Below the pieces are notes generated by a model. That model saw only the letters and a program-made list of their open reading frames with translations, was not told the DNA's origin and did not search any database. Below are positions 1 to 64,000 of a stretch of DNA of 64,000 nucleotides, piece after piece. Each line of letters begins with the position of its first letter. Position 1 is the stretch's first letter. The position numbers were made by a program, and so were the translations under genes. Origin of the DNA: Alphaproteobacteria bacterium (GTDB lineage Bacteria > Pseudomonadota > Alphaproteobacteria > Acetobacterales > Acetobacteraceae); the NCBI GenBank assembly GCA_016869715.1, contig VGDM01000005.1, forward strand, positions 62,001 through 126,000, written 5' to 3'.

Positions 1-263
1 GGCAGCGGGTCAAAAAAGAATGTTGCATCTTCAATCAAGGCGGCGACAGTTTCCGCCGCCATCAGGCTTGGCGTACCGCCACCGAAGAAAATACTCGCAA
101 GCGGACGGCGACCAATGAGCGCTGCCTCATGCGCCAATTCGCGCTGCAAGCCCGCGCGAAAACGTGCCTCATCCACCCTGTCGCGGACATGGGAATTGAA
201 GTCGCAATAGGGGCATTTGGCCGCGCAAAACGGCCAATGGATGTAAAGCGCGAGCGGTTCCAC
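1..263 (-). CDS. hemW: HemW-like radical SAM protein (partial, 3' end off window)
   Basis: The first ~85 residues of a HemW/HemN-like radical SAM protein are present, and the gene runs off the left edge. HemW is a heme chaperone of the coproporphyrinogen III oxidase-like family. The N-terminus reads LALYIHWPFCAAKCPYCDF, giving the CxxxCxxC [4Fe-4S] motif, and IFFGGGTPSLM follows, as is usual in this family. I chose the GTG at 263 because the family normally begins a few residues before the LYIHWPFC stretch. The frame stays open to an ATG at 368, just after the RidA stop, which would add 35 residues that do not look like family sequence. Neither start has a convincing ribosome binding site. 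It lies downstream of the RidA gene on the same strand. Confidence 0.85.
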   Translation of the reverse strand, partial: MEPLALYIHWPFCAAKCPYCDFNSHVRDRVDEARFRAGLQRELAHEAALIGRRPLASIFFGGGTPSLMAAETVAALIEDATFFFDPL

Positions 264-371
264 GAGGGGTCTATAGGCTATTCCAGCTTCACGCCGGAAG
301 CCTCCATCACTGGCAGCCACAGTGCCAATTGCGCTTGAAAAGGGGGCAAGTAATGGCGCGCCTGGCATCAC

Positions 372-845
372 TCAATCCAAAGCGAAGACCGCGTCAATCT
401 CCACCGTCGCGTCAAGCGGCAGTTGCGCCACGCCGATTGAGGTGCGCGCATGCCGGCCATTCTCGCCCCAAAGCGCGATGAATAGCACTGAACAGGCGTT
501 GATAACCTTGGGATAATCGCCCATGCCGGGTGCCGCGGCGACGAAGCCGCGCACCATCACCACCTGACGGACACAGCCAAGGTCGCCGCCAAGCGCCGTG
601 CGGAACGTGGATAGAAGCTGCAAACCAATCGCGAGCCCGCCAGCGCGCGCTGTCGCAAGGTCAATATCCTTGCCATAAACCCCGGTGGGGTAGGGCACAC
701 CATTGCGCTCGCAGATCTGGCCAGCGAGGAAAAACAAATTGCCCTCTCGCCGCCACAGGATGAACTCCGCCACAGGTTTGGCTGCAGGTGGCAGGGTATG
801 GCCCAGGGCGGTCAGGCGAGACAGTAATTCGGCGTCAGTCGGCAT
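372..845 (-). CDS. RidA (YjgF/UK114) family protein
   Basis: The protein is 157 residues, a RidA-fold enamine/imine deaminase relative. RidA proteins hydrolyse reactive enamine/imine intermediates released by PLP enzymes. Seen in the sequence: LFFLAGQIC near residue 40, a central LSTFRTALGGDLGCVRQVV helix region, MVRGFVAAAPGM, and a C-terminal half with RTSIGVAQLPLDATVEIDAV, the usual RidA ending. The open frame extends to a TTG at 869, but the ATG at 845 gives the normal family start. The archetypal catalytic arginine lies in a different context in this subfamily, so deaminase activity is an inference. It is upstream of hemW on the same strand, about 108 nt from the chosen hemW start. Confidence 0.85.
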   Translation of the reverse strand: MPTDAELLSRLTALGHTLPPAAKPVAEFILWRREGNLFFLAGQICERNGVPYPTGVYGKDIDLATARAGGLAIGLQLLSTFRTALGGDLGCVRQVVMVRGFVAAAPGMGDYPKVINACSVLFIALWGENGRHARTSIGVAQLPLDATVEIDAVFALD

Positions 846-962
846 CACGTAGCATCCCGGATAGGTCAAAAAGGGCAGCGCCGCGCGCGTATTTATCGTA
901 AGCGCTTATCTTGCATGCGTGAAACCAAGCAGCAAGGCAGGGCTATCACCTAAAAAAATGGC

Positions 963-1193
963 CTACCGCTTCTTCCCACCCACCCTTCGGATGGAGGCAA
1001 TACGCAGCGCTGCCTTGCCGGATGCCTTCGCGATTTCATTGTCCTGCGCTTCAATTTCCTTCTGCGCCGGCATATCACCATCAAGTCCGCCGAGGACTTC
1101 CGAGGGTACCTTCCGGTTGGAACGGCGGCTGCCGTCTTCATAAATCACATCAAACAGCACGAAGCGCGCTTGGGTTCCTGGCTTATTGGCCAT
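963..1193 (-). CDS. small hypothetical protein (76 aa)
   Basis: I do not recognise a named domain. The 76-residue product is charged, with an N-terminal FVLFDVIYEDGSRRSNRKVP stretch that could form a beta-hairpin and a basic tail ending RRVGGKKR. No membrane segment or signal peptide is visible. The start is well supported: a GGAG ribosome binding site lies six bases before the ATG at 1193. It overlaps the end of the 62-residue gene upstream by 11 nt, so the two are probably translationally coupled. The function is unknown. Confidence 0.65.
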   Translation of the reverse strand: MANKPGTQARFVLFDVIYEDGSRRSNRKVPSEVLGGLDGDMPAQKEIEAQDNEIAKASGKAALRIASIRRVGGKKR

Positions 1194-1371
1194 GGTGTTC
1201 TCCTTCAGTCTTCACGTCTTTATCTGGGTCGCCCTCGGCATGCTGCGGGTCTTCGCCCGATTTGCGCCGCGCTACAGCTTCCTTCAGCGCTTCAAGCTTC
1301 GCCTCCTTGCGCGTCTGCTTGACCCGCTTCACATCAGCCCGGTTCTGGCCATAATTCGGTTTGCGCGCCAT
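1183..1371 (-). CDS. small basic hypothetical protein (62 aa)
   Basis: A 62-residue highly charged protein starting MARKPNYGQNRADVKRVKQT, with a Lys/Arg/Ala-rich helical middle that could be a short coiled coil, and an acidic, His-containing tail. Short proteins with this kind of MARKPNY opening are familiar from alphaproteobacterial genomes as uncharacterised proteins, but I cannot assign a function. The ATG at 1371 has GGAGAAG a few bases upstream. The 3' end overlaps the start of the 76-residue gene, which suggests one two-gene unit. An intrinsic terminator just upstream (1390-1418) separates it from cspA. Confidence 0.65.
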   Translation of the reverse strand: MARKPNYGQNRADVKRVKQTRKEAKLEALKEAVARRKSGEDPQHAEGDPDKDVKTEGEHHGQ

Positions 1372-1389
1372 GCCGCTTCTCCAGATATG

Positions 1390-1418
1390 AAAAAAACGGG
1401 GCAGCAAACGCCGCCCCG
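1390..1418 (-). terminator. intrinsic terminator downstream of cspA
   Basis: On the minus strand a 9-bp GC-rich stem (CGGGGCGGC / GCTGCCCCG, one G-T wobble) with a GTTT loop is followed directly by seven T. This is a textbook rho-independent terminator. It would end the cspA transcript before the two small genes at 963-1371. Confidence 0.85.
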
Positions 1419-1440
1419 CCCCGAAAATCGCGGTGCTAAG

Positions 1441-1486
1441 GAGCATTTTCAAGCCAAGTGGAACCACTTGGCGACTCAGAAAATGC
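1441..1486. repeat. palindromic intergenic repeat, copy 1
   Basis: Nested inverted repeats: outer arms GCATTTTC (1443-1450) and GAAAATGC (1479-1486), inner perfect arms GCCAAGTGG (1453-1461) and CCACTTGGC (1464-1472) around AA. The first 21 bases match the element at 55716-55761 (read on the minus strand) at 19 positions. A related but diverged element lies at 45449-45494. It sits between cspA and its downstream terminator, so it would be transcribed into the cspA mRNA 3' end. It resembles the dispersed palindromic elements common in alphaproteobacteria, but I did not match it to a named family. Confidence 0.75.
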
Positions 1487-1560
1487 GGCCGAGTCAAAGT
1501 TTAGAGGGTTGCCGATAAACGACTGTGAACCAGAACCATTCTATACGCCGCACGCCAAGG

Positions 1561-1767
1561 TCAGATCTTGCGCAGATTACCAGCAGAAATCTTGCCCTGC
1601 TGACCCTTCTGCAATTCGAACTCAATCTTATCGCCCTCATTCAGGCCTTGAAGTCCAGAACGCTGGACATCGCTGACATGGACGAAGACGTCCTTGCTGC
1701 CATCATCGGGTTGGATGAAGCCATAACCCTTGGTGGCGTTGAACCATTTCACGGTGCCGGTTGCCAT
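1561..1767 (-). CDS. cspA: cold-shock protein, CspA family
   Basis: A 68-residue single cold-shock domain that binds single-stranded nucleic acids and acts as an RNA chaperone. RNP1 is visible as [10 protein letters not shown] and RNP2 as VFVHVSDV. The opening [16 protein letters not shown] is diagnostic. The length matches the family (65-70 aa). The frame is open upstream to 1800, but the ATG at 1767 is the canonical start and has CGGAG upstream. It is monocistronic by context: about 220 bp of non-coding DNA lies upstream, compatible with a long 5' leader, and a palindromic repeat and an intrinsic terminator lie downstream. Confidence 0.97.
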
Positions 1768-1991
1768 GCTGTGTACTCCGGTTGAGAAACTCCGTCGCAC
1801 GGGATCGCGCTACGGGCCGACCATCGCTACAGCCCAACCATGGGAAGGCACGGGAAGCAGGTTTGAGGAAACTTGCCAAACCTTCATGGGGCCGGGCCGG
1901 AACGCCCAAACCGGACGAGGTGACATGGGGTATATGGGCCTTTCCCAAGCCAATCGCAAGTTTTCCCTAAAATCAGCGAAAAAAACTCGCG
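1768..1991. other. non-coding leader region upstream of cspA
   Basis: About 220 bp without a credible gene, between the stop of the secreted-protein gene (1992) and cspA. By position it should hold the cspA promoter and a long 5' untranslated leader, which in many bacteria is thermosensitive. I could not pick out confident -35/-10 boxes or a specific RNA structure. Confidence 0.4.
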
Positions 1992-2723
1992 CTATTCCAA
2001 CCAATGCCGCGCCGCGGTGATCACCACGCCATTGGAGCGCCCGCCCGCGAAGGTCTCAATCCTGGAAGCATAGCCCTGCGCCACAATCATCGCGCTTGGC
2101 AGATCAATCGCAATCCGCCCAGCCATGGCGATCCGCGCCTCCTGCCCTGTATTGCCAAGCCGGCCGGCCAACTCCACGGCGCAAATCGCCACCAACACCT
2201 GGCGCGCTTCAATCCGCGAAAGCCCCTCCGGGCGGCAGGTGACGCCACGCAGGCTATCGGGCACGGGCAATTCAAACGTCCCACCAACAGGGATGCGCCG
2301 CGCCGTCAGGCTCCAGCTTTCAACATGCCGCCGCCAGGGAAGCAGCGCGCCATCACGCGGCGCATCGGGCGGTTCATGGGTGAGGCTGGTAATGCCGCCA
2401 TCATCGCGGCGCAGCACGGCCAGCCTTTCGCCGCGCAGTGCCTCCGGCGCCAGCATAAGGCGCGTCGCGCGTGCCGGTGCATCACGCTCCACGCCCGCAA
2501 CATTCAGGCAATCGCGCCGCGGCGTGCGGTCCAGCCTTTCCCATTGTTCACGGCAGAGCTTCCGCCACGGCCCCCAGGCCGCGCCACCAATCGCCACCGG
2601 CGCCGTGGCTGGCGTGACAGGAGCACTTAACGGCAAGGGCGGCGCAACGCTGCGCCAATCCGGCGCTTGCGCATAAGCAGTCGCCCCACAAAGGCTCAGC
2701 GCAAGCAGCAGCAGGCGCAGCAC
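1992..2723 (-). CDS. secreted hypothetical protein (243 aa)
   Basis: No named family recognised. The product begins with a clear signal peptide (MLRLLLLALSLCGATAYAQA, probable cleavage after AYA) and then a Pro/Ala-rich linker, so it is probably periplasmic. Cysteines near residues 57, 72, 160 and 180 could form two disulfides. The remainder looks like a beta-rich domain with many arginines. The start is GTG at 2723, three bases after the stop of the Ldh-type dehydrogenase, so the two genes probably share a transcript. The function is unknown. Confidence 0.65.
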   Translation of the reverse strand: MLRLLLLALSLCGATAYAQAPDWRSVAPPLPLSAPVTPATAPVAIGGAAWGPWRKLCREQWERLDRTPRRDCLNVAGVERDAPARATRLMLAPEALRGERLAVLRRDDGGITSLTHEPPDAPRDGALLPWRRHVESWSLTARRIPVGGTFELPVPDSLRGVTCRPEGLSRIEARQVLVAICAVELAGRLGNTGQEARIAMAGRIAIDLPSAMIVAQGYASRIETFAGGRSNGVVITAARHWLE

Positions 2724-2726
2724 GCG

Positions 2727-3815
2727 CTAAAACGCGGCCGGCGTTGGGATGGCATTGATACCAAGGCTGCGCGCGGTATCGGCAAGGATGTCCCAGGTGG
2801 TGGCATCCACCGGAATGCCGCCAGCGAGGCGCGCGGCGCGCGTTGCTCTTTCCTTCTCACCGGCCACCAGCACGGGCTGATCGGGGTCAGCGGGCGGGGA
2901 TGCCTTCACATGCGCAATCATGGCGGCCATTTCAGAGCGGAAAGCGGCGAGGTCGCCAAAGCGCGCCGGGTCAATCACAAAGGTAAGCCAGCCATTGACG
3001 ATGCTGCCATCCTTTGTGTGATGCGGCGCTGCGGTCACGCCACCAATCAGCGCGCCGGCCAGGATTTCGCACATCAGCGCCAGCCCATAGCCCTTATGCC
3101 CGCCAAAGGGCAGCAGCGCACCGCGCGGCTGGTCCCGATACAGCACACCCGGATCATTGGTGGGCTTGCCCTTGGCATCCACTAAGGCGCCATCCGGCAC
3201 TGGCTTGCCGGCATTGAAGGCCACACGGCATTTGCCAAGCGCAATCGCGGCCGTCGCGAAATCCAGGATCAGCGGGTGTTCGCCCTCCGCCACCGCTGGT
3301 ACGGCCACGCAAACAGGATTGGTGGACATGCGCCCATCCGTCCCGCCAAAGGGCGCCACCGCACCGGGGCCGGATACGCCATTGACGAAATGAACGGAAA
3401 TCATCCCCGCCCGCGCCGCCTGTTCACCATAGGAGCCGATGCGCCCCAAATGATGAACATTTTTCAACGCCATCACCGCATGGCCATGCTGGCGCGCAGC
3501 ATTGATCGCCCAATCCATGGTGATGCGCCCGATGCGCTGGCCATAGCCCATCTTGCCGTCAAACACGGCGAGCGACGCTTCCTGCCGCACCGCTTCAGGT
3601 ATGGTGCCCGCATTGAGTTTGCCGGCGCGGAGATTTTCCACATAGCGCACCAGCAGCATGATGCCGTGGCTATCATGGCCTTGCAGATTCGATTCCAGCA
3701 AATGATCCGTCACCATCGCCGCTTCGTCCTCCGCGCTGCCGCCAGCGCGGATCATGGCATGCACCAGGCCGCGCAAGGCAGCGGGATCAACACGAAGAAT
3801 GGGGGCGGCGGCCAA
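2727..3815 (-). CDS. Ldh family (malate/L-lactate type) NAD(P)-dependent oxidoreductase
   Basis: A 362-residue member of the malate/L-lactate/ureidoglycolate dehydrogenase (Ldh_2) family, which oxidises 2-hydroxyacids with NAD(P). It is distinct from Rossmann-type dehydrogenases. Seen: GHDSHGIMLLVRYV near residue 45 with the conserved DSHG histidine, the HHLGRIGSYGEQAARAGM nucleotide-binding stretch near 120, a TNPVCVAVP segment, LDFATAAIALGK, and GGHKGYGLALMCEILAG near 255. The length matches the family (about 340-360). The frame stays open far upstream, across the divergent efp, but the TTG at 3815 has GGAGA nine bases before it and gives the normal N-terminus. The substrate cannot be told from sequence. 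A secreted protein of unknown function follows 3 nt later. Confidence 0.88.
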   Translation of the reverse strand: MAAAPILRVDPAALRGLVHAMIRAGGSAEDEAAMVTDHLLESNLQGHDSHGIMLLVRYVENLRAGKLNAGTIPEAVRQEASLAVFDGKMGYGQRIGRITMDWAINAARQHGHAVMALKNVHHLGRIGSYGEQAARAGMISVHFVNGVSGPGAVAPFGGTDGRMSTNPVCVAVPAVAEGEHPLILDFATAAIALGKCRVAFNAGKPVPDGALVDAKGKPTNDPGVLYRDQPRGALLPFGGHKGYGLALMCEILAGALIGGVTAAPHHTKDGSIVNGWLTFVIDPARFGDLAAFRSEMAAMIAHVKASPPADPDQPVLVAGEKERATRAARLAGGIPVDATTWDILADTARSLGINAIPTPAAF

Positions 3816-4004
3816 GGGGTTTCTCCATTCGGCAGGTGGGGCGGAGCTGAAAGCTTGCCCCAGGGCAACCCGTTGAGGAAGCCCGCCCACGCCGCTCGAA
3901 GGGCGACGAAGCTTGCCGCGCCGCGCACTGGCCCCTATACCCGCGGGCCTATGCCAGCCCGGCAGGGTCGGCCCAGTTTCAACCGCGAAGATGCAGGACT
4001 TCCC

Positions 4005-4571
4005 ATGGCGAAGATGCAAGCCAACCAGATGCGCGCCGGTATGGTCATCGAATTTGAAGGCCAGCGCTACACCATTCTGAAGCAAAACATCATGATCCCG
4101 GGTAAGGGCGCTGCGGTTATTCAGGTGGAAATGCGCAATGTGAAGACCGGCGCCAAGAAGGACCAGCGCTGGCGCACAGCCGATACGGTGGAACGGCTCA
4201 CCACCGAAGACAAGGAATTCACCTATTCGTTTGAGGATGGCGAAAACCTGGTCCTGATGGACCCGGAAACCTTCGAACAGACCCTGGTGCCCAAGGATAT
4301 ACTGGGCGAGCGGCTGCCCTATCTGCAGGAAAACATGACGGTCAACGTCAAGCTGATCGAAGGTGAGCCCGCTTCGATGGACCTGCCCGAGACCGTGACG
4401 CTGGAGATTGTGGAAGCCGACCCGGTGGTGAAGGGCCAGACCGCGTCATCCTCCTACAAGCCGGCGGTACTTTCCAATGGAGTCAAGGTGATGGTGCCAC
4501 CTTTTATCACGGCGGGTGAAAAGATTGTGGTGAAGACCGCCGATGGCACCTATTACGAACGGGCGAAATAA
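4005..4571 (+). CDS. efp: translation elongation factor P
   Basis: A 188-residue EF-P that relieves ribosome stalling at polyproline motifs by binding between the P and E sites. All three beta-barrel domains are present: KOW-like domain I with loop IPGKGAAV, then the OB domains with LVLMDPETFEQ and the C-terminal signature VKVMVPPFITAGEKIVV. The tip residue is K34, the position modified by beta-lysylation in E. coli. Which modification, if any, occurs here cannot be seen. The ATG at 4005 gives the standard length. It is transcribed divergently from the Ldh-type gene. Confidence 0.97.
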   Translation: MAKMQANQMRAGMVIEFEGQRYTILKQNIMIPGKGAAVIQVEMRNVKTGAKKDQRWRTADTVERLTTEDKEFTYSFEDGENLVLMDPETFEQTLVPKDILGERLPYLQENMTVNVKLIEGEPASMDLPETVTLEIVEADPVVKGQTASSSYKPAVLSNGVKVMVPPFITAGEKIVVKTADGTYYERAK

Positions 4572-4579
4572 GGCGGGAT

Positions 4580-4602
4580 GGGCGGGCGCAATCCAGCCCG
4601 CC
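4580..4602 (+). other. GC-rich hairpin after efp
   Basis: GGCGGGC and GCCCGCC flank an eight-base loop directly after the efp stop. Only weak T content (tatttc) follows, so it may be a poor intrinsic terminator or simply a 3'-end stabilising structure. Confidence 0.4.
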
Positions 4603-4768
4603 AATGGATATTTCTGCAAGGGAAATTGCCTCCGGGTAAAAAATCTCCAGCGCGTTTGCATTTCATTGACTTTTTCGGGTTCTAGTACTTCGACGTCGCA
4701 AAATACCGTGGGGCAAAGGTGTGGCAGGCCTCGTTAAGGGCTCGCACCGCGGGAACGGAAAAAATCCG

Positions 4769-5603
4769 ATGACGATGAACTCGGTCAATACCAATGTGCA
4801 GTTCCTTATTGCGCTACAAGGCCTGAACGGGACCAATAGCGAGCTGTCCACGACACAGAAGCGTGTTTCCACCGGCTTCCGGGTTTCGGATTCGCCTGAT
4901 GATGGCGGCGCCTTTGCCGTTGCCCAATCCGTAAGTCGGACATGGCCGGCGTGGTCGCCGTGAATGAGCAATTGGGCGGGGTAAAGGCTACCCTTAAGAC
5001 GACTTTTGCGGCGCTGTCCGTAGTTTCGGACACCATGAAGCAGCTGCGCGCTACGCTGACCCGCTTGGCGAACGGCGCCATTAGTTCCGATCAGCGCACG
5101 GCCTATAAGGATCAATATGAGCTTTTGGCGAAGCAGGTCAAAAGCTTTGTGGAGGACGCATTTTATAATGGTCGAACCTTGCTTTCGACTGTGGCAGCGA
5201 GCAGCGGCGGAAACATCACGGCCACTCGGAATGAGGCAGGCGGTCTTTTCACCACCGAAGCAGTCAACGGTGCCAGTTTGTCCCTCTCGTCGACCGGACC
5301 AACGAGCGCTGCCGATGCGCAGAGCTGGATTCAGACCGGCGGCGATTTTGACGATGTTGAGGTGGAAATCAGCAAGGCGCTCAATCGGTTTGTTGCCGCC
5401 ATGTCCTTTGTGAAAAACCAGATAGGCTATAATTCAAAAAAAGGATGGACTCGATGACCACCGACCTTGGCTCACTTGTGGATGCCGATCTGGCGCAGGA
5501 GAGTTCATCCCTTGAAGCGCTCAAGGTCCGCCAGCAGCTTGGGGTTCAGACCCTGGCCCTGGCCAATCGGGGGCCGCAGGTGCTGTTGGGGCTCTTCCGC
5601 TGA
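4769..5603 (+). pseudogene. flagellin gene 1, disrupted by two frameshifts
   Basis: This encodes a flagellin of about 278 residues if repaired. The N-terminal D0/D1 region starts at the ATG at 4769 (MTMNSVNTNVQFLIALQGLN) and carries the QKRVSTGFRV and DDGGAFAVAQ signatures. After codon ~54 the frame shifts by -1 (near 4932), the middle continues as VVAVNEQLGGVKATLKTTFA, and a second -1 shift falls in a run of seven A (5436-5442). The C-terminus ends QTLALANRGPQVLLGLFR at 5603. Each lesion fits loss of one base. It is followed by a strong terminator. It is a close paralogue of the second flagellin. Alternatives are sequencing error or, for the A7 run, slippage-type phase variation. Confidence 0.88.
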
Positions 5604-5634
5604 GCCCAGTAGCCCAGTAAGCCTTGCCCGCTCA

Positions 5635-5665
5635 GCGCTCAGCCCCGTGCTGGGCGCTGTTTTTT
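5635..5665 (+). terminator. intrinsic terminator after flagellin 1
   Basis: A 9-bp stem GCGCTCAGC / GCTGGGCGC (one wobble pair) with a five-base loop, then TG and six T. It makes the two flagellins separate transcription units. Confidence 0.85.
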
Positions 5666-5942
5666 GAGTATCCGCCGCGCCATGCAAATGGCCTTTGACA
5701 TAGGCGGGTGCCGATGGCGGGCAGCATGGTTGATGCGGCCGGGGTCTTCTAGAATACTTGCCACTTAACCCGCCTGCTGAGCTTGGCTTAAAAAAAATTG
5801 ACCGGGTCTTAGGTTTTTTGTTTGCATTTAGCTTTTGTTAACTTTCCTCAGGCAACGATTGGGGGCGCCGCAAAAAGCGGATGGCAAACTGGCGATCACT
5901 ACTCAGGGTAGAGCGTGCGCCAAAAGAAAGGGGAAAACCCCA
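5666..5942 (+). promoter_or_regulatory. upstream region of flagellin 2
   Basis: About 280 bp without a gene, AT-rich at 5785-5842. TTTGCATTT at 5821 lies about 120 bp before the flagellin 2 ATG. The same nine bases occur at 4655, about 115 bp before the flagellin 1 ATG, so this is probably a shared promoter or operator element. At flagellin 2 the GG at 5812-5813 and GC at 5824-5825 have the spacing of a sigma-54 -24/-12 promoter. Flagellin 1 lacks the GG, so the sigma-54 reading is weak. A long 5' leader is expected if FlbT controls flagellin mRNA as in Caulobacter. Confidence 0.4.
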
Positions 5943-6770
5943 ATGCCTTTCAATTCTGTCAATACCAACCGGCAGGCCGTATTCGCCCTGCAAACCCTCA
6001 ACACAACGAATTACGAACTTGGTACGGTTCAGAAGCGCGTGTCTACCGGCTTTCGCGTTGTGGATGCGCGGGATGACGGCGGTGCCTTCGCCGTTGCTCA
6101 GGCCGTGCGCTCCGATGTCGCCGGCGTCACGGCGGTGAATGAACAGCTCGGCGGCGTCAAGGGCGTAATGCAGACCACCTTTGCTGCGTTGACTGTGGTG
6201 TCCGACACCATGAGGCAGGCACGTGCTACTCTGACGCGTCTGGCGGACGGCGCTATTGATGCCTCTCAGCGGGCCCAATATGTGGAGCAGTATAACCTAC
6301 TATCACAGCAGATTTTTGACTTCATTACTGACTCCAAATGAAATGGTCGTACCTTGCTTAGCACGGTAACCGGTTCGGGTGGAGGCTCTATTTTTGGCAT
6401 CCGCAATGAAGAAGGCGGCACCTTCACCATCAATGCCGAAAATGGAACTGCGCTCACCCTTGCCTCCACTGCTCCCACAGATGCGGCAGCTTCGGTGAGC
6501 TGCCTCAACGGTAGCTTCACCACGGCTGAGGGTGCAATTTCTACGGCGCTGAACCGCTTCGGTGCCAGCATGCAGTATGTGGGAAACCAGATCGTCTACA
6601 ATTCCAAGAAGAATGATGCCATGAATGATGGCCTCGGGGCGCTGGTGGATGCCGATCTAGCAGAGAAAAGTTCGAACCTCTGGGCGCTGCAGACCAGGCA
6701 GCAACTTCGCATTCAAACCCTTTCACTTGCCAATCAGGGGCCGCAGGTTCTGCTCAGCCTCTTTCGCTGA
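5943..6770 (+). pseudogene. flagellin gene 2, interrupted by an in-frame TGA
   Basis: It would be a 275-residue flagellin if read through. The N-terminal half (MPFNSVNTNRQAVFALQTLN, then QKRVSTGFRVVDARDDGGAF) runs to a TGA at 6339-6341. The same frame then continues without other damage through NGRTLLSTV, to a C-terminal coiled region ending QTLSLANQGPQVLLSLFR. The stop falls where flagellin 1 has the tyrosine of YNGRTLLS. The start has GAAAGGGGA upstream. Unless the stop is suppressed, only a truncated 132-residue product lacking the C-terminal D0 helix is made, which could not polymerise. Intact flbT and flaF follow directly. Confidence 0.85.
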
Positions 6771-6815
6771 GGTTAGCAACGCCGAGGAAGAGACAACTCA
6801 ACCGACGCAAAAACA

Positions 6816-6843
6816 GGTGGTCCCGGATTAAGCCGGGGCCACC
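6816..6843 (+). promoter_or_regulatory. stem-loop between flagellin 2 and flbT
   Basis: An 11-bp stem, GGTGGTCCCGG with CCGGGGCCACC (one G-T wobble) around a six-base loop, ends about 13 bases before the flbT ribosome binding site. There is no T-run, so it is not a standard terminator. It may set the flagellin:flbT expression ratio by protecting mRNA ends or partial attenuation. That role is inferred from position. Confidence 0.5.
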
Positions 6844-6865
6844 ACCCGCAAACCGGAGACAAAAA

Positions 6866-7291
6866 ATGTCAACGCTCGTTCTCGAACCCCGCCAAGGCGA
6901 CATGATGATGGTCAATGGCGCACCGATCCGCTTTCGCAATCGTGCGCGGATCGAACTTACTGCAAGAGCGCGCTTCCTTTTCGGCAAGCAATTGATGACG
7001 CCCGATATGGCCAATACCCCCGCCAGGTGCATCTACTTTGCCTTGCAGACCGCCTATATCGACGATCATGAGGAGCGTAAGGCTGGGCTTGAACATGCCA
7101 AGCAGCTCATCACCGAATTCAGGGTAGCCACAACTTCCAATCTCGCGCGCAAGTATCTTGATCGCGCCCTGGCGTTGGCGGAAGAAGATCAGTGCTATCA
7201 GGCGCTGAAATTTGCGTGTCGCGTCATGCGGCATGAGGAAGTGGTGCTTGGAATGGCACCAATCGCCCAGTTTGCAACCGCGACGGAATGA
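6866..7291 (+). CDS. flbT: flagellin mRNA regulator FlbT
   Basis: A 141-residue FlbT, the post-transcriptional regulator that in Caulobacter binds flagellin mRNA leaders and destabilises them until the hook is complete. The product starts MSTLVLEPRQGDMMMVNGAP, with RARFLFGKQLMTP and TPARCIYFALQTAYI following, all typical of the family. The ATG at 6866 has CCGGAGAC upstream. The gene is intact even though both flagellins before it are broken. It overlaps flaF by four bases (ATGA). Confidence 0.93.
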   Translation: MSTLVLEPRQGDMMMVNGAPIRFRNRARIELTARARFLFGKQLMTPDMANTPARCIYFALQTAYIDDHEERKAGLEHAKQLITEFRVATTSNLARKYLDRALALAEEDQCYQALKFACRVMRHEEVVLGMAPIAQFATATE

Positions 7292-7650
7292 CAGAAAATC
7301 CTATGAACCAGATGCTTGGATCGCGCGGCTATGGCGCGACGCAACGTACCCGCAGCCTGCGCGAACAGGAAGCTGGTGTCTTTCGCTGTTTGAACTATGC
7401 CCTGAAAGCCGCGCTGAATTCGGATGTCATTGATCGTGCCAGGGTGGTTGCCGATAATCAGCGCCTATGGTTGGCGATTGAGTCCGCCATACTGCATCCC
7501 GCCAATCAATTGCCCAATGCGCTTAAGGCTTCCATCGTCGGCCTTAGCCGGTCTGTTCAACGGGAAATGGATAAGGAAGTGCCGGACTTGCCCTTCCTGA
7601 CCGGCATCAATGATCAGATGATCGGCGGCCTTTCCGGCGATCCAGGCTGA
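7288..7650 (+). CDS. flaF: flagellar biosynthesis regulator FlaF
   Basis: A 120-residue FlaF, which in alphaproteobacteria promotes flagellin translation/secretion and opposes FlbT. Seen: RTRSLREQEAGVFRCLNYAL near the N-terminus and a DNQRLWLAIESAILHPANQL segment, both typical. The start overlaps the flbT stop (ATGA at 7288), indicating coupling. A second ATG at 7303 is possible. It ends 12 bp before the convergent cytochrome b561 gene. Confidence 0.92.
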   Translation: MTENPMNQMLGSRGYGATQRTRSLREQEAGVFRCLNYALKAALNSDVIDRARVVADNQRLWLAIESAILHPANQLPNALKASIVGLSRSVQREMDKEVPDLPFLTGINDQMIGGLSGDPG

Positions 7651-7662
7651 ATCTTCCGCGTT

Positions 7663-8241
7663 TCAGATCATCCGCATCAGCGTTCCATCGCGCCTGATGG
7701 CGTGGTGGAACAGAGCACCGCCGATATGCAGTGCAATCAACACCACCAAAAGCCAACCGCCAATACTGTGCAGCAGCGATAGGATTTTAGCCAAGCTTTC
7801 CAAGGCCTCCATGAATTTCGGGAACTCGATGAACCCAAGATAGGCAGTCGCTCCCCGCATCGGGAAGCCCCAGGCATTGGTCGCCATGAAGCCCAAGATC
7901 GGCTGCAGGATCAGTAGCGCATAAAGCGAATGATGCACCGCGGCTGAGGCGGCGCGCATCATCTTCGGCATATCATTGGGTTGGCTCGGTGGCGGGCTGA
8001 GCCAGCGCCAAGCCAGCCGCGCGAGCGCCACAAACAGAATGGTCAGCCCTGCGCTTTCATGGAGCGCGTAGAACCCCATCTTGCTTGCATCCTTCACATG
8101 CTGGATGACAAAGCCAAGCGGCAGCGCCACCAGCATCAGGCCCAAAGTCACCCAATGAAACAGCTTCGCAGTTGCGCCATATTGCCCCGCCGGATGCGCC
8201 GCATCCGTCCCCTTTGGCGGCAAAGCTGCCATGTCATTCAT
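7663..8241 (-). CDS. cytochrome b561 family membrane protein
   Basis: A 192-residue four-helix di-heme b-type cytochrome of the cytochrome b561 / Ni-hydrogenase b-subunit type. It would pass electrons to or from quinone or periplasmic partners in the inner membrane. Helices carry candidate heme ligands: KLFHWVTLGLM (helix 1), ALHESAGLTIL (helix 2), AVHHSLYALLIL (helix 3), and LLHSIGGWLL with ALHIGGALFHH (helix 4). The ATG at 8241 (MNDMAALPPKG) has GGGAGA upstream and is preferred over longer starts. The electron-transfer partner cannot be assigned from context. Confidence 0.9.
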   Translation of the reverse strand: MNDMAALPPKGTDAAHPAGQYGATAKLFHWVTLGLMLVALPLGFVIQHVKDASKMGFYALHESAGLTILFVALARLAWRWLSPPPSQPNDMPKMMRAASAAVHHSLYALLILQPILGFMATNAWGFPMRGATAYLGFIEFPKFMEALESLAKILSLLHSIGGWLLVVLIALHIGGALFHHAIRRDGTLMRMI

Positions 8242-8309
8242 CGTATTCTCCCATCTCGTTGCGATCAGCATGACACGAAGCGCGGCACCCGCGCGAGGGT
8301 TTTTGCGCC

Positions 8310-9230
8310 ATGATCGCCGCTCACGCAGATTGGAGTCTCGATCCGCGCAAGCGCTGGGTCAGCATCTCCTGCCGCCGGGGAGGGCAATGGCAAGCCTGCG
8401 CGCCCTGCTTCGTCGGTCACCCAGCCGCCCTGGCCACGCATCTGATCGCGGAAGGCGGTCCGGCGGCTTTAGGCTTGGACCTGCCGCTTGGCGTGCCACG
8501 TGGCTTTGCCGCAATGCGCCCTGAAGCGGACTTTCCGACCTTTCTGGCAGGACTCGCGGGAAACATGGATTTCTTTGCGGTATCCCCAAGCCTCGATACC
8601 GTCTCCCCCGCCCGCCCCTTCTACCCGGCGCGCGGCATCAAGGGCATGACGCGCGCGGCGCATGCGGCGGCGCTTGGCCTGCCCGATGCCGCTGGCCTGT
8701 CCCGCTTATGTGATCGCGCCACGGCCGAACGCCCCGCCGGCGCGCCAGTGTTTTGGACCCTCGGCGCCAATCAATCAGGCAAGGCCGCCATCAGCGCCTG
8801 GCGCGATTGGCTTGCCCCCGCCCTTGCTGCCGGCACGCCCTTCCGCCTTTGGCCTTTCGCCGGGGCGCTGCACGATCTGCTTCGCCCCGGCCAGCTTGCG
8901 ATTGCCGAGGTCTATCCGGCGGAAGCCTTGCGCCATCTTGGCCTGAAATTGGCCGGATCAAAACGCGCCGAAGGGCCACGCCGCGCACTTGCCCCCGCGC
9001 TGCGCGATGCCATGGCCGCGCTGCACGTCACCCCCGATGCAGCCTTGGCCGAGATGATCCAAGCCGGCTTCGGCAGCGATGCCGCTGGCGAGGACCGCTT
9101 CGATTCCCTGATCGGCCTGCTCGGCCTGATTGGCGTGGTGGATGGCAAGCGCCCCGATTTCATCCCCGAAGACCCGATGATCCGCACTTGGGAGGGCTGG
9201 GTTTTGGGCCAAACCGCCCTGCCGCTTTAA
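8310..9230 (+). CDS. DUF429-like protein
   Basis: A 306-residue soluble protein without a signal peptide. The pattern GLDLPLGVPRGFA near residue 55, AIAEVYPAEALRHLG near 200 and a late acidic EDRFDSLIGLLGLIGV segment resembles the DUF429 predicted RNase H-like nuclease family (conserved D..PLG, E-YP and late D). The assignment is from pattern only. The biological role is unknown. It is transcribed divergently from cytochrome b561 and ends overlapping the stop of the convergent Lrp gene by four bases. Confidence 0.55.
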   Translation: MIAAHADWSLDPRKRWVSISCRRGGQWQACAPCFVGHPAALATHLIAEGGPAALGLDLPLGVPRGFAAMRPEADFPTFLAGLAGNMDFFAVSPSLDTVSPARPFYPARGIKGMTRAAHAAALGLPDAAGLSRLCDRATAERPAGAPVFWTLGANQSGKAAISAWRDWLAPALAAGTPFRLWPFAGALHDLLRPGQLAIAEVYPAEALRHLGLKLAGSKRAEGPRRALAPALRDAMAALHVTPDAALAEMIQAGFGSDAAGEDRFDSLIGLLGLIGVVDGKRPDFIPEDPMIRTWEGWVLGQTALPL

Positions 9231-9715
9231 CCGAGCGGTACGCCCGCCGCATCCTTCGCCGTGCGGATTGTCTGCAAGGTCTGCACGCGCAGCACATTCG
9301 CCGCCCCCGTCAGTCGTGCGGTCAATTCATTCTCATGCGCCGTATTGCGCGCGACGAGTCGCAGCAGGAAATCCCCGCCGCCGCGGATCATGTGGCATTC
9401 GCGCACCTCCGGCCAGGACGTCGCCAACGCCTCAAAAGAATCCAGCACGCTTTGCTTTTGCGATTCCAGGCCGACAAGCGCGAAGAACATCACCTCCCAC
9501 CCCAGCGCGGTGGGGTCGAGTTCCGCGTGATAGCCGCGAATCACGGCTTCTTCTTCCAGCCGCCGCACGCGCCTCAGGCAGGGCGGCGCAGAGAGATTGA
9601 CGCGGCGCGCCAGTTCCACATTGGTGATGCGGCCATCGGCCTGGAGCTCCGCCAGAATCTGACGGTCCAGGGCATCCAGGGCCAGACCAGGGGCGGGGGT
9701 CTTGGTATTGGGCAC
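9227..9715 (-). CDS. Lrp/AsnC family transcriptional regulator
   Basis: A 162-residue Lrp/AsnC regulator. The N-terminal helix-turn-helix ([20 protein letters not shown], then [20 protein letters not shown]) is followed by the RAM/AsnC ligand-binding domain with [17 protein letters not shown]. The start is GTG at 9715. It is divergent from trxB with about 118 bp between them, which is where any autoregulatory site should be. The effector is probably an amino acid by family habit, but it cannot be named here. Confidence 0.93.
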
Positions 9716-9833
9716 AGGTCTTCATTGCTCAAAATTGGCTCGCCGCGCAATATCATTTCAAGATGCGGCATCGGTCGGACAGTGGCTTGCCCGAAAGGGG
9801 CGGCTGGCCGATATCAGCAAAGTGAATACAGGG

Positions 9834-10814
9834 ATGCGGATCGTGGCCGAGACATTTCAAAGCAAGCTGCTCATTCTGGGGGCCGGGCCGGCCGGCTATA
9901 CGGCGGCGATCTATGCGGCGCGCGCTGGGCTTGCGCCCTTGCTGGTGGCGGGGATGCAGCCTGGCGGGCAGCTCACCATCACCACCGATGTGGAAAATTA
10001 CCCAGGCTTTGCGGAAGCCGTGCAAGGCCCCTGGCTGATGGACCAAATGGCCGCGCAGGCCACGCATTGCGGCGCCAAGGTGGTGCAGGATGTCATTACC
10101 TCGATTGATCTCTCGCGCCGGCCCTTCCGCGCGGTGTGCGATTCGGGTGATGTCTATGTGGCCGAAGCACTTGTGATCGCAACAGGGGCGCAGGCGCGCT
10201 GGCTTGGCATTCCGGGCGAGAAGGAATTGGGCGGTTTCGGCGTTTCCGCTTGCGCCACCTGCGATGGCTTCTTCTATCGCGGCAAGGATGTGGCCGTGAT
10301 TGGCGGCGGCAATTCCGCGACCGAGGAAGCGCTCTATCTTTCCAACCTCGCGCGCCGTGTCACGCTGATCCATCGGCGCGATTCGCTGCGTTCCGAGAAA
10401 ATCCTGCAACAGCGGCTTTTCGCCAAGCCGAATGTTTCGATCCTGTGGAATACGCTGACGGAAGAAGTACTCGCCGATACATCCGGGCGCATGCCGGTGG
10501 CGCGGGGGCTCGCGCTGCGTGATCGCGTTACTGGCGAGGCGCGCGAATTGAAAGTGGATGGCGTATTCGTCGCCATCGGTCATTCACCGGCAACGGCCCT
10601 TTTCCAGGGCCAGATCGGCATGGATGCGGAAGGCTATATCGAAACCACGCCCGGCAGCACGCGCACTTCCATCCCCGGTGTCTTTGCCGCCGGCGATGTG
10701 CAGGATAAGATTTATCGCCAGGCTGTGACCGCCGCCGGCACGGGTTGCATGGCCGCGCTGGAAGCGGAAAAATACCTCGCCGCGCTTGAAGCAGGCCACG
10801 CGGCGGCGGCCTGA
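9834..10814 (+). CDS. trxB: thioredoxin-disulfide reductase
   Basis: A 326-residue flavoprotein that reduces thioredoxin with NADPH. The FAD motif GAGPAG is at 16-21, the redox-active CATC at residues 140-143, the NADPH motif GGGNSA near 157, and the C-terminal FAD segment [21 protein letters not shown] follows. The length matches the family. The ATG at 9834 was chosen, with a GTG at 9822 as an alternative four codons upstream. The stop overlaps the LysR gene start (TGATG), so the regulator is co-transcribed. Confidence 0.96.
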
Positions 10815-11704
10815 TGCCGACCGATTGGGACAAGCTGCGTATTTTTCACGCGGTTGCCGAAGCAGGGTCCTTCACCCATGCGGGTGAGACACTGAACCTC
10901 AGCCAATCTGCGGTATCACGGCAAATTCAGGCTTTGGAGGAAGCGCTGAATGTGCCGCTATTTCACCGCCATGCGCGCGGCCTGATCCTGACAGAACAGG
11001 GCGAAACCCTGAACCGCACCGTGCGCGAGGTTTTCGCGAAACTCGCGATGACCGAAACCATGTTGACGGAAAGCCGAGAGCGTCCGGCAGGCAGGCTCAA
11101 GGTCACGTCCACCATTGGCTTTGGCAGTACCTGGCTGGCGCCGCGCTTGAAGAAGCTGCTGGATATCCATCCGGAAATCAGCGTGACGCTGCTATTGGAT
11201 GATTCCGATTTGGATATCGCGATGCGCGAAGCGGATGTCGCCATTCGCATGCATGCGCCGAGGCAGCCGGAATTGATCCAGCGCCATATCGCCAGTTTCG
11301 GTTGGCGGATTTGTGGCGCCGCTTCCTATCTGAAGACCATCGGCATTCCGCAACGGCCCGAGGATTTAGATGCGCATCGGCTGATCATCTATGGCGACTA
11401 CCAGCCGCCGATTGACAGCATCAATTGGCTGGCCGAGGTCGGTCGCCGGCCCGGAACCGCCAGGCGCGCGGCGGTGGAGCTCAATTCCATGCCCGGCATG
11501 GTGCAGGCGGTCCGTAGCGGCTTGGGGCTGGCCGCGCTGCCCGATTACATCGGGGCGGAACTGGATGATTTCGTCCAGGTGCTGCCGGGCGTGAAGGGGC
11601 CGAAGATTGAGGCCTATTTCGTCTATCCAGAAGAAATGAGGCATTCCAAGCGTTTAGCGGTGTTTCGGGATTTTTTGGTGGCGGAACTGACCGGCGCGGT
11701 GTGA
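10814..11704 (+). CDS. LysR family transcriptional regulator
   Basis: A 296-residue LysR-type regulator. The N-terminal winged HTH contains LRIFHAVAEAGSFTHAGETL and LSQSAVSRQIQALE, and a type 2 periplasmic-binding-like effector domain follows from about residue 92. The target is unknown. It is coupled to trxB by a TGATG overlap. A strong intrinsic terminator lies 170 bp downstream. Confidence 0.93.
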   Translation: MPTDWDKLRIFHAVAEAGSFTHAGETLNLSQSAVSRQIQALEEALNVPLFHRHARGLILTEQGETLNRTVREVFAKLAMTETMLTESRERPAGRLKVTSTIGFGSTWLAPRLKKLLDIHPEISVTLLLDDSDLDIAMREADVAIRMHAPRQPELIQRHIASFGWRICGAASYLKTIGIPQRPEDLDAHRLIIYGDYQPPIDSINWLAEVGRRPGTARRAAVELNSMPGMVQAVRSGLGLAALPDYIGAELDDFVQVLPGVKGPKIEAYFVYPEEMRHSKRLAVFRDFLVAELTGAV

Positions 11705-11872
11705 CAGAGTATTAAAGATCAGGGCTGAGCTATGCGCCCAGCGCATGACCGTATAGTCGAGAACGGGAACCACAACCGGAGCGAGAGCAGCTAGAACCAG
11801 AATATTCGACATCGTTCGGAAGGGGTCTCTTGATCCCTCGTCTCCCAGACGTGAAGCCTCCCTGTTGACTTA
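11705..11872. other. non-coding spacer after lysR
   Basis: No convincing gene. On the minus strand a short frame from 11811 could encode about 50 residues beginning MSNILVLAALAPVVVPVLDY, a possible single membrane segment. It has no ribosome binding site and runs into the lysR 3' end, so I do not call it. Confidence 0.3.
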
Positions 11873-11907
11873 GCCCGGAAACCTTATGGTTTTCGGGCCA
11901 TTTTTTT
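11873..11907 (+). terminator. intrinsic terminator downstream of trxB-lysR
   Basis: An 11-bp stem GCCCGGAAACC / GGTTTTCGGGC (one wobble) with a TTAT loop, followed by CA and seven T. It is a strong rho-independent terminator. Confidence 0.87.
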
Positions 11908-11949
11908 GATGTGGTCGCAACCGGAGCGAGTTTGTTTCGCTGGGCGCCC

Positions 11950-13366
11950 ATGCTAGCTGCCTATCATGGTCAGCAAATCCATCAAAAGCCGGTCAACGTG
12001 GTCAGAACACGTGCTGCAGGACTGACCCAGACCCTTCTTGTCGCAATCATTGCGGCGATACCCGCCCTGATCGCAGCATCTATCACGGGCGTCTTCGAAA
12101 CACCCGATATCGGCGCATATTTGACCTATGCCGCCATGATACCTGCTGGCCCTTTGCCGCGCGGAGAAGCTTTCCTTGGGTCGAGCCACGCGCCCATCCC
12201 GCTTTATCGAACTCCGGGTTATCCTGCCGTGATCGCTGTGCTGCAGTACGTTTCTTTAACACACTCGATGTCACTGCTTTTCCTGGTGCAACTCCTCAGT
12301 CAAGCACTGCTTGCAGCCTATACTTATCGAGTTGGATTGGCGCATGGTCGCAGGCCCGTCTATTCTTTTGTGGCGGCGTTGATGCCCGCAGCGGGATCTG
12401 TTGCGGTGTTCCAATCTGCCGTCATGACAGATGCTCTATTTGGAGCGCTTTTTGGCGGCGCCATGCTGCTGCGCTTCATGCGGGCCTATTGATGGGCTTG
12501 GCTGCGGCAATCCGCGAAGCAACGCCTTACCTCATGCCTGGGCTTCTGCCTGCGGCGTTCATCGCCGCAGCACAGGGGCGCAAATTACTGGGATTGGCAA
12601 CCTTCATTTTGCCGGCGCTTCTGGTTTCGGGCTTGACTTTGGCGGATCATTATCGCCGGTCAGGTCATGCGGTGCTTTCCACCTCAAGGCAAATCGTGAT
12701 GGTGCAGGCACTGTTATCCTTGGTATCGCGCGGCGTGCCGGTGTTTGAAGGCGAAACGCTAATTGCCCGAACGGCTCGAGAAACTGTCGTTGGAATTTAT
12801 TATTTCAGCATTGCTGCACTCAATATCCGTCTTTTTGAAGTTGGGCATGACGGCACCGGAAATCGCCGCGGCCGCATCGGCCAATTATGCGTGGGCTTGG
12901 CGTCAGAATCCGGTTGAAATGCTGCGCGCGACCGCCGCGCGCCTGCCAGTGAAGATGCTTTGGATCACTTTCATGCCGGTGGATACCGCTGCCGATGTGG
13001 AACGACCGCGAGGGGAACCGAGGCCCTGGTTCGGACGACCCGAAGTCTTGTGGCGCCTGGCCAAGGAAGGCTCGTTCTTCGCCCTACCGATCCTAACTAG
13101 CCCTTTGGGTCGGACGGGCGATCGGTCTTGCTGTCACAATCGGCGCTATTGTCTCGCCCTTCCTGTTTGCCAGATCGGATGGCCGGCGCGCGGCAATATT
13201 CCGTGCCTGGCTTGCCTGCGGCGGTTTTGTGGCGGTGTATCTGCCGGTCCATCTGTAGTAACGCTACCTTATTCCCATTGTGCCGATGCTGTGTCTTTTA
13301 GGGGTGCTGGCCATCCAGAGCGTGATCGCCAGCCTGCTCCCGCGCTGGTTCAAATCTTCTGCCTAA
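11950..13366 (+). pseudogene. membrane glycosyltransferase (GT39/ArnT-like), degraded
   Basis: Successive fragments in shifting frames read as one multi-spanning membrane protein of about 470 residues. The N-terminal part has one helix, then RTPGYPAVIAVLQYV (the PGYP motif typical of GT39-type membrane glycosyltransferases), LLFLVQLLSQALLAAYTYRV and SAVMTDALFGALFG. Frame changes occur near 12485, 12770 and 13095. The last fragment contains VAVYLPVHL, two consecutive stops (TAG TAA at 13256-13261) where family members usually read EPRY, then RYLIPIVPMLCLLGVL and a final stop at 13366. It has no functional product as written. Family assignment is moderate; the broken state is clear. Confidence 0.75.
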
Positions 13367-13453
13367 GATCTCCCAAAATACAACCACTTGACGGGGTGAT
13401 CCGTTTCGCCCTGCCATGGAGCAAAATCAGCCTGAAAGGCCAAAGGGGGTAGC

Positions 13454-14425
13454 ATGTCAGGAACAACGCGCCGTATTGTTTTGGGCTTGGGTGGCGCATT
13501 GCTCGCCGCGCCGGCCTTAGGCCAGTCGCTTTGGCCAACCGGGCCTATTCGCTTCATCGTCACCTTTCCTGCGGGCGGTTCCACCGATCTGCTCTCTCGC
13601 ATCTGGTGCAATCGCATGGCGGAAATCACAGGGCAGCCCTTCGTGGTGGAAAACCGGTCAGGTTCCGGTGGGAATGTCGGCACCGAAGCAATTTCGCGCG
13701 CCAGCGCTGATGGCAATACGATTGGGCTTGCTTCAGTTGCGTCTTTTGCCATTGCGCCGACACTCTATCGGCGCCTGCCCTTCGATGTGACGCGAGATTT
13801 TTCGTATATTTGCGGGCTCTGGCAATTGCCGAATCTACTGATCATGCGGCTGGATTTCCCAGCCAATACTGTATCGGAACTGATTCGCTTAGCACGCGAG
13901 AAGCCTGGGCACTTTACCTTCGCAAGCTCCGGCGCGGGCACCACGCTTCATCTTTCTGGAGAATTATTCAAGCGAATGGCGGAGGTGGATATCCTGCATA
14001 TCCCCTATCGCGGCGGCGCACCGGCGCAGATTGATCTATTGGCCGGGCGCGTGGACATGATGTTTGGCAATATTCCGGAGGCAGTGCGCGCCTTTCGCGA
14101 AGGCAAGGTGAAAGCACTCGGCGTGACAGGCCCGGAGCGCAGCCCGCAAGCGCCGCAAATTCCCGCCATTGGCGAATTCCTGCCGGGCTATGCGGTGACT
14201 TCCTGGGGTGGGGTTTGCGGCCCGGCCGGCATTCCGCCCGCCATCATTGCGCGCATTGCCGAACTTGGCAGGCAAGCCGTGGAAAGCCCCGATGTGCGCC
14301 GCCGGTATGAGGAAGCGGCAGCGGAAGTCTGGTGGGTATCGCCGCAGGATTTGGCACAATTCCGTCGCACCAATGAAGAGAGCTTCGCCCCCCTGATCCG
14401 CGCCGCAGGCGCGGTGGTGGAATAA
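13454..14425 (+). CDS. tripartite tricarboxylate transporter substrate-binding protein (TctC/Bug) 1
   Basis: A 323-residue periplasmic solute receptor of the TctC/Bug family. The signal peptide is MSGTTRRIVLGLGGALLAAP, with twin arginines. The mature part begins LWPTGPIRFIVTFPAGGSTD, the family's first ligand-binding loop, then FVVENRSGSGGNVGTEAI and VDILHIPYRGGAPAQIDLL. The length is typical. A strong AGGGGG site precedes the ATG. No TctA/TctB membrane subunits are nearby, so it is an orphan receptor. A close paralogue follows immediately, clearly by tandem duplication. The ligand is unknown. Confidence 0.93.
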   Translation: MSGTTRRIVLGLGGALLAAPALGQSLWPTGPIRFIVTFPAGGSTDLLSRIWCNRMAEITGQPFVVENRSGSGGNVGTEAISRASADGNTIGLASVASFAIAPTLYRRLPFDVTRDFSYICGLWQLPNLLIMRLDFPANTVSELIRLAREKPGHFTFASSGAGTTLHLSGELFKRMAEVDILHIPYRGGAPAQIDLLAGRVDMMFGNIPEAVRAFREGKVKALGVTGPERSPQAPQIPAIGEFLPGYAVTSWGGVCGPAGIPPAIIARIAELGRQAVESPDVRRRYEEAAAEVWWVSPQDLAQFRRTNEESFAPLIRAAGAVVE

Positions 14426-14454
14426 GTCTTGGCGCGCTTTGCATAAGCCAAGAC
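14426..14454 (+). other. perfect hairpin between the two TctC genes
   Basis: GTCTTGGC and GCCAAGAC form an exact 8-bp stem around 13 bases, right after the first receptor's stop. No T-run follows. It may stabilise or separate the two mRNAs. Confidence 0.5.
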
Positions 14455-14494
14455 CAATGCGATATGCTCCATGAAGATAACGGGAGGATCAACC

Positions 14495-15475
14495 ATGAAA
14501 AACACCATCACACGCCGCACCACGCTCGGCCTAGGCGCCGGCTTGCTTGCCGCACCTGGCCTTGTCAGCGCCCAGGGCAATTGGCCAACGGGCCCCATTC
14601 GCTTCATTGGGCTATTCCCACCGGGTGGCGGCACGGATATCCTGTCCCGCATCTGGTGCATGAAAATGAGCGAGCTGACCGGACAGCAATTCGTGGTGGA
14701 GAATCGCTCAGGCTCCGCAGGCAATGTTGGCACCGAAGCGATTGCGCGGGCCAATCCGGATGGCAATACCATCGGGCTTGCTTCAGTCGCACCGCTCGCC
14801 ATTTCGCCAACGCTTTATACCCGCCTCAATTACAGCCCTGCGCGTGACATCGCGCTGATCTCTGGCCTATGGCAATTGCCGAATTTGCTCGTGGTGAATA
14901 ATGACGTGCCGGCGCGGTCCATACCTGAATTGATCGCTTTGCTGAAGGCCAGTCCCGGCAAATATGCTTTTGCATCTTCCGGTTCAGGCACGACGGTTCA
15001 CCTTTCGGGGGAGATGTTCAAATTCATGGCCGGCGTGGATATGCTGCATGTCCCGTATCGTGGTGCGGCGCCCGCGCATATTGATCTTGCAGGCGGGCGC
15101 GTTCACATGATTTTTGACAATATTCCGCAAGCCCTTGCATTGGCGCGGGATGGCAAGGTGCGCGCCTTGGCCACGACAGGCACACAACGCAGCCCGCAAG
15201 CGCCGGAAATTCCCACTATGGCAGAATTCCTGCCAGGGTTTGAAATCAGTTCCTGGGGCGGAGTATGTGCGCCGGCCGGGATTTCCCCGGCCTTGATCCG
15301 GCGAATCAACGAACTCACCAAGCAATCGCTGGAAACCGATGATATCAAGCGGCGCTTCTTCGAAAATGGCGCGACAGTCTGGTATACCACGCCGGAGGAA
15401 TTCGTGAAATTCCGCGCCGATAATGAAGCCGCCTTTGCGCCACTGATCCGCGCATCCGGCGCGAAGGTAGATTAA
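14495..15475 (+). CDS. tripartite tricarboxylate transporter substrate-binding protein (TctC/Bug) 2
   Basis: A 326-residue paralogue of the gene before it: the WPTGPIRFI, ENRSGSAGNVGTEAIARA, GLWQLPNLL, PYRGAAPAHIDL and SWGGVCAPAGI stretches are nearly shared. The N-terminus MKNTITRRTTLGLGAGLLAA looks like a signal with twin arginines. The ATG at 14495 has GGGAGG upstream and is preferred over an ATG at 14471. The region between the two genes is only 69 bp. The C-terminal stop overlaps the end of the convergent rhodanese remnant. The ligand is unknown. Confidence 0.93.
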   Translation: MKNTITRRTTLGLGAGLLAAPGLVSAQGNWPTGPIRFIGLFPPGGGTDILSRIWCMKMSELTGQQFVVENRSGSAGNVGTEAIARANPDGNTIGLASVAPLAISPTLYTRLNYSPARDIALISGLWQLPNLLVVNNDVPARSIPELIALLKASPGKYAFASSGSGTTVHLSGEMFKFMAGVDMLHVPYRGAAPAHIDLAGGRVHMIFDNIPQALALARDGKVRALATTGTQRSPQAPEIPTMAEFLPGFEISSWGGVCAPAGISPALIRRINELTKQSLETDDIKRRFFENGATVWYTTPEEFVKFRADNEAAFAPLIRASGAKVD

Positions 15476-16015
15476 GCCGCGCGCCGATTCTACGGCATCA
15501 GCGCGAGCAAATTTGCCAAGGGGAACAACCTCATGATGCCGGCAAACACCAGACCTGCGCCGACAAAGGCGAAAAGCGCGTGAAAGCGCGGGTTAATCAA
15601 GGCGCCCAGCGCGGCACTCAGCAGCACCAGGCTACCCGACGTGATCTATACCTGCCGCATGATGGGCATCGGCGCGCGCTTTTCTTCGGCAATCTTCACA
15701 GCGGCAGCACTCAGCGCACCAATCCCGCCTTCTACCAGCAACACGCGGCACCCCGGCGCAGCGGCGGCAAGGGCGCCCGCATTCTGCGCGGTGCGGCTGC
15801 CCGATTGGCAATGGAAGATCACCTTTGACCCCGCTGGGATGCCAAGCGCCGCACTCCCCAGCCGAGACACCAGCGCATGGGCAGACCTGGGCACATGGCG
15901 CCGCGCCCGTTCGTCGGGTTCGCGAATATCCACCAGCGCAGCCCCACCGGAGGTGATCAGGCCCGCGGCTTCGCGGGCGGAAATGGATTGGGCATTCGAG
16001 GCGGCGCTCCTGCAT
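15472..16015 (-). pseudogene. rhodanese-DUF2892 fusion gene, broken
   Basis: The sequence reads as a rhodanese domain (ISAREAAGLI, LVDIREPDER, then VIFHCQSGSRTAQNAG with active-site Cys, VLLVEGGIGAL) followed by a two-helix DUF2892-type membrane tail (SGSLVLLSAALGALINPRFH, FAFVGAGLVFAG). A TAG at 15646-15648 stands between MPIMRQV and ITSGSLVLL, where related proteins read straight through, consistent with CAG to TAG. A second TAG at 15490-15492 follows LLALMP. The only good start, the ATG at 16015, is in another frame than the rhodanese domain, implying a frameshift as well. A truncated 95-residue rhodanese could be made from an internal GTG, but it lacks the usual N-terminus. Confidence 0.8.
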
Positions 16016-16065
16016 CGAGCTCGCCTTAAATAAATTAGTGTTGTCTTATATTCGACAGAAAAGCG

Positions 16066-16734
16066 TCAAAAATCTAGATCGGCATAGTGTTCGGGCGGGA
16101 TCAGGCCGCTGATCCGATCCTGCAATAGCGGCCTGAAGGATGGGCGGGATTTCACTCGTGCATACCAATCCTTGGCGGCGTCATTCAGCGCCCAATCCAC
16201 ATCCCCCAGGTAATCCAGCGCCGAAAGATGCGCCGCCGCCGCCAAATCCGCGAGCGACAGCGCATTCCCCCCAAGCCAGGGCCGGGTTTCCGCAAGCCAG
16301 CCGAGGTAATCGAGATGCGGGCGCAAATTGGCATAGCCGGCGCGAATGGCACCCGCATCCGGATTACCGCGGCCCATCAGCTGCTTCATCTGCTTCTCGA
16401 ACAGCAGATTCCGCCCGACCTCGAAATGGAATTTCCCATCAAACCAGGCCACCAGCCGCCGGATTTCCGCCCTTTCGCCGAGTGAACGCCCAAGCAGCGG
16501 CATATCCGGATAGGATTCGTCCAGATATTCGCTTATGGCATAGGAATCGATGATGCAAAAGCCGTTTTCTTCCTGCAGCACGGGCACGGTGCAGGCGGGA
16601 TTGATGGCCAGGAATTCCTCTCGCCTTTCCCAGACCCTTTCGACCCGCAGATCAAAGGGAATGCGCTTTTCCGCAAGTGCCAAGCGCACCTTGCGAGAAT
16701 AAGGCGAGAGGGGGAGGTGATAGAGAATCCGCAC
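16066..16734 (-). CDS. glutathione S-transferase family protein
   Basis: A 222-residue protein with the two-domain GST layout. The N-terminal thioredoxin-like domain contains LYHLPLSPYSRKVRLALAEK with the Ser/Tyr that activates glutathione, CTVPVLQEENG (cis-Pro) and the glutathione-binding DSYAISEYLDE. The C-terminal all-alpha domain ends with ALSLADLAAAAHLSALDYLG. The GTG at 16734 gives the normal start; the frame is open further upstream across the divergent promoter region. The physiological substrate is unknown. It is divergent from the aminotransferase gene at 16893. Confidence 0.88.
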   Translation of the reverse strand: MRILYHLPLSPYSRKVRLALAEKRIPFDLRVERVWERREEFLAINPACTVPVLQEENGFCIIDSYAISEYLDESYPDMPLLGRSLGERAEIRRLVAWFDGKFHFEVGRNLLFEKQMKQLMGRGNPDAGAIRAGYANLRPHLDYLGWLAETRPWLGGNALSLADLAAAAHLSALDYLGDVDWALNDAAKDWYARVKSRPSFRPLLQDRISGLIPPEHYADLDF

Positions 16735-16892
16735 GACGCGCTTATGCCACCCATAGCCGAGGGCGCAAAGCACTACCTGGAAAAAGGGGGGTGTATGGCG
16801 CCACAAAACATGTTGAAGTGACGCGTCCAGGGTAGACAAGCTTTTTGGCCCCGCAAAAACCAATGCCCGCTCAAGGATGAGGAGGAACGCTG

Positions 16893-18224
16893 ATGACACC
16901 GCCACTTGATGCATCCACCGCGCCGCGCAATTCCGATCTGGAGGCGGCGCTTGCCGAAGCGCGAGAGAATTATTCCCGCGCCCGTCCCAATAGCGCCACC
17001 GCGCATGAGAAAGCCCGCACCGTCATGCCGGGCGGTAATACGCGCACCACGCTGTTCTACACGCCCTTCCCGACCGCGATGAAAAGCGGTCAGGGCTGCT
17101 ATCTGGAAGATATTGACGGCAACAAATATCTTGACCTTTGCGGCGAGTATACCGCAGGGCTGTTTGGCCATTCCGATCCGCGTATTCAGGCGCTGCTGTT
17201 CCAAGTGATCCAAAACGGCATCAGCCTTGCTTCGGTCGGCGAGAATGAGGCGAAGCTTGCCGCCATTCTGTGCGCACGCTTTCCCGCGCTGGAATTGGTC
17301 CGCTTTACCAATAGCGGGACTGAGGCGAACCTCTTGGCCGTTGCAGTCGCGCGGGCGCATACGAGCCGCAGCAAGATCATCGCCTTCCGTGGCGGCTATC
17401 ACGGCGGCGTCATGAGCTTCGTCACTGGTGGCAGCGTGGTGAATGCGCCGTTTTCGGTGACGCTTGCCGAATATAATGATCTGTCCGGCACACTGGCCCT
17501 TATCCGCGAACACGCCGCCGATCTTGCTGCAGTTCTGCTGGAACCCATGATGGGCAGCGGCGGCTGCATCCCCGCCACGCGGAAATTTCTGGCCGGGCTG
17601 CGGGACGCAACGCGCGAAGTAGGCGCGATGCTGATTTTCGATGAGGTGATGACCAGCCGTCATACGGCTGGCGGCCTGCAGAAGCTGCATGGCATCACGC
17701 CTGATCTCGTCTCGCTCGGCAAATATATCGCGGGCGGCATGTCCTTCGGTGCCTTTGGCGGGCGCGCGGACGTCATGTCGGTGTTTGATTCACATAAGCC
17801 AAATGCGCTGACGCATTCAGGCACTTTTAACAATAATGTGCTGTCCATGTCCGCCGGCACCTTGGCGATGGGCGAGATTTTTGATGACAGTGCTGCGGAA
17901 GCGCTGTGCAAGCGCGGCGATGGGCTGCGTGTTGCGCTGAATGGCATTTGCGTCAAGCACAAGGTCGCCATGCAATTCACCGGCATTGGCAGCATGGTGC
18001 AGCCACATTTCCGCCTGGGGCCGATCCTGCGCCCCTATACCGCTAGCGCGCAGGAAGATGGCCTGCGGGAGCTGTTCTTCCTGGATATGATGAAGGCCGG
18101 CATTTACATCGCCCGGCGCGGCATGGTGGCACTGAGCCTGCCGGTCGGTGAGGCTGAGTTGCTGCGCTATATCGCGGCGGTCGAGGAATTCTGCGCCTCT
18201 CGCAAACCGCTGATGGCGGGGTGA
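16893..18224 (+). CDS. class III aminotransferase (glutamate-1-semialdehyde aminomutase-like)
   Basis: A 443-residue PLP enzyme of fold type I, class III. Seen: VMPGGNTRTTLFYTPFPTAM near residue 45, as in glutamate-1-semialdehyde aminomutases, TNSGTEANLLAVAVARA near 140, the FRGGYHGG phosphate loop, LIFDEVMTSR, and SLGKYIAGGMSFGAFGG with the Schiff-base lysine. Many proteins of this type act on other substrates, so the true reaction is open. A very good GAGGAGGAA site precedes the ATG. It is divergent from the GST and followed by a GC-rich hairpin. Confidence 0.88.
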   Translation: MTPPLDASTAPRNSDLEAALAEARENYSRARPNSATAHEKARTVMPGGNTRTTLFYTPFPTAMKSGQGCYLEDIDGNKYLDLCGEYTAGLFGHSDPRIQALLFQVIQNGISLASVGENEAKLAAILCARFPALELVRFTNSGTEANLLAVAVARAHTSRSKIIAFRGGYHGGVMSFVTGGSVVNAPFSVTLAEYNDLSGTLALIREHAADLAAVLLEPMMGSGGCIPATRKFLAGLRDATREVGAMLIFDEVMTSRHTAGGLQKLHGITPDLVSLGKYIAGGMSFGAFGGRADVMSVFDSHKPNALTHSGTFNNNVLSMSAGTLAMGEIFDDSAAEALCKRGDGLRVALNGICVKHKVAMQFTGIGSMVQPHFRLGPILRPYTASAQEDGLRELFFLDMMKAGIYIARRGMVALSLPVGEAELLRYIAAVEEFCASRKPLMAG

Positions 18225-18234
18225 AACGGGTCAG

Positions 18235-18259
18235 GGCGGGGCTGGTTTCCGGCCCCGCC
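18235..18259. terminator. GC-rich hairpin between convergent genes
   Basis: GGCGGGGC (18235-18242) pairs with GCCCCGCC (18252-18259) around nine bases, between the aminotransferase stop and the end of the convergent 110-residue gene. There is no T-run on either side, so it is only a possible weak bidirectional terminator. Confidence 0.4.
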
Positions 18260-18274
18260 GCCCCTTGGGCCGCG

Positions 18275-18607
18275 TCAGCGCCGATCCTTGCGGGCAACAA
18301 AGCCGCTGCCCTCGCCCTTTCGCCAATTCGCAAATTTAGGAAATTCCAGTGCCACGCCGCGATGGTCACAGGGGATGACATTGGTCGCCGGAATGTCACG
18401 TACCATGCTCATGAAAACGCCCCGTGGGCGGGAATAGCCGGCCAATTCAATGTCCAGAGCGCCCCTGTTCGTAATACAACGGATCCTACCCCATTCCCCG
18501 GCCTGCGCGGTGGGGGCGGGACCGGCTCCGGCACGTGTCAGGCGCGCAAGATCACCCACTTCGAGGATAGGGACTTGCCGCCCATCGACGCGGAAATCAA
18601 GTTTCAT
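18275..18607 (-). CDS. hypothetical protein (110 aa)
   Basis: No family recognised. The product starts MKLDFRVDGRQVPILEVGDL and contains GRIRCITNRGALDIELAGYS and VIPCDHRGVALEFPKFANWR. It looks like a small beta-rich cytoplasmic domain with two cysteines. A GGGGG stretch lies just before the ATG at 18607; a GTG at 18619 is an alternative. It has codon use like its neighbours. It lies downstream of the broken rhodanese-like gene on the same strand. Confidence 0.55.
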   Translation of the reverse strand: MKLDFRVDGRQVPILEVGDLARLTRAGAGPAPTAQAGEWGRIRCITNRGALDIELAGYSRPRGVFMSMVRDIPATNVIPCDHRGVALEFPKFANWRKGEGSGFVARKDRR

Positions 18608-18812
18608 GCGCCCCCACACTCTTAACCCCGCAGGATTAAGCCTTCCATCGCAAAAAAGTGTCTACGTCCCTGACGAAATCGAAAAGCCGTCGCATACTTC
18701 CTAACGTATCGGCAAGGCGCTTTTGGCGAAGTCACAAAGATTATCGTGACACCCGATGGCATACAGTCTGGCTCCGGCATACCGCCGGGCTGCGCGCCTT
18801 GGGCAACGGTCT

Positions 18813-19209
18813 TCAGCAACCGCAACCAACCGGCGTACCGGCGCGGCCTTCAAGCCCCGCGGTCTGATAGCTATCGCGCTTCCATCAATCCAAGCCACCG
18901 ATCAATTCACGCACCTGGAAGCCCTGGGTCAGCAATTTGAGCGCGGTTTTGGTTGACGCATTGCACCCAATAACATCACAATAGCAGATATAGGTCTTCG
19001 CCTTATCCAGCGCCTCGGTACTGAGGGGTACAAATACCCCGATGCGGCAGATTGATTGCGCCGGGGACATGTTCCTTGGCAAAGGCGGCTTCGGATCGAC
19101 CGTCTACGACCACCACGGCTTCGCTATTGCTGATCGCGAAATGCAGATCCCAGGAATCCAGCTCAAAGGCGAGTTTGCTTTGATAATGGGCCATTTGTTC
19201 GATCGTCAT
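18813..19209 (-). pseudogene. rhodanese-like gene, broken
   Basis: The ATG at 19209 opens a rhodanese-like protein (EAVVVVDGRSEAAFAKEHVP, GAINLPHRG). Near 19030 the frame shifts, and the C-terminal half continues in another frame with STEALDKAKTYICYCDVIGC, NASTKTALKL and FQVRELIGGLD. At 18885-18887 TGA replaces the tryptophan of the usual GGLDWWKRDGY ending; the frame then runs on through WKRDSYQT to a stop at 18813. So there are two independent lesions. A GGAAGC stretch precedes the start. If intact it would have been a single-domain sulfurtransferase of about 130 residues. It lies just downstream of gltB copy 1. Confidence 0.82.
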
Positions 19210-19248
19210 TGTCGCTTCCTTTCAGTGCTCCATTCGGCTTTGGCAACC

Positions 19249-22200
19249 TTACTCCGCCGCAATCGCCGGCGCTTCGCTCATGGGCACCGGCAGGTATTGC
19301 GCATAGTCGCGCGGCACCACATGCCAAAAGCGCCCACGTTCCATCGCCCATTCATTCAACAAGCGCGCGGCAAAGCGGCTGCCGGTTTCCGCCACATGGC
19401 GCGCGATCAGATCACGCAAAGCTGCTTCCCAATGCGGATGCGCAAGCCGTGACCAAAGCAGCGTTTCCGGATTGATGCGCTTTTCGAAATTGCCCTCTGC
19501 ATCATAGACAAAAGCCTGACCGCCAGTGAAACCCGCACCATAATTATCGCCAACCGCGCCCAGGATCACCACCGTGCCGCCGGTCATGTATTCACAGCCA
19601 TTGGCGCCGCAGCCTTCCACCACGGTAGTGGCGCCCGAATTGCGCACGGCGAAACGCTCACCCGCCTGGCCGGCGGCGAAAAGCTCCCCCGCCGTCGCGC
19701 CATACAGCACGGTATTGCCAATGATGGTGTTGTCATTGGAGATCAGGTTGGAAGAAGGCGCGGGGCGCACCACAATAGAAGCGCCCGATAAGCCCTTGCC
19801 GACATAATCATTGGCATCGCCAAAAACCTCCAGCTTCAAGCCGCGCACGCCAAAGGCACCGAGTGACTGCCCAGCACTGCCCCGTAGCCGCACGGTCAAA
19901 TGCCCGGCTTGCAGCCCTGTCATTCCGAATTGCCGTACGATGCGCGAAGACACTTTCGTGCCAATCGCGCGATGTGTGTTGCGGATATTGTACTGAAGCT
20001 GCATTTTCTCGCCATGGCGGAACAAGGCATCCGCATCGCGGATCATTTCCGCATCCAGCGTGTCCGGCACCTCATTGCGGCCTTCCAAGGTGCAATAGGC
20101 GGGATAGGGGCCGGCATCCGCCTGCACCAGCAGCGGATTGAGATCGAGGTCATCCAAATCCTCAGACCCGCGGTTGACCTGTTGCAACAGATCGGTCCGC
20201 CCGATCACATCAGTGAGTTTACGCATGCCGAGGCTGGCCAGAAGCTCCCGCACTTCTTCAGCGATGAAGGAGAAAAGATTGATCACCTTCTCAGGGCTGC
20301 CGGCGAATTTCGCACGGAGCTTTTCATCCTGCGTGCAGACGCCAACGGGGCAGGTATTGGAATGGCATTGCCGCACCATGATGCAGCCCATCGCCACCAG
20401 TGATGCCGTGCCAATGCCGAATTCCTCGGCGCCCAGCATCGCGGCAATCACCACATCGCGCCCAGTCTTGATGCCACCATCGGTGCGGAGCTTCACACGA
20501 TGCCGTAGCCGATTGAGCAATAGAACCTGATGCGTTTCCGACAGCCCCATTTCCCAGGGCAGGCCAGCATATTTGATGGAAGATTGCGGCGAAGCGCCAG
20601 TGCCGCCGGAATGGCCGGATATAAGAATCGCATCCGCCTTGGCCTTCGCGACACCAGCCGCAATGGTGCCAATGCCCGAACGGCTGACCAGCTTCACACA
20701 GACCGTCGCATCCGGGTTGATCTGCTTCAGATCATAAATGAGCTGCGCCAAATCCTCGATTGAATAGATGTCATGATGCGGTGGCGGGCTGATCAGCATG
20801 ACACCCGGCGTGGAATGCCGGAGCTTCGCAATCAGCCCCGTTACCTTGAAGCCGGGCAATTGCCCGCCCTCACCAGGTTTCGCACCCTGCGCGACCTTGA
20901 TTTCGATCTCCCGGCAATTGTTCAAATATTCCGCGGTTACGCCAAAGCGGCCAGAGGCGATCTGCTTGATCGCGGAATTAGCGTTATCGCCATTGGCGCG
21001 CGGCTTGGCCCGCGCCGGGTCTTCGCCACCCTCACCGGAATCACTCCGTGCCCCAATGCGGTTCATGGCAATCGAAAGCGTTTCATGTGCTTCGTGGCTG
21101 AGGGCACCAAGCGAAATGCCGGGTGCCACCAGGCGCTTCCTGATTTCCGTGATGCTTTCCACCTCCTCAAGCGCAATCGCCGTACGGCCTTCAGTGCGGA
21201 AATCGAGCAGATCGCGCAGCGCAACCGGAGGCAAACGCCGCACCGCATCGGAATAGCGCTTGAAAGTCTGGTAGCTTTCGGATTCTACCGCGCTTTGAAG
21301 TGTATGGATCAGCGTACCGTCAAAGGCATGTGCCTCTCCACGCCGGCGCAGCTTGTAAAGCCCGCCAATCGGCAGCGTGATGGCGCCGTCCGCCCAGGCT
21401 TTTCTGTGCAGGGCGAGCACGCGCCGCGCAATGCCGGAAAGACCAATGCCAGAAATGCGCGAAGGTGTACCGGGGAAAAACTCCGCCACCAGCGCGCGCG
21501 AAAGCCCAATCGCCTCGAAATTCATACCACCGCGGTAGGAAGACAAAACGCCAATCCCCATCTTGGACATGATCTTCAGCAGGCCCTTATCCACCGCCTT
21601 CTTGTAGCGCCCCACCGCTTCGCGCAGCGACATGGCACCGAACAATCCGCGCCGATGGCGATCCGCGATGCTTTCCTGCGCCAGATAGGCATTCACCGTC
21701 GTCGCGCCACCGCCAATCAGCACCGCGACATAATGCACATCAAGGCTTTCCGCGACACGGACATTGAGCGAGGTGAAAGTACGGAGCCCATTCTTCACCA
21801 AATGCGTCTGCACTGCACCCACTGAAAGGATCATCGGAATCACGGCACGGTCAGCGCATTGCGCTTCATCGGTCAGGATCACATGGGCGCAGCCGGAACG
21901 CACGCCTTCCTCAGCCTCGCGCCGGATGCGCTCAATGTGACGACGCAGGCCCGCTTGGCCCTCAGCCACCGGGAAGGTGCAATCCACCACACAGGCGGTT
22001 GCACCCATATAGGCGCGCATGGCGTCAAATTCGGCATTGGACAGCACCGGGCTATCCAACATCAGCATGTCACACTGAGTCGGGTCCTCATCCAGGATAT
22101 TTCCTAGATTGCCGAGCCGCGTCTTCAGCGTCATCACCCGCGTCTCACGCAGGCTATCAATCGGCGGATTGGTCACCTGGCTGAAGGCTTGACGAAAGTA

Positions 22201-23778
22201 ATGATGCAGGCCGCGATATTGATCAGACAGCACCGCAATCGGCGTGTCATCACCCATGGACCCCACAGCCTCATTGGCGTCTTCCACCATGGGGTGAAGG
22301 ATGGTTTCCAGTTCTTCCAAGGTATAGCCGACAGAAAGCTGACGGCGACGCAAATCCTCACCAGTCAGAGTGGCGCGTTCATCGGCTTCCGCCTTCACAA
22401 TCTCATCAATGCGTGTGGTGCGTTCCGTCCATTGGCCGAAGGGTTTGCGGGCCGAGATCAAATCCTTCAGCGCCCTGTCTTCGAAGAATCGCCCCTCATC
22501 CAGATCAACGCCAATGGATTGGCCCGGACCAACGCGGCCCTTTTGGATGATCTGATCTTCAGCCAGCTTCACCATGCCGGTCTCAGACCCCACAATCAGC
22601 ATGCCGTCGGAGGTGATGCTGTAGCGAAGCGGGCGTAGACCATTCCGATCCAGCCCCGCCATCACCCAGCGCCCATCGGTCGCGCAAATCGCCGCCGGAC
22701 CATCCCAGGGTTCCATGACCGCATTGCAATAAAGGAACAGCTCGCGATGCGCCGGCGGAATCGTCGCGTTATTGCCAAGGCTTTCCGGGATCAGCAGCGC
22801 CTTGGCCATGGGCGCATCACGCCCGGCGCGCACCAGCAATTCGAACACATTATCAAGCGTCGCGGTATCAGAACCACCCGCCTGCACCACCGGCTTGATA
22901 TCTTCCATGAAGGGATCGAGCAAAGGATGCGATAGCCGCGTTTCATGCGACTTCATCCAATTCACATTGCCATGCAGCGTATTGATTTCGCCATTATGCG
23001 CGAGTGTCCGGAAAGGCTGCGCCAGACGCCAGGTTGGGAAGGTATTAGTGGAATAGCGCTGATGATAAATCGCGAAGCGGCTGACGAAGCGTTCATCCAA
23101 TAGATCGGGATAGAATTCCGTCAGCGCTTCCGCCAGGAACATGCCCTTATAGATGATGGACCGGGCAGAAAGCGAACACAAATAAAGCTCCGCAATCTGC
23201 GCCGCGATGGCCTGTTTTTCGATCCGCCGACGGATCACATACATATCGCGTTCAATGGTCGCGATATCGCATTGTTCCGGGTCATGGATCAGGATTTGTT
23301 CAATTTCTGGCCGCGTCGCATTGGCCTTTTCGCCGATGCAAGCGACATTGATCGGCACTTGCCGCCAGCCATAAATTGCATAGCCTGCGTTGAGAATCTC
23401 GGTTTCCACAATCTGCCGGCAGCGTTCCTGCGCACCCAGATCGGATTTCGGCAGAAATACCTGACCAACCGCTATCCGCCCGGGGCGGAGCCGATCACCA
23501 CCGCGCTCCACCACGGCGGCAAAAAAATCCTGCGGTATTTCGACATGGATGCCTGCACCATCGCCGGTCTTGCCATCGGCATCCACAGCACCGCGATGCC
23601 AAACAGCGCGCAAAGCATCAATGCCAGCCTGCACCACATCCCGCCGCGGCTTGCCATCAAGCGCTGCCACCAGGCCAACGCCGCAGGCGTCATGTTCGGT
23701 TAGATCAAGATGCGCTTCGGTGGCAAGGCGCGCGGCCTGCGCCTGATATTCTGTCACAAACGCTTCGTCATTTGGCAT
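19249..23778 (-). CDS. gltB: glutamate synthase large subunit, copy 1
   Basis: A 1509-residue NADPH-GOGAT alpha subunit, which converts 2-oxoglutarate plus glutamine to two glutamates. The class II amidotransferase domain starts at C32 ([10 protein letters not shown]) after a 31-residue propeptide. A central domain, an FMN domain (GEGGEDPARAKP, then [41 protein letters not shown]), a [3Fe-4S] motif CIMVRQCHSNTCPVGVCT and the C-terminal beta-helix ([28 protein letters not shown]) follow in order. It is intact and the usual size. It is the third gene of gltD-DUF2059-gltB. It differs clearly from the second gltB in this window (propeptide, VWHRGAVDADGKTGDGAG loop). Confidence 0.97.
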   Translation of the reverse strand: MPNDEAFVTEYQAQAARLATEAHLDLTEHDACGVGLVAALDGKPRRDVVQAGIDALRAVWHRGAVDADGKTGDGAGIHVEIPQDFFAAVVERGGDRLRPGRIAVGQVFLPKSDLGAQERCRQIVETEILNAGYAIYGWRQVPINVACIGEKANATRPEIEQILIHDPEQCDIATIERDMYVIRRRIEKQAIAAQIAELYLCSLSARSIIYKGMFLAEALTEFYPDLLDERFVSRFAIYHQRYSTNTFPTWRLAQPFRTLAHNGEINTLHGNVNWMKSHETRLSHPLLDPFMEDIKPVVQAGGSDTATLDNVFELLVRAGRDAPMAKALLIPESLGNNATIPPAHRELFLYCNAVMEPWDGPAAICATDGRWVMAGLDRNGLRPLRYSITSDGMLIVGSETGMVKLAEDQIIQKGRVGPGQSIGVDLDEGRFFEDRALKDLISARKPFGQWTERTTRIDEIVKAEADERATLTGEDLRRRQLSVGYTLEELETILHPMVEDANEAVGSMGDDTPIAVLSDQYRGLHHYFRQAFSQVTNPPIDSLRETRVMTLKTRLGNLGNILDEDPTQCDMLMLDSPVLSNAEFDAMRAYMGATACVVDCTFPVAEGQAGLRRHIERIRREAEEGVRSGCAHVILTDEAQCADRAVIPMILSVGAVQTHLVKNGLRTFTSLNVRVAESLDVHYVAVLIGGGATTVNAYLAQESIADRHRRGLFGAMSLREAVGRYKKAVDKGLLKIMSKMGIGVLSSYRGGMNFEAIGLSRALVAEFFPGTPSRISGIGLSGIARRVLALHRKAWADGAITLPIGGLYKLRRRGEAHAFDGTLIHTLQSAVESESYQTFKRYSDAVRRLPPVALRDLLDFRTEGRTAIALEEVESITEIRKRLVAPGISLGALSHEAHETLSIAMNRIGARSDSGEGGEDPARAKPRANGDNANSAIKQIASGRFGVTAEYLNNCREIEIKVAQGAKPGEGGQLPGFKVTGLIAKLRHSTPGVMLISPPPHHDIYSIEDLAQLIYDLKQINPDATVCVKLVSRSGIGTIAAGVAKAKADAILISGHSGGTGASPQSSIKYAGLPWEMGLSETHQVLLLNRLRHRVKLRTDGGIKTGRDVVIAAMLGAEEFGIGTASLVAMGCIMVRQCHSNTCPVGVCTQDEKLRAKFAGSPEKVINLFSFIAEEVRELLASLGMRKLTDVIGRTDLLQQVNRGSEDLDDLDLNPLLVQADAGPYPAYCTLEGRNEVPDTLDAEMIRDADALFRHGEKMQLQYNIRNTHRAIGTKVSSRIVRQFGMTGLQAGHLTVRLRGSAGQSLGAFGVRGLKLEVFGDANDYVGKGLSGASIVVRPAPSSNLISNDNTIIGNTVLYGATAGELFAAGQAGERFAVRNSGATTVVEGCGANGCEYMTGGTVVILGAVGDNYGAGFTGGQAFVYDAEGNFEKRINPETLLWSRLAHPHWEAALRDLIARHVAETGSRFAARLLNEWAMERGRFWHVVPRDYAQYLPVPMSEAPAIAAE

Positions 23779-23795
23779 GGCTTTGATCCTTACGC

Positions 23796-24287
23796 CTAAA
23801 GCGGCAGGCCGCGTTGACAGAGTGCGTCGCAGTGTTTGGTGAGCGCCTGCTGGCCAACAGGCTGCCCCAATGCAACCGCGATGGGCGTGATGGCAGCGGT
23901 TATTTCCGGCATGATGGCAAGCATTCGTTGCCCGATCGGCGATCGGTAGAAACGTGCCAATTCCCGCATTTCCTCGGCAGGTAGTCGTTGGGCGTAACGC
24001 CCAGCAAAAAGTTCAGAGAATTCTCCCACACCAGCGCGAAACTCTGGCATGATGAATCCATCCACCAGATCACGCACTCTTGCCTCTCCGAGCTGTCGCG
24101 CCGCAGTGACGAAGGACTGCACCAAGTAGCCCCGCATGGCGTCAATGGTTGACAAAAACTGCGATTCGGTTCGCATCGCCGTTACCAATTCACGCGCGGC
24201 AACCACTTTTTCCTCTGTTATATTCGATTGTTGAGCGGCTGCAGGCGCAGCCAACAAAAGTAAAGCCAGGAACAGGCGACGCATCAT
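23796..24287 (-). CDS. DUF2059 secreted protein within the gltD-gltB operon
   Basis: A 163-residue protein with a signal peptide (MMRRLFLALLLLAAPAAAQ) and a helical domain resembling DUF2059: LVDGFIMPEFRAGVGEFSEL, and MRELARFYRSPIGQRMLAIM, the family's most recognisable stretch. Two C-terminal cysteines (CDALC) may pair. It is probably periplasmic. The ATG overlaps the gltD stop by four bases and gltB starts 17 bases downstream, so it is embedded in the glutamate synthase operon. The function is unknown; a link to GOGAT is only by position. Confidence 0.8.
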   Translation of the reverse strand: MMRRLFLALLLLAAPAAAQQSNITEEKVVAARELVTAMRTESQFLSTIDAMRGYLVQSFVTAARQLGEARVRDLVDGFIMPEFRAGVGEFSELFAGRYAQRLPAEEMRELARFYRSPIGQRMLAIMPEITAAITPIAVALGQPVGQQALTKHCDALCQRGLPL

Positions 24288-25723
24288 TCTGCTGCCACGG
24301 CCAGCGCCGTGCTCCCTTTTTCAATAAAAGCTGCAATCTGTTCCGCAACATCGCGGCCATCGCGAATGCCCCACACCACCAGCGATGCGCCGCGCACAAT
24401 ATCGCCCGCCGCGAATACGCCCGGCAGCGCAGTCATCATACTGCGATGATCCACCTTCAGCGTGCCCCAGCGCGTCACGCCAAGCGCGGGTTCTTCGAAT
24501 ATCACGGGCAGGGCTTCTGGATCGAAGCCAAGCGCCTTGATCACCAGATCAGCCTTCACGGTGAAATCGCTGCCGGCAATGGGTTCCACCTGCTGGCGGC
24601 CTGTTGCATCCGGCAGACCAAGATGCATACGCACCGCGCGCACGGCTTCGACCTTCGCCTTGCCTGCAAAAGCCTCCGGCGCAGCAAGCCATTCAAAGCG
24701 CACGCCTTCTTCTTCGGCGTTATACACTTCACGCATGGACCCCGGCATATTCGCCTTGTCGCGCCGATAAAGACAGGTGACGGAAGCGGCGCCCTGGCGC
24801 GTGGCGGTGCGCACGCAATCCATCGCGGTATCGCCGCCGCCAATCACCACCACATGCCGGCCTTTGGCATTCAAGGCGCCGGAGTCGAATGCCGGCACCG
24901 CATCACCCAGGCCCTTGCGGTTCGACGTAATCAGGAAATCCAGCGCAGCCACCACGCAGGGCAGATCAGCGCCGGGCACCGTGATATCGCGCGCCTTATA
25001 GACACCGGTCGCAATCAGCACCGCAGCATGTTTGCGGCGCAACTCGTCCAAGGAGATATCGCGCCCCACCGCGCAATTCAGCCGGAATTCAATGCCGCCT
25101 TCGGCATATTGCTGCCAGCGGCGTACCACCAGATCCTTTTCCAGCTTGAAATTCGGGATGCCGTAAATCATCAGCCCGCCGGCGCGATCATGCCGATCAT
25201 AAATCGTGACCTGAAAGCCCATGACGCGCAGCCGTTCTGCCGCTGCCATGCCGGCAGGGCCGGCACCAATGATGCCAATGCTCTCCGCCCTTTCGCGCAC
25301 GGGCTTGGGCGGCTTCACCCAGCCATGCTCCCAGGCCGTATCGGTGATGTATTTTTCAACCGCGCCAATAGTGACCGACTCAAAACCCTTTTCGATCACG
25401 CAATTCCCTTCGCACAACCGATCCTGCGGGCAAACGCGGCCACAAATCTCCGGGAAGTTGTTGGTGGCCGAGGCGACCTCATAGGCTTCCTCAAGCCGGC
25501 CCTCGGCGGTCAGCTTCAGCCAATCGGGGATGTTGTTATTAAGCGGGCAATGCACCTGGCAGAAGGGCACCCCGCATTGGGAGCAACGAGAGGCCTGTTC
25601 GGTCGCCGCATCTGAGACGAAGGGGCGATAGACCTCATGCCAATCGGCGCGACGTTCGGTCGCTTCCCGCTTATCCGGCTGGTGCTGCGCCAGGCGCAGG
25701 AATTGCAGCATTTTCTCGGCCAT
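24284..25723 (-). CDS. gltD: glutamate synthase small subunit, copy 1
   Basis: A 479-residue NADPH-dependent GOGAT beta subunit that feeds electrons to GltB. Two N-terminal cysteine clusters bind [4Fe-4S]: CSQCGVPFCQVHCPLNNNIP near 47 and CGRVCPQDRLCEGNC near 95. The FAD motif IGIIGAGPAGMAAAERL is near 150, the NADPH motif [13 protein letters not shown] near 285, and the C-terminal FAD segment [20 protein letters not shown] closes the protein. The CGRVCPQDRLCEG form is like enteric GltD. It is the first gene of its operon, with about 205 bp of upstream DNA as promoter region. Confidence 0.96.
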   Translation of the reverse strand: MAEKMLQFLRLAQHQPDKREATERRADWHEVYRPFVSDAATEQASRCSQCGVPFCQVHCPLNNNIPDWLKLTAEGRLEEAYEVASATNNFPEICGRVCPQDRLCEGNCVIEKGFESVTIGAVEKYITDTAWEHGWVKPPKPVRERAESIGIIGAGPAGMAAAERLRVMGFQVTIYDRHDRAGGLMIYGIPNFKLEKDLVVRRWQQYAEGGIEFRLNCAVGRDISLDELRRKHAAVLIATGVYKARDITVPGADLPCVVAALDFLITSNRKGLGDAVPAFDSGALNAKGRHVVVIGGGDTAMDCVRTATRQGAASVTCLYRRDKANMPGSMREVYNAEEEGVRFEWLAAPEAFAGKAKVEAVRAVRMHLGLPDATGRQQVEPIAGSDFTVKADLVIKALGFDPEALPVIFEEPALGVTRWGTLKVDHRSMMTALPGVFAAGDIVRGASLVVWGIRDGRDVAEQIAAFIEKGSTALAVAAE

Positions 25724-25928
25724 TGGGGGTGTCCTTGGTCGCGGGTGAGGCCTGGGCTGGCGAGGCTTTCGCCGACGCCCTTGCCCGCCCCATAGCCAAA
25801 GCCGCGCGGCAAGGCGAGTCCTTTTTGTAGCACAAGGACAGTTTTTATGACCTATTTAATCTGTCTCATCCTTCTCGAACTCGACACTCATCGCCTTCGC
25901 GCTAAATAAAAGCCCGTTTCGGTCTAAT

Positions 25929-26864
25929 TCAGCTGGGCGCCCTTACCCTCTGCCCACCCGCACGAAACCGTGCGAGATAGCCGGGCACAATCGCCTCCAC
26001 CGCCTTGGGTTCAATGCCAAGTGCCTGAAATCCCAGGGCGTTCGGCGAAACCACATTATCCCTCCCCAGCAGGATCAACTGATCGCGCGTAAAAGGCGGC
26101 GTTGGCAGTAGCTCCCCAAGGCGCGCTTGCAGGCGGACGAAACCCTCCGGCAGGGTGATCATGGGTCGACGCCGGCCGGTCACATCCAAGATGTAGCGCA
26201 GCACTTGCCGCATGCTCATCACGCGCGGGCCGCCGAGTTCAAACACCTTGCCCGAAGCCGCCGGGTCCGCCAGCGCGGCCATGGCCGCATCCGCCACATC
26301 CCCCACATAAACTGGCTGGAAGCGGGTTTCGCCCGCGACCACCGGCATGAAGGGCAGCAGGGCAGCCAGGCCGGCGAAACGGTTGAAGAATTGATCCTCG
26401 GCCCCGAAGACCACCGAAGGCCGCAGGATGATGGCGCCGGGGAAGGCCGCCAGCACGGCTGCCTCACCAGCGGCCTTGGTCTGCGCGTAAAGGCTCGGGC
26501 TGCCGGCATGGGCGCCAATCGCGGACAGATGCAGGAATTGCTTGGCCCCGGCCGCAGCCGCAAGACGCGCGGCGCGCCCAGCACCTTCCGCCTGGATGCG
26601 CTGGAAATCCCCCGCCCGGCTTTCAAACAGAATGCCGACCAGATTGATGACAATATCCGCCCCCGCCACCGCGCGGGCTGACGAAGCTTCATCGGTGATC
26701 GAGGCCGCAATGGGCGTGATCTGCCCCACACCGCCCATGGTGCAAAGCCGCGCGGCGCGTTCGGTATCGCGCCCAGCAATCCGGATGCTGTGCCCGGCCG
26801 CTGCCAGGCGCTGCACGATATGGCGCCCGATGAAGCCGCCGCCGCCAAAAACTGTCACAAGCAT
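25929..26864 (-). CDS. NAD(P)-binding protein, complex I NDUFA9 subunit-like
   Basis: A 311-residue atypical short-chain dehydrogenase. The Rossmann motif VFGGGGFIGRHIVQRL starts at residue 5, IVINLVGILFE follows, and LHLSAIGAHAGSPSLYAQTK holds a Ser...Tyr-x-x-x-Lys set (here S..YAQTK). The pattern matches the alphaproteobacterial complex I NDUFA9-like family, which stabilises or assembles NADH dehydrogenase. The ATG at 26864 begins right before the Rossmann strand; an upstream start at 26879 is possible. The 65-bp gap to the YIP1 gene suggests co-transcription from 27475. Confidence 0.85.
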   Translation of the reverse strand: MLVTVFGGGGFIGRHIVQRLAAAGHSIRIAGRDTERAARLCTMGGVGQITPIAASITDEASSARAVAGADIVINLVGILFESRAGDFQRIQAEGAGRAARLAAAAGAKQFLHLSAIGAHAGSPSLYAQTKAAGEAAVLAAFPGAIILRPSVVFGAEDQFFNRFAGLAALLPFMPVVAGETRFQPVYVGDVADAAMAALADPAASGKVFELGGPRVMSMRQVLRYILDVTGRRRPMITLPEGFVRLQARLGELLPTPPFTRDQLILLGRDNVVSPNALGFQALGIEPKAVEAIVPGYLARFRAGGQRVRAPS

Positions 26865-26929
26865 TGCCCAAATCCCCAAATCCTCTCGCCCGATATAAGC
26901 GCGGCAGGCGCGGCGGGAAGGGCGGGTGA

Positions 26930-27475
26930 TCAGGTCGTGATAATGCCCAAGGCGCGGCTACCTAGCACCAACAGCATGCCGATCAGGAAACTGGCCACCA
27001 CCGCCGCCAGGCCCAACACCCGCGCTCTTTCGGGGGGCACAGGGAAAAGCCGCTGCGCGCCATCATAAAACAGGTAAAGAGTGTAAAATGCTCCCACCAA
27101 AGCGAGCAGGCCGCCAATCGAAGGCACAATCAGCGCAAGCCCGCCCACCCAAGACCCAGTTGGCGCGAAGGCGGCGAGCTTCATACCCGCATTGCCATCC
27201 GGCGCAGCTCCAAGCCGAACAGCCAATACCGGCATGACTTTGCCCGTAATGAGCACGCCCACCAGCGCGATAAGATAGCTGACAAATATTTGGGACAAAT
27301 TCGGCGAATTCCCACCAAGGTAGATACCAATTGCATTGGCAATGGAAGGAATCGCCGCCATGGGCAGCACGTAGCCCATGAAAACGCCGCCCAGCGTCAT
27401 GGGCTCGGCCGCAATGCCATCCCAGGTCTTGCCGGGTTCCACCAAAAGGCCCTTCGCCCGGGCGATGGTATTCAT
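26930..27475 (-). CDS. YIP1 family membrane protein
   Basis: A 181-residue integral membrane protein with about five hydrophobic segments. It begins MNTIARAKGLLVEPGKTWDG, the conserved YIP1-type opening in which a short amphipathic region precedes the membrane domain, and contains GGVFMGYVLPMAAIPSIANA and YTLYLFYDGAQRLFPVPPER. A strong GGGAGG site precedes the ATG at 27475. The bacterial role is unknown. It is divergent from the AmpG gene with about 100 bp between. Confidence 0.82.
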   Translation of the reverse strand: MNTIARAKGLLVEPGKTWDGIAAEPMTLGGVFMGYVLPMAAIPSIANAIGIYLGGNSPNLSQIFVSYLIALVGVLITGKVMPVLAVRLGAAPDGNAGMKLAAFAPTGSWVGGLALIVPSIGGLLALVGAFYTLYLFYDGAQRLFPVPPERARVLGLAAVVASFLIGMLLVLGSRALGIITT

Positions 27476-27579
27476 GCCGTAGCCTCCCGCTATCCTTGCG
27501 CTGATCTTGCGCCAAGCCTTGGGGCGCGGGCAAGTCATGGGTGGTGGCAGGCGGGCGCTGCTTCTGTCAGTTTCAGGCC

Positions 27580-28842
27580 ATGGCCGATTCGCTTCCCCGT
27601 TGGCGCGACAAGCGCTTCCTTGTGCTGCTCGCACTTGGCTTTGCCGCGGGGGTGCCGCTGCCGCTTTCGGCCTTCACGCTCCGACAATGGCTGGCGGAAT
27701 CCAACCTGTCACTGGCTGCCATCGGCTTCACGGCGCTGATTGGGCTGTCCTATTCGCTGAAATTCCTCTGGTCACCGCTGATAGATCATAGCCCGCCGCC
27801 CTTGTTCCGCAGGCTCGGGCGCCGGCGCGGCTGGCTGCTTTCCATCCAAATTCCGCTGATCGGCGCCATCATCGCACTCGGCCAGACCAGCCCCGCGCTT
27901 GATGTCAGCCTGACGGTGGCGGTGGCGGTCGCGGTCGCTTTCCTGTCGGCCAGCCAGGATATTGTGATTGACGCCTTCCGTATCGAAAGCCTGGACGAGG
28001 CGGATCAGGGCTATGGGCTCGCCTGCTATGTCTGGGGCTATCGCGGCGCCTTGCTGGCGGCGACGGCGGGGGCGCTCGCCATGGCGGAATTCGCCGGCTG
28101 GGCCTTCGCCTTTGCCGGCTGCGCAGCGATGGTCGGGCTTGGCGTTCTTGCCGTGCTTCTGGCGGCCGAGCCCGAACGCCAGACCAACGCCGCACCTGAA
28201 GGCTGGGCCGCGCGGCTGCGCTATGCGGTGATTGAACCCTTCGCCGATTTCATGCGCAGGCGCTATTGGTTCGTGATCCTGGCCTTTGTGGCGCTGTTCA
28301 AATTGGGCGAGGCTTTGGCAGGCATCATGACCGCGCCCTTTTATCGCCAGCTTGGTTTCACGCGCCTGGAAGTGGCGGGGGTTTCCTCGGTCTTTGGCCT
28401 TGTCGCGACACTGGCCGGCGCGCTGGCCGGCGGTTGGTTGGTGGCGAAGCTTGGCACCGGGCGCGCCTTGATCCTGACCGGGATCACGCAAATGCTCTCC
28501 AACCTCATGTATGTCGCCTTGGCTTTTGCGGGGCATGATATCCGCATGCTTTTCGCGCAGGTGGGGGTGGAGAATTTCACCGATGGCTTGGCGGATGCGG
28601 CGTTTCTTTCCTATTTGGGCATGTTGACCAGCCGCAGCTTCACCGCGACACAATATGCGCTGCTGTCATCCCTGGCGGCGGTGCCCTTGCGCACATTGGG
28701 CGCGACATCGGGCATGCTGGCGGAGGGCCTGGGCTGGCCGTGGTTTTTTGTGCTGACCACGGCGGCAGCGCTGCCCGCCATGGCCATCATGGTCTGGCTG
28801 CTGCGCCGCCTGCCGCCTGGAACGGAAAGAACCGCGACATGA
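27580..28842 (+). CDS. AmpG-like MFS transporter (muropeptide permease family)
   Basis: A 420-residue major-facilitator protein with about 12 helices. The N-terminal LALGFAAGVPLPLSAFTLRQ and GLSYSLKFLWSPLIDHSPPP match AmpG permeases, and SQDIVIDAFRIESLDEADQG is diagnostic of that group. AmpG imports anhydro-muropeptides for cell-wall recycling. The substrate here is inferred from the family. The ATG at 27580 has weak upstream complementarity; the frame is open from 27541. It overlaps the DUF486 gene by four bases. Confidence 0.87.
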   Translation: MADSLPRWRDKRFLVLLALGFAAGVPLPLSAFTLRQWLAESNLSLAAIGFTALIGLSYSLKFLWSPLIDHSPPPLFRRLGRRRGWLLSIQIPLIGAIIALGQTSPALDVSLTVAVAVAVAFLSASQDIVIDAFRIESLDEADQGYGLACYVWGYRGALLAATAGALAMAEFAGWAFAFAGCAAMVGLGVLAVLLAAEPERQTNAAPEGWAARLRYAVIEPFADFMRRRYWFVILAFVALFKLGEALAGIMTAPFYRQLGFTRLEVAGVSSVFGLVATLAGALAGGWLVAKLGTGRALILTGITQMLSNLMYVALAFAGHDIRMLFAQVGVENFTDGLADAAFLSYLGMLTSRSFTATQYALLSSLAAVPLRTLGATSGMLAEGLGWPWFFVLTTAAALPAMAIMVWLLRRLPPGTERTAT

Positions 28843-29186
28843 CCAGCCCCTTCCTGCTGACGCCCGTGCTGCTGCTCGGCAGCAATATCCTGATGACCTT
28901 CGCCTGGTATGGGCATTTGAAGCAGCCCACCTGGCCCATTTGGCTTGCGGTGCTGGCTTCCTGGGGCATTGCGTTTTTTGAATATTGCCTGGCAGTGCCG
29001 GCGAACCGCATCGGCTATGGGGTTTTCACGGGCCAGCAGCTTAAGATCATGCAGGAGGTGATTACGCTTGCGGTCTTTGCCGTATTTTCCGTGATGTGGC
29101 TGGGGGAGCCGTTGCGCTGGAATTTCGCCGCCGCCGCGCTGTGCCTGCTCGGCGCTGTGGTGTTCATTTTCCTGCCCGTTGATTAG
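28839..29186 (+). CDS. DUF486 family small membrane protein
   Basis: A 115-residue protein with four hydrophobic helices, similar to DUF486/DMT-type proteins. Seen: LLGSNILMTFAWYGHLK, ASWGIAFFEYCLAVPANRIG and FTGQQLKIMQEVITLAVFAV, the conserved core of the family. It is coupled to ampG by an ATGA overlap at 28839. The function is unknown; a transport-related role is plausible by fold. Confidence 0.85.
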   Translation: MTSPFLLTPVLLLGSNILMTFAWYGHLKQPTWPIWLAVLASWGIAFFEYCLAVPANRIGYGVFTGQQLKIMQEVITLAVFAVFSVMWLGEPLRWNFAAAALCLLGAVVFIFLPVD

Positions 29187-29197
29187 CCGTGTCAGGG

Positions 29198-29226
29198 TTG
29201 ATCCCCCCTGCCGCCGGGCGTATGGC
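29198..29226 (+). promoter_or_regulatory. putative promoter of purH
   Basis: TTGATC (29198-29203) and TATGGC (29221-29226) are separated by exactly 17 bases, 30 bp before the purH ATG. A nearly identical CAGGG-TTGATCCCCCC block lies before rpsF. It is predicted only from sequence. Confidence 0.45.
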
Positions 29227-29255
29227 GCAGGGCGTTATGTGCTCGGATTCCCACC

Positions 29256-30833
29256 ATGACTGATGTGATCGCGCCGCGCCGCGCGCTGCTTTCCGTTTCC
29301 GACAAGACCGGGCTGATTGAATTTGGCCGATTCCTCGCGGCACGCGGGGTGGAGATCCTTTCCACCGGCGGCACGGCCAAGGCGCTGCGTGATGCCGGCG
29401 TGCCGGTGAAGGATGTATCGGACCATACCGGCTTTCCAGAAATTCTGGATGGCCGTGTGAAGACGCTGGTGCCGCAGGTGCATGGCGGCATTCTGGGCCG
29501 GCGCGATCTGGCCGAGCATCTGGCGCAAATGCAAGCGCATGGCATTGCGCCGATTGATCTGGTCGCGGTCAATCTCTACCCATTTGAGGCGACGGTTGCG
29601 AAGGGTGCGGATTTCGATGATTGCATCGAAAACATTGATATCGGCGGACCGGCGATGATTCGCAGTGCGGCGAAAAATCACGCCCATGTCGCAGTGCTGA
29701 CGGAACCCGCACATTTTGCCGAGGCGCAGGCAGAAATCGCCGAAGCGGGCGGCACGCGCCTGGCTACACGTCGGCGTTTGGCCGCTGCGGCTTATGCGCG
29801 CACCGCAGCCTATGATGCGGCGATTTCCGGCTGGTTTGCGGGGCAGGAAGGGCAGGCATTTCCTGAACGCCTCAGCTTCACCGGCACGCTGCGCCAGACT
29901 TTGCGCTACGGCGAAAACCCGCATCAATCGGCAGCATTTTATGTGGATGGCAGCGCACGCCCCGGCATTGCCACCGCGCGGCAAATCCAGGGGAAGGAGC
30001 TTTCCTACAACAACCTGAACGATACCGACGCGGCCTTTGAAGCACTCGCCCAATTTGCTGATCCGGCGATTGTGATTGTGAAACACGCCAATCCCTGCGG
30101 CATTGCAGTCGCCAGTGATTTGGCGCAGGCCTGGGATCGCGCGCTGCTATGCGATCCAGTTTCGGCTTTCGGCGGCATTGTTGCGGCCAATCGTAAGCTG
30201 GATGCGGCGGCGGCGGAGCGCATCACGGCAATCTTCACCGAAGTGGTGATTGCGCCCGATGCGGATGAAGCGGCAATCGCGGTTTTTGCCAAAAAGAAAA
30301 ATCTACGCCTGCTGCTGACCGGCGGCCTGCCCGATCCTGCCGCGCCGGGGATGATGTTTCGTTCCGTCGCGGGCGGTTTCCTGGCGCAATCGCGCGACGC
30401 CGGGCGCGTGACGGAAGCCACGCTGAAATGCGTCACGAAGCGCGCGCCAAGCGCTGGTGAAATGGCCGATCTGCTATTTGCCTTCCGCGTCTGCAAGCAT
30501 GTGAAATCCAATGCCATTGTCTATGCGAAGAACCTCGCGACCGTCGGCATTGGCGCGGGGCAGATGAACAGGGCGGAGAGCAGCCGAATCGCTGCCTGGA
30601 AAAGCGAAGCCGCAGCCAAGGCAGCGGGTTTGCCTGAACCGTTGGCCAAGGGTTCGGTTGTCGCATCGGATGCGTTTTTTCCCTTTGCTGATGGGCTGGA
30701 AATCGCGGCCTCTGCTGGTGCGACCGCCATCATTCAGCCGGGTGGCTCAATCCGCGATCGTGAGGTGATTGAAGCCGCCGATAAGGCCGGGCTTGCCATG
30801 GTATTCACCGGCATGCGGCATTTCCGGCATTGA
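29256..30833 (+). CDS. purH: bifunctional AICAR transformylase / IMP cyclohydrolase
   Basis: A 525-residue PurH that performs the last two steps of IMP synthesis. The N-terminal IMP cyclohydrolase (MGS-like) domain holds [31 protein letters not shown] and [20 protein letters not shown]. The C-terminal formyltransferase domain has [30 protein letters not shown] and the catalytic KHANPCGIA. The protein ends with [11 protein letters not shown], as in most PurH. It is intact and full length. Confidence 0.98.
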
Positions 30834-30851
30834 AGCGCGCATAGGGGCCGC

Positions 30852-32072
30852 ATGCAGAATTGGACCTTGCCAGCCTGGTTGCCTTCTGATGCGGTTTTGC
30901 CGCTCGCCATCCTATTGGCGGCGCTGGTCATTGCGCTGGTGCTGATCCTGCGCCGCCCCGCGCCTGATCCGCTGGCGAGCATGGTGCTCGGCCAGCTTTC
31001 GGCGCTGGCGGATGCGCAGGAACGCCAAGCACAACGCGTGGCGACGCTGGAAGGCAATATTGCTGATCGCGTCAATAGCGTGGTGATGGACCAAACCCGC
31101 GTGCTGAATGGCGCCGTGCAGGAACAAATCGCGCGCATCGCGGCCCAGGAAGCCGCCATGGCGGATCGGCTGACACAGGCGGAACGCAGCCTGACGGAAG
31201 CGATCAAGGGTCAGAATGAAAGCCTTACCGTAGCTCTCAGCAGCCAGACCGAACGCATGACAACAAGCCTTGGCGCGACCTCTGCCGAGATCAAGGAAAG
31301 GCTTGCAGTGATTGATGCGGCGCGCGGCAATATTGAAGCGCTCGGCAATCAGGTGAATACGCTGGCGGGGATTCTGGGCAATAAGCAGGCGCGCGGTGCC
31401 TTTGGCGAAAGCCAAATGGAACAGATCATCGCGGATCGGCTGCCTTCCGATGCCTTCACTTTGCAAGCAACACTGTCCAATGGCAGGCGCGCCGATTGCC
31501 TGATCCATCTGCCCAACCCACCCGGCCCGATTGCGATTGATTCGAAATTTCCACTGGAATCCTGGCTGATGCTGCGTGATGCGGCGGATGATGCAACACG
31601 CACCCAGCGCCTGCGGCAATTTTCAACCGATGTGCAAAAGCACATCAAGGATGTGGCGGATCGCTATATCATCGCTGGCGAAACCGCCGAAGGCGCGCTG
31701 ATTTTTGTACCGTCCGAGGCGATTTACGCTGAATTGCATACCTCACTTGTGTCGCTGGTTTCGGATGCCACGCGGCGCGGGGTTTATATCGTCTCCCCCA
31801 CCACGCTATGGGCGGTGCTTGGCACCATGCGCGCGCTGCTGCGTGATGTGCGGCTGCGCACGGAAGCGGGACGTATCCGCAAGGAAGTAGACAAGATGCT
31901 GGCCGATGTCGGGCGGCTGGAAGAGCGCACCGATAGCCTGCGCAAGCATTTCGGCCAGGTGCAGAAGGATGTGGAGCAGATCGAAACCTCCACCAACGCC
32001 ATCAAGCACGGCGGGCAACGCATCGCTGATCTGGAATTGGAAGATCCACCAGCGCCAATCCTGCCGACATGA
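30852..32072 (+). CDS. rmuC: DNA recombination protein RmuC family
   Basis: A 406-residue RmuC, a predicted nuclease-fold protein that limits recombination at inverted repeats. An N-terminal membrane anchor (about 16-34) is followed by a long coiled coil (about 45-165, e.g. ERQAQRVATLEGNIADRVNS). The RmuC domain follows with GNKQARGAFGESQMEQIIAD, IAIDSKFPLESW, HIKDVADRYI and GALIFVPSEAIYAELH, including the D..K residues of a PD-(D/E)xK-like core. It starts 18 bp after purH and overlaps the next gene by four bases. Confidence 0.93.
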   Translation: MQNWTLPAWLPSDAVLPLAILLAALVIALVLILRRPAPDPLASMVLGQLSALADAQERQAQRVATLEGNIADRVNSVVMDQTRVLNGAVQEQIARIAAQEAAMADRLTQAERSLTEAIKGQNESLTVALSSQTERMTTSLGATSAEIKERLAVIDAARGNIEALGNQVNTLAGILGNKQARGAFGESQMEQIIADRLPSDAFTLQATLSNGRRADCLIHLPNPPGPIAIDSKFPLESWLMLRDAADDATRTQRLRQFSTDVQKHIKDVADRYIIAGETAEGALIFVPSEAIYAELHTSLVSLVSDATRRGVYIVSPTTLWAVLGTMRALLRDVRLRTEAGRIRKEVDKMLADVGRLEERTDSLRKHFGQVQKDVEQIETSTNAIKHGGQRIADLELEDPPAPILPT

Positions 32073-33316
32073 CGGCGCTGCAAGCCCAATCCGGCTTCGG
32101 TCTGCTGGCGCTCTGCCTGCTGGCATGGGGGTTGGGTGGCTTTAAGCGTGGTGTTTCGGCACGCGTGGCGGTGGTGGGCGTGGCGTTGCAAATCGCCCTT
32201 GGCGCGGCGCTGCTGCATATCGCGCCGCTCCGCGCAGGCTTTGGCTATTTGGGTGATGCGGTGAATGCTCTGGCGGTGGCGACACAGGCCGGCACATCGC
32301 TGGTTTTTGGATATTTGGGTGGCGGCGCCTTGCCGTTTCAGGAACTCCGCCCCGGTGCTTCCTTCATCCTGTTTTTCCAGGCCCTGCCTTTGGTGCTGGT
32401 GGTGGGCGCGCTTTCCGCGCTGTTCTATCATTGGGGCATTCTGCCTGCGATTGTGCTCGTGATGGCGGCGGCGCTCCGCCGGCTGTTCGGCATTGGCGGT
32501 GCAGCCGGTTTTGGTGTGGCGGCGAATGTCTTTGTCGGCATGGTGGAAGCACCACTCATGATCCGCGCCTGGCTTTCGCGCATGACGCGGGCCGAGCTTT
32601 TCGTGGTGATGACGGCGGGGCTTGCCACCATCAGCGGCAATACCTTGGTGGTCTATGCGCTGATGATCGCGCCCGTGGTGCCGGATGCGGCAGGGCAATT
32701 ACTGACCGCGAGCCTGATTTCCGCGCCCGCCGCGATCCTGGCCGCGCTGCTGATGCTGCCGGCGGATAGCACCGGCACCGTGCCAGACCACGATACGGGC
32801 GAGCCCGTAAAACTTTACGACAGCAGCATGGATGCGCTGGTGCGCGGCACGCAGGATGGGCTTTCGCTGCTGCTGGGCATCATGGCGTCGCTGATTGTGT
32901 TTGTCGCGCTGGTCGCCTTGGTGAATATGGCGCTGGAACCGGCAACCGGCTTCACGCTGCAGCGCCTGCTTGGCCTGCTGCTATGGCCGGTCGCCTGGGC
33001 CATGGGCGTGCCGGCGGCGGAGGCGGCCACAGTTGCTTCGTCACTCGGCGTGAAAATCGTGGTGAATGAATTCGCCTCCTATCTGGAACTCGCGCAATCC
33101 GGCGGCGCGGGGCTTTCCGAACGCTCCCGCCTGATCCAGACCTATGCGCTCTGCGGCTTCACCAATTTCGGGTCAGTTGGGATTATGGTGGCGGGCATGG
33201 CCGGCATGTGCCCGGAACGGCGCGCGGATATTCTGCGCCTGGGTATGCCATCGCTGGTTTCGGCTTCCATCGCCTGCTGCATGACGGGCGCCGTGGTTGG
33301 GCTGTTGACGCCCTAA
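32069..33316 (+). CDS. concentrative nucleoside transporter (CNT/NupC family)
   Basis: A 415-residue polytopic membrane protein of the CNT family, which imports nucleosides by proton or sodium symport. Seen: GTSLVFGYLGGGALPFQ, the gate region GVAANVFVGMVEAPLMIRAW (family G-x-x-x-E-x-P), ISGNTLVVYALM, and the C-terminal VVNEFASYLELAQ with CGFTNFGSVGIMVAG. These are the standard CNT signatures. It overlaps rmuC by ATGA, placing nucleoside uptake behind purH-rmuC in one probable operon. Confidence 0.92.
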   Translation: MTALQAQSGFGLLALCLLAWGLGGFKRGVSARVAVVGVALQIALGAALLHIAPLRAGFGYLGDAVNALAVATQAGTSLVFGYLGGGALPFQELRPGASFILFFQALPLVLVVGALSALFYHWGILPAIVLVMAAALRRLFGIGGAAGFGVAANVFVGMVEAPLMIRAWLSRMTRAELFVVMTAGLATISGNTLVVYALMIAPVVPDAAGQLLTASLISAPAAILAALLMLPADSTGTVPDHDTGEPVKLYDSSMDALVRGTQDGLSLLLGIMASLIVFVALVALVNMALEPATGFTLQRLLGLLLWPVAWAMGVPAAEAATVASSLGVKIVVNEFASYLELAQSGGAGLSERSRLIQTYALCGFTNFGSVGIMVAGMAGMCPERRADILRLGMPSLVSASIACCMTGAVVGLLTP

Positions 33317-33376
33317 AAATAGCTTCTAGCCCTGCGGGGCATAACGCGGCAGGATCAGCTTAAAGGAGCCCGCGCC

Positions 33377-34717
33377 ATGTCCCATATCGTCCATCGCAAC
33401 CTGTTGAAGGACCCACCCATTGCTGTTTCTGGCCAGGGGATTTGGCTGCGCGATTCCACCGGGCATGATGTGATTGATGGCTCTGGCGGCGCTGCCGTTG
33501 CCTGCTTGGGGCATGGCCATCCGCATGTGGTGTCGGCCATGAAGGCGCAGATTGATCGCCTGTGCTACGCGCATACCGCGCTGTTCAGTGCCGGCAGTGC
33601 CGAGAAGCTGGCGGAAGTGCTGGTCGGGCATAAGCCAGGCGGCCTCACCCACGCCTATTTCGTTTCCTCAGGCAGTGAGGGAATGGAAGCCGCCCTCAAG
33701 ATCGCGCGGCAGTATTTTCTGGAAGCGGGCGAACCGCAACGCACGTACTTCATCGCGCGGCGGCAATCCTATCATGGCAATACGCTCGGCGCGCTGGCGG
33801 CGAGTGGCAATATCGCGCGGCGCACGCCTTATGCGCCAATCCTATCGGATGCTTTCAGCCATGTCTCACCTTGTTATGCCTATCGCGATCGGCGCGATGA
33901 TGAGAGCGATGCTGATTATGTTGCGCGGCTGGCGGCGGAGCTGGAGGCCGAATTCCAACGCCTTGGCCCGCGCAATGTGATTGCCTTTTGCGCGGAAACC
34001 GTGGTGGGGGCGACACTTGGCTGCGCCACCGCGCTGCCTGGCTATTTCCAGGCCATGCGTGCGGTGTGTGACCGCCATAGTGCGCTGTTGATCCTGGATG
34101 AGGTGATGTCCGGCATGGGCCGCACCGGCACTTTGCATGCCTGGGAACAGGAAGGCGTTTCGCCGGATATTCAGGTAATCGCGAAGGGCCTTGGCGGCGG
34201 CTATCAGCCGATTGGCGGCATTCTGGTGCATGGGCGCGTTGTGGAAACCCTGAAGCGCGGCACAGGCACCTTCAAGCATGGCCATACCTATCAGGCGCAT
34301 CCCGTGGCCTGCGCGGCGGCGCTTGCGGTGCAGGAAGTGATTGCGGAAGAAAACCTGCTGGCCAATGTCTGCACCGCCGGTGCGCTTTTGGAACGCGGCT
34401 TGATGGAGCGCCTGGGTAATCATCGCCATGTTGGTGATATCCGTGGCCGCGGTCTGTTCTGGGCGGTGGAATTCGTCCAAGACCGCGCGAGCAAAGCGAC
34501 CTTCGACCCTGCGCTTGGCGTCAATGAACGCATCAAGCACGCCGCCTTCGCGCATGGCCTGGCGTGCTATCCCATGGGCGGCACGATTGATGGCAAGCAT
34601 GGCGATCACGTGATCCTCTCACCACCCTATATCGTCACGGCGCGGGATGTGGAGATGATCGTGGACCGCTTCGGCGCTGCGGTGGATGAGGTTTTTGCAA
34701 ATCTATCTAAAGGCTGA
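33377..34717 (+). CDS. class III aminotransferase
   Basis: A 446-residue PLP-dependent omega-aminotransferase-type enzyme. Seen: DGSGGAAVACLGHGHPHVV near 35, SSGSEGMEAALKIARQYF near 98, RRQSYHGNTLGALAASGN near 130, ILDEVMSGMGRTG near 235, and VIAKGLGGGYQPIGGILVHG with the Schiff-base lysine, then THQ-equivalent HGHTYQAHPVACAAALAV. The substrate is not predictable. The GGAG site is close upstream. Its end overlaps the end of livF by 11 bases in convergent orientation. Confidence 0.92.
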   Translation: MSHIVHRNLLKDPPIAVSGQGIWLRDSTGHDVIDGSGGAAVACLGHGHPHVVSAMKAQIDRLCYAHTALFSAGSAEKLAEVLVGHKPGGLTHAYFVSSGSEGMEAALKIARQYFLEAGEPQRTYFIARRQSYHGNTLGALAASGNIARRTPYAPILSDAFSHVSPCYAYRDRRDDESDADYVARLAAELEAEFQRLGPRNVIAFCAETVVGATLGCATALPGYFQAMRAVCDRHSALLILDEVMSGMGRTGTLHAWEQEGVSPDIQVIAKGLGGGYQPIGGILVHGRVVETLKRGTGTFKHGHTYQAHPVACAAALAVQEVIAEENLLANVCTAGALLERGLMERLGNHRHVGDIRGRGLFWAVEFVQDRASKATFDPALGVNERIKHAAFAHGLACYPMGGTIDGKHGDHVILSPPYIVTARDVEMIVDRFGAAVDEVFANLSKG

Positions 34718-35417
34718 GATGTTGCGCGCGCAGCGCAGGATCGGCTTCCAGCGCTGCCATGCTGCCATCATAGCGAATCTCGCCCCGTTCAATCACATAA
34801 GCGCGATCCGCGACTGCCGCGGCGAAATCGAAATTCTGTTCTGACAGCAATACGGCAATGCCCTCCCGCTTCATGCGCAGCACGGCATCCGCCATCAATT
34901 CCAGAATGACGGGTGCTAGCCCTTCTGAGGGTTCATCCAGCAGCACCGCCGCCGGATTGCCCATTAGCGTGCGCGCAATCGCCAGCATTTGCTGTTCCCC
35001 GCCAGACATGGCGGCAGCGCGACGATGCCGCATGGACGCAAGGTTCGGGAAAACTTCAAACAGCCGCTCTGGCGTCCAGGCATCGCGCCCTTCTGCCGGG
35101 CGGCGGCCAACTTCCAGATTTTCGGCGACCGTCAGATCGGTGAAAATGCGCCGATCTTCCGGCACATAACCCAAACCAAGCCGCGCGATGCGAAACGGTG
35201 GCAGCCCAGCCATATCACGCCCGACAAAACGCACCCGCCCGGCGCGAGGTGTTATCAGACCCATGATCGCTTTCAGTGTCGTGGATTTGCCCGCGCCATT
35301 GCGGCCCATCAGCGCCGCGACCTCGCCACGCGCAAGGCTTAAAGACACACCAAACAGAATCTCCGCCGGGCCATAGCCAGCGCGCAAGCCTTCTGCTTCC
35401 AGCATCGCCTCAGCCAT
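34707..35417 (-). CDS. livF: ABC transporter ATP-binding protein, LivF type
   Basis: A 236-residue branched-chain amino acid-type ABC ATPase. Walker A is GRNGAGKS near 39, the Q-loop region and LGYVPEDRRIFTDLTVAENL follow, the signature is MSGGEQQMLAIARTL near 137 and Walker B is AVLLDEPSEGLAP. The length is typical of LivF. The ATG at 35417 overlaps the livG end by eight bases; another ATG lies at 35405. It is the last gene of the livK-HM-G-F operon. Confidence 0.93.
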   Translation of the reverse strand: MAEAMLEAEGLRAGYGPAEILFGVSLSLARGEVAALMGRNGAGKSTTLKAIMGLITPRAGRVRFVGRDMAGLPPFRIARLGLGYVPEDRRIFTDLTVAENLEVGRRPAEGRDAWTPERLFEVFPNLASMRHRRAAAMSGGEQQMLAIARTLMGNPAAVLLDEPSEGLAPVILELMADAVLRMKREGIAVLLSEQNFDFAAAVADRAYVIERGEIRYDGSMAALEADPALRAQHLSL

Positions 35418-36192
35418 GCGCTGCCGCCCTCGCGCGTAGTGCAGCACGCAGGCCGGAAGTGCCGAGATAGACGCGCTGCACTTCCGGATTGGCGCGCACC
35501 TCTTCTGGCGTGCCGGCGGCGATGATCTCGCCGCGCACCAGCACCAGGATGCGATCCGCATGGGCGAATACCGCATCCATGTCATGTTCGGTGAACAGCA
35601 CGCCGATGCCAGACCGCCGCGCAATGCTGGCCACCAGGCGCATCAGCGCAGCGCGTTCAGCCGGCGCCATGCCGGCCGTCGGTTCATCCATCAGCAGCAG
35701 GCGCGGCGCGCCGGCGAGTGCAATCGCCAATTCCACGCGCTTGACATCGCCATAAGCCAAGGCGCCCATGGGGCGTTCTGCCTGTTCTGCCATGCCCAAC
35801 TGATCAAGCAAGGCGAGCGCTTCCGCCCGATACAGCGCGCCAGCGCGAGACATCACATCACGCGTCCGCCGGGCATGGGCAATCAGCGCCATTTGCAGAT
35901 TCTCCAGCACGGACATGGAAAGAAAGGTCTGCGCCACCTGAAAGCTGCGCCCCACGCCCAGGCGGCAAATGGCGCGCGGCGGCAGGCCAGTGATGTCCTG
36001 CCCTTCCAGCATCACGCGCCCACTATCGGGGCGCAATTGCCCGCCCACCATATTGAAGCTGGTGGATTTGCCCGCGCCATTCGGGCCGATCATCGCGAGG
36101 ATTTCACCCTCTGCCAGCGCGAAACTCACATTGTGCGCCGCTACCACGCCGCCGAAATTCTTGTTGAGATTTTCCACCACCAGCAGCGTCAT
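35410..36192 (-). CDS. livG: ABC transporter ATP-binding protein, LivG type
   Basis: A 260-residue LivG-type ATPase. Walker A is GPNGAGKST near 36, GRSFQVAQTFLSMSVLENLQ follows, and Walker B is LLLMDEPTAGMAPAE. The signature motif region reads ALAYGDVKRVELAIAL rather than the usual LSYGxxR form, an acceptable variant in this family. It overlaps the fused permease by four bases upstream and livF downstream. Confidence 0.93.
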   Translation of the reverse strand: MTLLVVENLNKNFGGVVAAHNVSFALAEGEILAMIGPNGAGKSTSFNMVGGQLRPDSGRVMLEGQDITGLPPRAICRLGVGRSFQVAQTFLSMSVLENLQMALIAHARRTRDVMSRAGALYRAEALALLDQLGMAEQAERPMGALAYGDVKRVELAIALAGAPRLLLMDEPTAGMAPAERAALMRLVASIARRSGIGVLFTEHDMDAVFAHADRILVLVRGEIIAAGTPEEVRANPEVQRVYLGTSGLRAALRARAAAHG

Positions 36193-38063
36193 GGCGCCCT
36201 ACCCCAAAACCGCGCGCGCAGCATTGTATAGGCGCCACCAAGCCCGCGTGGAAAAATCAGCACCAGCGCAATAATGAAAGCCCCCAGCAGAAACCGCCAA
36301 TGATCAGTAAGCGGCATGAAGCCATCCTTGATGCTTTGGAAGGCCGCCGCCCCTAGCAGCGGCCCCATCACGGTTTGCATGCCGCCCAGCAAAATCATCG
36401 CGAGAAAATCCACCGACAAGGGAATCCCTTGTAGCGTCGGATCAATAGAGCCTTTGGAAAATGCATAGAGCCCACCTGCCAGCCCCGCCGCAGCACCCGC
36501 GATAGTAAAGGCAAGCCAGCGATGGGCGCGCACATCAATCCCAATCGCCTCAGCACGCGGCGCTGAATCCCGCGCAGCGCGCAGGCTTGCGCCAAACGGC
36601 GCATAAATCATATGGCGCAGTGCGAAAATCCCGAGCACTGCTGCGACCAGCACCAGGTAATGATAGGCGCTGCGCGATGCCGCCCAGGCTGAGGGCCAAA
36701 CACCGACAATGCCATTATCGCCGCCCGTGACCTCCACCCATTGAAAGCAGACCGCATAGGCAATCTGCGCAAAAGCCAGCGTCAGCATCGCCAGATAAAT
36801 GCCCTGCAAGCGCACAATGAAAAACCCAAAGAGTGCGGCAAAAAATCCAGCCGCTAGGGGTGCGGCGATCAGCGCCGGTTCCATCGGCATGCCGAGCTTT
36901 GTTACCAATAACCCGCTCGCATAAGCGCCAAGACCGAAATAGGCAGCATGGCCGAAGCTGACGATGCCACCATTGCCCACCAGGAAATTCAGCGAAAAGG
37001 CCGCGAGCGCGAAGATCAGCACCTCGTTCGCGACCTTGATGGCATAGGCATCACCAAAGATCGGCACAGCAGCCGCCACCAGTACCGCCAAAAGCAAAAG
37101 CGCTTTCTCGGCAGCAGCAAAGCCGCGCGGCTGCATAATGCCCTCAGGCAGCCCGCCATGCCCCATGGTGCTTTCCGGCCGGCCCAGCAAGCCCCAGGGC
37201 TTTACCACCAGCACCAGCGCCATCAGCAGGAACACCAGCACCAGTGTGATCTTCGGGAATATCAGCACACCAAAAGCCTGCAATTGCCCAATCAGCAGCG
37301 CCGCCAAAAACGCGCCGCCGATCGAACCCATCCCACCAATCACCGTGACGACAAAAGCCTCGGTAATGATGGAAAGATCCATCTGCGCGGAAGCGGAAAC
37401 GCGCGGGATCTGCAAGGCGCCACCAAGCCCCGCGAGGAAGGCACCCAGAAACAGCGTGCGGGTAAAGAGCAAAGCCTGATTGACGCCAAGCGCGCCGACC
37501 ATCTCTCGGTCCCGTGTTGCGGCGCGGAGCAAAATGCCGAAACGCGTTTTCTTCATCAGCAGCCACAGCAGGCCAAGCACCACCGGCCCGGCCACAATCA
37601 GGAAAAGCTCATAAGCCGGGAAGCGCTGATCCAGGATCATCACGCCATGGCGCAGCCCCGGCGCGCGCGGCCCGGCAATGTCCATCGGCCCCCAGATATG
37701 CAGCACCGAATCCTGCACCATCAGCACCACGCCGAAGGTCGCCAGCAATTGAAATAAGTCCGGCACCTTATAAATCCGCCGCAGCAGCAGGATTTCCATC
37801 GCCACACCGAGCACGCCCACCACAATGGCGGAAATCAGTACACCAGCAAAAAACAGCGTTGGTGATCGTTCAATCTGCAACAGCCAGGGTACGATCGTTA
37901 CCGCCATATAGGCGCCGAGCATATAGAACGATCCATGCGCGAAATTCACAATTCGCGTAACGCCGAACACCAGCGTCAAGCCCGATGCAATGATGAAAAG
38001 CGAGGATGCGCTGGCCAGGCCCGATAGGCACTGGACCAGCAGAAAGCCGAATTCCACGCTCAA
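36189..38063 (-). CDS. fused ABC permease LivH-LivM
   Basis: A 624-residue protein made of two permease domains normally encoded separately. Residues ~1-295 are LivH-like (GLTLVFGVTRIVNFAHGSFY, IIGGMGSIGGAFLAALLIG type motif as VIGGMGSIGG). Residues ~310-620 are LivM-like (SLNFLVGNGGIVSFGHAAYF, LGGMQTVMGPLLGAAAF). With about 16 hydrophobic segments, a single chain could replace the heterodimer. The gene sits between livK and livG with four-base overlaps. There is no sign of an internal start, so this is a true fusion rather than overlapping genes. Confidence 0.9.
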   Translation of the reverse strand: MSVEFGFLLVQCLSGLASASSLFIIASGLTLVFGVTRIVNFAHGSFYMLGAYMAVTIVPWLLQIERSPTLFFAGVLISAIVVGVLGVAMEILLLRRIYKVPDLFQLLATFGVVLMVQDSVLHIWGPMDIAGPRAPGLRHGVMILDQRFPAYELFLIVAGPVVLGLLWLLMKKTRFGILLRAATRDREMVGALGVNQALLFTRTLFLGAFLAGLGGALQIPRVSASAQMDLSIITEAFVVTVIGGMGSIGGAFLAALLIGQLQAFGVLIFPKITLVLVFLLMALVLVVKPWGLLGRPESTMGHGGLPEGIMQPRGFAAAEKALLLLAVLVAAAVPIFGDAYAIKVANEVLIFALAAFSLNFLVGNGGIVSFGHAAYFGLGAYASGLLVTKLGMPMEPALIAAPLAAGFFAALFGFFIVRLQGIYLAMLTLAFAQIAYAVCFQWVEVTGGDNGIVGVWPSAWAASRSAYHYLVLVAAVLGIFALRHMIYAPFGASLRAARDSAPRAEAIGIDVRAHRWLAFTIAGAAAGLAGGLYAFSKGSIDPTLQGIPLSVDFLAMILLGGMQTVMGPLLGAAAFQSIKDGFMPLTDHWRFLLGAFIIALVLIFPRGLGGAYTMLRARFWGRAP

Positions 38064-39280
38064 GCCCGGCGCGCGGCCCGTACTTCTTCTTCGGGGAACA
38101 TGTAGTCAGCACCATCAGCATAGCGCGCATTGCGCATGAAGCCTTGCCCATTGCGCTGCGTGGTTTCACCGACCCAGGTGCCCATCGTGCCCTGCTGATC
38201 AATGCCGCGCATGGTGACATTACCGACAACGGTTTCGGTCCGCAGATCGCGCAACGTATCCAGGAAAACCTCGTTATCCAGGCTATTGGCACGGGTCAGC
38301 ATATTGGCCAACACCTGCACCGTGACGTAACCCAGCAGGCTGCCCTTGCGCGGCGTATCATTGAAACGCGCGCGATAGGCCTCAACAAAAGCGCGATGCG
38401 TGGCACCTTCCACCTTATCCCAGGGATAGCCCGTCACCACCCAGCCTTCCGGCGTTTCATCGCCCAGCGGGATCATATATTCCGGCTCACCCGTCAGCAG
38501 GGAAAGCACGAAGCGGCGTTCAAAAAGACCGCGCGTATTGCCTTCCCGCACAAAGGCGGTCAGGTCCGGGCCAAATAGCACATTGAAAATCGCATCGGGG
38601 CGCGCCTGCGCCAAAGCGCCGACTGTCGCCCCCGCATCCACGCGGCCAAGCGCTGGGTATTGTTCGGCGATGACCTCAGCGCCCGGAATGGCGCTGCCGA
38701 TCAACCGCTTGAAATTCGCTGCTGCCGATTGCCCATATTCGTAATTCGGCGCGACGATCGCCCAGCGCCTTTGCGTCCTGCCGCGCGCGGCTTCCACCAG
38801 CATGCGCGTTTGCATGAAGGTGGAAGGGCGCAGCCGCCAGGTGTAGCGATTACCCTGCGTCATGGTGATCGCATCGCTCAGCGGTTCGGTCGCAAAGAAA
38901 AGTCTTTTGCGTTGATTGGCGAAATCCGCCACCGCCAGCCCGACATTGGACAGAAACGTGCCGACGATGAAGGCAACATTCTCGCGCGTCAGCAATTCCT
39001 CGGCCACGCGCACCGCGTCACCAGGTGTCGCGCCATCATCGCGGAAGATGAATTCCAGCCGCCGCCCGCCCATCACACCACCGGCGGCATTGATCTGCTC
39101 GGCGGCCATTTGCATGGCGTTGCGATAGGGGATGCAGAAGGCCGCCATGCGGCTATAGGAATTGAGCTCGCCGATGCGGACCGGCGCGCCCTGCGCCGCC
39201 GTGCCGCGCCCTGTCGCCACTGCTGCCAGCCCGGCACTGGCGACAAGAAGCGTTCGGCGCCCAAGAATGATGCTACCCAT
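38060..39280 (-). CDS. ABC transporter substrate-binding protein, LivK type
   Basis: A 406-residue periplasmic binding protein of the Leu/Ile/Val-binding (type 1) family. The export signal is MGSIILGRRTLLVASAGLAA, with twin arginines. Mature motifs include GELNSYSRMAAFCIPYRNAM, AAEQINAAGGVMGGRRLEFI, and VAFIVGTFLSNVGLAVADFA. It is longer than classical LivK (about 370) and closer to receptors for amides, short amino acids or urea-type ligands; the ligand is not assignable. It is the first gene of the operon and overlaps the permease by four bases. Confidence 0.9.
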   Translation of the reverse strand: MGSIILGRRTLLVASAGLAAVATGRGTAAQGAPVRIGELNSYSRMAAFCIPYRNAMQMAAEQINAAGGVMGGRRLEFIFRDDGATPGDAVRVAEELLTRENVAFIVGTFLSNVGLAVADFANQRKRLFFATEPLSDAITMTQGNRYTWRLRPSTFMQTRMLVEAARGRTQRRWAIVAPNYEYGQSAAANFKRLIGSAIPGAEVIAEQYPALGRVDAGATVGALAQARPDAIFNVLFGPDLTAFVREGNTRGLFERRFVLSLLTGEPEYMIPLGDETPEGWVVTGYPWDKVEGATHRAFVEAYRARFNDTPRKGSLLGYVTVQVLANMLTRANSLDNEVFLDTLRDLRTETVVGNVTMRGIDQQGTMGTWVGETTQRNGQGFMRNARYADGADYMFPEEEVRAARRA

Positions 39281-39378
39281 GACCAGCCTCTACTGTCCTT
39301 TGACGCCTAGACAATGGCGATGGCAGGGGCGCTGGTCCAGGGTCTGGCGCCGAGTTGTTTGTGACAAGCGAGATTTAG

Positions 39379-39406
39379 TCTAGCCGGGCGGGGCAGCCTC
39401 GGCTAG
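39379..39406 (+). other. hairpin upstream of secG
   Basis: CTAGCCG (39380-39386) and CGGCTAG (39400-39406) form an exact 7-bp stem with a 13-base loop, ending about 12 bp before the secG ATG. It would lie over the ribosome binding region. It could hinder initiation or reflect an operator; the role is not established. Confidence 0.35.
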
Positions 39407-39418
39407 AAGCCCAGCACC

Positions 39419-39742
39419 ATGATTACCGTCCTGCTTGTCCTGCATCTTTTCGTCACCCTGGCGCTGATCGGCGTCGTTCTGCTCCAAAGGAGTGAAGGCG
39501 GCGGGCTTGGCGTGGGCTCTTCCCAGGGCATGGGGTCCTTCATGGGCGGGCGCGGCACGGCCAATCTGCTGACGCGCTCCACCGCCATTCTGGGCGCGGC
39601 CTTCTTTGCCTTGGCGCTAACCCTGGCACTGTTGACCAAGGGCGCGTCGCAGCAAAACCGCTCCATCCTTGATGGCCCAGCGCCGATCACGGCCCCCGCC
39701 GCTCCGGCGCTGCCCGCCCTGCCGAGCGTGCCGACGAACTGA
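39419..39742 (+). CDS. secG: preprotein translocase subunit SecG
   Basis: A 107-residue SecG of the SecYEG translocon. Two membrane helices (MITVLLVLHLFVTLALIGVV and AFFALALTLALLT) flank the conserved LLQRSEGGGLGVGSSQGMGS and FMGGRGTANLLTRSTAILGA loop. A Pro/Ala-rich tail follows. The gene is alone on the plus strand and ends two bases before the convergent pterin dehydratase gene. Confidence 0.96.
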   Translation: MITVLLVLHLFVTLALIGVVLLQRSEGGGLGVGSSQGMGSFMGGRGTANLLTRSTAILGAAFFALALTLALLTKGASQQNRSILDGPAPITAPAAPALPALPSVPTN

Positions 39743-39743
39743 G

Positions 39744-40037
39744 CTACCCTGGCAAAAGCCCGTCTATCGCCTGGGCCAGCCTGATATCGCGCGCGGAAAG
39801 CCCGCTTGCGTCATGAGTGGAAAGCGTAATTTCCAACCGGTTCCAGACATTGAACCATTCCGGGTGGTGGTCCTGCGCTTCGGCCAATAACGCCACGCGC
39901 GCCATAAACCCCCAGGCTTCGGAAAAATCCTTGAAGCGGAAGGCGCGGGTGATGGCATCGCGGCCTTCCACCAGCTTCCATTCTGGCAGCCCGGCTGCCA
40001 ACCCGGCCCGTTGCTCAGCGCTCAGTTTTTCAACCAT
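39744..40037 (-). CDS. 4a-hydroxytetrahydrobiopterin dehydratase (PCD/DCoH)
   Basis: A 97-residue pterin-4a-carbinolamine dehydratase. Family signatures: [20 protein letters not shown] and the catalytic [20 protein letters not shown] with the paired histidines. It recycles oxidised pterin cofactor of aromatic amino acid hydroxylases. It lies 11 bp downstream of fabG, where acpP would normally be, so it may be read from the fabD-fabG transcript. Confidence 0.95.
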
Positions 40038-40048
40038 GGCCTTCCCCC

Positions 40049-40786
40049 TCAGATCATCGCCATGCCGCCATTTACATGCAGGGTCTGGCCGGTGACCCAG
40101 CCGGCCTCACTGCTCGCCAAATATACCACGGCGGCGGCGATATCCTCGGGCGAGCCGATGCGCTGGGTCGGGATGCGCGTGAGCAGCGCGGTTTTCTGCG
40201 CGTCATTCAGCGCATCCGTCATGGCAGTCTTCACAAAGCCGGGGGCCACCACATTCACCGTGACACCGCGCGTTGCCACTTCCTGCGCCAAGGATTTGGA
40301 CATGCCAACCAAGCCCGCCTTGGCGGCAGCGTAATTCGCCTGGCCGGCATTGCCGGTGACACCCACAATGGACGCGATGGAAATGATCCGCCCCTGGCGC
40401 TTTTTCATCATGCCGCGCAGGGCAGCGCGCGCCAGGCGAAATGGCGCGGTCAGATCCACTTCCAGCACCGCATTCCAATCCGCATCACCCATGCGGAGCG
40501 CCAGCATATCGCGTGCGAAGCCGGCATTATTGACCAGAATATCCAAGGACCCGGCCTCGGCTTCGATCTTTTCCACAAGCTTCGCCGGCGCTTCCGGGTC
40601 CGTCAGATCAGCCGGCACCACAATCACGCGCGCGCCAAGCGCGGCAGCCAGCGCCTCCAATTCCGCAGCGCGGCGGCCCGTGATGGCAACGGTAGCACCC
40701 TGGGCATGTAGCGCGCGGGCAACACCTGCGCCAATGCCGCCCGTGGCGCCAGTGACAAGCGCGGTCTTGCCGGTCAGATCAAACAT
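40049..40786 (-). CDS. fabG: 3-oxoacyl-ACP reductase
   Basis: A 245-residue short-chain reductase, the NADPH-dependent ketoreduction step of fatty acid synthesis. The TGATGGIG cofactor motif is at 12-19, NNAG near 86, and catalytic S139, Y152 and K156 are in [20 protein letters not shown]. The C-terminal [20 protein letters not shown] is typical. It follows fabD by 11 bp. No acpP follows; the next gene is the pterin dehydratase. Confidence 0.96.
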
Positions 40787-40797
40787 CAGACATCCCC

Positions 40798-41757
40798 TCA
40801 GAGCGTTTTCAGGAAGGCCTCAAGTTCGGCCGGATTGCTGATGGCAAGCACGGTCGCTTCCGGCGCATTGCGCTTCATCAGGCCGGTCAGCACCTTGCCC
40901 GCGCCTACTTCAACAAACTTGTCGCAGCCCATGGCGGCCATGGCGGCGACGCATCCGCGCCAGCGCACCGTGCCGGTAACTTGGCGGACCAACAAATCAC
41001 GAATTTCAACCGGATCCGTTGCCTTCGCGGCGGTGACATTTGCCACCACCGGTACGGCGGGCGCCTGCATGATGGCATGGGCCAGCGCCTCCGCCATGGC
41101 ATCCGCGGCCGGCGCCATCAGGGCACAATGGAAGGGCGCCGAGACCGGCAGCAGCATGGCCCGCTTCACGCCCTTTTCCTTGGCGATTTCAATGGCGCGC
41201 TCGACCGCGGCCTTGGCGCCGGAAATCACCACCTGGCCACCGCCATTGTCATTAGCAGCTTCCACCACCTCGGCCGTGCCCGTCTCAGGGTTGGTGGCGG
41301 CGGCAGCGCAAATCTCCTGCGCGAGGTCAATCTCGGCGCCCAAAAGCGCTGCCATGGCGCCGGAGCCGGGTGGCGTCGCCTTTTGCATGGCCTCACCGCG
41401 CAAGCGCAAAAGCTTGGCGGCGGTTGCAACATCAAAGGTGCCGGCAGCCGTTAGCGCGCTATATTCGCCAAGCGAATGGCCGGCGACCAGCGCCACACGT
41501 GCGGCCAGCCCAAAGCCGCCTTCGGACTCCAGGGCGCGCGCCACGGCCAAAGAATGCGCCATCAGCGCCGGCTGGGCATTGGCGGTCAGGGTCAATTCCT
41601 CCTGCGGGCCTTCCCACATCAGCTTGCTCAGCTTCTGGTTCAGCGCGTCATCCACTTCCTGAAAGACGTGGCGGGCAGAAGGGAAAGCATCGGCCAGGTC
41701 GCGGCCCATGCCGACAGCCTGGCTCCCCTGGCCGGGAAAGACGAAGGCAAAGGCCAT
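40798..41757 (-). CDS. fabD: malonyl-CoA:ACP transacylase
   Basis: A 319-residue FabD that loads malonyl groups on acyl carrier protein. Seen: FVFPGQGSQAVGMGRDLAD at the N-terminus, the nucleophile in GHSLGEYSA (S95), R120 in the LRLRGEAMQ segment, and H210 in SAPFHCALM. The length is usual. It leads fabG on the minus strand. Confidence 0.96.
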   Translation of the reverse strand: MAFAFVFPGQGSQAVGMGRDLADAFPSARHVFQEVDDALNQKLSKLMWEGPQEELTLTANAQPALMAHSLAVARALESEGGFGLAARVALVAGHSLGEYSALTAAGTFDVATAAKLLRLRGEAMQKATPPGSGAMAALLGAEIDLAQEICAAAATNPETGTAEVVEAANDNGGGQVVISGAKAAVERAIEIAKEKGVKRAMLLPVSAPFHCALMAPAADAMAEALAHAIMQAPAVPVVANVTAAKATDPVEIRDLLVRQVTGTVRWRGCVAAMAAMGCDKFVEVGAGKVLTGLMKRNAPEATVLAISNPAELEAFLKTL

Positions 41758-41828
41758 GATGATCGGTCCGTTACTGTTAAAAGTTCAGGCAACGCGAATG
41801 GCCACGCGGCCCCGGCTTGTCAACCGCG

Positions 41829-42803
41829 TCAATTCATCTGGATATTGGCTTCGCGCACCACCTGCTTCCAGCGGGCGAGCTCCGCCGAAATCGTCGCCCC
41901 CAATTCCTGCGGGGAGGACGCGTCAATGGTGAAGCCGGCTGCCGTCAGGCGTTGCGTGGTCTCGGGCGCGCGCAGCGCGGCCACAATCACCTCATGCAGC
42001 CTGGCGATGGTGGGGGCTGGCGTGCCGGCCGGGGCCAGGAAGGCGGACCAGGAAGCGGAAAGCACATCCAACAGCCCGGCTTCCGGCATTGTTGGCACAT
42101 CCGGCAGGCCGGAAAAGCGCTTGGTACCCGTAATCGCAATGGCGCGGAGCGCGCCCGAGATCACATGCGGGCGCACCGTCGCGGCATTCAGGATGCTCGC
42201 CTGAACCTGCCCCTGGATCATGGCGGTCACAGCGGGGGCGCCGCCGGGGAAGGGCACATGCGTCGCCACGGTCCCCGTGCATTTCAAGAAAAGCTCCATG
42301 CCCAATTGCTCGGTGGAGCCGACCCCGCCCGAGGAATAAGCCGCCCGGCCCCCTTCGCGCTTCAGCCAGGCCACAACCTCGGCCACATTGGTCGCGGGTA
42401 CGTCCTTATTCACGACCAGCATATTGGGCACCGACATGGCCAGGCTGACGGGCGCGAAATCCTTTTCAGGATCATAGCCGGGGCGGGTCATGACGGCAGG
42501 GTTGATGGTCATGGTGCCGCTGGCGGCCACAATCAGCGTATGGCCATCGGCGGCTTGGGCGGCGACATGGCGGGCAGCGATGGCCCCGGTGGCGCCGGGG
42601 CGGTTTTCCACCACCACATTCTGCCCAAGAGCTGCCTGCATGGCGGGTGCGACCAGCCGCGCCACCAAATCATTCGGCCCGCCAGGGGCAAAGGGCACCA
42701 CCAGCACCACTGGGCGGCTTGGCGCCCAGGCGCCTTGGGCGCGGGCTTGGGCGGCCATCAACGCCAAGGGCAGGCCCATCAATAAGCGGCGATTGAACAT
42801 CAT
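41829..42803 (-). CDS. tripartite tricarboxylate transporter substrate-binding protein (TctC/Bug) 3
   Basis: A 324-residue TctC/Bug receptor. The signal peptide is MMFNRRLLMGLPLALMAAQA. The mature part starts WAPSRPVVLVVPFAPGGPND and contains VVVENRPGATGAIAARHVAA, PNMLVVNKDVPATN and HVPFPGGAPAVTAMI. It is clearly more distant from the 13-15 kb pair than they are from each other, so it is not part of that duplication. GGGAGA precedes the start. There are no TctA/B genes nearby. The ligand is unknown. Confidence 0.92.
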   Translation of the reverse strand: MMFNRRLLMGLPLALMAAQARAQGAWAPSRPVVLVVPFAPGGPNDLVARLVAPAMQAALGQNVVVENRPGATGAIAARHVAAQAADGHTLIVAASGTMTINPAVMTRPGYDPEKDFAPVSLAMSVPNMLVVNKDVPATNVAEVVAWLKREGGRAAYSSGGVGSTEQLGMELFLKCTGTVATHVPFPGGAPAVTAMIQGQVQASILNAATVRPHVISGALRAIAITGTKRFSGLPDVPTMPEAGLLDVLSASWSAFLAPAGTPAPTIARLHEVIVAALRAPETTQRLTAAGFTIDASSPQELGATISAELARWKQVVREANIQMN

Positions 42804-42865
42804 GCATCTCCCCGTGTTTTATTGCCGTGATTAAGCATAAAGCCGCGCGCAGTTACAGCCAGGGC

Positions 42866-42894
42866 TTGATCCCCCCCTCCCTTTGTGCTTTAGG
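42866..42894 (+). promoter_or_regulatory. putative promoter of the rpsF operon
   Basis: TTGATC (42866-42871), 17 bases, then TTTAGG (42889-42894), about 100 bp before rpsF. The -35 and the following CCCCCC run match the purH upstream region; the -10 is poor. About 95 bp of leader remains, where a ribosomal protein autoregulatory structure might be, but I could not demonstrate one. Confidence 0.35.
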
Positions 42895-42990
42895 CCGCGT
42901 TCCCCTGCCGGGCGCAAGGCAAGTTCCCGGCTATGCCCCTATGAGCGCCTCATCCCGGGGCCAGGGCTGAGCCAGCCAAAGGGAGATCAC

Positions 42991-43470
42991 ATGCCGCTAT
43001 ACGAATGCGTGTTCATCGCACGCAATGACATCACGCAACAGCAGGTTGAAGCCATTGCCGACCAGGTCGCCGCGACCCTGGCCGAAGGCGGTGGTGAAGT
43101 GCGCAAGCGCGAATATTGGGGCCTGCGCAGCCTTGCTTATCGTATCAAGAAGAATCGCAAGGGGCATTACATGCTTCTTGGCCTTGATACGCCCCCTGCC
43201 GCCTTGAATGAAGCCGAACGTCAGCTTGGCCTGAATGAAGACGTGCTGCGCATGCTGACCGTGCGCGTGGAAGCGATTGATGAGACGCCTTCCGCTGTCA
43301 TGTCCAAGCGTGGCGGTGGTGAAGATCGCGATCGGGAAAAGAGCTTCCGCGGCCCGCGCCCGGCTGGTCGCTTCGGTTCCGGCCGTGGTGGCGGCCGTGG
43401 CGATGACCGTGAGGAATTCCGCGCCCGTGGCCGCGACGAGATGGAAATGCCCATGGGGATGGAGGAATAA
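42991..43470 (+). CDS. rpsF: 30S ribosomal protein S6
   Basis: A 159-residue S6. The core (1-95) has MPLYECVFIARNDITQQQVE, EYWGLRSLAYRIKKNRKGHY and LNEDVLRMLTVRVE. A long Gly/Arg/Asp-rich tail (about residues 110-150, FRGPRPAGRFGSGRGGGRGD) ends in an acidic Met-rich segment. The tail makes it longer than enterobacterial S6; such extensions are known in alphaproteobacteria. The GGGAG site is six bases before the ATG. It is the first gene of rpsF-rpsR-DUF2232-rplI. Confidence 0.97.
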   Translation: MPLYECVFIARNDITQQQVEAIADQVAATLAEGGGEVRKREYWGLRSLAYRIKKNRKGHYMLLGLDTPPAALNEAERQLGLNEDVLRMLTVRVEAIDETPSAVMSKRGGGEDRDREKSFRGPRPAGRFGSGRGGGRGDDREEFRARGRDEMEMPMGMEE

Positions 43471-43473
43471 GCC

Positions 43474-43752
43474 ATGTCCGACAATGCAGATATGATCCCC
43501 GCCGCCCGACGCCCCGCCGTGGGCGCCCGCCGGCCGTTTCATCGTCGTCGCAAATCCTGCCCCTTCAGCGGGAATGGTGCGCCGAAGATTGACTTTAAGG
43601 ATGTGCGGCTCCTGTCCCGCTTCCTGTCCGAGCGCGGCAAGATCGTGCCAGCGCGCATCACCTCGGTTTCGGCGAAGAAGCAGCGCGAATTGGCCATTGC
43701 CATCAAGCGCGCGCGCTTCCTGGCGCTGCTGCCGTATGTGATTGCGGATTAG
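43474..43752 (+). CDS. rpsR: 30S ribosomal protein S18
   Basis: A 92-residue S18 that pairs with S6 on the small subunit. Seen: [15 protein letters not shown] (zinc-site-like N-terminus with one Cys left), [20 protein letters not shown] and [20 protein letters not shown], the family core. It begins three bases after rpsF. Confidence 0.98.
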
Positions 43753-43787
43753 GCTGCGCGTTACGGCGAAAGGGTATGGGACCAGCC

Positions 43788-44702
43788 ATGGCAAACAGGC
43801 GCAGCCTGTTGGATGACCCGCGATGGCTCGCGGCGGCGGTTGGTGGGATTGCTTCCGCCATTGCCGCGCTATGGGCCATGCGCGGGTTGCCGCTGGGCTT
43901 CGCCGCTTTCTGGCTGACATCCTTGCCAATCTTTGCCGCCGGGCTCGGCTTTGGCAGCGCCTCGGCCTTTGGCGCGCTTTGTGTCGGGACCGTGATGGTG
44001 CTGATGCTGGCAAGCGAATGGCCAGCGCTGATTTATCTGCTGGGCTTCGCGCTGCCCGCGCTGCTGATGGTGGCCACGGGGCTGCGCGGTGGCCGGCTGG
44101 ATGCCTCTGCCCCCTTGGCGCTGACCGGCATTTGGCCGGCCCTGGTGATCCTTTTGGTGGCCATGCTGCTGGCGGGATCTCCCGGTGGGTTTGACGGGGC
44201 CTTGATTGGCTCGGTCAAGCAGGGGCTTTCGCGCATGGGCATTGCCGATGCCGGCATGCCGATGGAGCAATTAGCGCGCATCATGGCGCCCGCCATGGCG
44301 GGGTGGATGGTAGCGGCGCTGATCCTATGCGGGATCGGCGCGCAATCGGCCCTGGCACGGCGCGGCATGGCTTTGGCCGCTAGCCCGCGCTGGAGCGAAG
44401 CCCGCATGCCGATCTGGTGTGGGTTTTTGCCATCCGGGGCAGCGCTGGTCTGGCTGAGTGGCGTGGGCGGCGATAGCAGCCTGCCCTTTGCGCTTTTTGT
44501 GGTGTTGCTGCTGCCCTTTTTTCTGCTTGGGCTTGCCGCGGTGCATCGGCGTTCTGCCGGCCGCACCGCCCGGCCCTTCATGCTTGGCGTATTCTACGCC
44601 GGGCTTGTGATCTTGAGCGTGCCGGCCGCAATCGCGGTGACGGCCTTCGGCATTTTCGAACAATGGGGGCGGCGCAACCAGCCGCCCGGAGGCAAGACAT
44701 GA
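43788..44702 (+). CDS. DUF2232 membrane protein in the ribosomal operon
   Basis: A 304-residue protein with about eight hydrophobic segments, the DUF2232 protein that sits between rpsR and rplI in many alphaproteobacteria. Seen: [37 protein letters not shown], and [20 protein letters not shown] near the end. The ATG at 43788 has GGGA eight bases upstream; an ATG at 43776 would add four residues. It overlaps rplI by ATGA. The molecular function is unknown. Confidence 0.88.
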
Positions 44703-45259
44703 TTGACCTGATCCTGATGCAGCGCGTGGACAAGCTCGGCCAAATGGGTGAGCGCGTGAAAGTGCGCCCTGGCTATGCGCGCAATTACTTGCTGCCCACC
44801 GGCAAGGCGATCCGCGCCAGCAAATCCAACCTGGAACGCTTCGAACGCGAACGCGCCCAGCTTCAAGCGGACAACATCAAGCGCCGTCATGAGGCCGAGC
44901 GTGTGGCCGAACGCGTAGCCGGGCTTTCCGTGATCATCATCCGCCAAGCGGGTGAAAGCGGCAGCCTTTATGGCTCCGTCGTGGCGCGCGACATCGCCAT
45001 TGCCTGTACCGAAGGTGGCCTGACCGTCACGCGCGAACAGGTGCTGTTGGGTGAACCCATCAAGGCCGTTGGCGTCAGCACCGTGCAGGTGGAACTCCAC
45101 CCCGAAGTGCAAATCCCGGTGGTCGTGAATGTGGCGCGTAGCCGCGAAGAGGCTGAAAAGCAGGCGCGTGGTGAAAGCGCGGCCGCTGCCGCCCAGACGG
45201 AAAGCCTGGAAGAGGAGCTTGCTGCGGAAATGGCGGCAACCGAACAGGCTGCCGGCTGA
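44699..45259 (+). CDS. rplI: 50S ribosomal protein L9
   Basis: A 186-residue L9. The N-terminal domain has [20 protein letters not shown] and [20 protein letters not shown], a long connecting helix is rich in Arg/Glu (near 45-70), and the C-terminal RNA-binding domain has [15 protein letters not shown] and [15 protein letters not shown]. An Ala/Glu-rich tail of about 35 residues follows, longer than in E. coli. It overlaps DUF2232 by four bases. Confidence 0.97.
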
Positions 45260-45350
45260 AATGTGGCGCGGGAGCCAAGCCCCCCCGCAAGACTTATCCG
45301 CCGGGTAAATGATTTCCGGGCGCTTTCTTCTGGACAATCCAGCGCCCAAA

Positions 45351-45383
45351 GAAAAAAGACCGCAAGCCAATGAGCCGCGGTCT
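45351..45383 (-). terminator. intrinsic terminator (minus strand)
   Basis: On the minus strand AGACCGC / GCGGTCT forms a 7-bp stem with a 13-base loop, followed directly by TTTTTTC. It would end transcripts from the broken TctC gene at 45515-46487, on the far side of the palindromic repeats. I found no equally good terminator for rplI on the plus strand. Confidence 0.75.
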
Positions 45384-45393
45384 CTCATGGGAT

Positions 45394-45494
45394 AGAGCGT
45401 GCCGCGTTCTCATGAGTTCATGCCACCCGCTCTGCCTCGTTGTTTTTCGAGCATCTTCACACGTTCAGATTTTCCATCTGAACGTCATTTGCTC
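45394..45494. repeat. composite palindromic repeat, copy 2
   Basis: Two adjoining palindromes. The first (45394-45433) starts AGAGCG, ends CGCTCT and is centred on CTCATGAG. The second (45449-45494) starts GAGCATCTTC, ends TTTGCTC and has exact inner arms ACGTTCAGAT / ATCTGAACGT around TTTCC. The outer GAGCAnnTTC of the second palindrome resembles the 1441-1486 and 55716-55761 elements, so it is probably the same broad class with a different core. Confidence 0.7.
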
Positions 45495-45514
45495 AAGCCA
45501 CAGCTGAGGGCGAC

Positions 45515-46487
45515 TTACACTGGCGTCGCACCACTCGCGCGCACCACAGGCGCCCAACGATCTGCCTCACGCGAGACAACGGCCTGAACATCGGTTGGGC
45601 CATTATCGGTCATGGTCAGCGCGCCAAGCCCCGCAATGCGGTCCTTCATGCCAGGTTCATTGATGCTGGTGGTGAAGGCTTCGCGAATGCGCGTCACCAC
45701 AGCCTCGGGCATGCCGGCGGCGCCGGCCAGCACAAACCAATTGATGGCGGTGGCACCCGGGAATCCTGCTTCCACAATTGCCGGCACATCGGGGGAGGTG
45801 GACATGCGCTCGCCGCTCGTGACCGCGATGGCTTCCAGCGAACCGCCGCGCACGCTGCCGGCATGCGCGCCAAGCGCATTCCAAAGCGATCCCGGTCTGC
45901 CGCGCAACACCTGCTGTTCCGCTTCCCCGCCACCGCGGAAGGGCATATGCATCAGTTGCACACCAGCCTCACGCGCCCAGAGCATGCCGGAAAGATGCCC
46001 AACCGAACCAATCCCCGCATTGCCATAACTCATGGCCTCAGGCCGCACACGCGCGGCGGCCAGGTAATCCGCCATGTTCTGAATGGGGCCATTGGGCCGT
46101 ACCCCCACTACCATGGGCGCACCACCCACCAGCATCACATAGGAAAAGCTGCGCGGTACATCATAGGCAAGGTTCGGGAACAGCGTTTGCGCAATCGCCA
46201 CGGGGCCGGCATTGGCGAGCACAAGCGAATAACCATCCGGGCGTTCGCGCTGTACCCACCGTACCGCCCGCGCCGCGGCGATTATCCAGCACCACCGGCT
46301 GGCCCAAGACGCGCTCCAACGTAGGCGAGAGCAGCCGCACCACACCATCCTAAGTGCCGCCCGCCGAAAAGGGACTGACGACACAAATGGGGCGATTGGG
46401 GAAGGCCGCTTGGGCAAAGCTGCCTGAGGGCAGCAGCATCGGCAGCGCAAGCGTTGAGGCAGCGGTCAGAAGGTTACGACGCTTCAT
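45515..46487 (-). pseudogene. TctC/Bug receptor gene, broken
   Basis: The ATG at 46487 with GGGAGG upstream opens MKRRNLLTAASTLALPMLLP, a normal Bug-type signal, then FPNRPICVVSPFSAGGT. An in-frame TAG at 46350-46352 (codon 46) interrupts the usual GGTxDG motif. The same frame continues DGVVRLLSPTLERVLGQPVV until a frameshift near 46250, after which another frame carries ERPDGYSLVLANAGPVAIAQ, the PFRGGGEAEQQV core and a normal C-terminus. So there is one nonsense change and one frameshift. If repaired it would be about 324 residues. A terminator lies downstream. Confidence 0.85.
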
Positions 46488-46803
46488 TTCATGCCTCCCG
46501 GGCTTGTTTGATTATGCAAAGCGGCGGTGTCCGCCTTGGCGCTTCACATGAGCCCGGGAGTGGAAGGCGCAACAACGAAGTTGCGTTCAATACGCTGAAA
46601 ACCGAATGACAGAGCCAAACATGCTGCCAAAACGCGCAATATTGCGTCAGCGATGAGGCCAAGCGCCATATCGGCGCGCTTGGGATCGTTTCCACGACAA
46701 GCACGCCAGAGGCGCTTGGCGAATTCAACCGCCGCGATTTGGAATTATGGGCGCGCATCGCGGCGGAAGCGGATGTAGCGAAAGAAAAGGCTCTATCTGC
46801 GGA
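46488..46803 (+). pseudogene. possible TctC C-terminal remnant
   Basis: This 316-bp stretch has no intact gene. At about 46637-46800 on the plus strand one frame reads DEAKRHIGALGIVSTTSTPE then ALGEFNRRDLELWARIAAEA, which resembles the last 45 residues of TctC/Bug receptors (a TPEAL segment and a W-x-x-I near the end). There is no start and no upstream body. It is possibly what is left of a further receptor gene. The assignment is weak. Confidence 0.35.
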
Positions 46804-47307
46804 TCATTTCCGACGGCTTGGTGGCATTTCGGAAATACGGAGCGTCGCTGGCTGCGCTCGGCCACGATCCACCGTGCCAATCCAAATATTATAATTTCCG
46901 CTGGCAGGACGTTGGATGATGATGCCAGGGTTCAACCCTTCCATGTCATCATTGCACAACCACCTGCCAGCCGGATCGTTGATGATGAGCGTGGTATCAG
47001 CCTGTGCAACAACGGAGATATAAAGCGGCAAACTGCCGGCTTGGTAGTTCAAATCAACATCGGGACGCGCATAGTCAATCCAGCCAGCACAATCAGTACC
47101 AAGCCCTTGTACCTGGCGATCTCCACCAGCTTCCACGCGTATTTCATGCGGATCAGGCGAGAAATCCGCGCGCAGATTGACCGTGGCATAACGTGGCTGC
47201 GCCGCGACATCAGGCGTAGCCTGCCGCGCGGGGGATTTTTGCTGAGCCAAGACGGGCAATGCAATGGCGCCGAACAGGGCCAGAGCGATAGGTGTGATTT
47301 TACGCAT
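46804..47307 (-). CDS. secreted hypothetical protein (167 aa)
   Basis: A 167-residue protein with a clear signal peptide (MRKITPIALALFGAIALPVL, cleavage about after LAQ). The mature part is beta-rich and contains HEIRVEAGGDRQVQGLG, CAGWIDYARPDVDLNYQAGS, RWLCNDDMEGLNPGI and GNYNIWIGTV. This resembles the pre-peptidase C-terminal (PPC)-like beta-sandwich seen in secreted proteins; two cysteines may pair. A GGGG site precedes the ATG at 47307. It is downstream of gltD copy 2 on the same strand. The function is unknown. Confidence 0.65.
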   Translation of the reverse strand: MRKITPIALALFGAIALPVLAQQKSPARQATPDVAAQPRYATVNLRADFSPDPHEIRVEAGGDRQVQGLGTDCAGWIDYARPDVDLNYQAGSLPLYISVVAQADTTLIINDPAGRWLCNDDMEGLNPGIIIQRPASGNYNIWIGTVDRGRAQPATLRISEMPPSRRK

Positions 47308-47393
47308 TTCATTCCCCTTGCTGGAAAAAGACTTCGCTTGCTTCAATAATTTGGGGCCAAAACCCTATGCTTCCATATTCATGCCGCACCGTG

Positions 47394-48842
47394 TCAGCGC
47401 GGCAAGGTGCTCGCCCCCATCAGGAATTCATCCACGGCGCGCGCGCATTGCCGCCCTTCACGAATGGCCCAAACCACCAGGGATTGCCCGCGCCGCATAT
47501 CGCCCGCGGCGAAAACCTTGGGCACAGATGTCTGATAGGCTTCCGTATCCGCCTGCACATTGCCGCGCGCATCCAAGGCAACGCCGGAGGTCTCCAGCAG
47601 GCCCGCACGGCGCGGCCCTACGAAGCCCATCGCCAGCAGCACCAGATCAGCCTTCATCCGAAAGCCGCTGCCCGCCACTTCACGCATTTGCATGCGCCCG
47701 GCTTCATGCACCCATTCCACGCGCACACAATCAAGCGCGGTCACGCGGCCATTCTCACCAACAGCGCGCTTGGTCAGCACCGCCCAATCGCGTTCGCAGC
47801 CTTCATAATGCGCCGGCGCAGTGCGAAGCTTATGCGGCCAATTCGGCCAGGTCAGGCCCTTATTCTCATGCTCTGGCGGCTTCGGCATGATTTCAATCTG
47901 CGTGATGGAAGCCGCACCCTGCCGCGCAGAGGTACCGATGCAATCCGCCCCCGTATCGCCGCCGCCAATCACCACCACGTGCTTGCCTGTGGCGGAAATC
48001 GTACCACGCGGCGCAGCGCGATCTTCGCTATCACCCGCCACACGCTTGTTCTGCTGCGTCAGGTAATCCATCGCGGGATAGATTCCAGAAAGATGACGCC
48101 CATCCACCTCCAATTCGCGCGGCCACTCCGCCCCGCCGGTCATCAGCACCGCATCATAGCCCGCCAGCAGCACATCAAATGGCAATGTGCTGCCCACTTC
48201 CGTGCCGGTGCGGAATTCAACGCCCTCAGCCGACATCTGATCCACGCGACGGTCAATCAGGTGCTTTTCCATCTTGAAATCGGGAATGCCGTAGCGAAGC
48301 AAACCGCCGATACGGTCATGCTTTTCAAACAGCATCACCACGTGGCCCGCGCGCGCCAATTGCTGCGCGGCCGCAAGCCCCGCCGGGCCGCTGCCCACAA
48401 CGGCCACGCGCTTGCCAGTTTTGCGCGCGGGGATTTGCGACTTGATCCAGCCTTCTTCCCAGCCGCGATCAACAATCGCACATTCAATGGATTTGATGGT
48501 GACCGGCGTTTCCGTGATATTCAGCGTGCAGCTTGCCTCGCAAGGCGCGGGGCAAATGCGGCCCGTGAATTCCGGGAAGTTGTTGGTGGAATGCAGCGTG
48601 TCCAGCGCTGCCTGCCACTGATCCCGATAGACCAAATCGTTCCAATCCGGGATCATATTATTCACCGGACAGCCAATATGGCAGTACGGAATGCCGCAAT
48701 TCATGCAGCGCGCCGTCTGCTTCGTCAGCTCGGACCTTGGCAGGGGTGTGACATATTCCTTGTAATTCTTGAGGCGCTCTTCCGGCTTGATGTAGCCGCG
48801 ATCGGCGCGTTCGAATTCCAGAAAACCGGTTGCCTTACCCAT
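47394..48842 (-). CDS. gltD: glutamate synthase small subunit, copy 2
   Basis: A 482-residue GOGAT beta subunit. N-terminal iron-sulfur cysteines: [20 protein letters not shown] and CPAPCEASC, clearly different from the CPQDRLCEG form of copy 1. FAD motif [25 protein letters not shown] motif [17 protein letters not shown], and the C-terminal [20 protein letters not shown]. The N-terminus ([17 protein letters not shown]) is the form found with gltB-gltD ordered operons. It starts 21 bp after gltB copy 2. It is intact. Confidence 0.96.
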
Positions 48843-48863
48843 AGCGCCATTCCCCCTTGCGGC

Positions 48864-51800
48864 TTATTCGGCCGCAACCGCGTGACCGCCCGCTTGCTCG
48901 GCCTTCAAGTCGAGCAAGGCGCGGCGGAAATCCCGCGGCATCACCTTCACAAAGCGCGGCAGCGCCGCAGCCCAATCTTCGAGCAAAGCCCGCGCCTGCG
49001 CGCTGCCGGTCATCAGCAAATGCCGCTCCACCAGAATGCGCAGACGCTCCGCATCGAAGCGCAGCATATCGCCCATGCCATTGTCGAAAGCGGATGGCGC
49101 GCGCTGCTTGGGCCGCCCTTCTTCGCTGGTGTCAGCCGGGCCAATCGCTTCCAGATCAACGATGCTGGTATTGCACATGTCGCGGAAATCGCCGTTCGCA
49201 TCGTAAACATAGGCGATACCGCCTGACATACCGGCAGCGAAATTCCGCCCCGTGGCACCCAGCACCACGACCACGCCGCCGGTCATGTATTCGCAGCCAT
49301 GATCACCGCAGCCTTCCACCACCGTCACCGCGCCAGAATTGCGCACGGCAAAACGCTCACCAGCAACACCTTCAAAATAGGCCTCACCAGCAATGGCGCC
49401 GTAAAGAACGGTATTCCCGACAATGATATTTACCGCAGGATCACGCGCCACACCGGCGGGAGGCTTCACCGCAATGCGCCCACCCGACAGGCCCTTGCCG
49501 ACATAATCATTCGCATCGCCAGTCAATTCGAGTGATACGCCACGCGCCAGGAAGGCACCAAAGCTGCCCCCCGCCGTGCCCTTGAAGGCAATGCTGATGG
49601 TATCTTCAGGCACGCCTGCATGGCCATAAAGCTTCGCGACCTCACCGGACAGCATCGCCCCGGTAGTACGATTGAGGTTGCTGATGCTGCGTTCAATCCG
49701 CACCGGCTGCTGCTTTTCCAGCGCAGCCTTGGTGGCCGCGATCAAATCCATATCCAGGATGTGATCCAAGCCATGATCCTGGCTTTCGCTATGATGGATC
49801 GCCGTCCCTTCCACCAGCTTCGGCTGATAGAGAATGCGGGACAAATCCACCCCCTTTGCTTTCCAATGGTCAATCGCGGTACGCATGTTCAGCCGATCAA
49901 CACGCCCCACCATGTCATTCACGGTGCGGAAGCCTAGCTTGGCCATCAATTCGCGCATCTCTTCGGCGACGAAGAAAAAGTAATTGATCACATGCTCCGG
50001 CATGCCAGTGAAGCGCGCACGCAGTAACGGGTCTTGCGTCGCAATGCCAACCGGGCAGGTGTTCAAATGGCATTTGCGCATCATGACACAGCCAGCGGCG
50101 ATCAGCGGCGCAGTGGCGAAGCCGAATTCATCCGCCCCTAGCAACGCGCCAATCACGACATCGCGCCCGGTGCGCAAGCCGCCGTCCACCTGCACGGCAA
50201 TCCGCCCGCGCAGACCATTCAGGACCAGTGTCTGCTGCGTCTCCGCAAGCCCAATCTCCCACGGTGAACCGGCATGTGTCAGTGACGTCAAGGGCGAAGC
50301 CCCCGTGCCACCCTCATAGCCCGAGATCGTCACATGATCCGCCCGCGCCTTGGAAACGCCGGCGGCGACCGTGCCAACGCCGACTTCTGAGACGAGCTTC
50401 ACTGAAATCCGCGCCCGCTTGTTCACATTCTTCAAATCGTGAATGAGCTGCGCCAAATCCTCAATGGAGTAAATGTCGTGATGCGGCGGCGGTGAAATCA
50501 GCCCGACGCCAGGCGTGGAATGCCGTACACGCGCGATGTTCTTATCCACCTTATGGCCGGGAAGCTGCCCACCTTCGCCAGGTTTCGCCCCTTGCGCCAT
50601 CTTAATCTGAATATCATCGGCATTGACGAGATATTCTGCCGTCACGCCAAAGCGTCCGGATGCCACCTGCTTGATCGCAGAACGCATGGAATCGCCATTC
50701 GGCATCGGCATAAAGCGATCCGCTTCCTCACCACCCTCGCCGGTATTGGAACGCCCACCAATGCGGTTCATGGCAATGGCGAGTGTGGTATGCGCTTCAC
50801 GGCTGATCGAACCGAAGCTCATGGCACCGGTGGCGAAGCGCTTTACGATCGCGCTTGCCGGTTCAACTTCCTCAAGCGGGAGGAGTTGTTCGGCGAATTT
50901 AAATTCCATCAGGCCGCGAATGGTGAGCAAGCGGCGGCTCTGGTCATTGATGGTCTTCGCGAAATCCTTGTAGCGCTCCGCTGAATTACCGCGCACCGCG
51001 TGCTGCAGGTTGGAGACACTCTCCGGTGTCCAGGCGTGATCCTCACCGCGCAGCCGCAACGCGTAATCACCACCCACATCCAGAAAATCGCGATAGATCG
51101 GGTTATCGCCGAAGGCCGCCTGATGGCGCTGCACGGCTTCCGCCGCAATCTCCGCAATGCCTGCCCCTTCAATCGTGGTCGCGGTGCCGGTGAAGTATTT
51201 CCCGACAAAGTTAGTCGAAAGCCCAACCGCGTCGAAGATTTGCGCGCCACAATAGGATTGATAGGTGCTGATGCCCATCTTGGACATGACCTTCATCATG
51301 CCCTTGCCAATCGCCTTGATGAAGTTCTTCTGCACCTCATACGGCTTCAGCTTCATCTCTAACCGCTGGCGGATTTGTTCCAGGGTTTCGAAGGCAAGAT
51401 AAGGGTTCACCGCTTCCGCGCCATATCCCGCCAGCACGCAGAAATGATGCACCTGCCGCGCCTCACCGGTTTCAACCACAAGCCCGGTCGAGGTCCGCAA
51501 ACCCTGCCGGATCAGATGATGATGCACCGCAGCCGTCGCCAGCAAGGACGGAATGGCAATACGCTCAGCGGAAACCGCACGATCAGACAGCACCAGAATG
51601 TTATGCCCGGCCAGCACCGCTTCCGTCGCGGCAGAACACAATTTCTCCAAGGCCGGCGCCAGACCCTCCGCGCCATCCTTTGCAGGCCAGGTGGCGTCCA
51701 GGGTCTGCGTGCGGAAGGCATCGCCGGCCAGCGCCTTAATGCCGCGGATTTTCGCCAGATCCTCATTGTTCAGGATCGGCTGCGCCACTTCCAGCCGGTA

Positions 51801-53501
51801 GTGATGACCGGCCTGCCGCCCAAGCAGATTGGGCCGCGGGCCGATCATGGACACCAGCGACATCACCAATTCCTCACGGATCGGGTCAATCGGCGGATTG
51901 GTGACCTGCGCGAAATTTTGCTTGAAGTAATGGAACAGCAGCTTGGATTTATTGGACAGCACCGCGAGCGGCGTATCGGTCCCCATGGAACCGACCGGGT
52001 CATCCCCCTCACGCCCCATGGGTTCCAAGAAGAAATTGAGGTCTTCCTGCGTATAGCCGAAAGCCTGCTGATCGCGCAGCAAGCCCTTAGTGTCCTGCGT
52101 GCGCTCCATCGGCATTTCCGCCGGTACGCCGGGCAATTCTTCCAGCTTGAACTGCGTATTCTTCAGCCATTCGGCGTAGGGGTGTTCGCTGGCCAGCTTC
52201 TGCTTGATCTCCACATCATCAATGATGCGCCCGGCATCAAGATCAATCAGCAGCATACGGCCTGGTTGCAGGCGCCATTTATGGCGGATGCTGTCTTCCG
52301 GGATCGGCAGCACACCGACTTCTGATGCCAAGACAACCTTGTCATCATTGGTGATGATGTAGCGCGCCGGGCGCAGCCCGTTGCGATCCAAGGTCGCGCC
52401 AATCTGGCGGCCATCAGTGAAGGCAATCGCCGCCGGCCCATCCCAGGGTTCCATCAGCGCAGCGTGGTATTCGTAAAAGGCGCGCCGATCCGCATCCATC
52501 AGCGGATTGCCCGCCCAGGCTTCCGGAATCAGCATCATCATCGCATGGGAAAGGGAATAGCCGCCCGCCACCAGGATTTCCAAGGCATTATCAATACAGG
52601 CGGTATCCGATTGGCCATGCGGAATCAGCGGCCACATCTTGTCCAAATCCGGCCCCAACAAGGGCGAAGACATGGACCCCCGCCTAGCATACATCCAATT
52701 CACATTGCCGCGCACCGTATTGATTTCGCCATTATGCGCCAGAAAGCGATAAGGATGCGCTAGCTTCCAGGATGGGAAGGTATTGGTCGAAAAGCGCTGA
52801 TGCACCAAAGCGAGCGCACTTTCCGTCAGCGGATTGCGCAGATCATCATAGAAGCTGCCAACCTGCCCCGCGAGCAATAGCCCCTTATAGACCACGGTGC
52901 GCGTCGAAAAGGACGGCATGTACAAATCAGCACTCGCCGGCAGCCCCTTGGCGGTCGCCAATTCGCGGAACTTGTTCAGCGCCTGCTTGCGGATAGTCAG
53001 GATCTTACGTTCAAACGTGTCCTGATCCTTGATGCTGTCGCTGGCACCGATGATCGCCTGACGGATCACCGGCATGCTGGCGATCACGGCCTTACCCAGG
53101 CCATCCAGCGTCGTCGGAACATCGCGCCAGCCAAGCAGAGTCTGCCGTTCGGCGGTGACATACCCTTCAATGCTTTGGATCGCGACCGCGCGGGACGCCT
53201 CATCCTGCGGCAGGAAGCACATGGCAACGGCGTAGCGGCCGAGCGCGGGCAGGGTCTTGCCCTGGTTTTCGGCCCAATGGCGCAGCAGCTTATCGGGCAT
53301 TTGGATCAGGCAGCCCGCGCCATCACCCATCAGCGGGTCAGCGCCCACCGCGCCGCGATGGTCCAGATTGACCAGGATTTGCAGGCCTTGGCGGATGATA
53401 TCATTCGACTTTCGGCCCTTGATATCCGCAATGAAGCCAACGCCGCAGGCGTCATGCTCGTTCTGTGGATCATAAAGACCTTGCGCTTCGGGCAGATCCA
53501 T
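48864..53501 (-). CDS. gltB: glutamate synthase large subunit, copy 2
   Basis: A 1545-residue GOGAT alpha subunit. The nucleophile is C19 in [20 protein letters not shown], so the propeptide is only 18 residues. The amidotransferase domain includes [19 protein letters not shown]; the FMN domain has [51 protein letters not shown] and the [3Fe-4S] motif [20 protein letters not shown]. The C-terminal beta-helix has [17 protein letters not shown]. It is complete and is the first gene of its operon. It is a different GltB type from copy 1; which one is native or acquired cannot be told without a tree. Confidence 0.97.
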
Positions 53502-53683
53502 ATCTTTCGCTCTTCAATGCTCTACCGGGGTCAATACCCCTGGCCAATCCCCAAAAACGGGACGAACCCCGGTCTTTAATAGAGAGTTGCGCTTTACGCC
53601 AGCATGGTTTTCTGGGGTTCCCAGGGTCTGGGCTGCGCCATCTTTTGCTTGACGCCGCCCGCGCCGGGACGGAAAGCTACCCC

Positions 53684-54154
53684 ATGGACAAGACCACCGC
53701 CGCCCGTAGGGCGAATCGCATTGCGCGCGCCGCCATGCGCTATTGCACCCTGGCGGGTTGGGCGCCGGTCACGCAAATGTCGCTGCCCGATAGCCGCCGC
53801 CCGGATATCATCGCGTTGACCGATACCGGCAGCTTCGTTGCCATTGAGGTCAAATCCTCCGCCGAGGATTTCCTCTCGGACGAGAAATGGCAGGATTATC
53901 GCGATTGGTGCGACCAGCTCTATTTCGCCGTGGACATGGATTTCCCGCGCCGGATTTTGCCCGAAGAAGTCGGGCTGCTGGTGACGGACCGGCTGGAAGT
54001 GGCCGTAATTCGCGATGCACCCCTGATGCGGCTTTCACCACCTCGCCGCCGAGTTCTTCTGCACCGCTTCGCCGTGTTGGCCGCCGGGCGTCTGGCCGCC
54101 CTGCAAGACCCGGATGCAGCGCGGGAAGTGAATGCTGCGCTCAAGCTTGAATAG
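53684..54154 (+). CDS. mmcB: MmcB family DNA repair protein
   Basis: A 156-residue protein like Caulobacter MmcB, linked to mitomycin C damage repair. The nuclease-like core is PDIIALTDTGSFVAIEVKSS, giving D...ExK of the PD-(D/E)xK fold, then DWCDQLYFAVDMDFP and LLVTDRLEVAVI. The ATG at 53684 fits the family start and follows GGGACGGAAAG. It is divergent from gltB copy 2 and convergent with hldE, six bases away. Confidence 0.88.
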   Translation: MDKTTAARRANRIARAAMRYCTLAGWAPVTQMSLPDSRRPDIIALTDTGSFVAIEVKSSAEDFLSDEKWQDYRDWCDQLYFAVDMDFPRRILPEEVGLLVTDRLEVAVIRDAPLMRLSPPRRRVLLHRFAVLAAGRLAALQDPDAAREVNAALKLE

Positions 54155-54160
54155 TAGGTT

Positions 54161-55633
54161 TCAGCCCTTCATCCGCGCAACGGTCGCGGTGGTGCTATTG
54201 CCCGGCAGCAATTCCGCCAAGCGCACCTGCCCACCATAGCCCTGCACAATCTGGGCCCCCACCACTGTCTCCACCGTGTAATCCGCACCTTTCACCAGCA
54301 ATTCGGGCTGAAACAGCCGGATCAATTCCAGCGGCGTTTCCTCATCAAATACCGTGACACAATCAACGGTGGCAAGTGATGCCAGCACAGCCGCCCGCGC
54401 CGCCTCATTCTGAATGGGCCGTGCCGGGCCCTTCAGGCGCTTCACACTGTCATCGCTATTAAGGGCCACCACCAGACGATCACACCAGGACCGTGCCTGT
54501 TCGAGCAAATGCACATGGCCGGGATGCAGCAAATCAAAGCAGCCATTGGTGAAGCCAATGCGCCAGCCGCGCCGGCGCCAACGCTCCACCTGCTCCAGCG
54601 CGGCAGAACGCGACATCACCTTACGCAGCGCACCGCGTTCGGGGCCGAGTGCTTCCAGTATTTCCTCTTCCCGCGTCACCGCGGTGCCAACCTTGCCCAC
54701 CGCAATGCCGGCGGCGATATTGGCCAGGCGTACCGCAACCGGCAGCGCCAGCTTGGCACCCAACCCGGCGGCGATGGTCGCCACCACCGTATCACCCGCA
54801 CCGGAGACATCCTGCACTTCGGCCGCCTCTCCGGGGAAATGATGCAGCCTGTCGCCATCCAACAGCGTCATGCCGTCTTCGCTGCGCGTCACCAGCACGG
54901 CGCCAAAGCAATGCGCATCGCGCAGCGCGCGCAAGGCAGCGATGATGTTTTCTTCCGTGTCCACGGCCATCAGGGTGGCTTCCGCCAATTCGGCCCGGTT
55001 TGGCGTGACCAGATCAGCCCCGGCATAGCGGCCATAATCGCGCCCCTTGGGGTCCACCACCACAGGCCGCCCGGCAGCGCGCGCCGCCTGGATCAGTCGC
55101 GCTGATGTATCGCCCAAAAGCACGCCCTTGCCGTAATCAGACAGCACCATCACCGTAGTGGCGGCGGCGGCATCGCCCGCAATCCGCACCAGCCGGTCGG
55201 CCAGGCGCGGCTGAACCGGCGCAACTTCCTCATGATCCGCGCGCAGCATGTGCTGGCCATTGGCCAGAAAGCGAGTCTTGGTCGTGGTGGCGCGCCCGCC
55301 TTGCACCAACAACCAGGGCTCGACGCCCGGCTGCCCGCCGATAAGCCCGGTCAGGTCGCTGCCGGCCTGGTCATCGCCCACGACCGAGACAAAGGCTACC
55401 GCCGCGCCAAGCGCGGTCAGGTTGCGCACCACATTACCCGCACCGCCTGGCATGGCGATTTCGCGTTCCACGGTCAGCACCGGCACCGGCGCTTCCGGGC
55501 TGATGCGCTGCGCCCGGCCATAAACATAACGGTCTAGCATGGCGTCCCCCACCACCAGCACCGAGGCTCGACGAAGCTGCCGCGCCGCGGCCATCAATTC
55601 AGCGATGGGAATTTCAATCAATGGCCGATGCAT
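54161..55633 (-). CDS. hldE: bifunctional heptose kinase/adenylyltransferase HldE
   Basis: A 490-residue bifunctional enzyme for ADP-heptose synthesis (LPS inner core). Residues ~1-320 form the ribokinase-fold D-glycero-beta-D-manno-heptose-7-phosphate kinase (VVGDAMLDRYVYGRAQRISP, GGAGNVVRNL, VQDVSGAGDTVVATIAAGL). Residues ~355-490 form the nucleotidyltransferase domain (GFTNGCFDLLHPGHVHLLEQ, ELLVKGADYTVETVVG, NSTTATVARMKG). The ATG at 55633 has AAAGGGG upstream. It implies a heptose-containing LPS. Confidence 0.96.
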   Translation of the reverse strand: MHRPLIEIPIAELMAAARQLRRASVLVVGDAMLDRYVYGRAQRISPEAPVPVLTVEREIAMPGGAGNVVRNLTALGAAVAFVSVVGDDQAGSDLTGLIGGQPGVEPWLLVQGGRATTTKTRFLANGQHMLRADHEEVAPVQPRLADRLVRIAGDAAAATTVMVLSDYGKGVLLGDTSARLIQAARAAGRPVVVDPKGRDYGRYAGADLVTPNRAELAEATLMAVDTEENIIAALRALRDAHCFGAVLVTRSEDGMTLLDGDRLHHFPGEAAEVQDVSGAGDTVVATIAAGLGAKLALPVAVRLANIAAGIAVGKVGTAVTREEEILEALGPERGALRKVMSRSAALEQVERWRRRGWRIGFTNGCFDLLHPGHVHLLEQARSWCDRLVVALNSDDSVKRLKGPARPIQNEAARAAVLASLATVDCVTVFDEETPLELIRLFQPELLVKGADYTVETVVGAQIVQGYGGQVRLAELLPGNSTTATVARMKG

Positions 55634-55715
55634 GCGGGGCGCCCCTTTGCAACAATTGCGTAACCCAAGCGCAGGGTCGGGCGCAAGCGGGGGCGCGCCA
55701 AACCTCTGTTTGATC

Positions 55716-55761
55716 GCATTTTCCGAGCCACCAGGTGAAGCCACTTGGCTTGAAAGTACTC
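55716..55761. repeat. palindromic intergenic repeat, copy 3
   Basis: Read on the minus strand it begins GAGTACTTTCAAGCCAAGTG and ends CTCGGAAAATGC. Its first 21 bases match copy 1 (1441) at 19 positions. It begins inside the pmbA stop codon (TGA at 55760-55762 region) and fills most of the spacer before hldE, so a pmbA transcript would fold it at its 3' end. Confidence 0.72.
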
Positions 55762-57085
55762 ACGCCCCCGCCAGGGTAAGCCCTTCAATCCTGAGCGTCG
55801 GGCAATCCGTCCCGCGCCGGAAGACCAGATCATTGGCCGCCGTCAGGTTCAGGAACATCTGCTTCAGATTGCCAGCGACGGTGATTTCACTCACCGCTTC
55901 CGCCAGCACGCCATCCCGGATCATAAAGCCCGCCGCGCCCCGGCTGTAATCGCCGGTCACGCCATTCACGCCCATGCCGATCAATTCCGTAACGTAAAGC
56001 CCTTCCTTGATATCGGCCATCAACGCCTCGGGGCTCTGTGTGCCGGGCGAGAGCCACAGATTGCTCTGCGCAGGGCCGGGCGGGCCGCCGGTGCCGCGGC
56101 TGGCATGGCCGGTGGAGGCCAGGCCCAATTGCCGCGCGCTGCGCCAATCCATGATCCAGCTTGTTAGCACGCCATCCTGCACAATGGCGCGGGCTTCACC
56201 CGGCATGCCTTCCCCATCAAAGGGGCGGGATCTCAGGCCACGCGCGCGCGTTGGGTCATCATGCACGGTCATGACTGCGGGCAGGATTTGCTGGCCCATG
56301 GCATCCTTCAGGAAAGATGTCCCGCGCGCCACCGCCGCGCCATTGATGGCGCCCACCAAATGCCCAAGCACGGACCCCGAAACACGCGGGTCGAGCACCA
56401 CCGGAATGCGCGCAGTCTTGGTGCGGACCGGATTCAGCCGGCGCACGGCCTTTTCTGCCGCCACGCGCCCCACCAAGGCCGGGTCCGGCAGATCGGCCAG
56501 ATAGACCGCTTGCCAGTAATCATAGTCCCGCTCCATCCCCGTGCCTGCGCCGGCGACGGCTGTCGCGGAAATGCCATGGGATGTACGGGCATAGTGCCCA
56601 GCGAAACCATTGGACGCGACGAGGGCGATTTCGGTCCGCCCCCAGCCGGCGCCGGCACCTTCGCTGTTGGTGATCCCCTGGACCGCAAGCGCCGCTTCTT
56701 CTGCCGCGGCGGCACGCGTCAGCAAAGCTTCGGCGGTGGGTTCGCTCGGGTCTTCCAAATCCAGCGCGCGGGCGGGAATGACAACAGCTTCCGGCAGGCC
56801 GGCAAAGGGGTCTTCCGGCACCACACGCGCCATCGCAACCGCGCGTTCCGCGAGTGCGGTAAAGCCCTTCGGGTTCGGTTCCGTGGAAGCGACAATCGCC
56901 TGACGCTTGCCGACAAAAACGCGCAAGCCAAGGTCAAGGCTTTCTGAGCGTTCCAGCTTTTCAATCGCCCCCAGCCGCCGTTCCACGGAAAGCGAGGTCG
57001 AGGCAATCAACAGCGCATCCGCCGCATCCGCCCCCGCTGCTTTTGCTGCCTTAGTCAGATCAGCCAGCGCATCCAGCCGGTTCAT
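55760..57085 (-). CDS. pmbA: PmbA/TldE family protein, TldD/E protease partner
   Basis: A 441-residue PmbA (TldE) protein. With TldD it forms a heterodimeric metalloprotease used in microcin maturation and antitoxin turnover; PmbA lacks the metal site. Seen: LDLGLRVFVGKRQAIVASTE, RDYDYWQAVYLADLPDPALV, and GNPGTQSP-like SPGTQSPEALMADIKEGLYV followed by GMGVNGVTGDYSRGAAGFMI, characteristic of the family. It overlaps the M16 peptidase stop by ATGA. Confidence 0.92.
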   Translation of the reverse strand: MNRLDALADLTKAAKAAGADAADALLIASTSLSVERRLGAIEKLERSESLDLGLRVFVGKRQAIVASTEPNPKGFTALAERAVAMARVVPEDPFAGLPEAVVIPARALDLEDPSEPTAEALLTRAAAAEEAALAVQGITNSEGAGAGWGRTEIALVASNGFAGHYARTSHGISATAVAGAGTGMERDYDYWQAVYLADLPDPALVGRVAAEKAVRRLNPVRTKTARIPVVLDPRVSGSVLGHLVGAINGAAVARGTSFLKDAMGQQILPAVMTVHDDPTRARGLRSRPFDGEGMPGEARAIVQDGVLTSWIMDWRSARQLGLASTGHASRGTGGPPGPAQSNLWLSPGTQSPEALMADIKEGLYVTELIGMGVNGVTGDYSRGAAGFMIRDGVLAEAVSEITVAGNLKQMFLNLTAANDLVFRRGTDCPTLRIEGLTLAGA

Positions 57086-58347
57086 GCCGCCAAGCGCTCC
57101 ATGATCGTGCCAAGGGTGGGTACCTCTGCCGATGGTCCCATCACCGCCAAGGTCGGGCGCTGACGGAAAGCCTGTGCGGCGGCCTGCTGCACCTGTTCAA
57201 CCGTGACCGCGGCAATGCTCTGCTTGGTATCCTCAATCGGGATCACGCGGCCATGCACCTGCAATTGCCGCGCAAGCTGTTCGCAGCGGCTGCCAGTGGA
57301 TTCCAGGGACATCAGCAAGGAAGCACGCAGCTGCGCCTTGGCGCGGGCCAGTTCATCCTCAGTCACGTCGCGCTGCACCTTGATCAATTCCTCAAGCGTC
57401 ACCGGCATCAATTCCGCTGCTTCCTTCTCACCGGTGCCCGCGTAAATTTGGAACAAGCCGCCATCCCTGAAGGGTGAGGCAAAGGCATAGATCGAATAGA
57501 CCAGGCCGCGCTTTTCGCGGATTTCCTGAAACAGCCGCGATGACATGCCACCACCGAGTAGCGTGCCCAGCACCTGGGTTGGCCAATGCATCGGGTCGCG
57601 ATAGGGGGCCGATGGAAAACCAAGCACGATATGCACCTGGTCCAAATCACGGTCTTCGCGGAATTCACCGCCGGCATAGCGAGCGGCCTCCGGCGCGGCG
57701 ATATCCGCCTTGGGCAGATCAGCGAAATGCTTGCCGACCAGATCAAGCAGCGCGTCATGATCCAGCGCGCCAGCGCCGGCGACCACCATGGATGAAGGCC
57801 CGTAATGGCGGCCCATATAACCCCTCAGCGCATCGCGCGTCATGGCCTTGATTGAGTCTTCCGTCCCCAAAACGGGCCTGCCCATCGGCTGATCCGGAAA
57901 GGCCGTGGATTGGAAATGATCGAATACGATATCATCAGGCGTATCATTCGCCTGGCCGATTTCCTGCAAGATGACGCCGCGTTCGCGTTCAACTTCCTCA
58001 GGCTCGAAACTTGAATGCGTCAGGATATCGCCGATGATATCTACGGCGAGTGCCGCGTCTTCCTTCAATACCTTGGCGTAATAAGCGGTTTGTTCGCGCG
58101 CGGTATAGGCATTGAGATGCCCGCCGACATTCTCGATCTCCCGCGCAATCGCCGCCGCATCGCGCCGCGCCGTGCCCTTGAAGGCCATGTGTTCCAGAAA
58201 ATGTGATACGCCATTGTCTTCTGGCGTTTCATGCCGCGTGCCGACCGAGACATAGGCGCCGAAGGAAACAGTTTCCACGCGCGGCATGTTTTCGGAAACA
58301 ACGGTCAGGCCATTTTTAAGGCGGGTAACGCAAACGGCTTCGGTCAT
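57082..58347 (-). CDS. M16 family zinc peptidase (MPP-like)
   Basis: A 421-residue pitrilysin-type peptidase resembling mitochondrial processing peptidase beta. The inverted zinc motif HxxEH is H49-F-L-E52-H53 (GVSHFLEHMAFKGTARR), with the third ligand E129 76 residues later in GVILQEIGQ. The substrate-loop region GGGMSSRLFQEIREKRGLVY is in the C-terminal half. A single M16 domain pair with no signal peptide suggests a cytoplasmic location. It follows thrC by 16 bp and overlaps pmbA; the frame is open upstream into thrC, but the ATG at 58347 fits the family. Confidence 0.94.
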   Translation of the reverse strand: MTEAVCVTRLKNGLTVVSENMPRVETVSFGAYVSVGTRHETPEDNGVSHFLEHMAFKGTARRDAAAIAREIENVGGHLNAYTAREQTAYYAKVLKEDAALAVDIIGDILTHSSFEPEEVERERGVILQEIGQANDTPDDIVFDHFQSTAFPDQPMGRPVLGTEDSIKAMTRDALRGYMGRHYGPSSMVVAGAGALDHDALLDLVGKHFADLPKADIAAPEAARYAGGEFREDRDLDQVHIVLGFPSAPYRDPMHWPTQVLGTLLGGGMSSRLFQEIREKRGLVYSIYAFASPFRDGGLFQIYAGTGEKEAAELMPVTLEELIKVQRDVTEDELARAKAQLRASLLMSLESTGSRCEQLARQLQVHGRVIPIEDTKQSIAAVTVEQVQQAAAQAFRQRPTLAVMGPSAEVPTLGTIMERLAA

Positions 58348-58363
58348 GGGTGCGTTGATCTTT

Positions 58364-59761
58364 TCAGGCTGTATTGCGACGGGCATGGGCACGAACCGCG
58401 TCTTCCACCGCGCCGAGGTCATCGGCCAGGACAGAAAAGCGCTCTCCCCGATCATATAGGTCGGCAAGCCGCGCTGGCAGAGGGGGGCGGAAGCCCGTGG
58501 CGCGTTCCACCGCATCGGGGAATTTCGCCGGATGCGCGGTGGCGGCCACCACGACTGGGATTGAACGGTCTTCTGGCGCCAAGGCGCGCGCGGCAGCAGT
58601 GCCGACCGCGGTATGCGGATCAGCCAGATACCCCGCCGCCTGATGCAAATGGCGGATTTCAGCGAGTGTCCCGGCATCATCCAGGGAAAAGCCCGTAAAT
58701 AGCTGGGTCGCGTCCCGCCAAGCGGCATCGGGGATAGGCATGCGGCCTTCGGCGCGGAAGCGGCGCATGGCTTCCGCCGTGACGGCTCCATCGCGCCCCT
58801 GCAATTCGAACAACAGGCGCTCAAAATTGGAGGAAACCTGGATATCCATGGAAGGCGAAAGCGATGGCTCGACCGGCCGCGCGGTCATGTCATTGGCGGC
58901 AAGGAAGCGCGTGAGGATGTCATTGCGGTTCGATCCCACAATCAGCTTCGCCACCGGCAGGCCCATGCGTGTCGCAGCCCAGGCGGCCAGCACATTGCCG
59001 AAATTGCCGGTAGGCACGCTGAAGGCCACGGGCCGATCCGGCGCGCCAAGCGCCAGGGCCGCTGCGACATAATAGGGGATTTGCGCCGCGATCCGCGCCC
59101 AATTGATGGAATTGACCGCCGAAAGCCGCATTTCCTGACGGAAGGGTGCGTCATTGAACATGGCCTTGACCAGGTCCTGGCAGGCATCGAAATCGCCCTT
59201 GATCGCGATATTGCTGACATTGGCCGCCAACACGCTGGTCATTTGCCGGCGCTGCACCTCGCTGGTGCGGCCTTCGGGATGCAGGATGACGATATCAACC
59301 GCCGCGCGATCCCGGCAGGCTTCAATGGCGGCGGAACCGGTATCACCTGAGGTGGCGCCGACAATCGTCACACGCTCCCCGCGCTTAGTCAGCACATGGT
59401 CAAACAAGCGCCCAAGCATTTGCAACGCCATATCCTTGAAGGCGAGGGTCGGGCCGTGGAACAACTCAAGCGCAAAACACCGCTGATCCAACTGCACCAG
59501 CGGCACAATCGCCGGATGGCCAAAGCCGGCATAGGCTTCCTGGCAGAGCTTGTTCAGTGGCAGGTCAGGCCTCGCGAATAGACCGATGATGCGTGCCGCC
59601 AATTCCGGATAGGTAAGCCCGCGCATGGCGCGCCATTCGGCGGGCGAAAGCTCCGGCCAATGGCGCGGCACGAAAAGCCCGCCATCTTCGGCGAGGCCCA
59701 CCAGCAATACGCCTTCAAAATCCCGGGCCGGCGCCTGCCCGCGTGTTGAGATATACTCCAT
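58364..59761 (-). CDS. thrC: threonine synthase
   Basis: A 465-residue threonine synthase that makes threonine from O-phosphohomoserine. The N-terminus is MEYISTRGQAPARDFEGVLL. The PLP lysine K109 is in FHGPTLAFKDMALQMLG, the phosphate-binding loop is GATSGDTGSAAIEA, and PTGNFGNVLAAWAA follows. The length fits the long bacterial (type 2) form. The ATG at 59761 was chosen over one at 59773; neither has an obvious ribosome site. It is the first gene of thrC-M16-pmbA. Confidence 0.95.
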   Translation of the reverse strand: MEYISTRGQAPARDFEGVLLVGLAEDGGLFVPRHWPELSPAEWRAMRGLTYPELAARIIGLFARPDLPLNKLCQEAYAGFGHPAIVPLVQLDQRCFALELFHGPTLAFKDMALQMLGRLFDHVLTKRGERVTIVGATSGDTGSAAIEACRDRAAVDIVILHPEGRTSEVQRRQMTSVLAANVSNIAIKGDFDACQDLVKAMFNDAPFRQEMRLSAVNSINWARIAAQIPYYVAAALALGAPDRPVAFSVPTGNFGNVLAAWAATRMGLPVAKLIVGSNRNDILTRFLAANDMTARPVEPSLSPSMDIQVSSNFERLLFELQGRDGAVTAEAMRRFRAEGRMPIPDAAWRDATQLFTGFSLDDAGTLAEIRHLHQAAGYLADPHTAVGTAAARALAPEDRSIPVVVAATAHPAKFPDAVERATGFRPPLPARLADLYDRGERFSVLADDLGAVEDAVRAHARRNTA

Positions 59762-59904
59762 GGCGGGAGACATAAAGCGTGCGGAGCGAAAGCGCGAGGG
59801 GTTGGGGCAAACTCACTACTTGGCCCGCTTCACAAAATACCATTTTTTTATTGCGACTGGGCATGTACAATCTTAACATTCCCGAAAGTCAGGGAGCACA
59901 GGGC

Positions 59905-60108
59905 ATGTCATTGGAGCGCGCAATCCTACTCGTTGTTTGCCTGGTTATGGTGGTAAGCCTTTTAATGGGCGTTTATCACAGTCCAAGCTGGCTTTGGATC
60001 ACTGGCATGATGGGGCTGCATCTCGTCCAGGCGTCATTCACTGGGATGTGTCCGGTTGTCCGGCTCTTTCAGAAGCTAGGTCTCCCGCAGCGCGCGGGTT
60101 TCAGCTGA
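59905..60108 (+). CDS. DUF2892 small membrane protein
   Basis: A 67-residue protein with two transmembrane helices (LERAILLVVCLVMVVSLLMG and LWITGMMGLHLVQASFTGMC) and the CPVVRLFQKLGL ending typical of DUF2892/YgaP-type membrane domains. The ATG at 59905 has GGGAG 12 bases upstream; a longer start at 59863 would add 14 residues. Such domains are often fused to rhodanese; both rhodanese-type genes in this window are broken. The function is unknown. Confidence 0.8.
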   Translation: MSLERAILLVVCLVMVVSLLMGVYHSPSWLWITGMMGLHLVQASFTGMCPVVRLFQKLGLPQRAGFS

Positions 60109-60208
60109 AAATGAAGCTCCTGGGGGCTGGCGGCCGGATAGCCGCATAGCGCTTGGACGCCCCCGCGCGGCGCAGGTTTAAGTGCGGTATTACCAAACGC
60201 CTGAGACA

Positions 60209-61723
60209 TCACCCCGGCGCATTGCCCTGGGCTTTGAGCCGCAGCGGCACAAAGCGTTGCCCACCTGCGTTTTCCACCGCAAACAGCCCGATACTTCGGT
60301 TCTGACGGCGCAGGCGTTCGATCTGATCCTGCACCTCCGCCGGCGTTGTCACGCGGTTCTGCTGCACTTCCACAATCACATCGCCAGGGCGGAGTTCACG
60401 CTCTGCCGCCGGGGTGCCGGGGATCACCTCCACAATCACCACGCCACGCTGTTCGGGCTTCAGGTTGAAGCGCTGGCGAAGCTCATTCGTGATGGTCCCA
60501 ACCCGAAGCCCAAGCCCGGTCAATTCCACCGGCTCCTGACCGGCAGGAGGCGCCGCCGGAGCCCCCGCCTGGCGCTGTTCCGTCGGCAATTCGCCCAAGG
60601 TCACGCTCACGGTTTCTTCCTTGCCATCGCGCCAGATCACCACGGGCACGGCACTGCCGACATTATTATCCGCGACAATCCGCGGCAGCGCGCGCATTTC
60701 CGGCACCGCGACGCCATTGAAGCGGATGATCACATCGCCCGAGCGAATGCCTGCCTTGGCCGCCGGGCCATCGGCTTGCGCATTCGCCACAAGGGCACCG
60801 CGCGTGCCCGCAGGCAGGCGAAGCGCTTCGGCAATATCATCCGTCACTGCCTGGATATTCACGCCAATCCAGCCGCGCCGCACACGCCCCGCGTCGCGGA
60901 GCTGCGCCACTACGCGCGTTGCCAAATTGGACGGGATGGAAAAACCAAGCCCCGCCGAAACCCCGCTCGGAGATACAATGGCGGTATTGATGCCAATAAC
61001 CTGGCCGCGCATGTTAAACAGAGGCCCGCCGGAATTGCCCTGATTTATCGAAGCATCCGTCTGGATGAAGTCATCATAGAGCCCCTGGCCAATATCGCGC
61101 CCACGGGCCGAGATAATCCCGGCCGTGACCGTACCGCCAAAGCCGAAGGGATTGCCGATGGCAATGACCCAATCACCCACTTCGGATTGATCCGAATCTC
61201 CAAAAGGAACCGCAGCCAGCGGCTTGTCATGCTTGATGCGCAGCACTGCGACATCCGTGCGCGGGTCCGTGCCCACCACTTCGGCGCGAATGCTGGTCTT
61301 GTCCTGTAGGATCACATTGATTTCATGAGCGCCATCAATCACGTGATTGTTGGTCACCACGATCCCTTCGCGGGCATCAATAATGAAGCCGGACCCGAGC
61401 GATTGCGCGCGGCGCTGGCGCTGCTGCGGGCCTTCACCCTGACCCTGCCCGGGCGGGCGGTTCCGATTGAAGAAATCGCGGAAGAATTCCTCAAAGGGGC
61501 TACCAGGCGGCAATTGCGGCATATCCGGCGCATTCGGCCGGCCGCCGCGCGGGGCGACATTCTTGGAGGTTGAGATATTCACCACCGCCGGCAGCAATTC
61601 CCGCGCGAGTGGGGCGAAGCTTTCCGGAGCGCGCTGTTGCGCCTGGGCCGTGCTGATCAGCTGCAAGGGGGCGACCAGCGCCAGGGCCATGGCGCCGGCA
61701 AGGGCAAGATGGGCGATACGCAA
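60209..61723 (-). CDS. Do/DegP-like periplasmic serine protease
   Basis: A 504-residue HtrA/DegP-family protease-chaperone. A signal peptide (residues ~1-28, ending STAQAQ) is followed by the trypsin-like domain with H127 (TNNHVID), D157 (TDVAVLRI) and S231 (QGNSGGPL), then PDZ1 (WIGVNIQAVTDDIAEALRLP) and PDZ2 (GLGLRVGTITNEL). The best start is the TTG at 61723, which follows a strong GAGGAGAG site and gives a normal signal peptide; a GTG at 61777 would add 18 residues and spoil it. It is downstream of hflK-hflC-DUF2065, the usual alphaproteobacterial order. Confidence 0.94.
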   Translation of the reverse strand: MRIAHLALAGAMALALVAPLQLISTAQAQQRAPESFAPLARELLPAVVNISTSKNVAPRGGRPNAPDMPQLPPGSPFEEFFRDFFNRNRPPGQGQGEGPQQRQRRAQSLGSGFIIDAREGIVVTNNHVIDGAHEINVILQDKTSIRAEVVGTDPRTDVAVLRIKHDKPLAAVPFGDSDQSEVGDWVIAIGNPFGFGGTVTAGIISARGRDIGQGLYDDFIQTDASINQGNSGGPLFNMRGQVIGINTAIVSPSGVSAGLGFSIPSNLATRVVAQLRDAGRVRRGWIGVNIQAVTDDIAEALRLPAGTRGALVANAQADGPAAKAGIRSGDVIIRFNGVAVPEMRALPRIVADNNVGSAVPVVIWRDGKEETVSVTLGELPTEQRQAGAPAAPPAGQEPVELTGLGLRVGTITNELRQRFNLKPEQRGVVIVEVIPGTPAAERELRPGDVIVEVQQNRVTTPAEVQDQIERLRRQNRSIGLFAVENAGGQRFVPLRLKAQGNAPG

Positions 61724-61827
61724 GGAAGCTCTCCTCGGGGCAAGCACCAATGATCCTAACAGATTGGCGTCAGTCACGCGAATTTAAGGCATCTCACTGC
61801 AACGAAGTGCGACAAAAAGCGACCCTG

Positions 61828-62022
61828 TCACCAAAGCCTGAGAAGCCAGGCAAGGCCAATACCGCCCCCCGCCGCGATCAGCCCGCCTATTCTCAGCCGC
61901 GCTTCGGGCGTCTCAGCCAGGCTTGCGAAAGCGCGCCGCATGAAGCTCGGCGCGATGGCATAGGCCAACCCTTCCAGGGCCAGCACAACAGCTATGCCCT
62001 GGAGCAGCGTGGTAAAGCTCAC
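61828..62022 (-). CDS. DUF2065 family small membrane protein
   Basis: A 64-residue protein with two hydrophobic helices (LLQGIAVVLALEGLAYAIAP and LRIGGLIAAGGGIGLAWLLR), matching DUF2065. The family regularly lies between hflC and degP, as here. It overlaps the hflC stop by four bases. The role is unknown; it may work with the FtsH-HflKC membrane complex. Confidence 0.87.
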   Translation of the reverse strand: MSFTTLLQGIAVVLALEGLAYAIAPSFMRRAFASLAETPEARLRIGGLIAAGGGIGLAWLLRLW

Positions 62023-62912
62023 CTCGGCGCAGGCGCCGGGGCTTGAAGGCCATTCGGGCTTTCGCGAAAGTAGCGGAAGAATTCCGAATCAGGCGTCAGC
62101 ACCAGCCGCGAATCGCCTTCGGCAAAGGCTTCACGATAAGCCTGCATGGTGCGCCAGAATTGGAAGAAGGCCGGGTCGCGCTGGAAAGCTTCCGCGAAAA
62201 TGCGGATGGCTTCCTGTTCGCCCTGACCGCGCAGGATATCCGCCTGCGCCTGGGCTTCCGCGATCAGGACGGTGCGTTCGCGTTCAGCACCCGCCCGCAC
62301 GCGCTGTGCCACTTCCGCACCTTCCGCGCGGGCTTCGCGCGCCACGCGTTCACGTTCGGATTGCATGCGCGACAGGATGGCTTGAGTATTCTCGCCCGGC
62401 AGATCGGCGCGGCGGATGCGCACATCCTCAACTGCAATCCCGAATTGGCGCGCTTCCTCATTCACCTGACGGCGAATTTCACCCATGATGCGCGCACGAT
62501 CCGCCGAAAGTACCGCAAGTAAAGGCTCATTACCCAAAACGCGCCGCAAGGATGAAGTGACGATGGAATTGAGCCGGGCGCGAATGCCCGCTTCGGTCGC
62601 GCCCACTGTCTGGAAGAAGCGCAGCGGATCGGTGATGCGATAGCGCGTGAAGCTATCCACAATCAGCCGGCGCTGGTCACCCAGGATCACTTCTTCGCCC
62701 GGCGCATCAAAGTCAAGCAGGCGCCGATCAAAGCCAATCACGGATTGGATGAAGGGCAGCTTCCAATGCAGGCCCGGTTCCTGGATCACGCGGCGCGGTT
62801 CGCCGAATTGCGTGATCAGCACCTGCTGCGTCTGGTGCACGGTAAACAGCGTGGAAGAGGCGGTGAAAATCGCCGCCGCCAATACGCCAAGCAGAATGAT
62901 GGAGCGATTCAT
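62019..62912 (-). CDS. hflC: HflC, FtsH modulator
   Basis: A 297-residue SPFH/prohibitin-domain membrane protein. An N-terminal anchor (ILLGVLAAAIFTASSTLFTV) is followed by the SPFH domain (QVLITQFGEPRRVIQEPGLH, RRLIVDSFTRYRITDPLRFF) and a helical tail rich in ERERVAREARAEGAEVAQRV. With HflK it forms the periplasmic cage around FtsH. It overlaps hflK and DUF2065 by four bases each. Confidence 0.96.
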   Translation of the reverse strand: MNRSIILLGVLAAAIFTASSTLFTVHQTQQVLITQFGEPRRVIQEPGLHWKLPFIQSVIGFDRRLLDFDAPGEEVILGDQRRLIVDSFTRYRITDPLRFFQTVGATEAGIRARLNSIVTSSLRRVLGNEPLLAVLSADRARIMGEIRRQVNEEARQFGIAVEDVRIRRADLPGENTQAILSRMQSERERVAREARAEGAEVAQRVRAGAERERTVLIAEAQAQADILRGQGEQEAIRIFAEAFQRDPAFFQFWRTMQAYREAFAEGDSRLVLTPDSEFFRYFRESPNGLQAPAPAPR

Positions 62913-64000
62913 CGCGCAACCCCCGGACGGTTTTGAATCATGGGCGCAGCCGCACCAGGTGGCAATGGCGCAGGCCGCTGCTGCGGCGCTACGGCGGGCG
63001 GCTGACGCGCGCCACCTGTTTCACCCAATTGCAGGAAGGGCACCACGCCTTGCAGCCGGTCATCCACAATCACCTTCGGATTGCGCCGCAGGATCTCTTC
63101 TATGGTTTCCAGATACATGCGGCGCGTGGTCACATCGCGCGCCTGTTCGTAAGCGGAAAGCACCGACAGGAAGCGCGCACTTTCACCGCCGGCACGCGCC
63201 ACCTGGCTTTCACGGAAGCCCTGGGCTTCCTGCACCATGCGTTCAGCCTCACCACGGGCGCGGGGGATGATGTCATTACGAAAGCTTTCGGCTTCATTGC
63301 GCAACCGTTCACGGTCCGCATTGGCGCGCTGTACATCGCGGAAGGCATCAACCACCTGCGCCGGCGGATCCACCTTCTGCAATTGAACCTGGGTGATTTC
63401 GATGCCGGCCTTGTATTGGTCCATGATCGCCTGAGCACCGCGGCGCACTTCCTGTTCGATCTGCGCACGCGCTTCAGTCAGCGCCGGCTGGATCGCCGTG
63501 CGCCCGATCACTTCGCGCATCACGCTCTCGGCGGCGGTTTTCACCGTACTTTCGGGGTTGCGCGTATTGAACAGGAAGTCGCCCGCATCGCGGATGCGCC
63601 AGAACACGGCGACATCAATGTCAACGATATTCTCATCGCCCGTCAGCATCAGGCTTTCTTCCAGCACATCACGCGCCGCCACGACGCGACCGCCGGGGAC
63701 GGGCCCATCCTGCGCGCCGATAAAGCCGATATCCACGCGGTTAATACGTGTAACGCGCGGGGTGGTGTGGCTTTCGATCGGCCAGGGCATGCGATAATTC
63801 AAGCCAGGCTGAGTGGTATGGCTGAAGGCGCCAAAGCGCATGACCACGCCCTGTTCATCCGGCTGCACCCGATAAAACCCTGACGCCGCCCAGCCGATGG
63901 CGAGCACAATGCCAATCAAGGCGAAAAGCTTGCCGCCGCCCGCGCCACCGCTCGGCAATACACGCCGAATCGCGTCCTGCGCCTGGCGGATCGCGTCATC
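62909..64000 (-). CDS. hflK: HflK, FtsH modulator (5' end off window)
   Basis: The visible 363 codons cover the membrane anchor (LFALIGIVLAIGWAASGFYR), the SPFH domain (VQPDEQGVVMRFGAFSHTTQ, PGLNYRMPWPIESHTTPRV) and the coiled tail ending in a Pro/Gln-rich segment. Upstream of it the frame reads DDAIRQAQDAIRRVLPSGGA, the conserved HflK pre-anchor region, so the gene continues beyond position 64000. It overlaps hflC by four bases. Confidence 0.96.
   Translation of the reverse strand, partial: DDAIRQAQDAIRRVLPSGGAGGGKLFALIGIVLAIGWAASGFYRVQPDEQGVVMRFGAFSHTTQPGLNYRMPWPIESHTTPRVTRINRVDIGFIGAQDGPVPGGRVVAARDVLEESLMLTGDENIVDIDVAVFWRIRDAGDFLFNTRNPESTVKTAAESVMREVIGRTAIQPALTEARAQIEQEVRRGAQAIMDQYKAGIEITQVQLQKVDPPAQVVDAFRDVQRANADRERLRNEAESFRNDIIPRARGEAERMVQEAQGFRESQVARAGGESARFLSVLSAYEQARDVTTRRMYLETIEEILRRNPKVIVDDRLQGVVPFLQLGETGGARQPPAVAPQQRPAPLPPGAAAPMIQNRPGVAR

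Follow-up and report, generated by a model that had tools for sequence, protein, structure and literature searches.

Six genes in a 64,000-nucleotide stretch of an Acetobacteraceae draft genome carry in-frame stop codons, frameshifts or both. Do these lesions record a real loss of function, and is that loss confined to this locus or spread over the genome? The stretch, hereafter the window, is positions 62001-126000 of contig C5 of a genome that we call G000, a 3.55-Mb draft in 196 contigs with a stated completeness of 100 and a stated contamination of 5.08%. A first-pass annotation, made from the letters alone, had proposed a recent local loss of constraint on motility, sulfur transfer and glycan functions, perhaps in a lineage that became host- or niche-bound. 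As a whole, this interpretation is partly supported by the analysis that follows.

We compared G000 with the 34 other genomes of our genus set. Using an intact aminotransferase gene of the window (16893-18224) as the query, we also obtained 19 named neighbour loci (L056-L074) with 90-97% identity in the best segment, from MAGs labelled Roseomonas sp., Asaia bogorensis, Rhodospirillales or Alphaproteobacteria. A gltB tree placed G000 and G007 as sisters (UFBoot 100), with G024 next (100) and G029 outside the clade formed by these three. The branch of G000 measures 0.058 vs 0.033 for its sister. The genomes of G029 (3.3 Mb) and G000 are smaller than the 3.7-4.2 Mb of most near relatives. The sister G007 and the relatives G005, G020 and G025 appear to be MAGs from Microcystis colonies, with codes that fit a single-colony study which, in the sections cited here, describes 13 Roseomonas species and their co-phylogeny with Microcystis (PMC8477515).

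Broken and intact genes in the window

Lesion sites in the flagellin, membrane-protein and rhodanese genes were taken from frameshift-aware alignments of relatives' proteins to the window, and the lesions were also confirmed by reading the window frame by frame (Table 1). All six genes first described as broken (two flagellins, a membrane protein, two rhodaneses and a TctC receptor) proved to be so. The first-pass annotation had suggested aligning each of them to orthologues; in our alignments, the flagellin was lesion-free in 9 of 9 relatives (the same nine loci serve as the comparison for both copies A and B), the rhodanese/YgaP gene in 10 of 11, and the small rhodanese in both relatives aligned. 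Among the matches listed, the rhodanese adjoining GltB was also free of stops in G005, G007, G008, G015, G020, G024, G025, G031 and G033. The PF00581 match of the small rhodanese in the window falls into two pieces, one containing the TGA, and the PF03401 match of the window TctC gene (C5:107533-108343) is split into two pieces in different frames. No RNA family reached its gathering score in the window.

The lesion count for the membrane-protein gene is a minimum, with L072 providing the sole full-length orthologue. We detected no DNA match at the equivalent place in L057, L059, L060, L066, L067 or L071, and the gene is therefore a patchy accessory one. A comparison of the pseudogene with plasmids gave no match. 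Its original label, GT39-like, and the glycan function attached to it are unsupported: the protein has no Pfam match at E 0.01, and its sole NCBIfam match, to a glycosyltransferase, is distant and below the cut-off (E 0.67).

Table 1. Broken genes and intact reference genes of the window (positions counted from the first letter of the window)
Feature	Position	Strand	State and evidence
Flagellin pseudogene A	4769..5600	+	Two frameshifts, near 4934 and 5441; alignment to L071 orthologue, 67% identity
Flagellin pseudogene B (flaB)	5943..6767	+	In-frame TGA at 6339; alignment to L061, 76% identity; PF00669 match with 1 TGA
flbT	6866..7291	+	Open frame intact; PF07378, E 7e-25
flaF	7288..7650	+	Open frame intact; PF07309, E 6.5e-12
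Membrane-protein pseudogene (first labelled GT39-like)	~11990..13379	+	At least 4 frameshifts and 2 stops; aligned to 565-aa protein of L072
Rhodanese + YgaP-like TM pseudogene	15475..15999	-	TAG at 15648 and 15492; relative's protein PF00581 + PF11127
Rhodanese pseudogene adjoining gltB	18816..19209	-	Frameshift at 19026, TGA at 18887; relative's protein PF00581
GltB, 1509 aa (intact control)	19249..23778	-	Clean open frame
TctC (Bug-type solute receptor) pseudogene	45515..46487	-	One TAG and one frameshift
GltB-like ORF, 1545 aa (intact control)	48864..53501	-	Clean open frame

Receptor genes, flagellar genes and composition across the genome

The damage had first been read as a local cluster. 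The TctC family, which is spread over the genome and is for that reason a better gauge than the orthologue scan described below, points to genome-wide decay instead. After 144 PF03401 rows were merged by hand into 137 TctC loci, 12 of these were broken in G000 (8 with stops and 4 more split) and about 125 were unbroken. The broken loci lie on ten contigs (C1, C2, C5, C7, C9, C18, C22, C30, C49 and C78), and the pieces of all seven split loci are in different frames. The excess is significant against each of three relatives: G020 has 0 of 139 loci broken (Fisher P = 1.7e-4), G007 has 1 of 142, a fragment below the cut-off (P = 1.2e-3), and G029 has 2 of 105 (P = 0.026). Lone partial matches in G000 (C91, C7:6404, C67, C41 and C21) were excluded from the broken count and, by the same rule, so were a lone partial match (C3:97332) and a sub-cut-off row (C20:50030) in G029.

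Four flagellin loci were found in G000 and all are broken, including two copies on C26 of which one carries a TAA and the other a TGA and a TAA. Among the matches listed for 58 relatives, the only flagellin stop was in G029, whose listed flagellins are mostly open. FlhA is present in 32 of the 35 genomes; it was not found in G000, G029 or G017 (770 contigs), and G000 yielded not even a first-look candidate. Flg_bb_rod and rod-hook domains number 6 in each of five relatives, 4 in G015, 1 in G029 and 0 in G000, where none of 18 candidates scored as a match. The recent loss, motility included, that had been proposed for this genome is lineage-specific and goes deeper for motility than first described, and the lineage of G000 seems to be without a flagellum.

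We consider it likely that G000 records a recent, lineage-specific and genome-wide erosion in a freshwater Roseomonas-like lineage, with motility among the functions lost. After the split from the sister species G007, the lineage would have lost its flagellar machinery; selection on the scattered flagellin loci would then have ceased, and stops and frameshifts would have accumulated. Other dispensable genes would have decayed likewise (about 9% of the TctC receptors, the two rhodaneses and the membrane protein), with the long core genes examined staying clean. The ecological cause may be a habitat where swimming no longer pays, perhaps cyanobacterial mucilage. Niche or host binding is plausible, given that G007 is apparently a MAG from a Microcystis colony. 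A host may not be a requirement, since the FlhA-less G029 matches the record K_Offshore_40m, whose name we take to denote a lake station.

G029 also shows a parallel loss. Because it falls outside the G000/G007/G024 clade, the two losses of FlhA look independent. L070, the locus matched to G029, holds a rhodanese/YgaP gene with its own stop, at a codon that differs from that in G000, and this 20.6-kb locus, which includes gltB, yielded no small rhodanese. The two FlhA-less lineages have therefore each lost both rhodanese genes, which may be a coincidence of general reduction. A broader reading, doubtful at this stage, would have lineages of the Microcystis-colony clade independently leaving swimming, with the flagellum and the two rhodanese genes lost together in G000 and G029; such lineages would form a replicate series of first steps toward dependence on cyanobacteria or a lake niche, in which the lost genes can still be read.

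The independent absence of FlhA from G029, together with the same rhodaneses broken or lost, would also suit free-living streamlining, in which a planktonic lineage sheds motility and spare transporters and no niche or host binding is involved. We regard this as possible, if somewhat unlikely. Eighteen stretches of G000 have a GC of 0.617, a GC4 of 0.800 and a coding density of 0.899, compared with 0.615-0.622, 0.800-0.820 and 0.879-0.918 in relatives; these stretches therefore show neither AT drift nor lowered coding density. The coding density of the window itself is 0.839. The unchanged G+C content and coding density and the many readable pseudogenes fit relaxed selection better than streamlining, and the roughly 125 unbroken TctC loci remain in place. 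AT drift and lower coding density are expected only at later stages of erosion, and G000 is at an early stage.

The flagellar cluster and the nature of the lesions

In G007 the flagellar cluster spans 36 kb, with flgH at one end and flaF at the other. DNA searches of G000 with this cluster, which scored 40 of 289 and 40 of 226 first-look candidates, recovered only its two outer edges, at the contig ends C3:1 and C18:1. Within the interior (~34.6 kb), only paralogues, a dispersed repeat and short stretches were matched. On C3, an IS3-family end (C3:1-135) is followed by flgH (PF02107). On C18, a piece of an IS5-family transposase runs into an flbT without its first 23 codons, followed by flaF. 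The absent stretch includes two genes that, from their sequence in G007, we take to be speD and speE; they were not found in G000 by the cluster search and are kept in G029. Because each edge is a contig end and the two carry different IS families, a deletion of the cluster in G000 is likely rather than certain. If erosion is the correct reading, the interior would have been lost between retained edges that both end in insertion sequences, and these elements may have had a part in the loss.

These same edges would also fit a case in which the point lesions are real and the cluster, flanked by two IS copies, simply lies on a contig missing from the bin; the cell may then still swim with the cluster's own flagellin. 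The inclusion of speD and speE in the absent stretch agrees with this account. However, each of the four flagellin loci recovered carries lesions, the cluster copy of flbT is cut short next to the IS5 piece, the stated completeness is 100, and neither a first-look candidate for FlhA nor a match among the 18 rod-domain candidates was obtained. We therefore hold an unbinned cluster to be distinctly unlikely.

An IS proliferation peculiar to G000 is unsupported, as contig ends sharing repeats are equally common in G007 (17 of 22, and 21 of 43 in G000). Transposase pieces matched 14 of 43 contig ends of G000 and 0 of 22 of G007, with the pieces themselves taken from the ends of G000.

A poor draft, in which random indels and substitutions break genes, would be another source of the lesions, and the contig number and the stated contamination lend this some weight. 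So does the proximity of homopolymers (5 or more) to two of the eight frameshift sites, against a background of 5.4% of sites (P = 0.07). Against it, the lesions are concentrated in few genes. Fifteen lesions fall in 6 of the 54 window genes, whereas random placement by length expects 12.5 genes on average (P = 1e-5, 2.5e-5 on repetition, or about 2e-5, for lesions picked before the test). When the membrane protein is left out, 9 lesions fall in 5 of 53 genes (P = 0.007). Two genes of 4.5-4.6 kb, both GltB-type, are spared, in agreement with the initial judgement that general sequencing error is unlikely. In-frame stops occur among the lesions, and whole genes are missing too. Together with the excess of private nonsynonymous changes described below, these results make error very improbable as the general cause.

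We also scanned stretches of G000 against the genes of relatives. Six of 64 loci were broken (10 lesions) vs 1 of 102 in relatives (Fisher P = 0.014), a comparison in which 31 of the 64 loci (3 of them broken) come from the window, chosen for its lesions, one broken locus outside it is a C26 flagellin fetched on purpose, and the sole control lesion (L171) may reflect a misplaced gene boundary in the reference. Flagellin A, the membrane protein and the 45.5-kb TctC gene lie outside these 64 loci. For the 18 stretches chosen regardless of lesions, 2 of 22 loci were broken (P = 0.08). An intrinsic coding-frame HMM, tried as a pseudogene caller, gave 11 of 369 gene calls in G000 and 3 of 389 in relatives at its strictest setting. 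We did not rely on it because this setting called 0 of the 6 broken window genes and because several of the calls at a looser setting lay at stretch ends.

Selection is relaxed in the two broken genes tested, flaB and rhodanese/YgaP. Across 71 codon columns of these two genes, private changes of G000 comprise 5 nonsynonymous changes and 1 stop vs 5 synonymous changes. The corresponding ratio of nonsynonymous changes plus stops to synonymous changes is 7:61 in nine intact genes of G000 (P = 0.002) and 5:30 when pooled over 11 relatives (P = 0.013). The dN/dS comparison suggested at the outset was thus borne out by private changes and not by pairwise omega, which was raised for rhodanese/YgaP (0.25 vs 0.15) but for neither the small rhodanese nor the flagellins. 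Pairwise omega is too blunt a gauge of decay here, as little change fits young pseudogenes and intact genes alike. The G/C-to-A/T changes that had been taken as a sign of decay are no more frequent in broken genes: private G/C-to-A/T and reverse changes stand at 8:3 in the two broken genes and 44:9 in the nine intact ones (P = 0.42). This bias is present in the intact genes of all 12 taxa, and we rejected the spectrum as an indicator.

Recoded stops or programmed frameshifts would leave the genes functional, and the presence of every type of stop codon in readable frames might point to them. This reading can practically be dismissed: TAA, TAG, TGA and frameshifts all occur, these positions fall within a single open frame in the aligned relatives, and no FlhA, the flagellar export gate, was recovered.

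Probable early genome erosion and its known counterparts

Pseudogene-rich early genome erosion is a well-known and ordinary process, and G000 shows an early stage of it. Our literature search (Roseomonas, phycosphere or Microcystis with pseudogenes), whose scope excluded most subscription papers and the bioRxiv collection, showed no report on this lineage among the papers listed. How the first losses came about, and in what order, could be tested here: the relics can still be aligned, the flagellar cluster is preserved in the near sister G007, and the loss recurs in a second lineage.

As described in the sections cited, Sodalis glossinidius resembles G000 in having many readable pseudogenes with mobile elements present (PMC7067036, PMC3091646). 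In contrast to almost 50% pseudogenes in Sodalis, about a tenth of the tested loci are broken in G000, which has no demonstrated increase in IS load and no known host. The luminous symbionts of anglerfishes, like G000, undergo ongoing reduction, as extracellular associates; the title of that study names transposons as the agent, whereas the IS load of G000 is not shown to exceed that of its relatives (PMC6020299).

Closer in habitat are the freshwater-bloom Alphaproteobacteria of Candidatus Phycosocius, for which the portions of the paper used here describe independent reductions and, in one member, putative tad pilus pseudogenes (PMC10008586). All members keep flagellar genes, unlike G000, which seems to have lost its flagellum. 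The Roseomonas of Microcystis colonies are probably kin of G000, which may or may not itself be colony-derived, and the word "pseudogene" is absent from the main text of that study (PMC8477515). The co-phylogeny of Roseomonas and Microcystis reported there makes dependence on the cyanobacterial colony a concrete hypothesis for G000 and its relatives.

Flagellar-cluster neighbours

The flagellar cluster of the sister genome G007 contains genes that we take to be speD/speE-like, and their counterparts lie in G029, a relative outside the clade of G000 and G007, where they are retained with the surrounding flagellar genes absent. A DNA search of G000, the genome that holds the window, returned no match to these genes.

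Positions of the genes and regions compared
Feature	Genome or record	Position
speD/speE-like genes	G007	L158:13373-14746
speD/speE-like genes	G029	L178
Membrane-protein gene	window	11918-13407
Rhodanese/YgaP gene	record matching G029	L070:7895-8419
Glutamate-synthase-like gene	G000	C40:21264-22202
Region of frame changes	G007:C23	L162:2575-8983
Intact TctC gene	window	14471-15475
TctC orthologue with a stop	one relative	L067

Broken genes in the window and relatives

The rhodanese/YgaP gene of L070, from a relative that is FlhA-less independently of G000, carries an in-frame stop of its own, at a codon that differs from those of the window lesions. For the membrane-protein gene, six named relatives showed no DNA match at the corresponding position; one of the six is L071, the record that matches G007.

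Elsewhere in G000, the glutamate-synthase-like gene has an internal TGA that is found in none of the relatives' matches listed. In the sister genome, an intrinsic frame caller flagged several frame changes within a few kb; these may represent pseudogenes, or else atypical sequence.

Contig ends and receptor expansion

Repeats in common with another end were present at 21 of the 43 G000 contig ends (L136, L145, L154, L155, L176, L177, L179-L195 and L226-L245), and 14 of the 43 matched IS3-, IS5- or rve-type transposase pieces, the query pieces having come from these same ends. Repeats were likewise common to 17 of 22 contig ends in G007.

One relative carries a stop in the orthologue of a TctC (Bug-type) receptor gene that is intact in the window. 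Whole-genome searches of G000, G007, G029 and a further relative, G020 (3.3-3.9 Mb each), found about 105-142 TctC receptor loci per genome, and this family is very largely expanded in all four.
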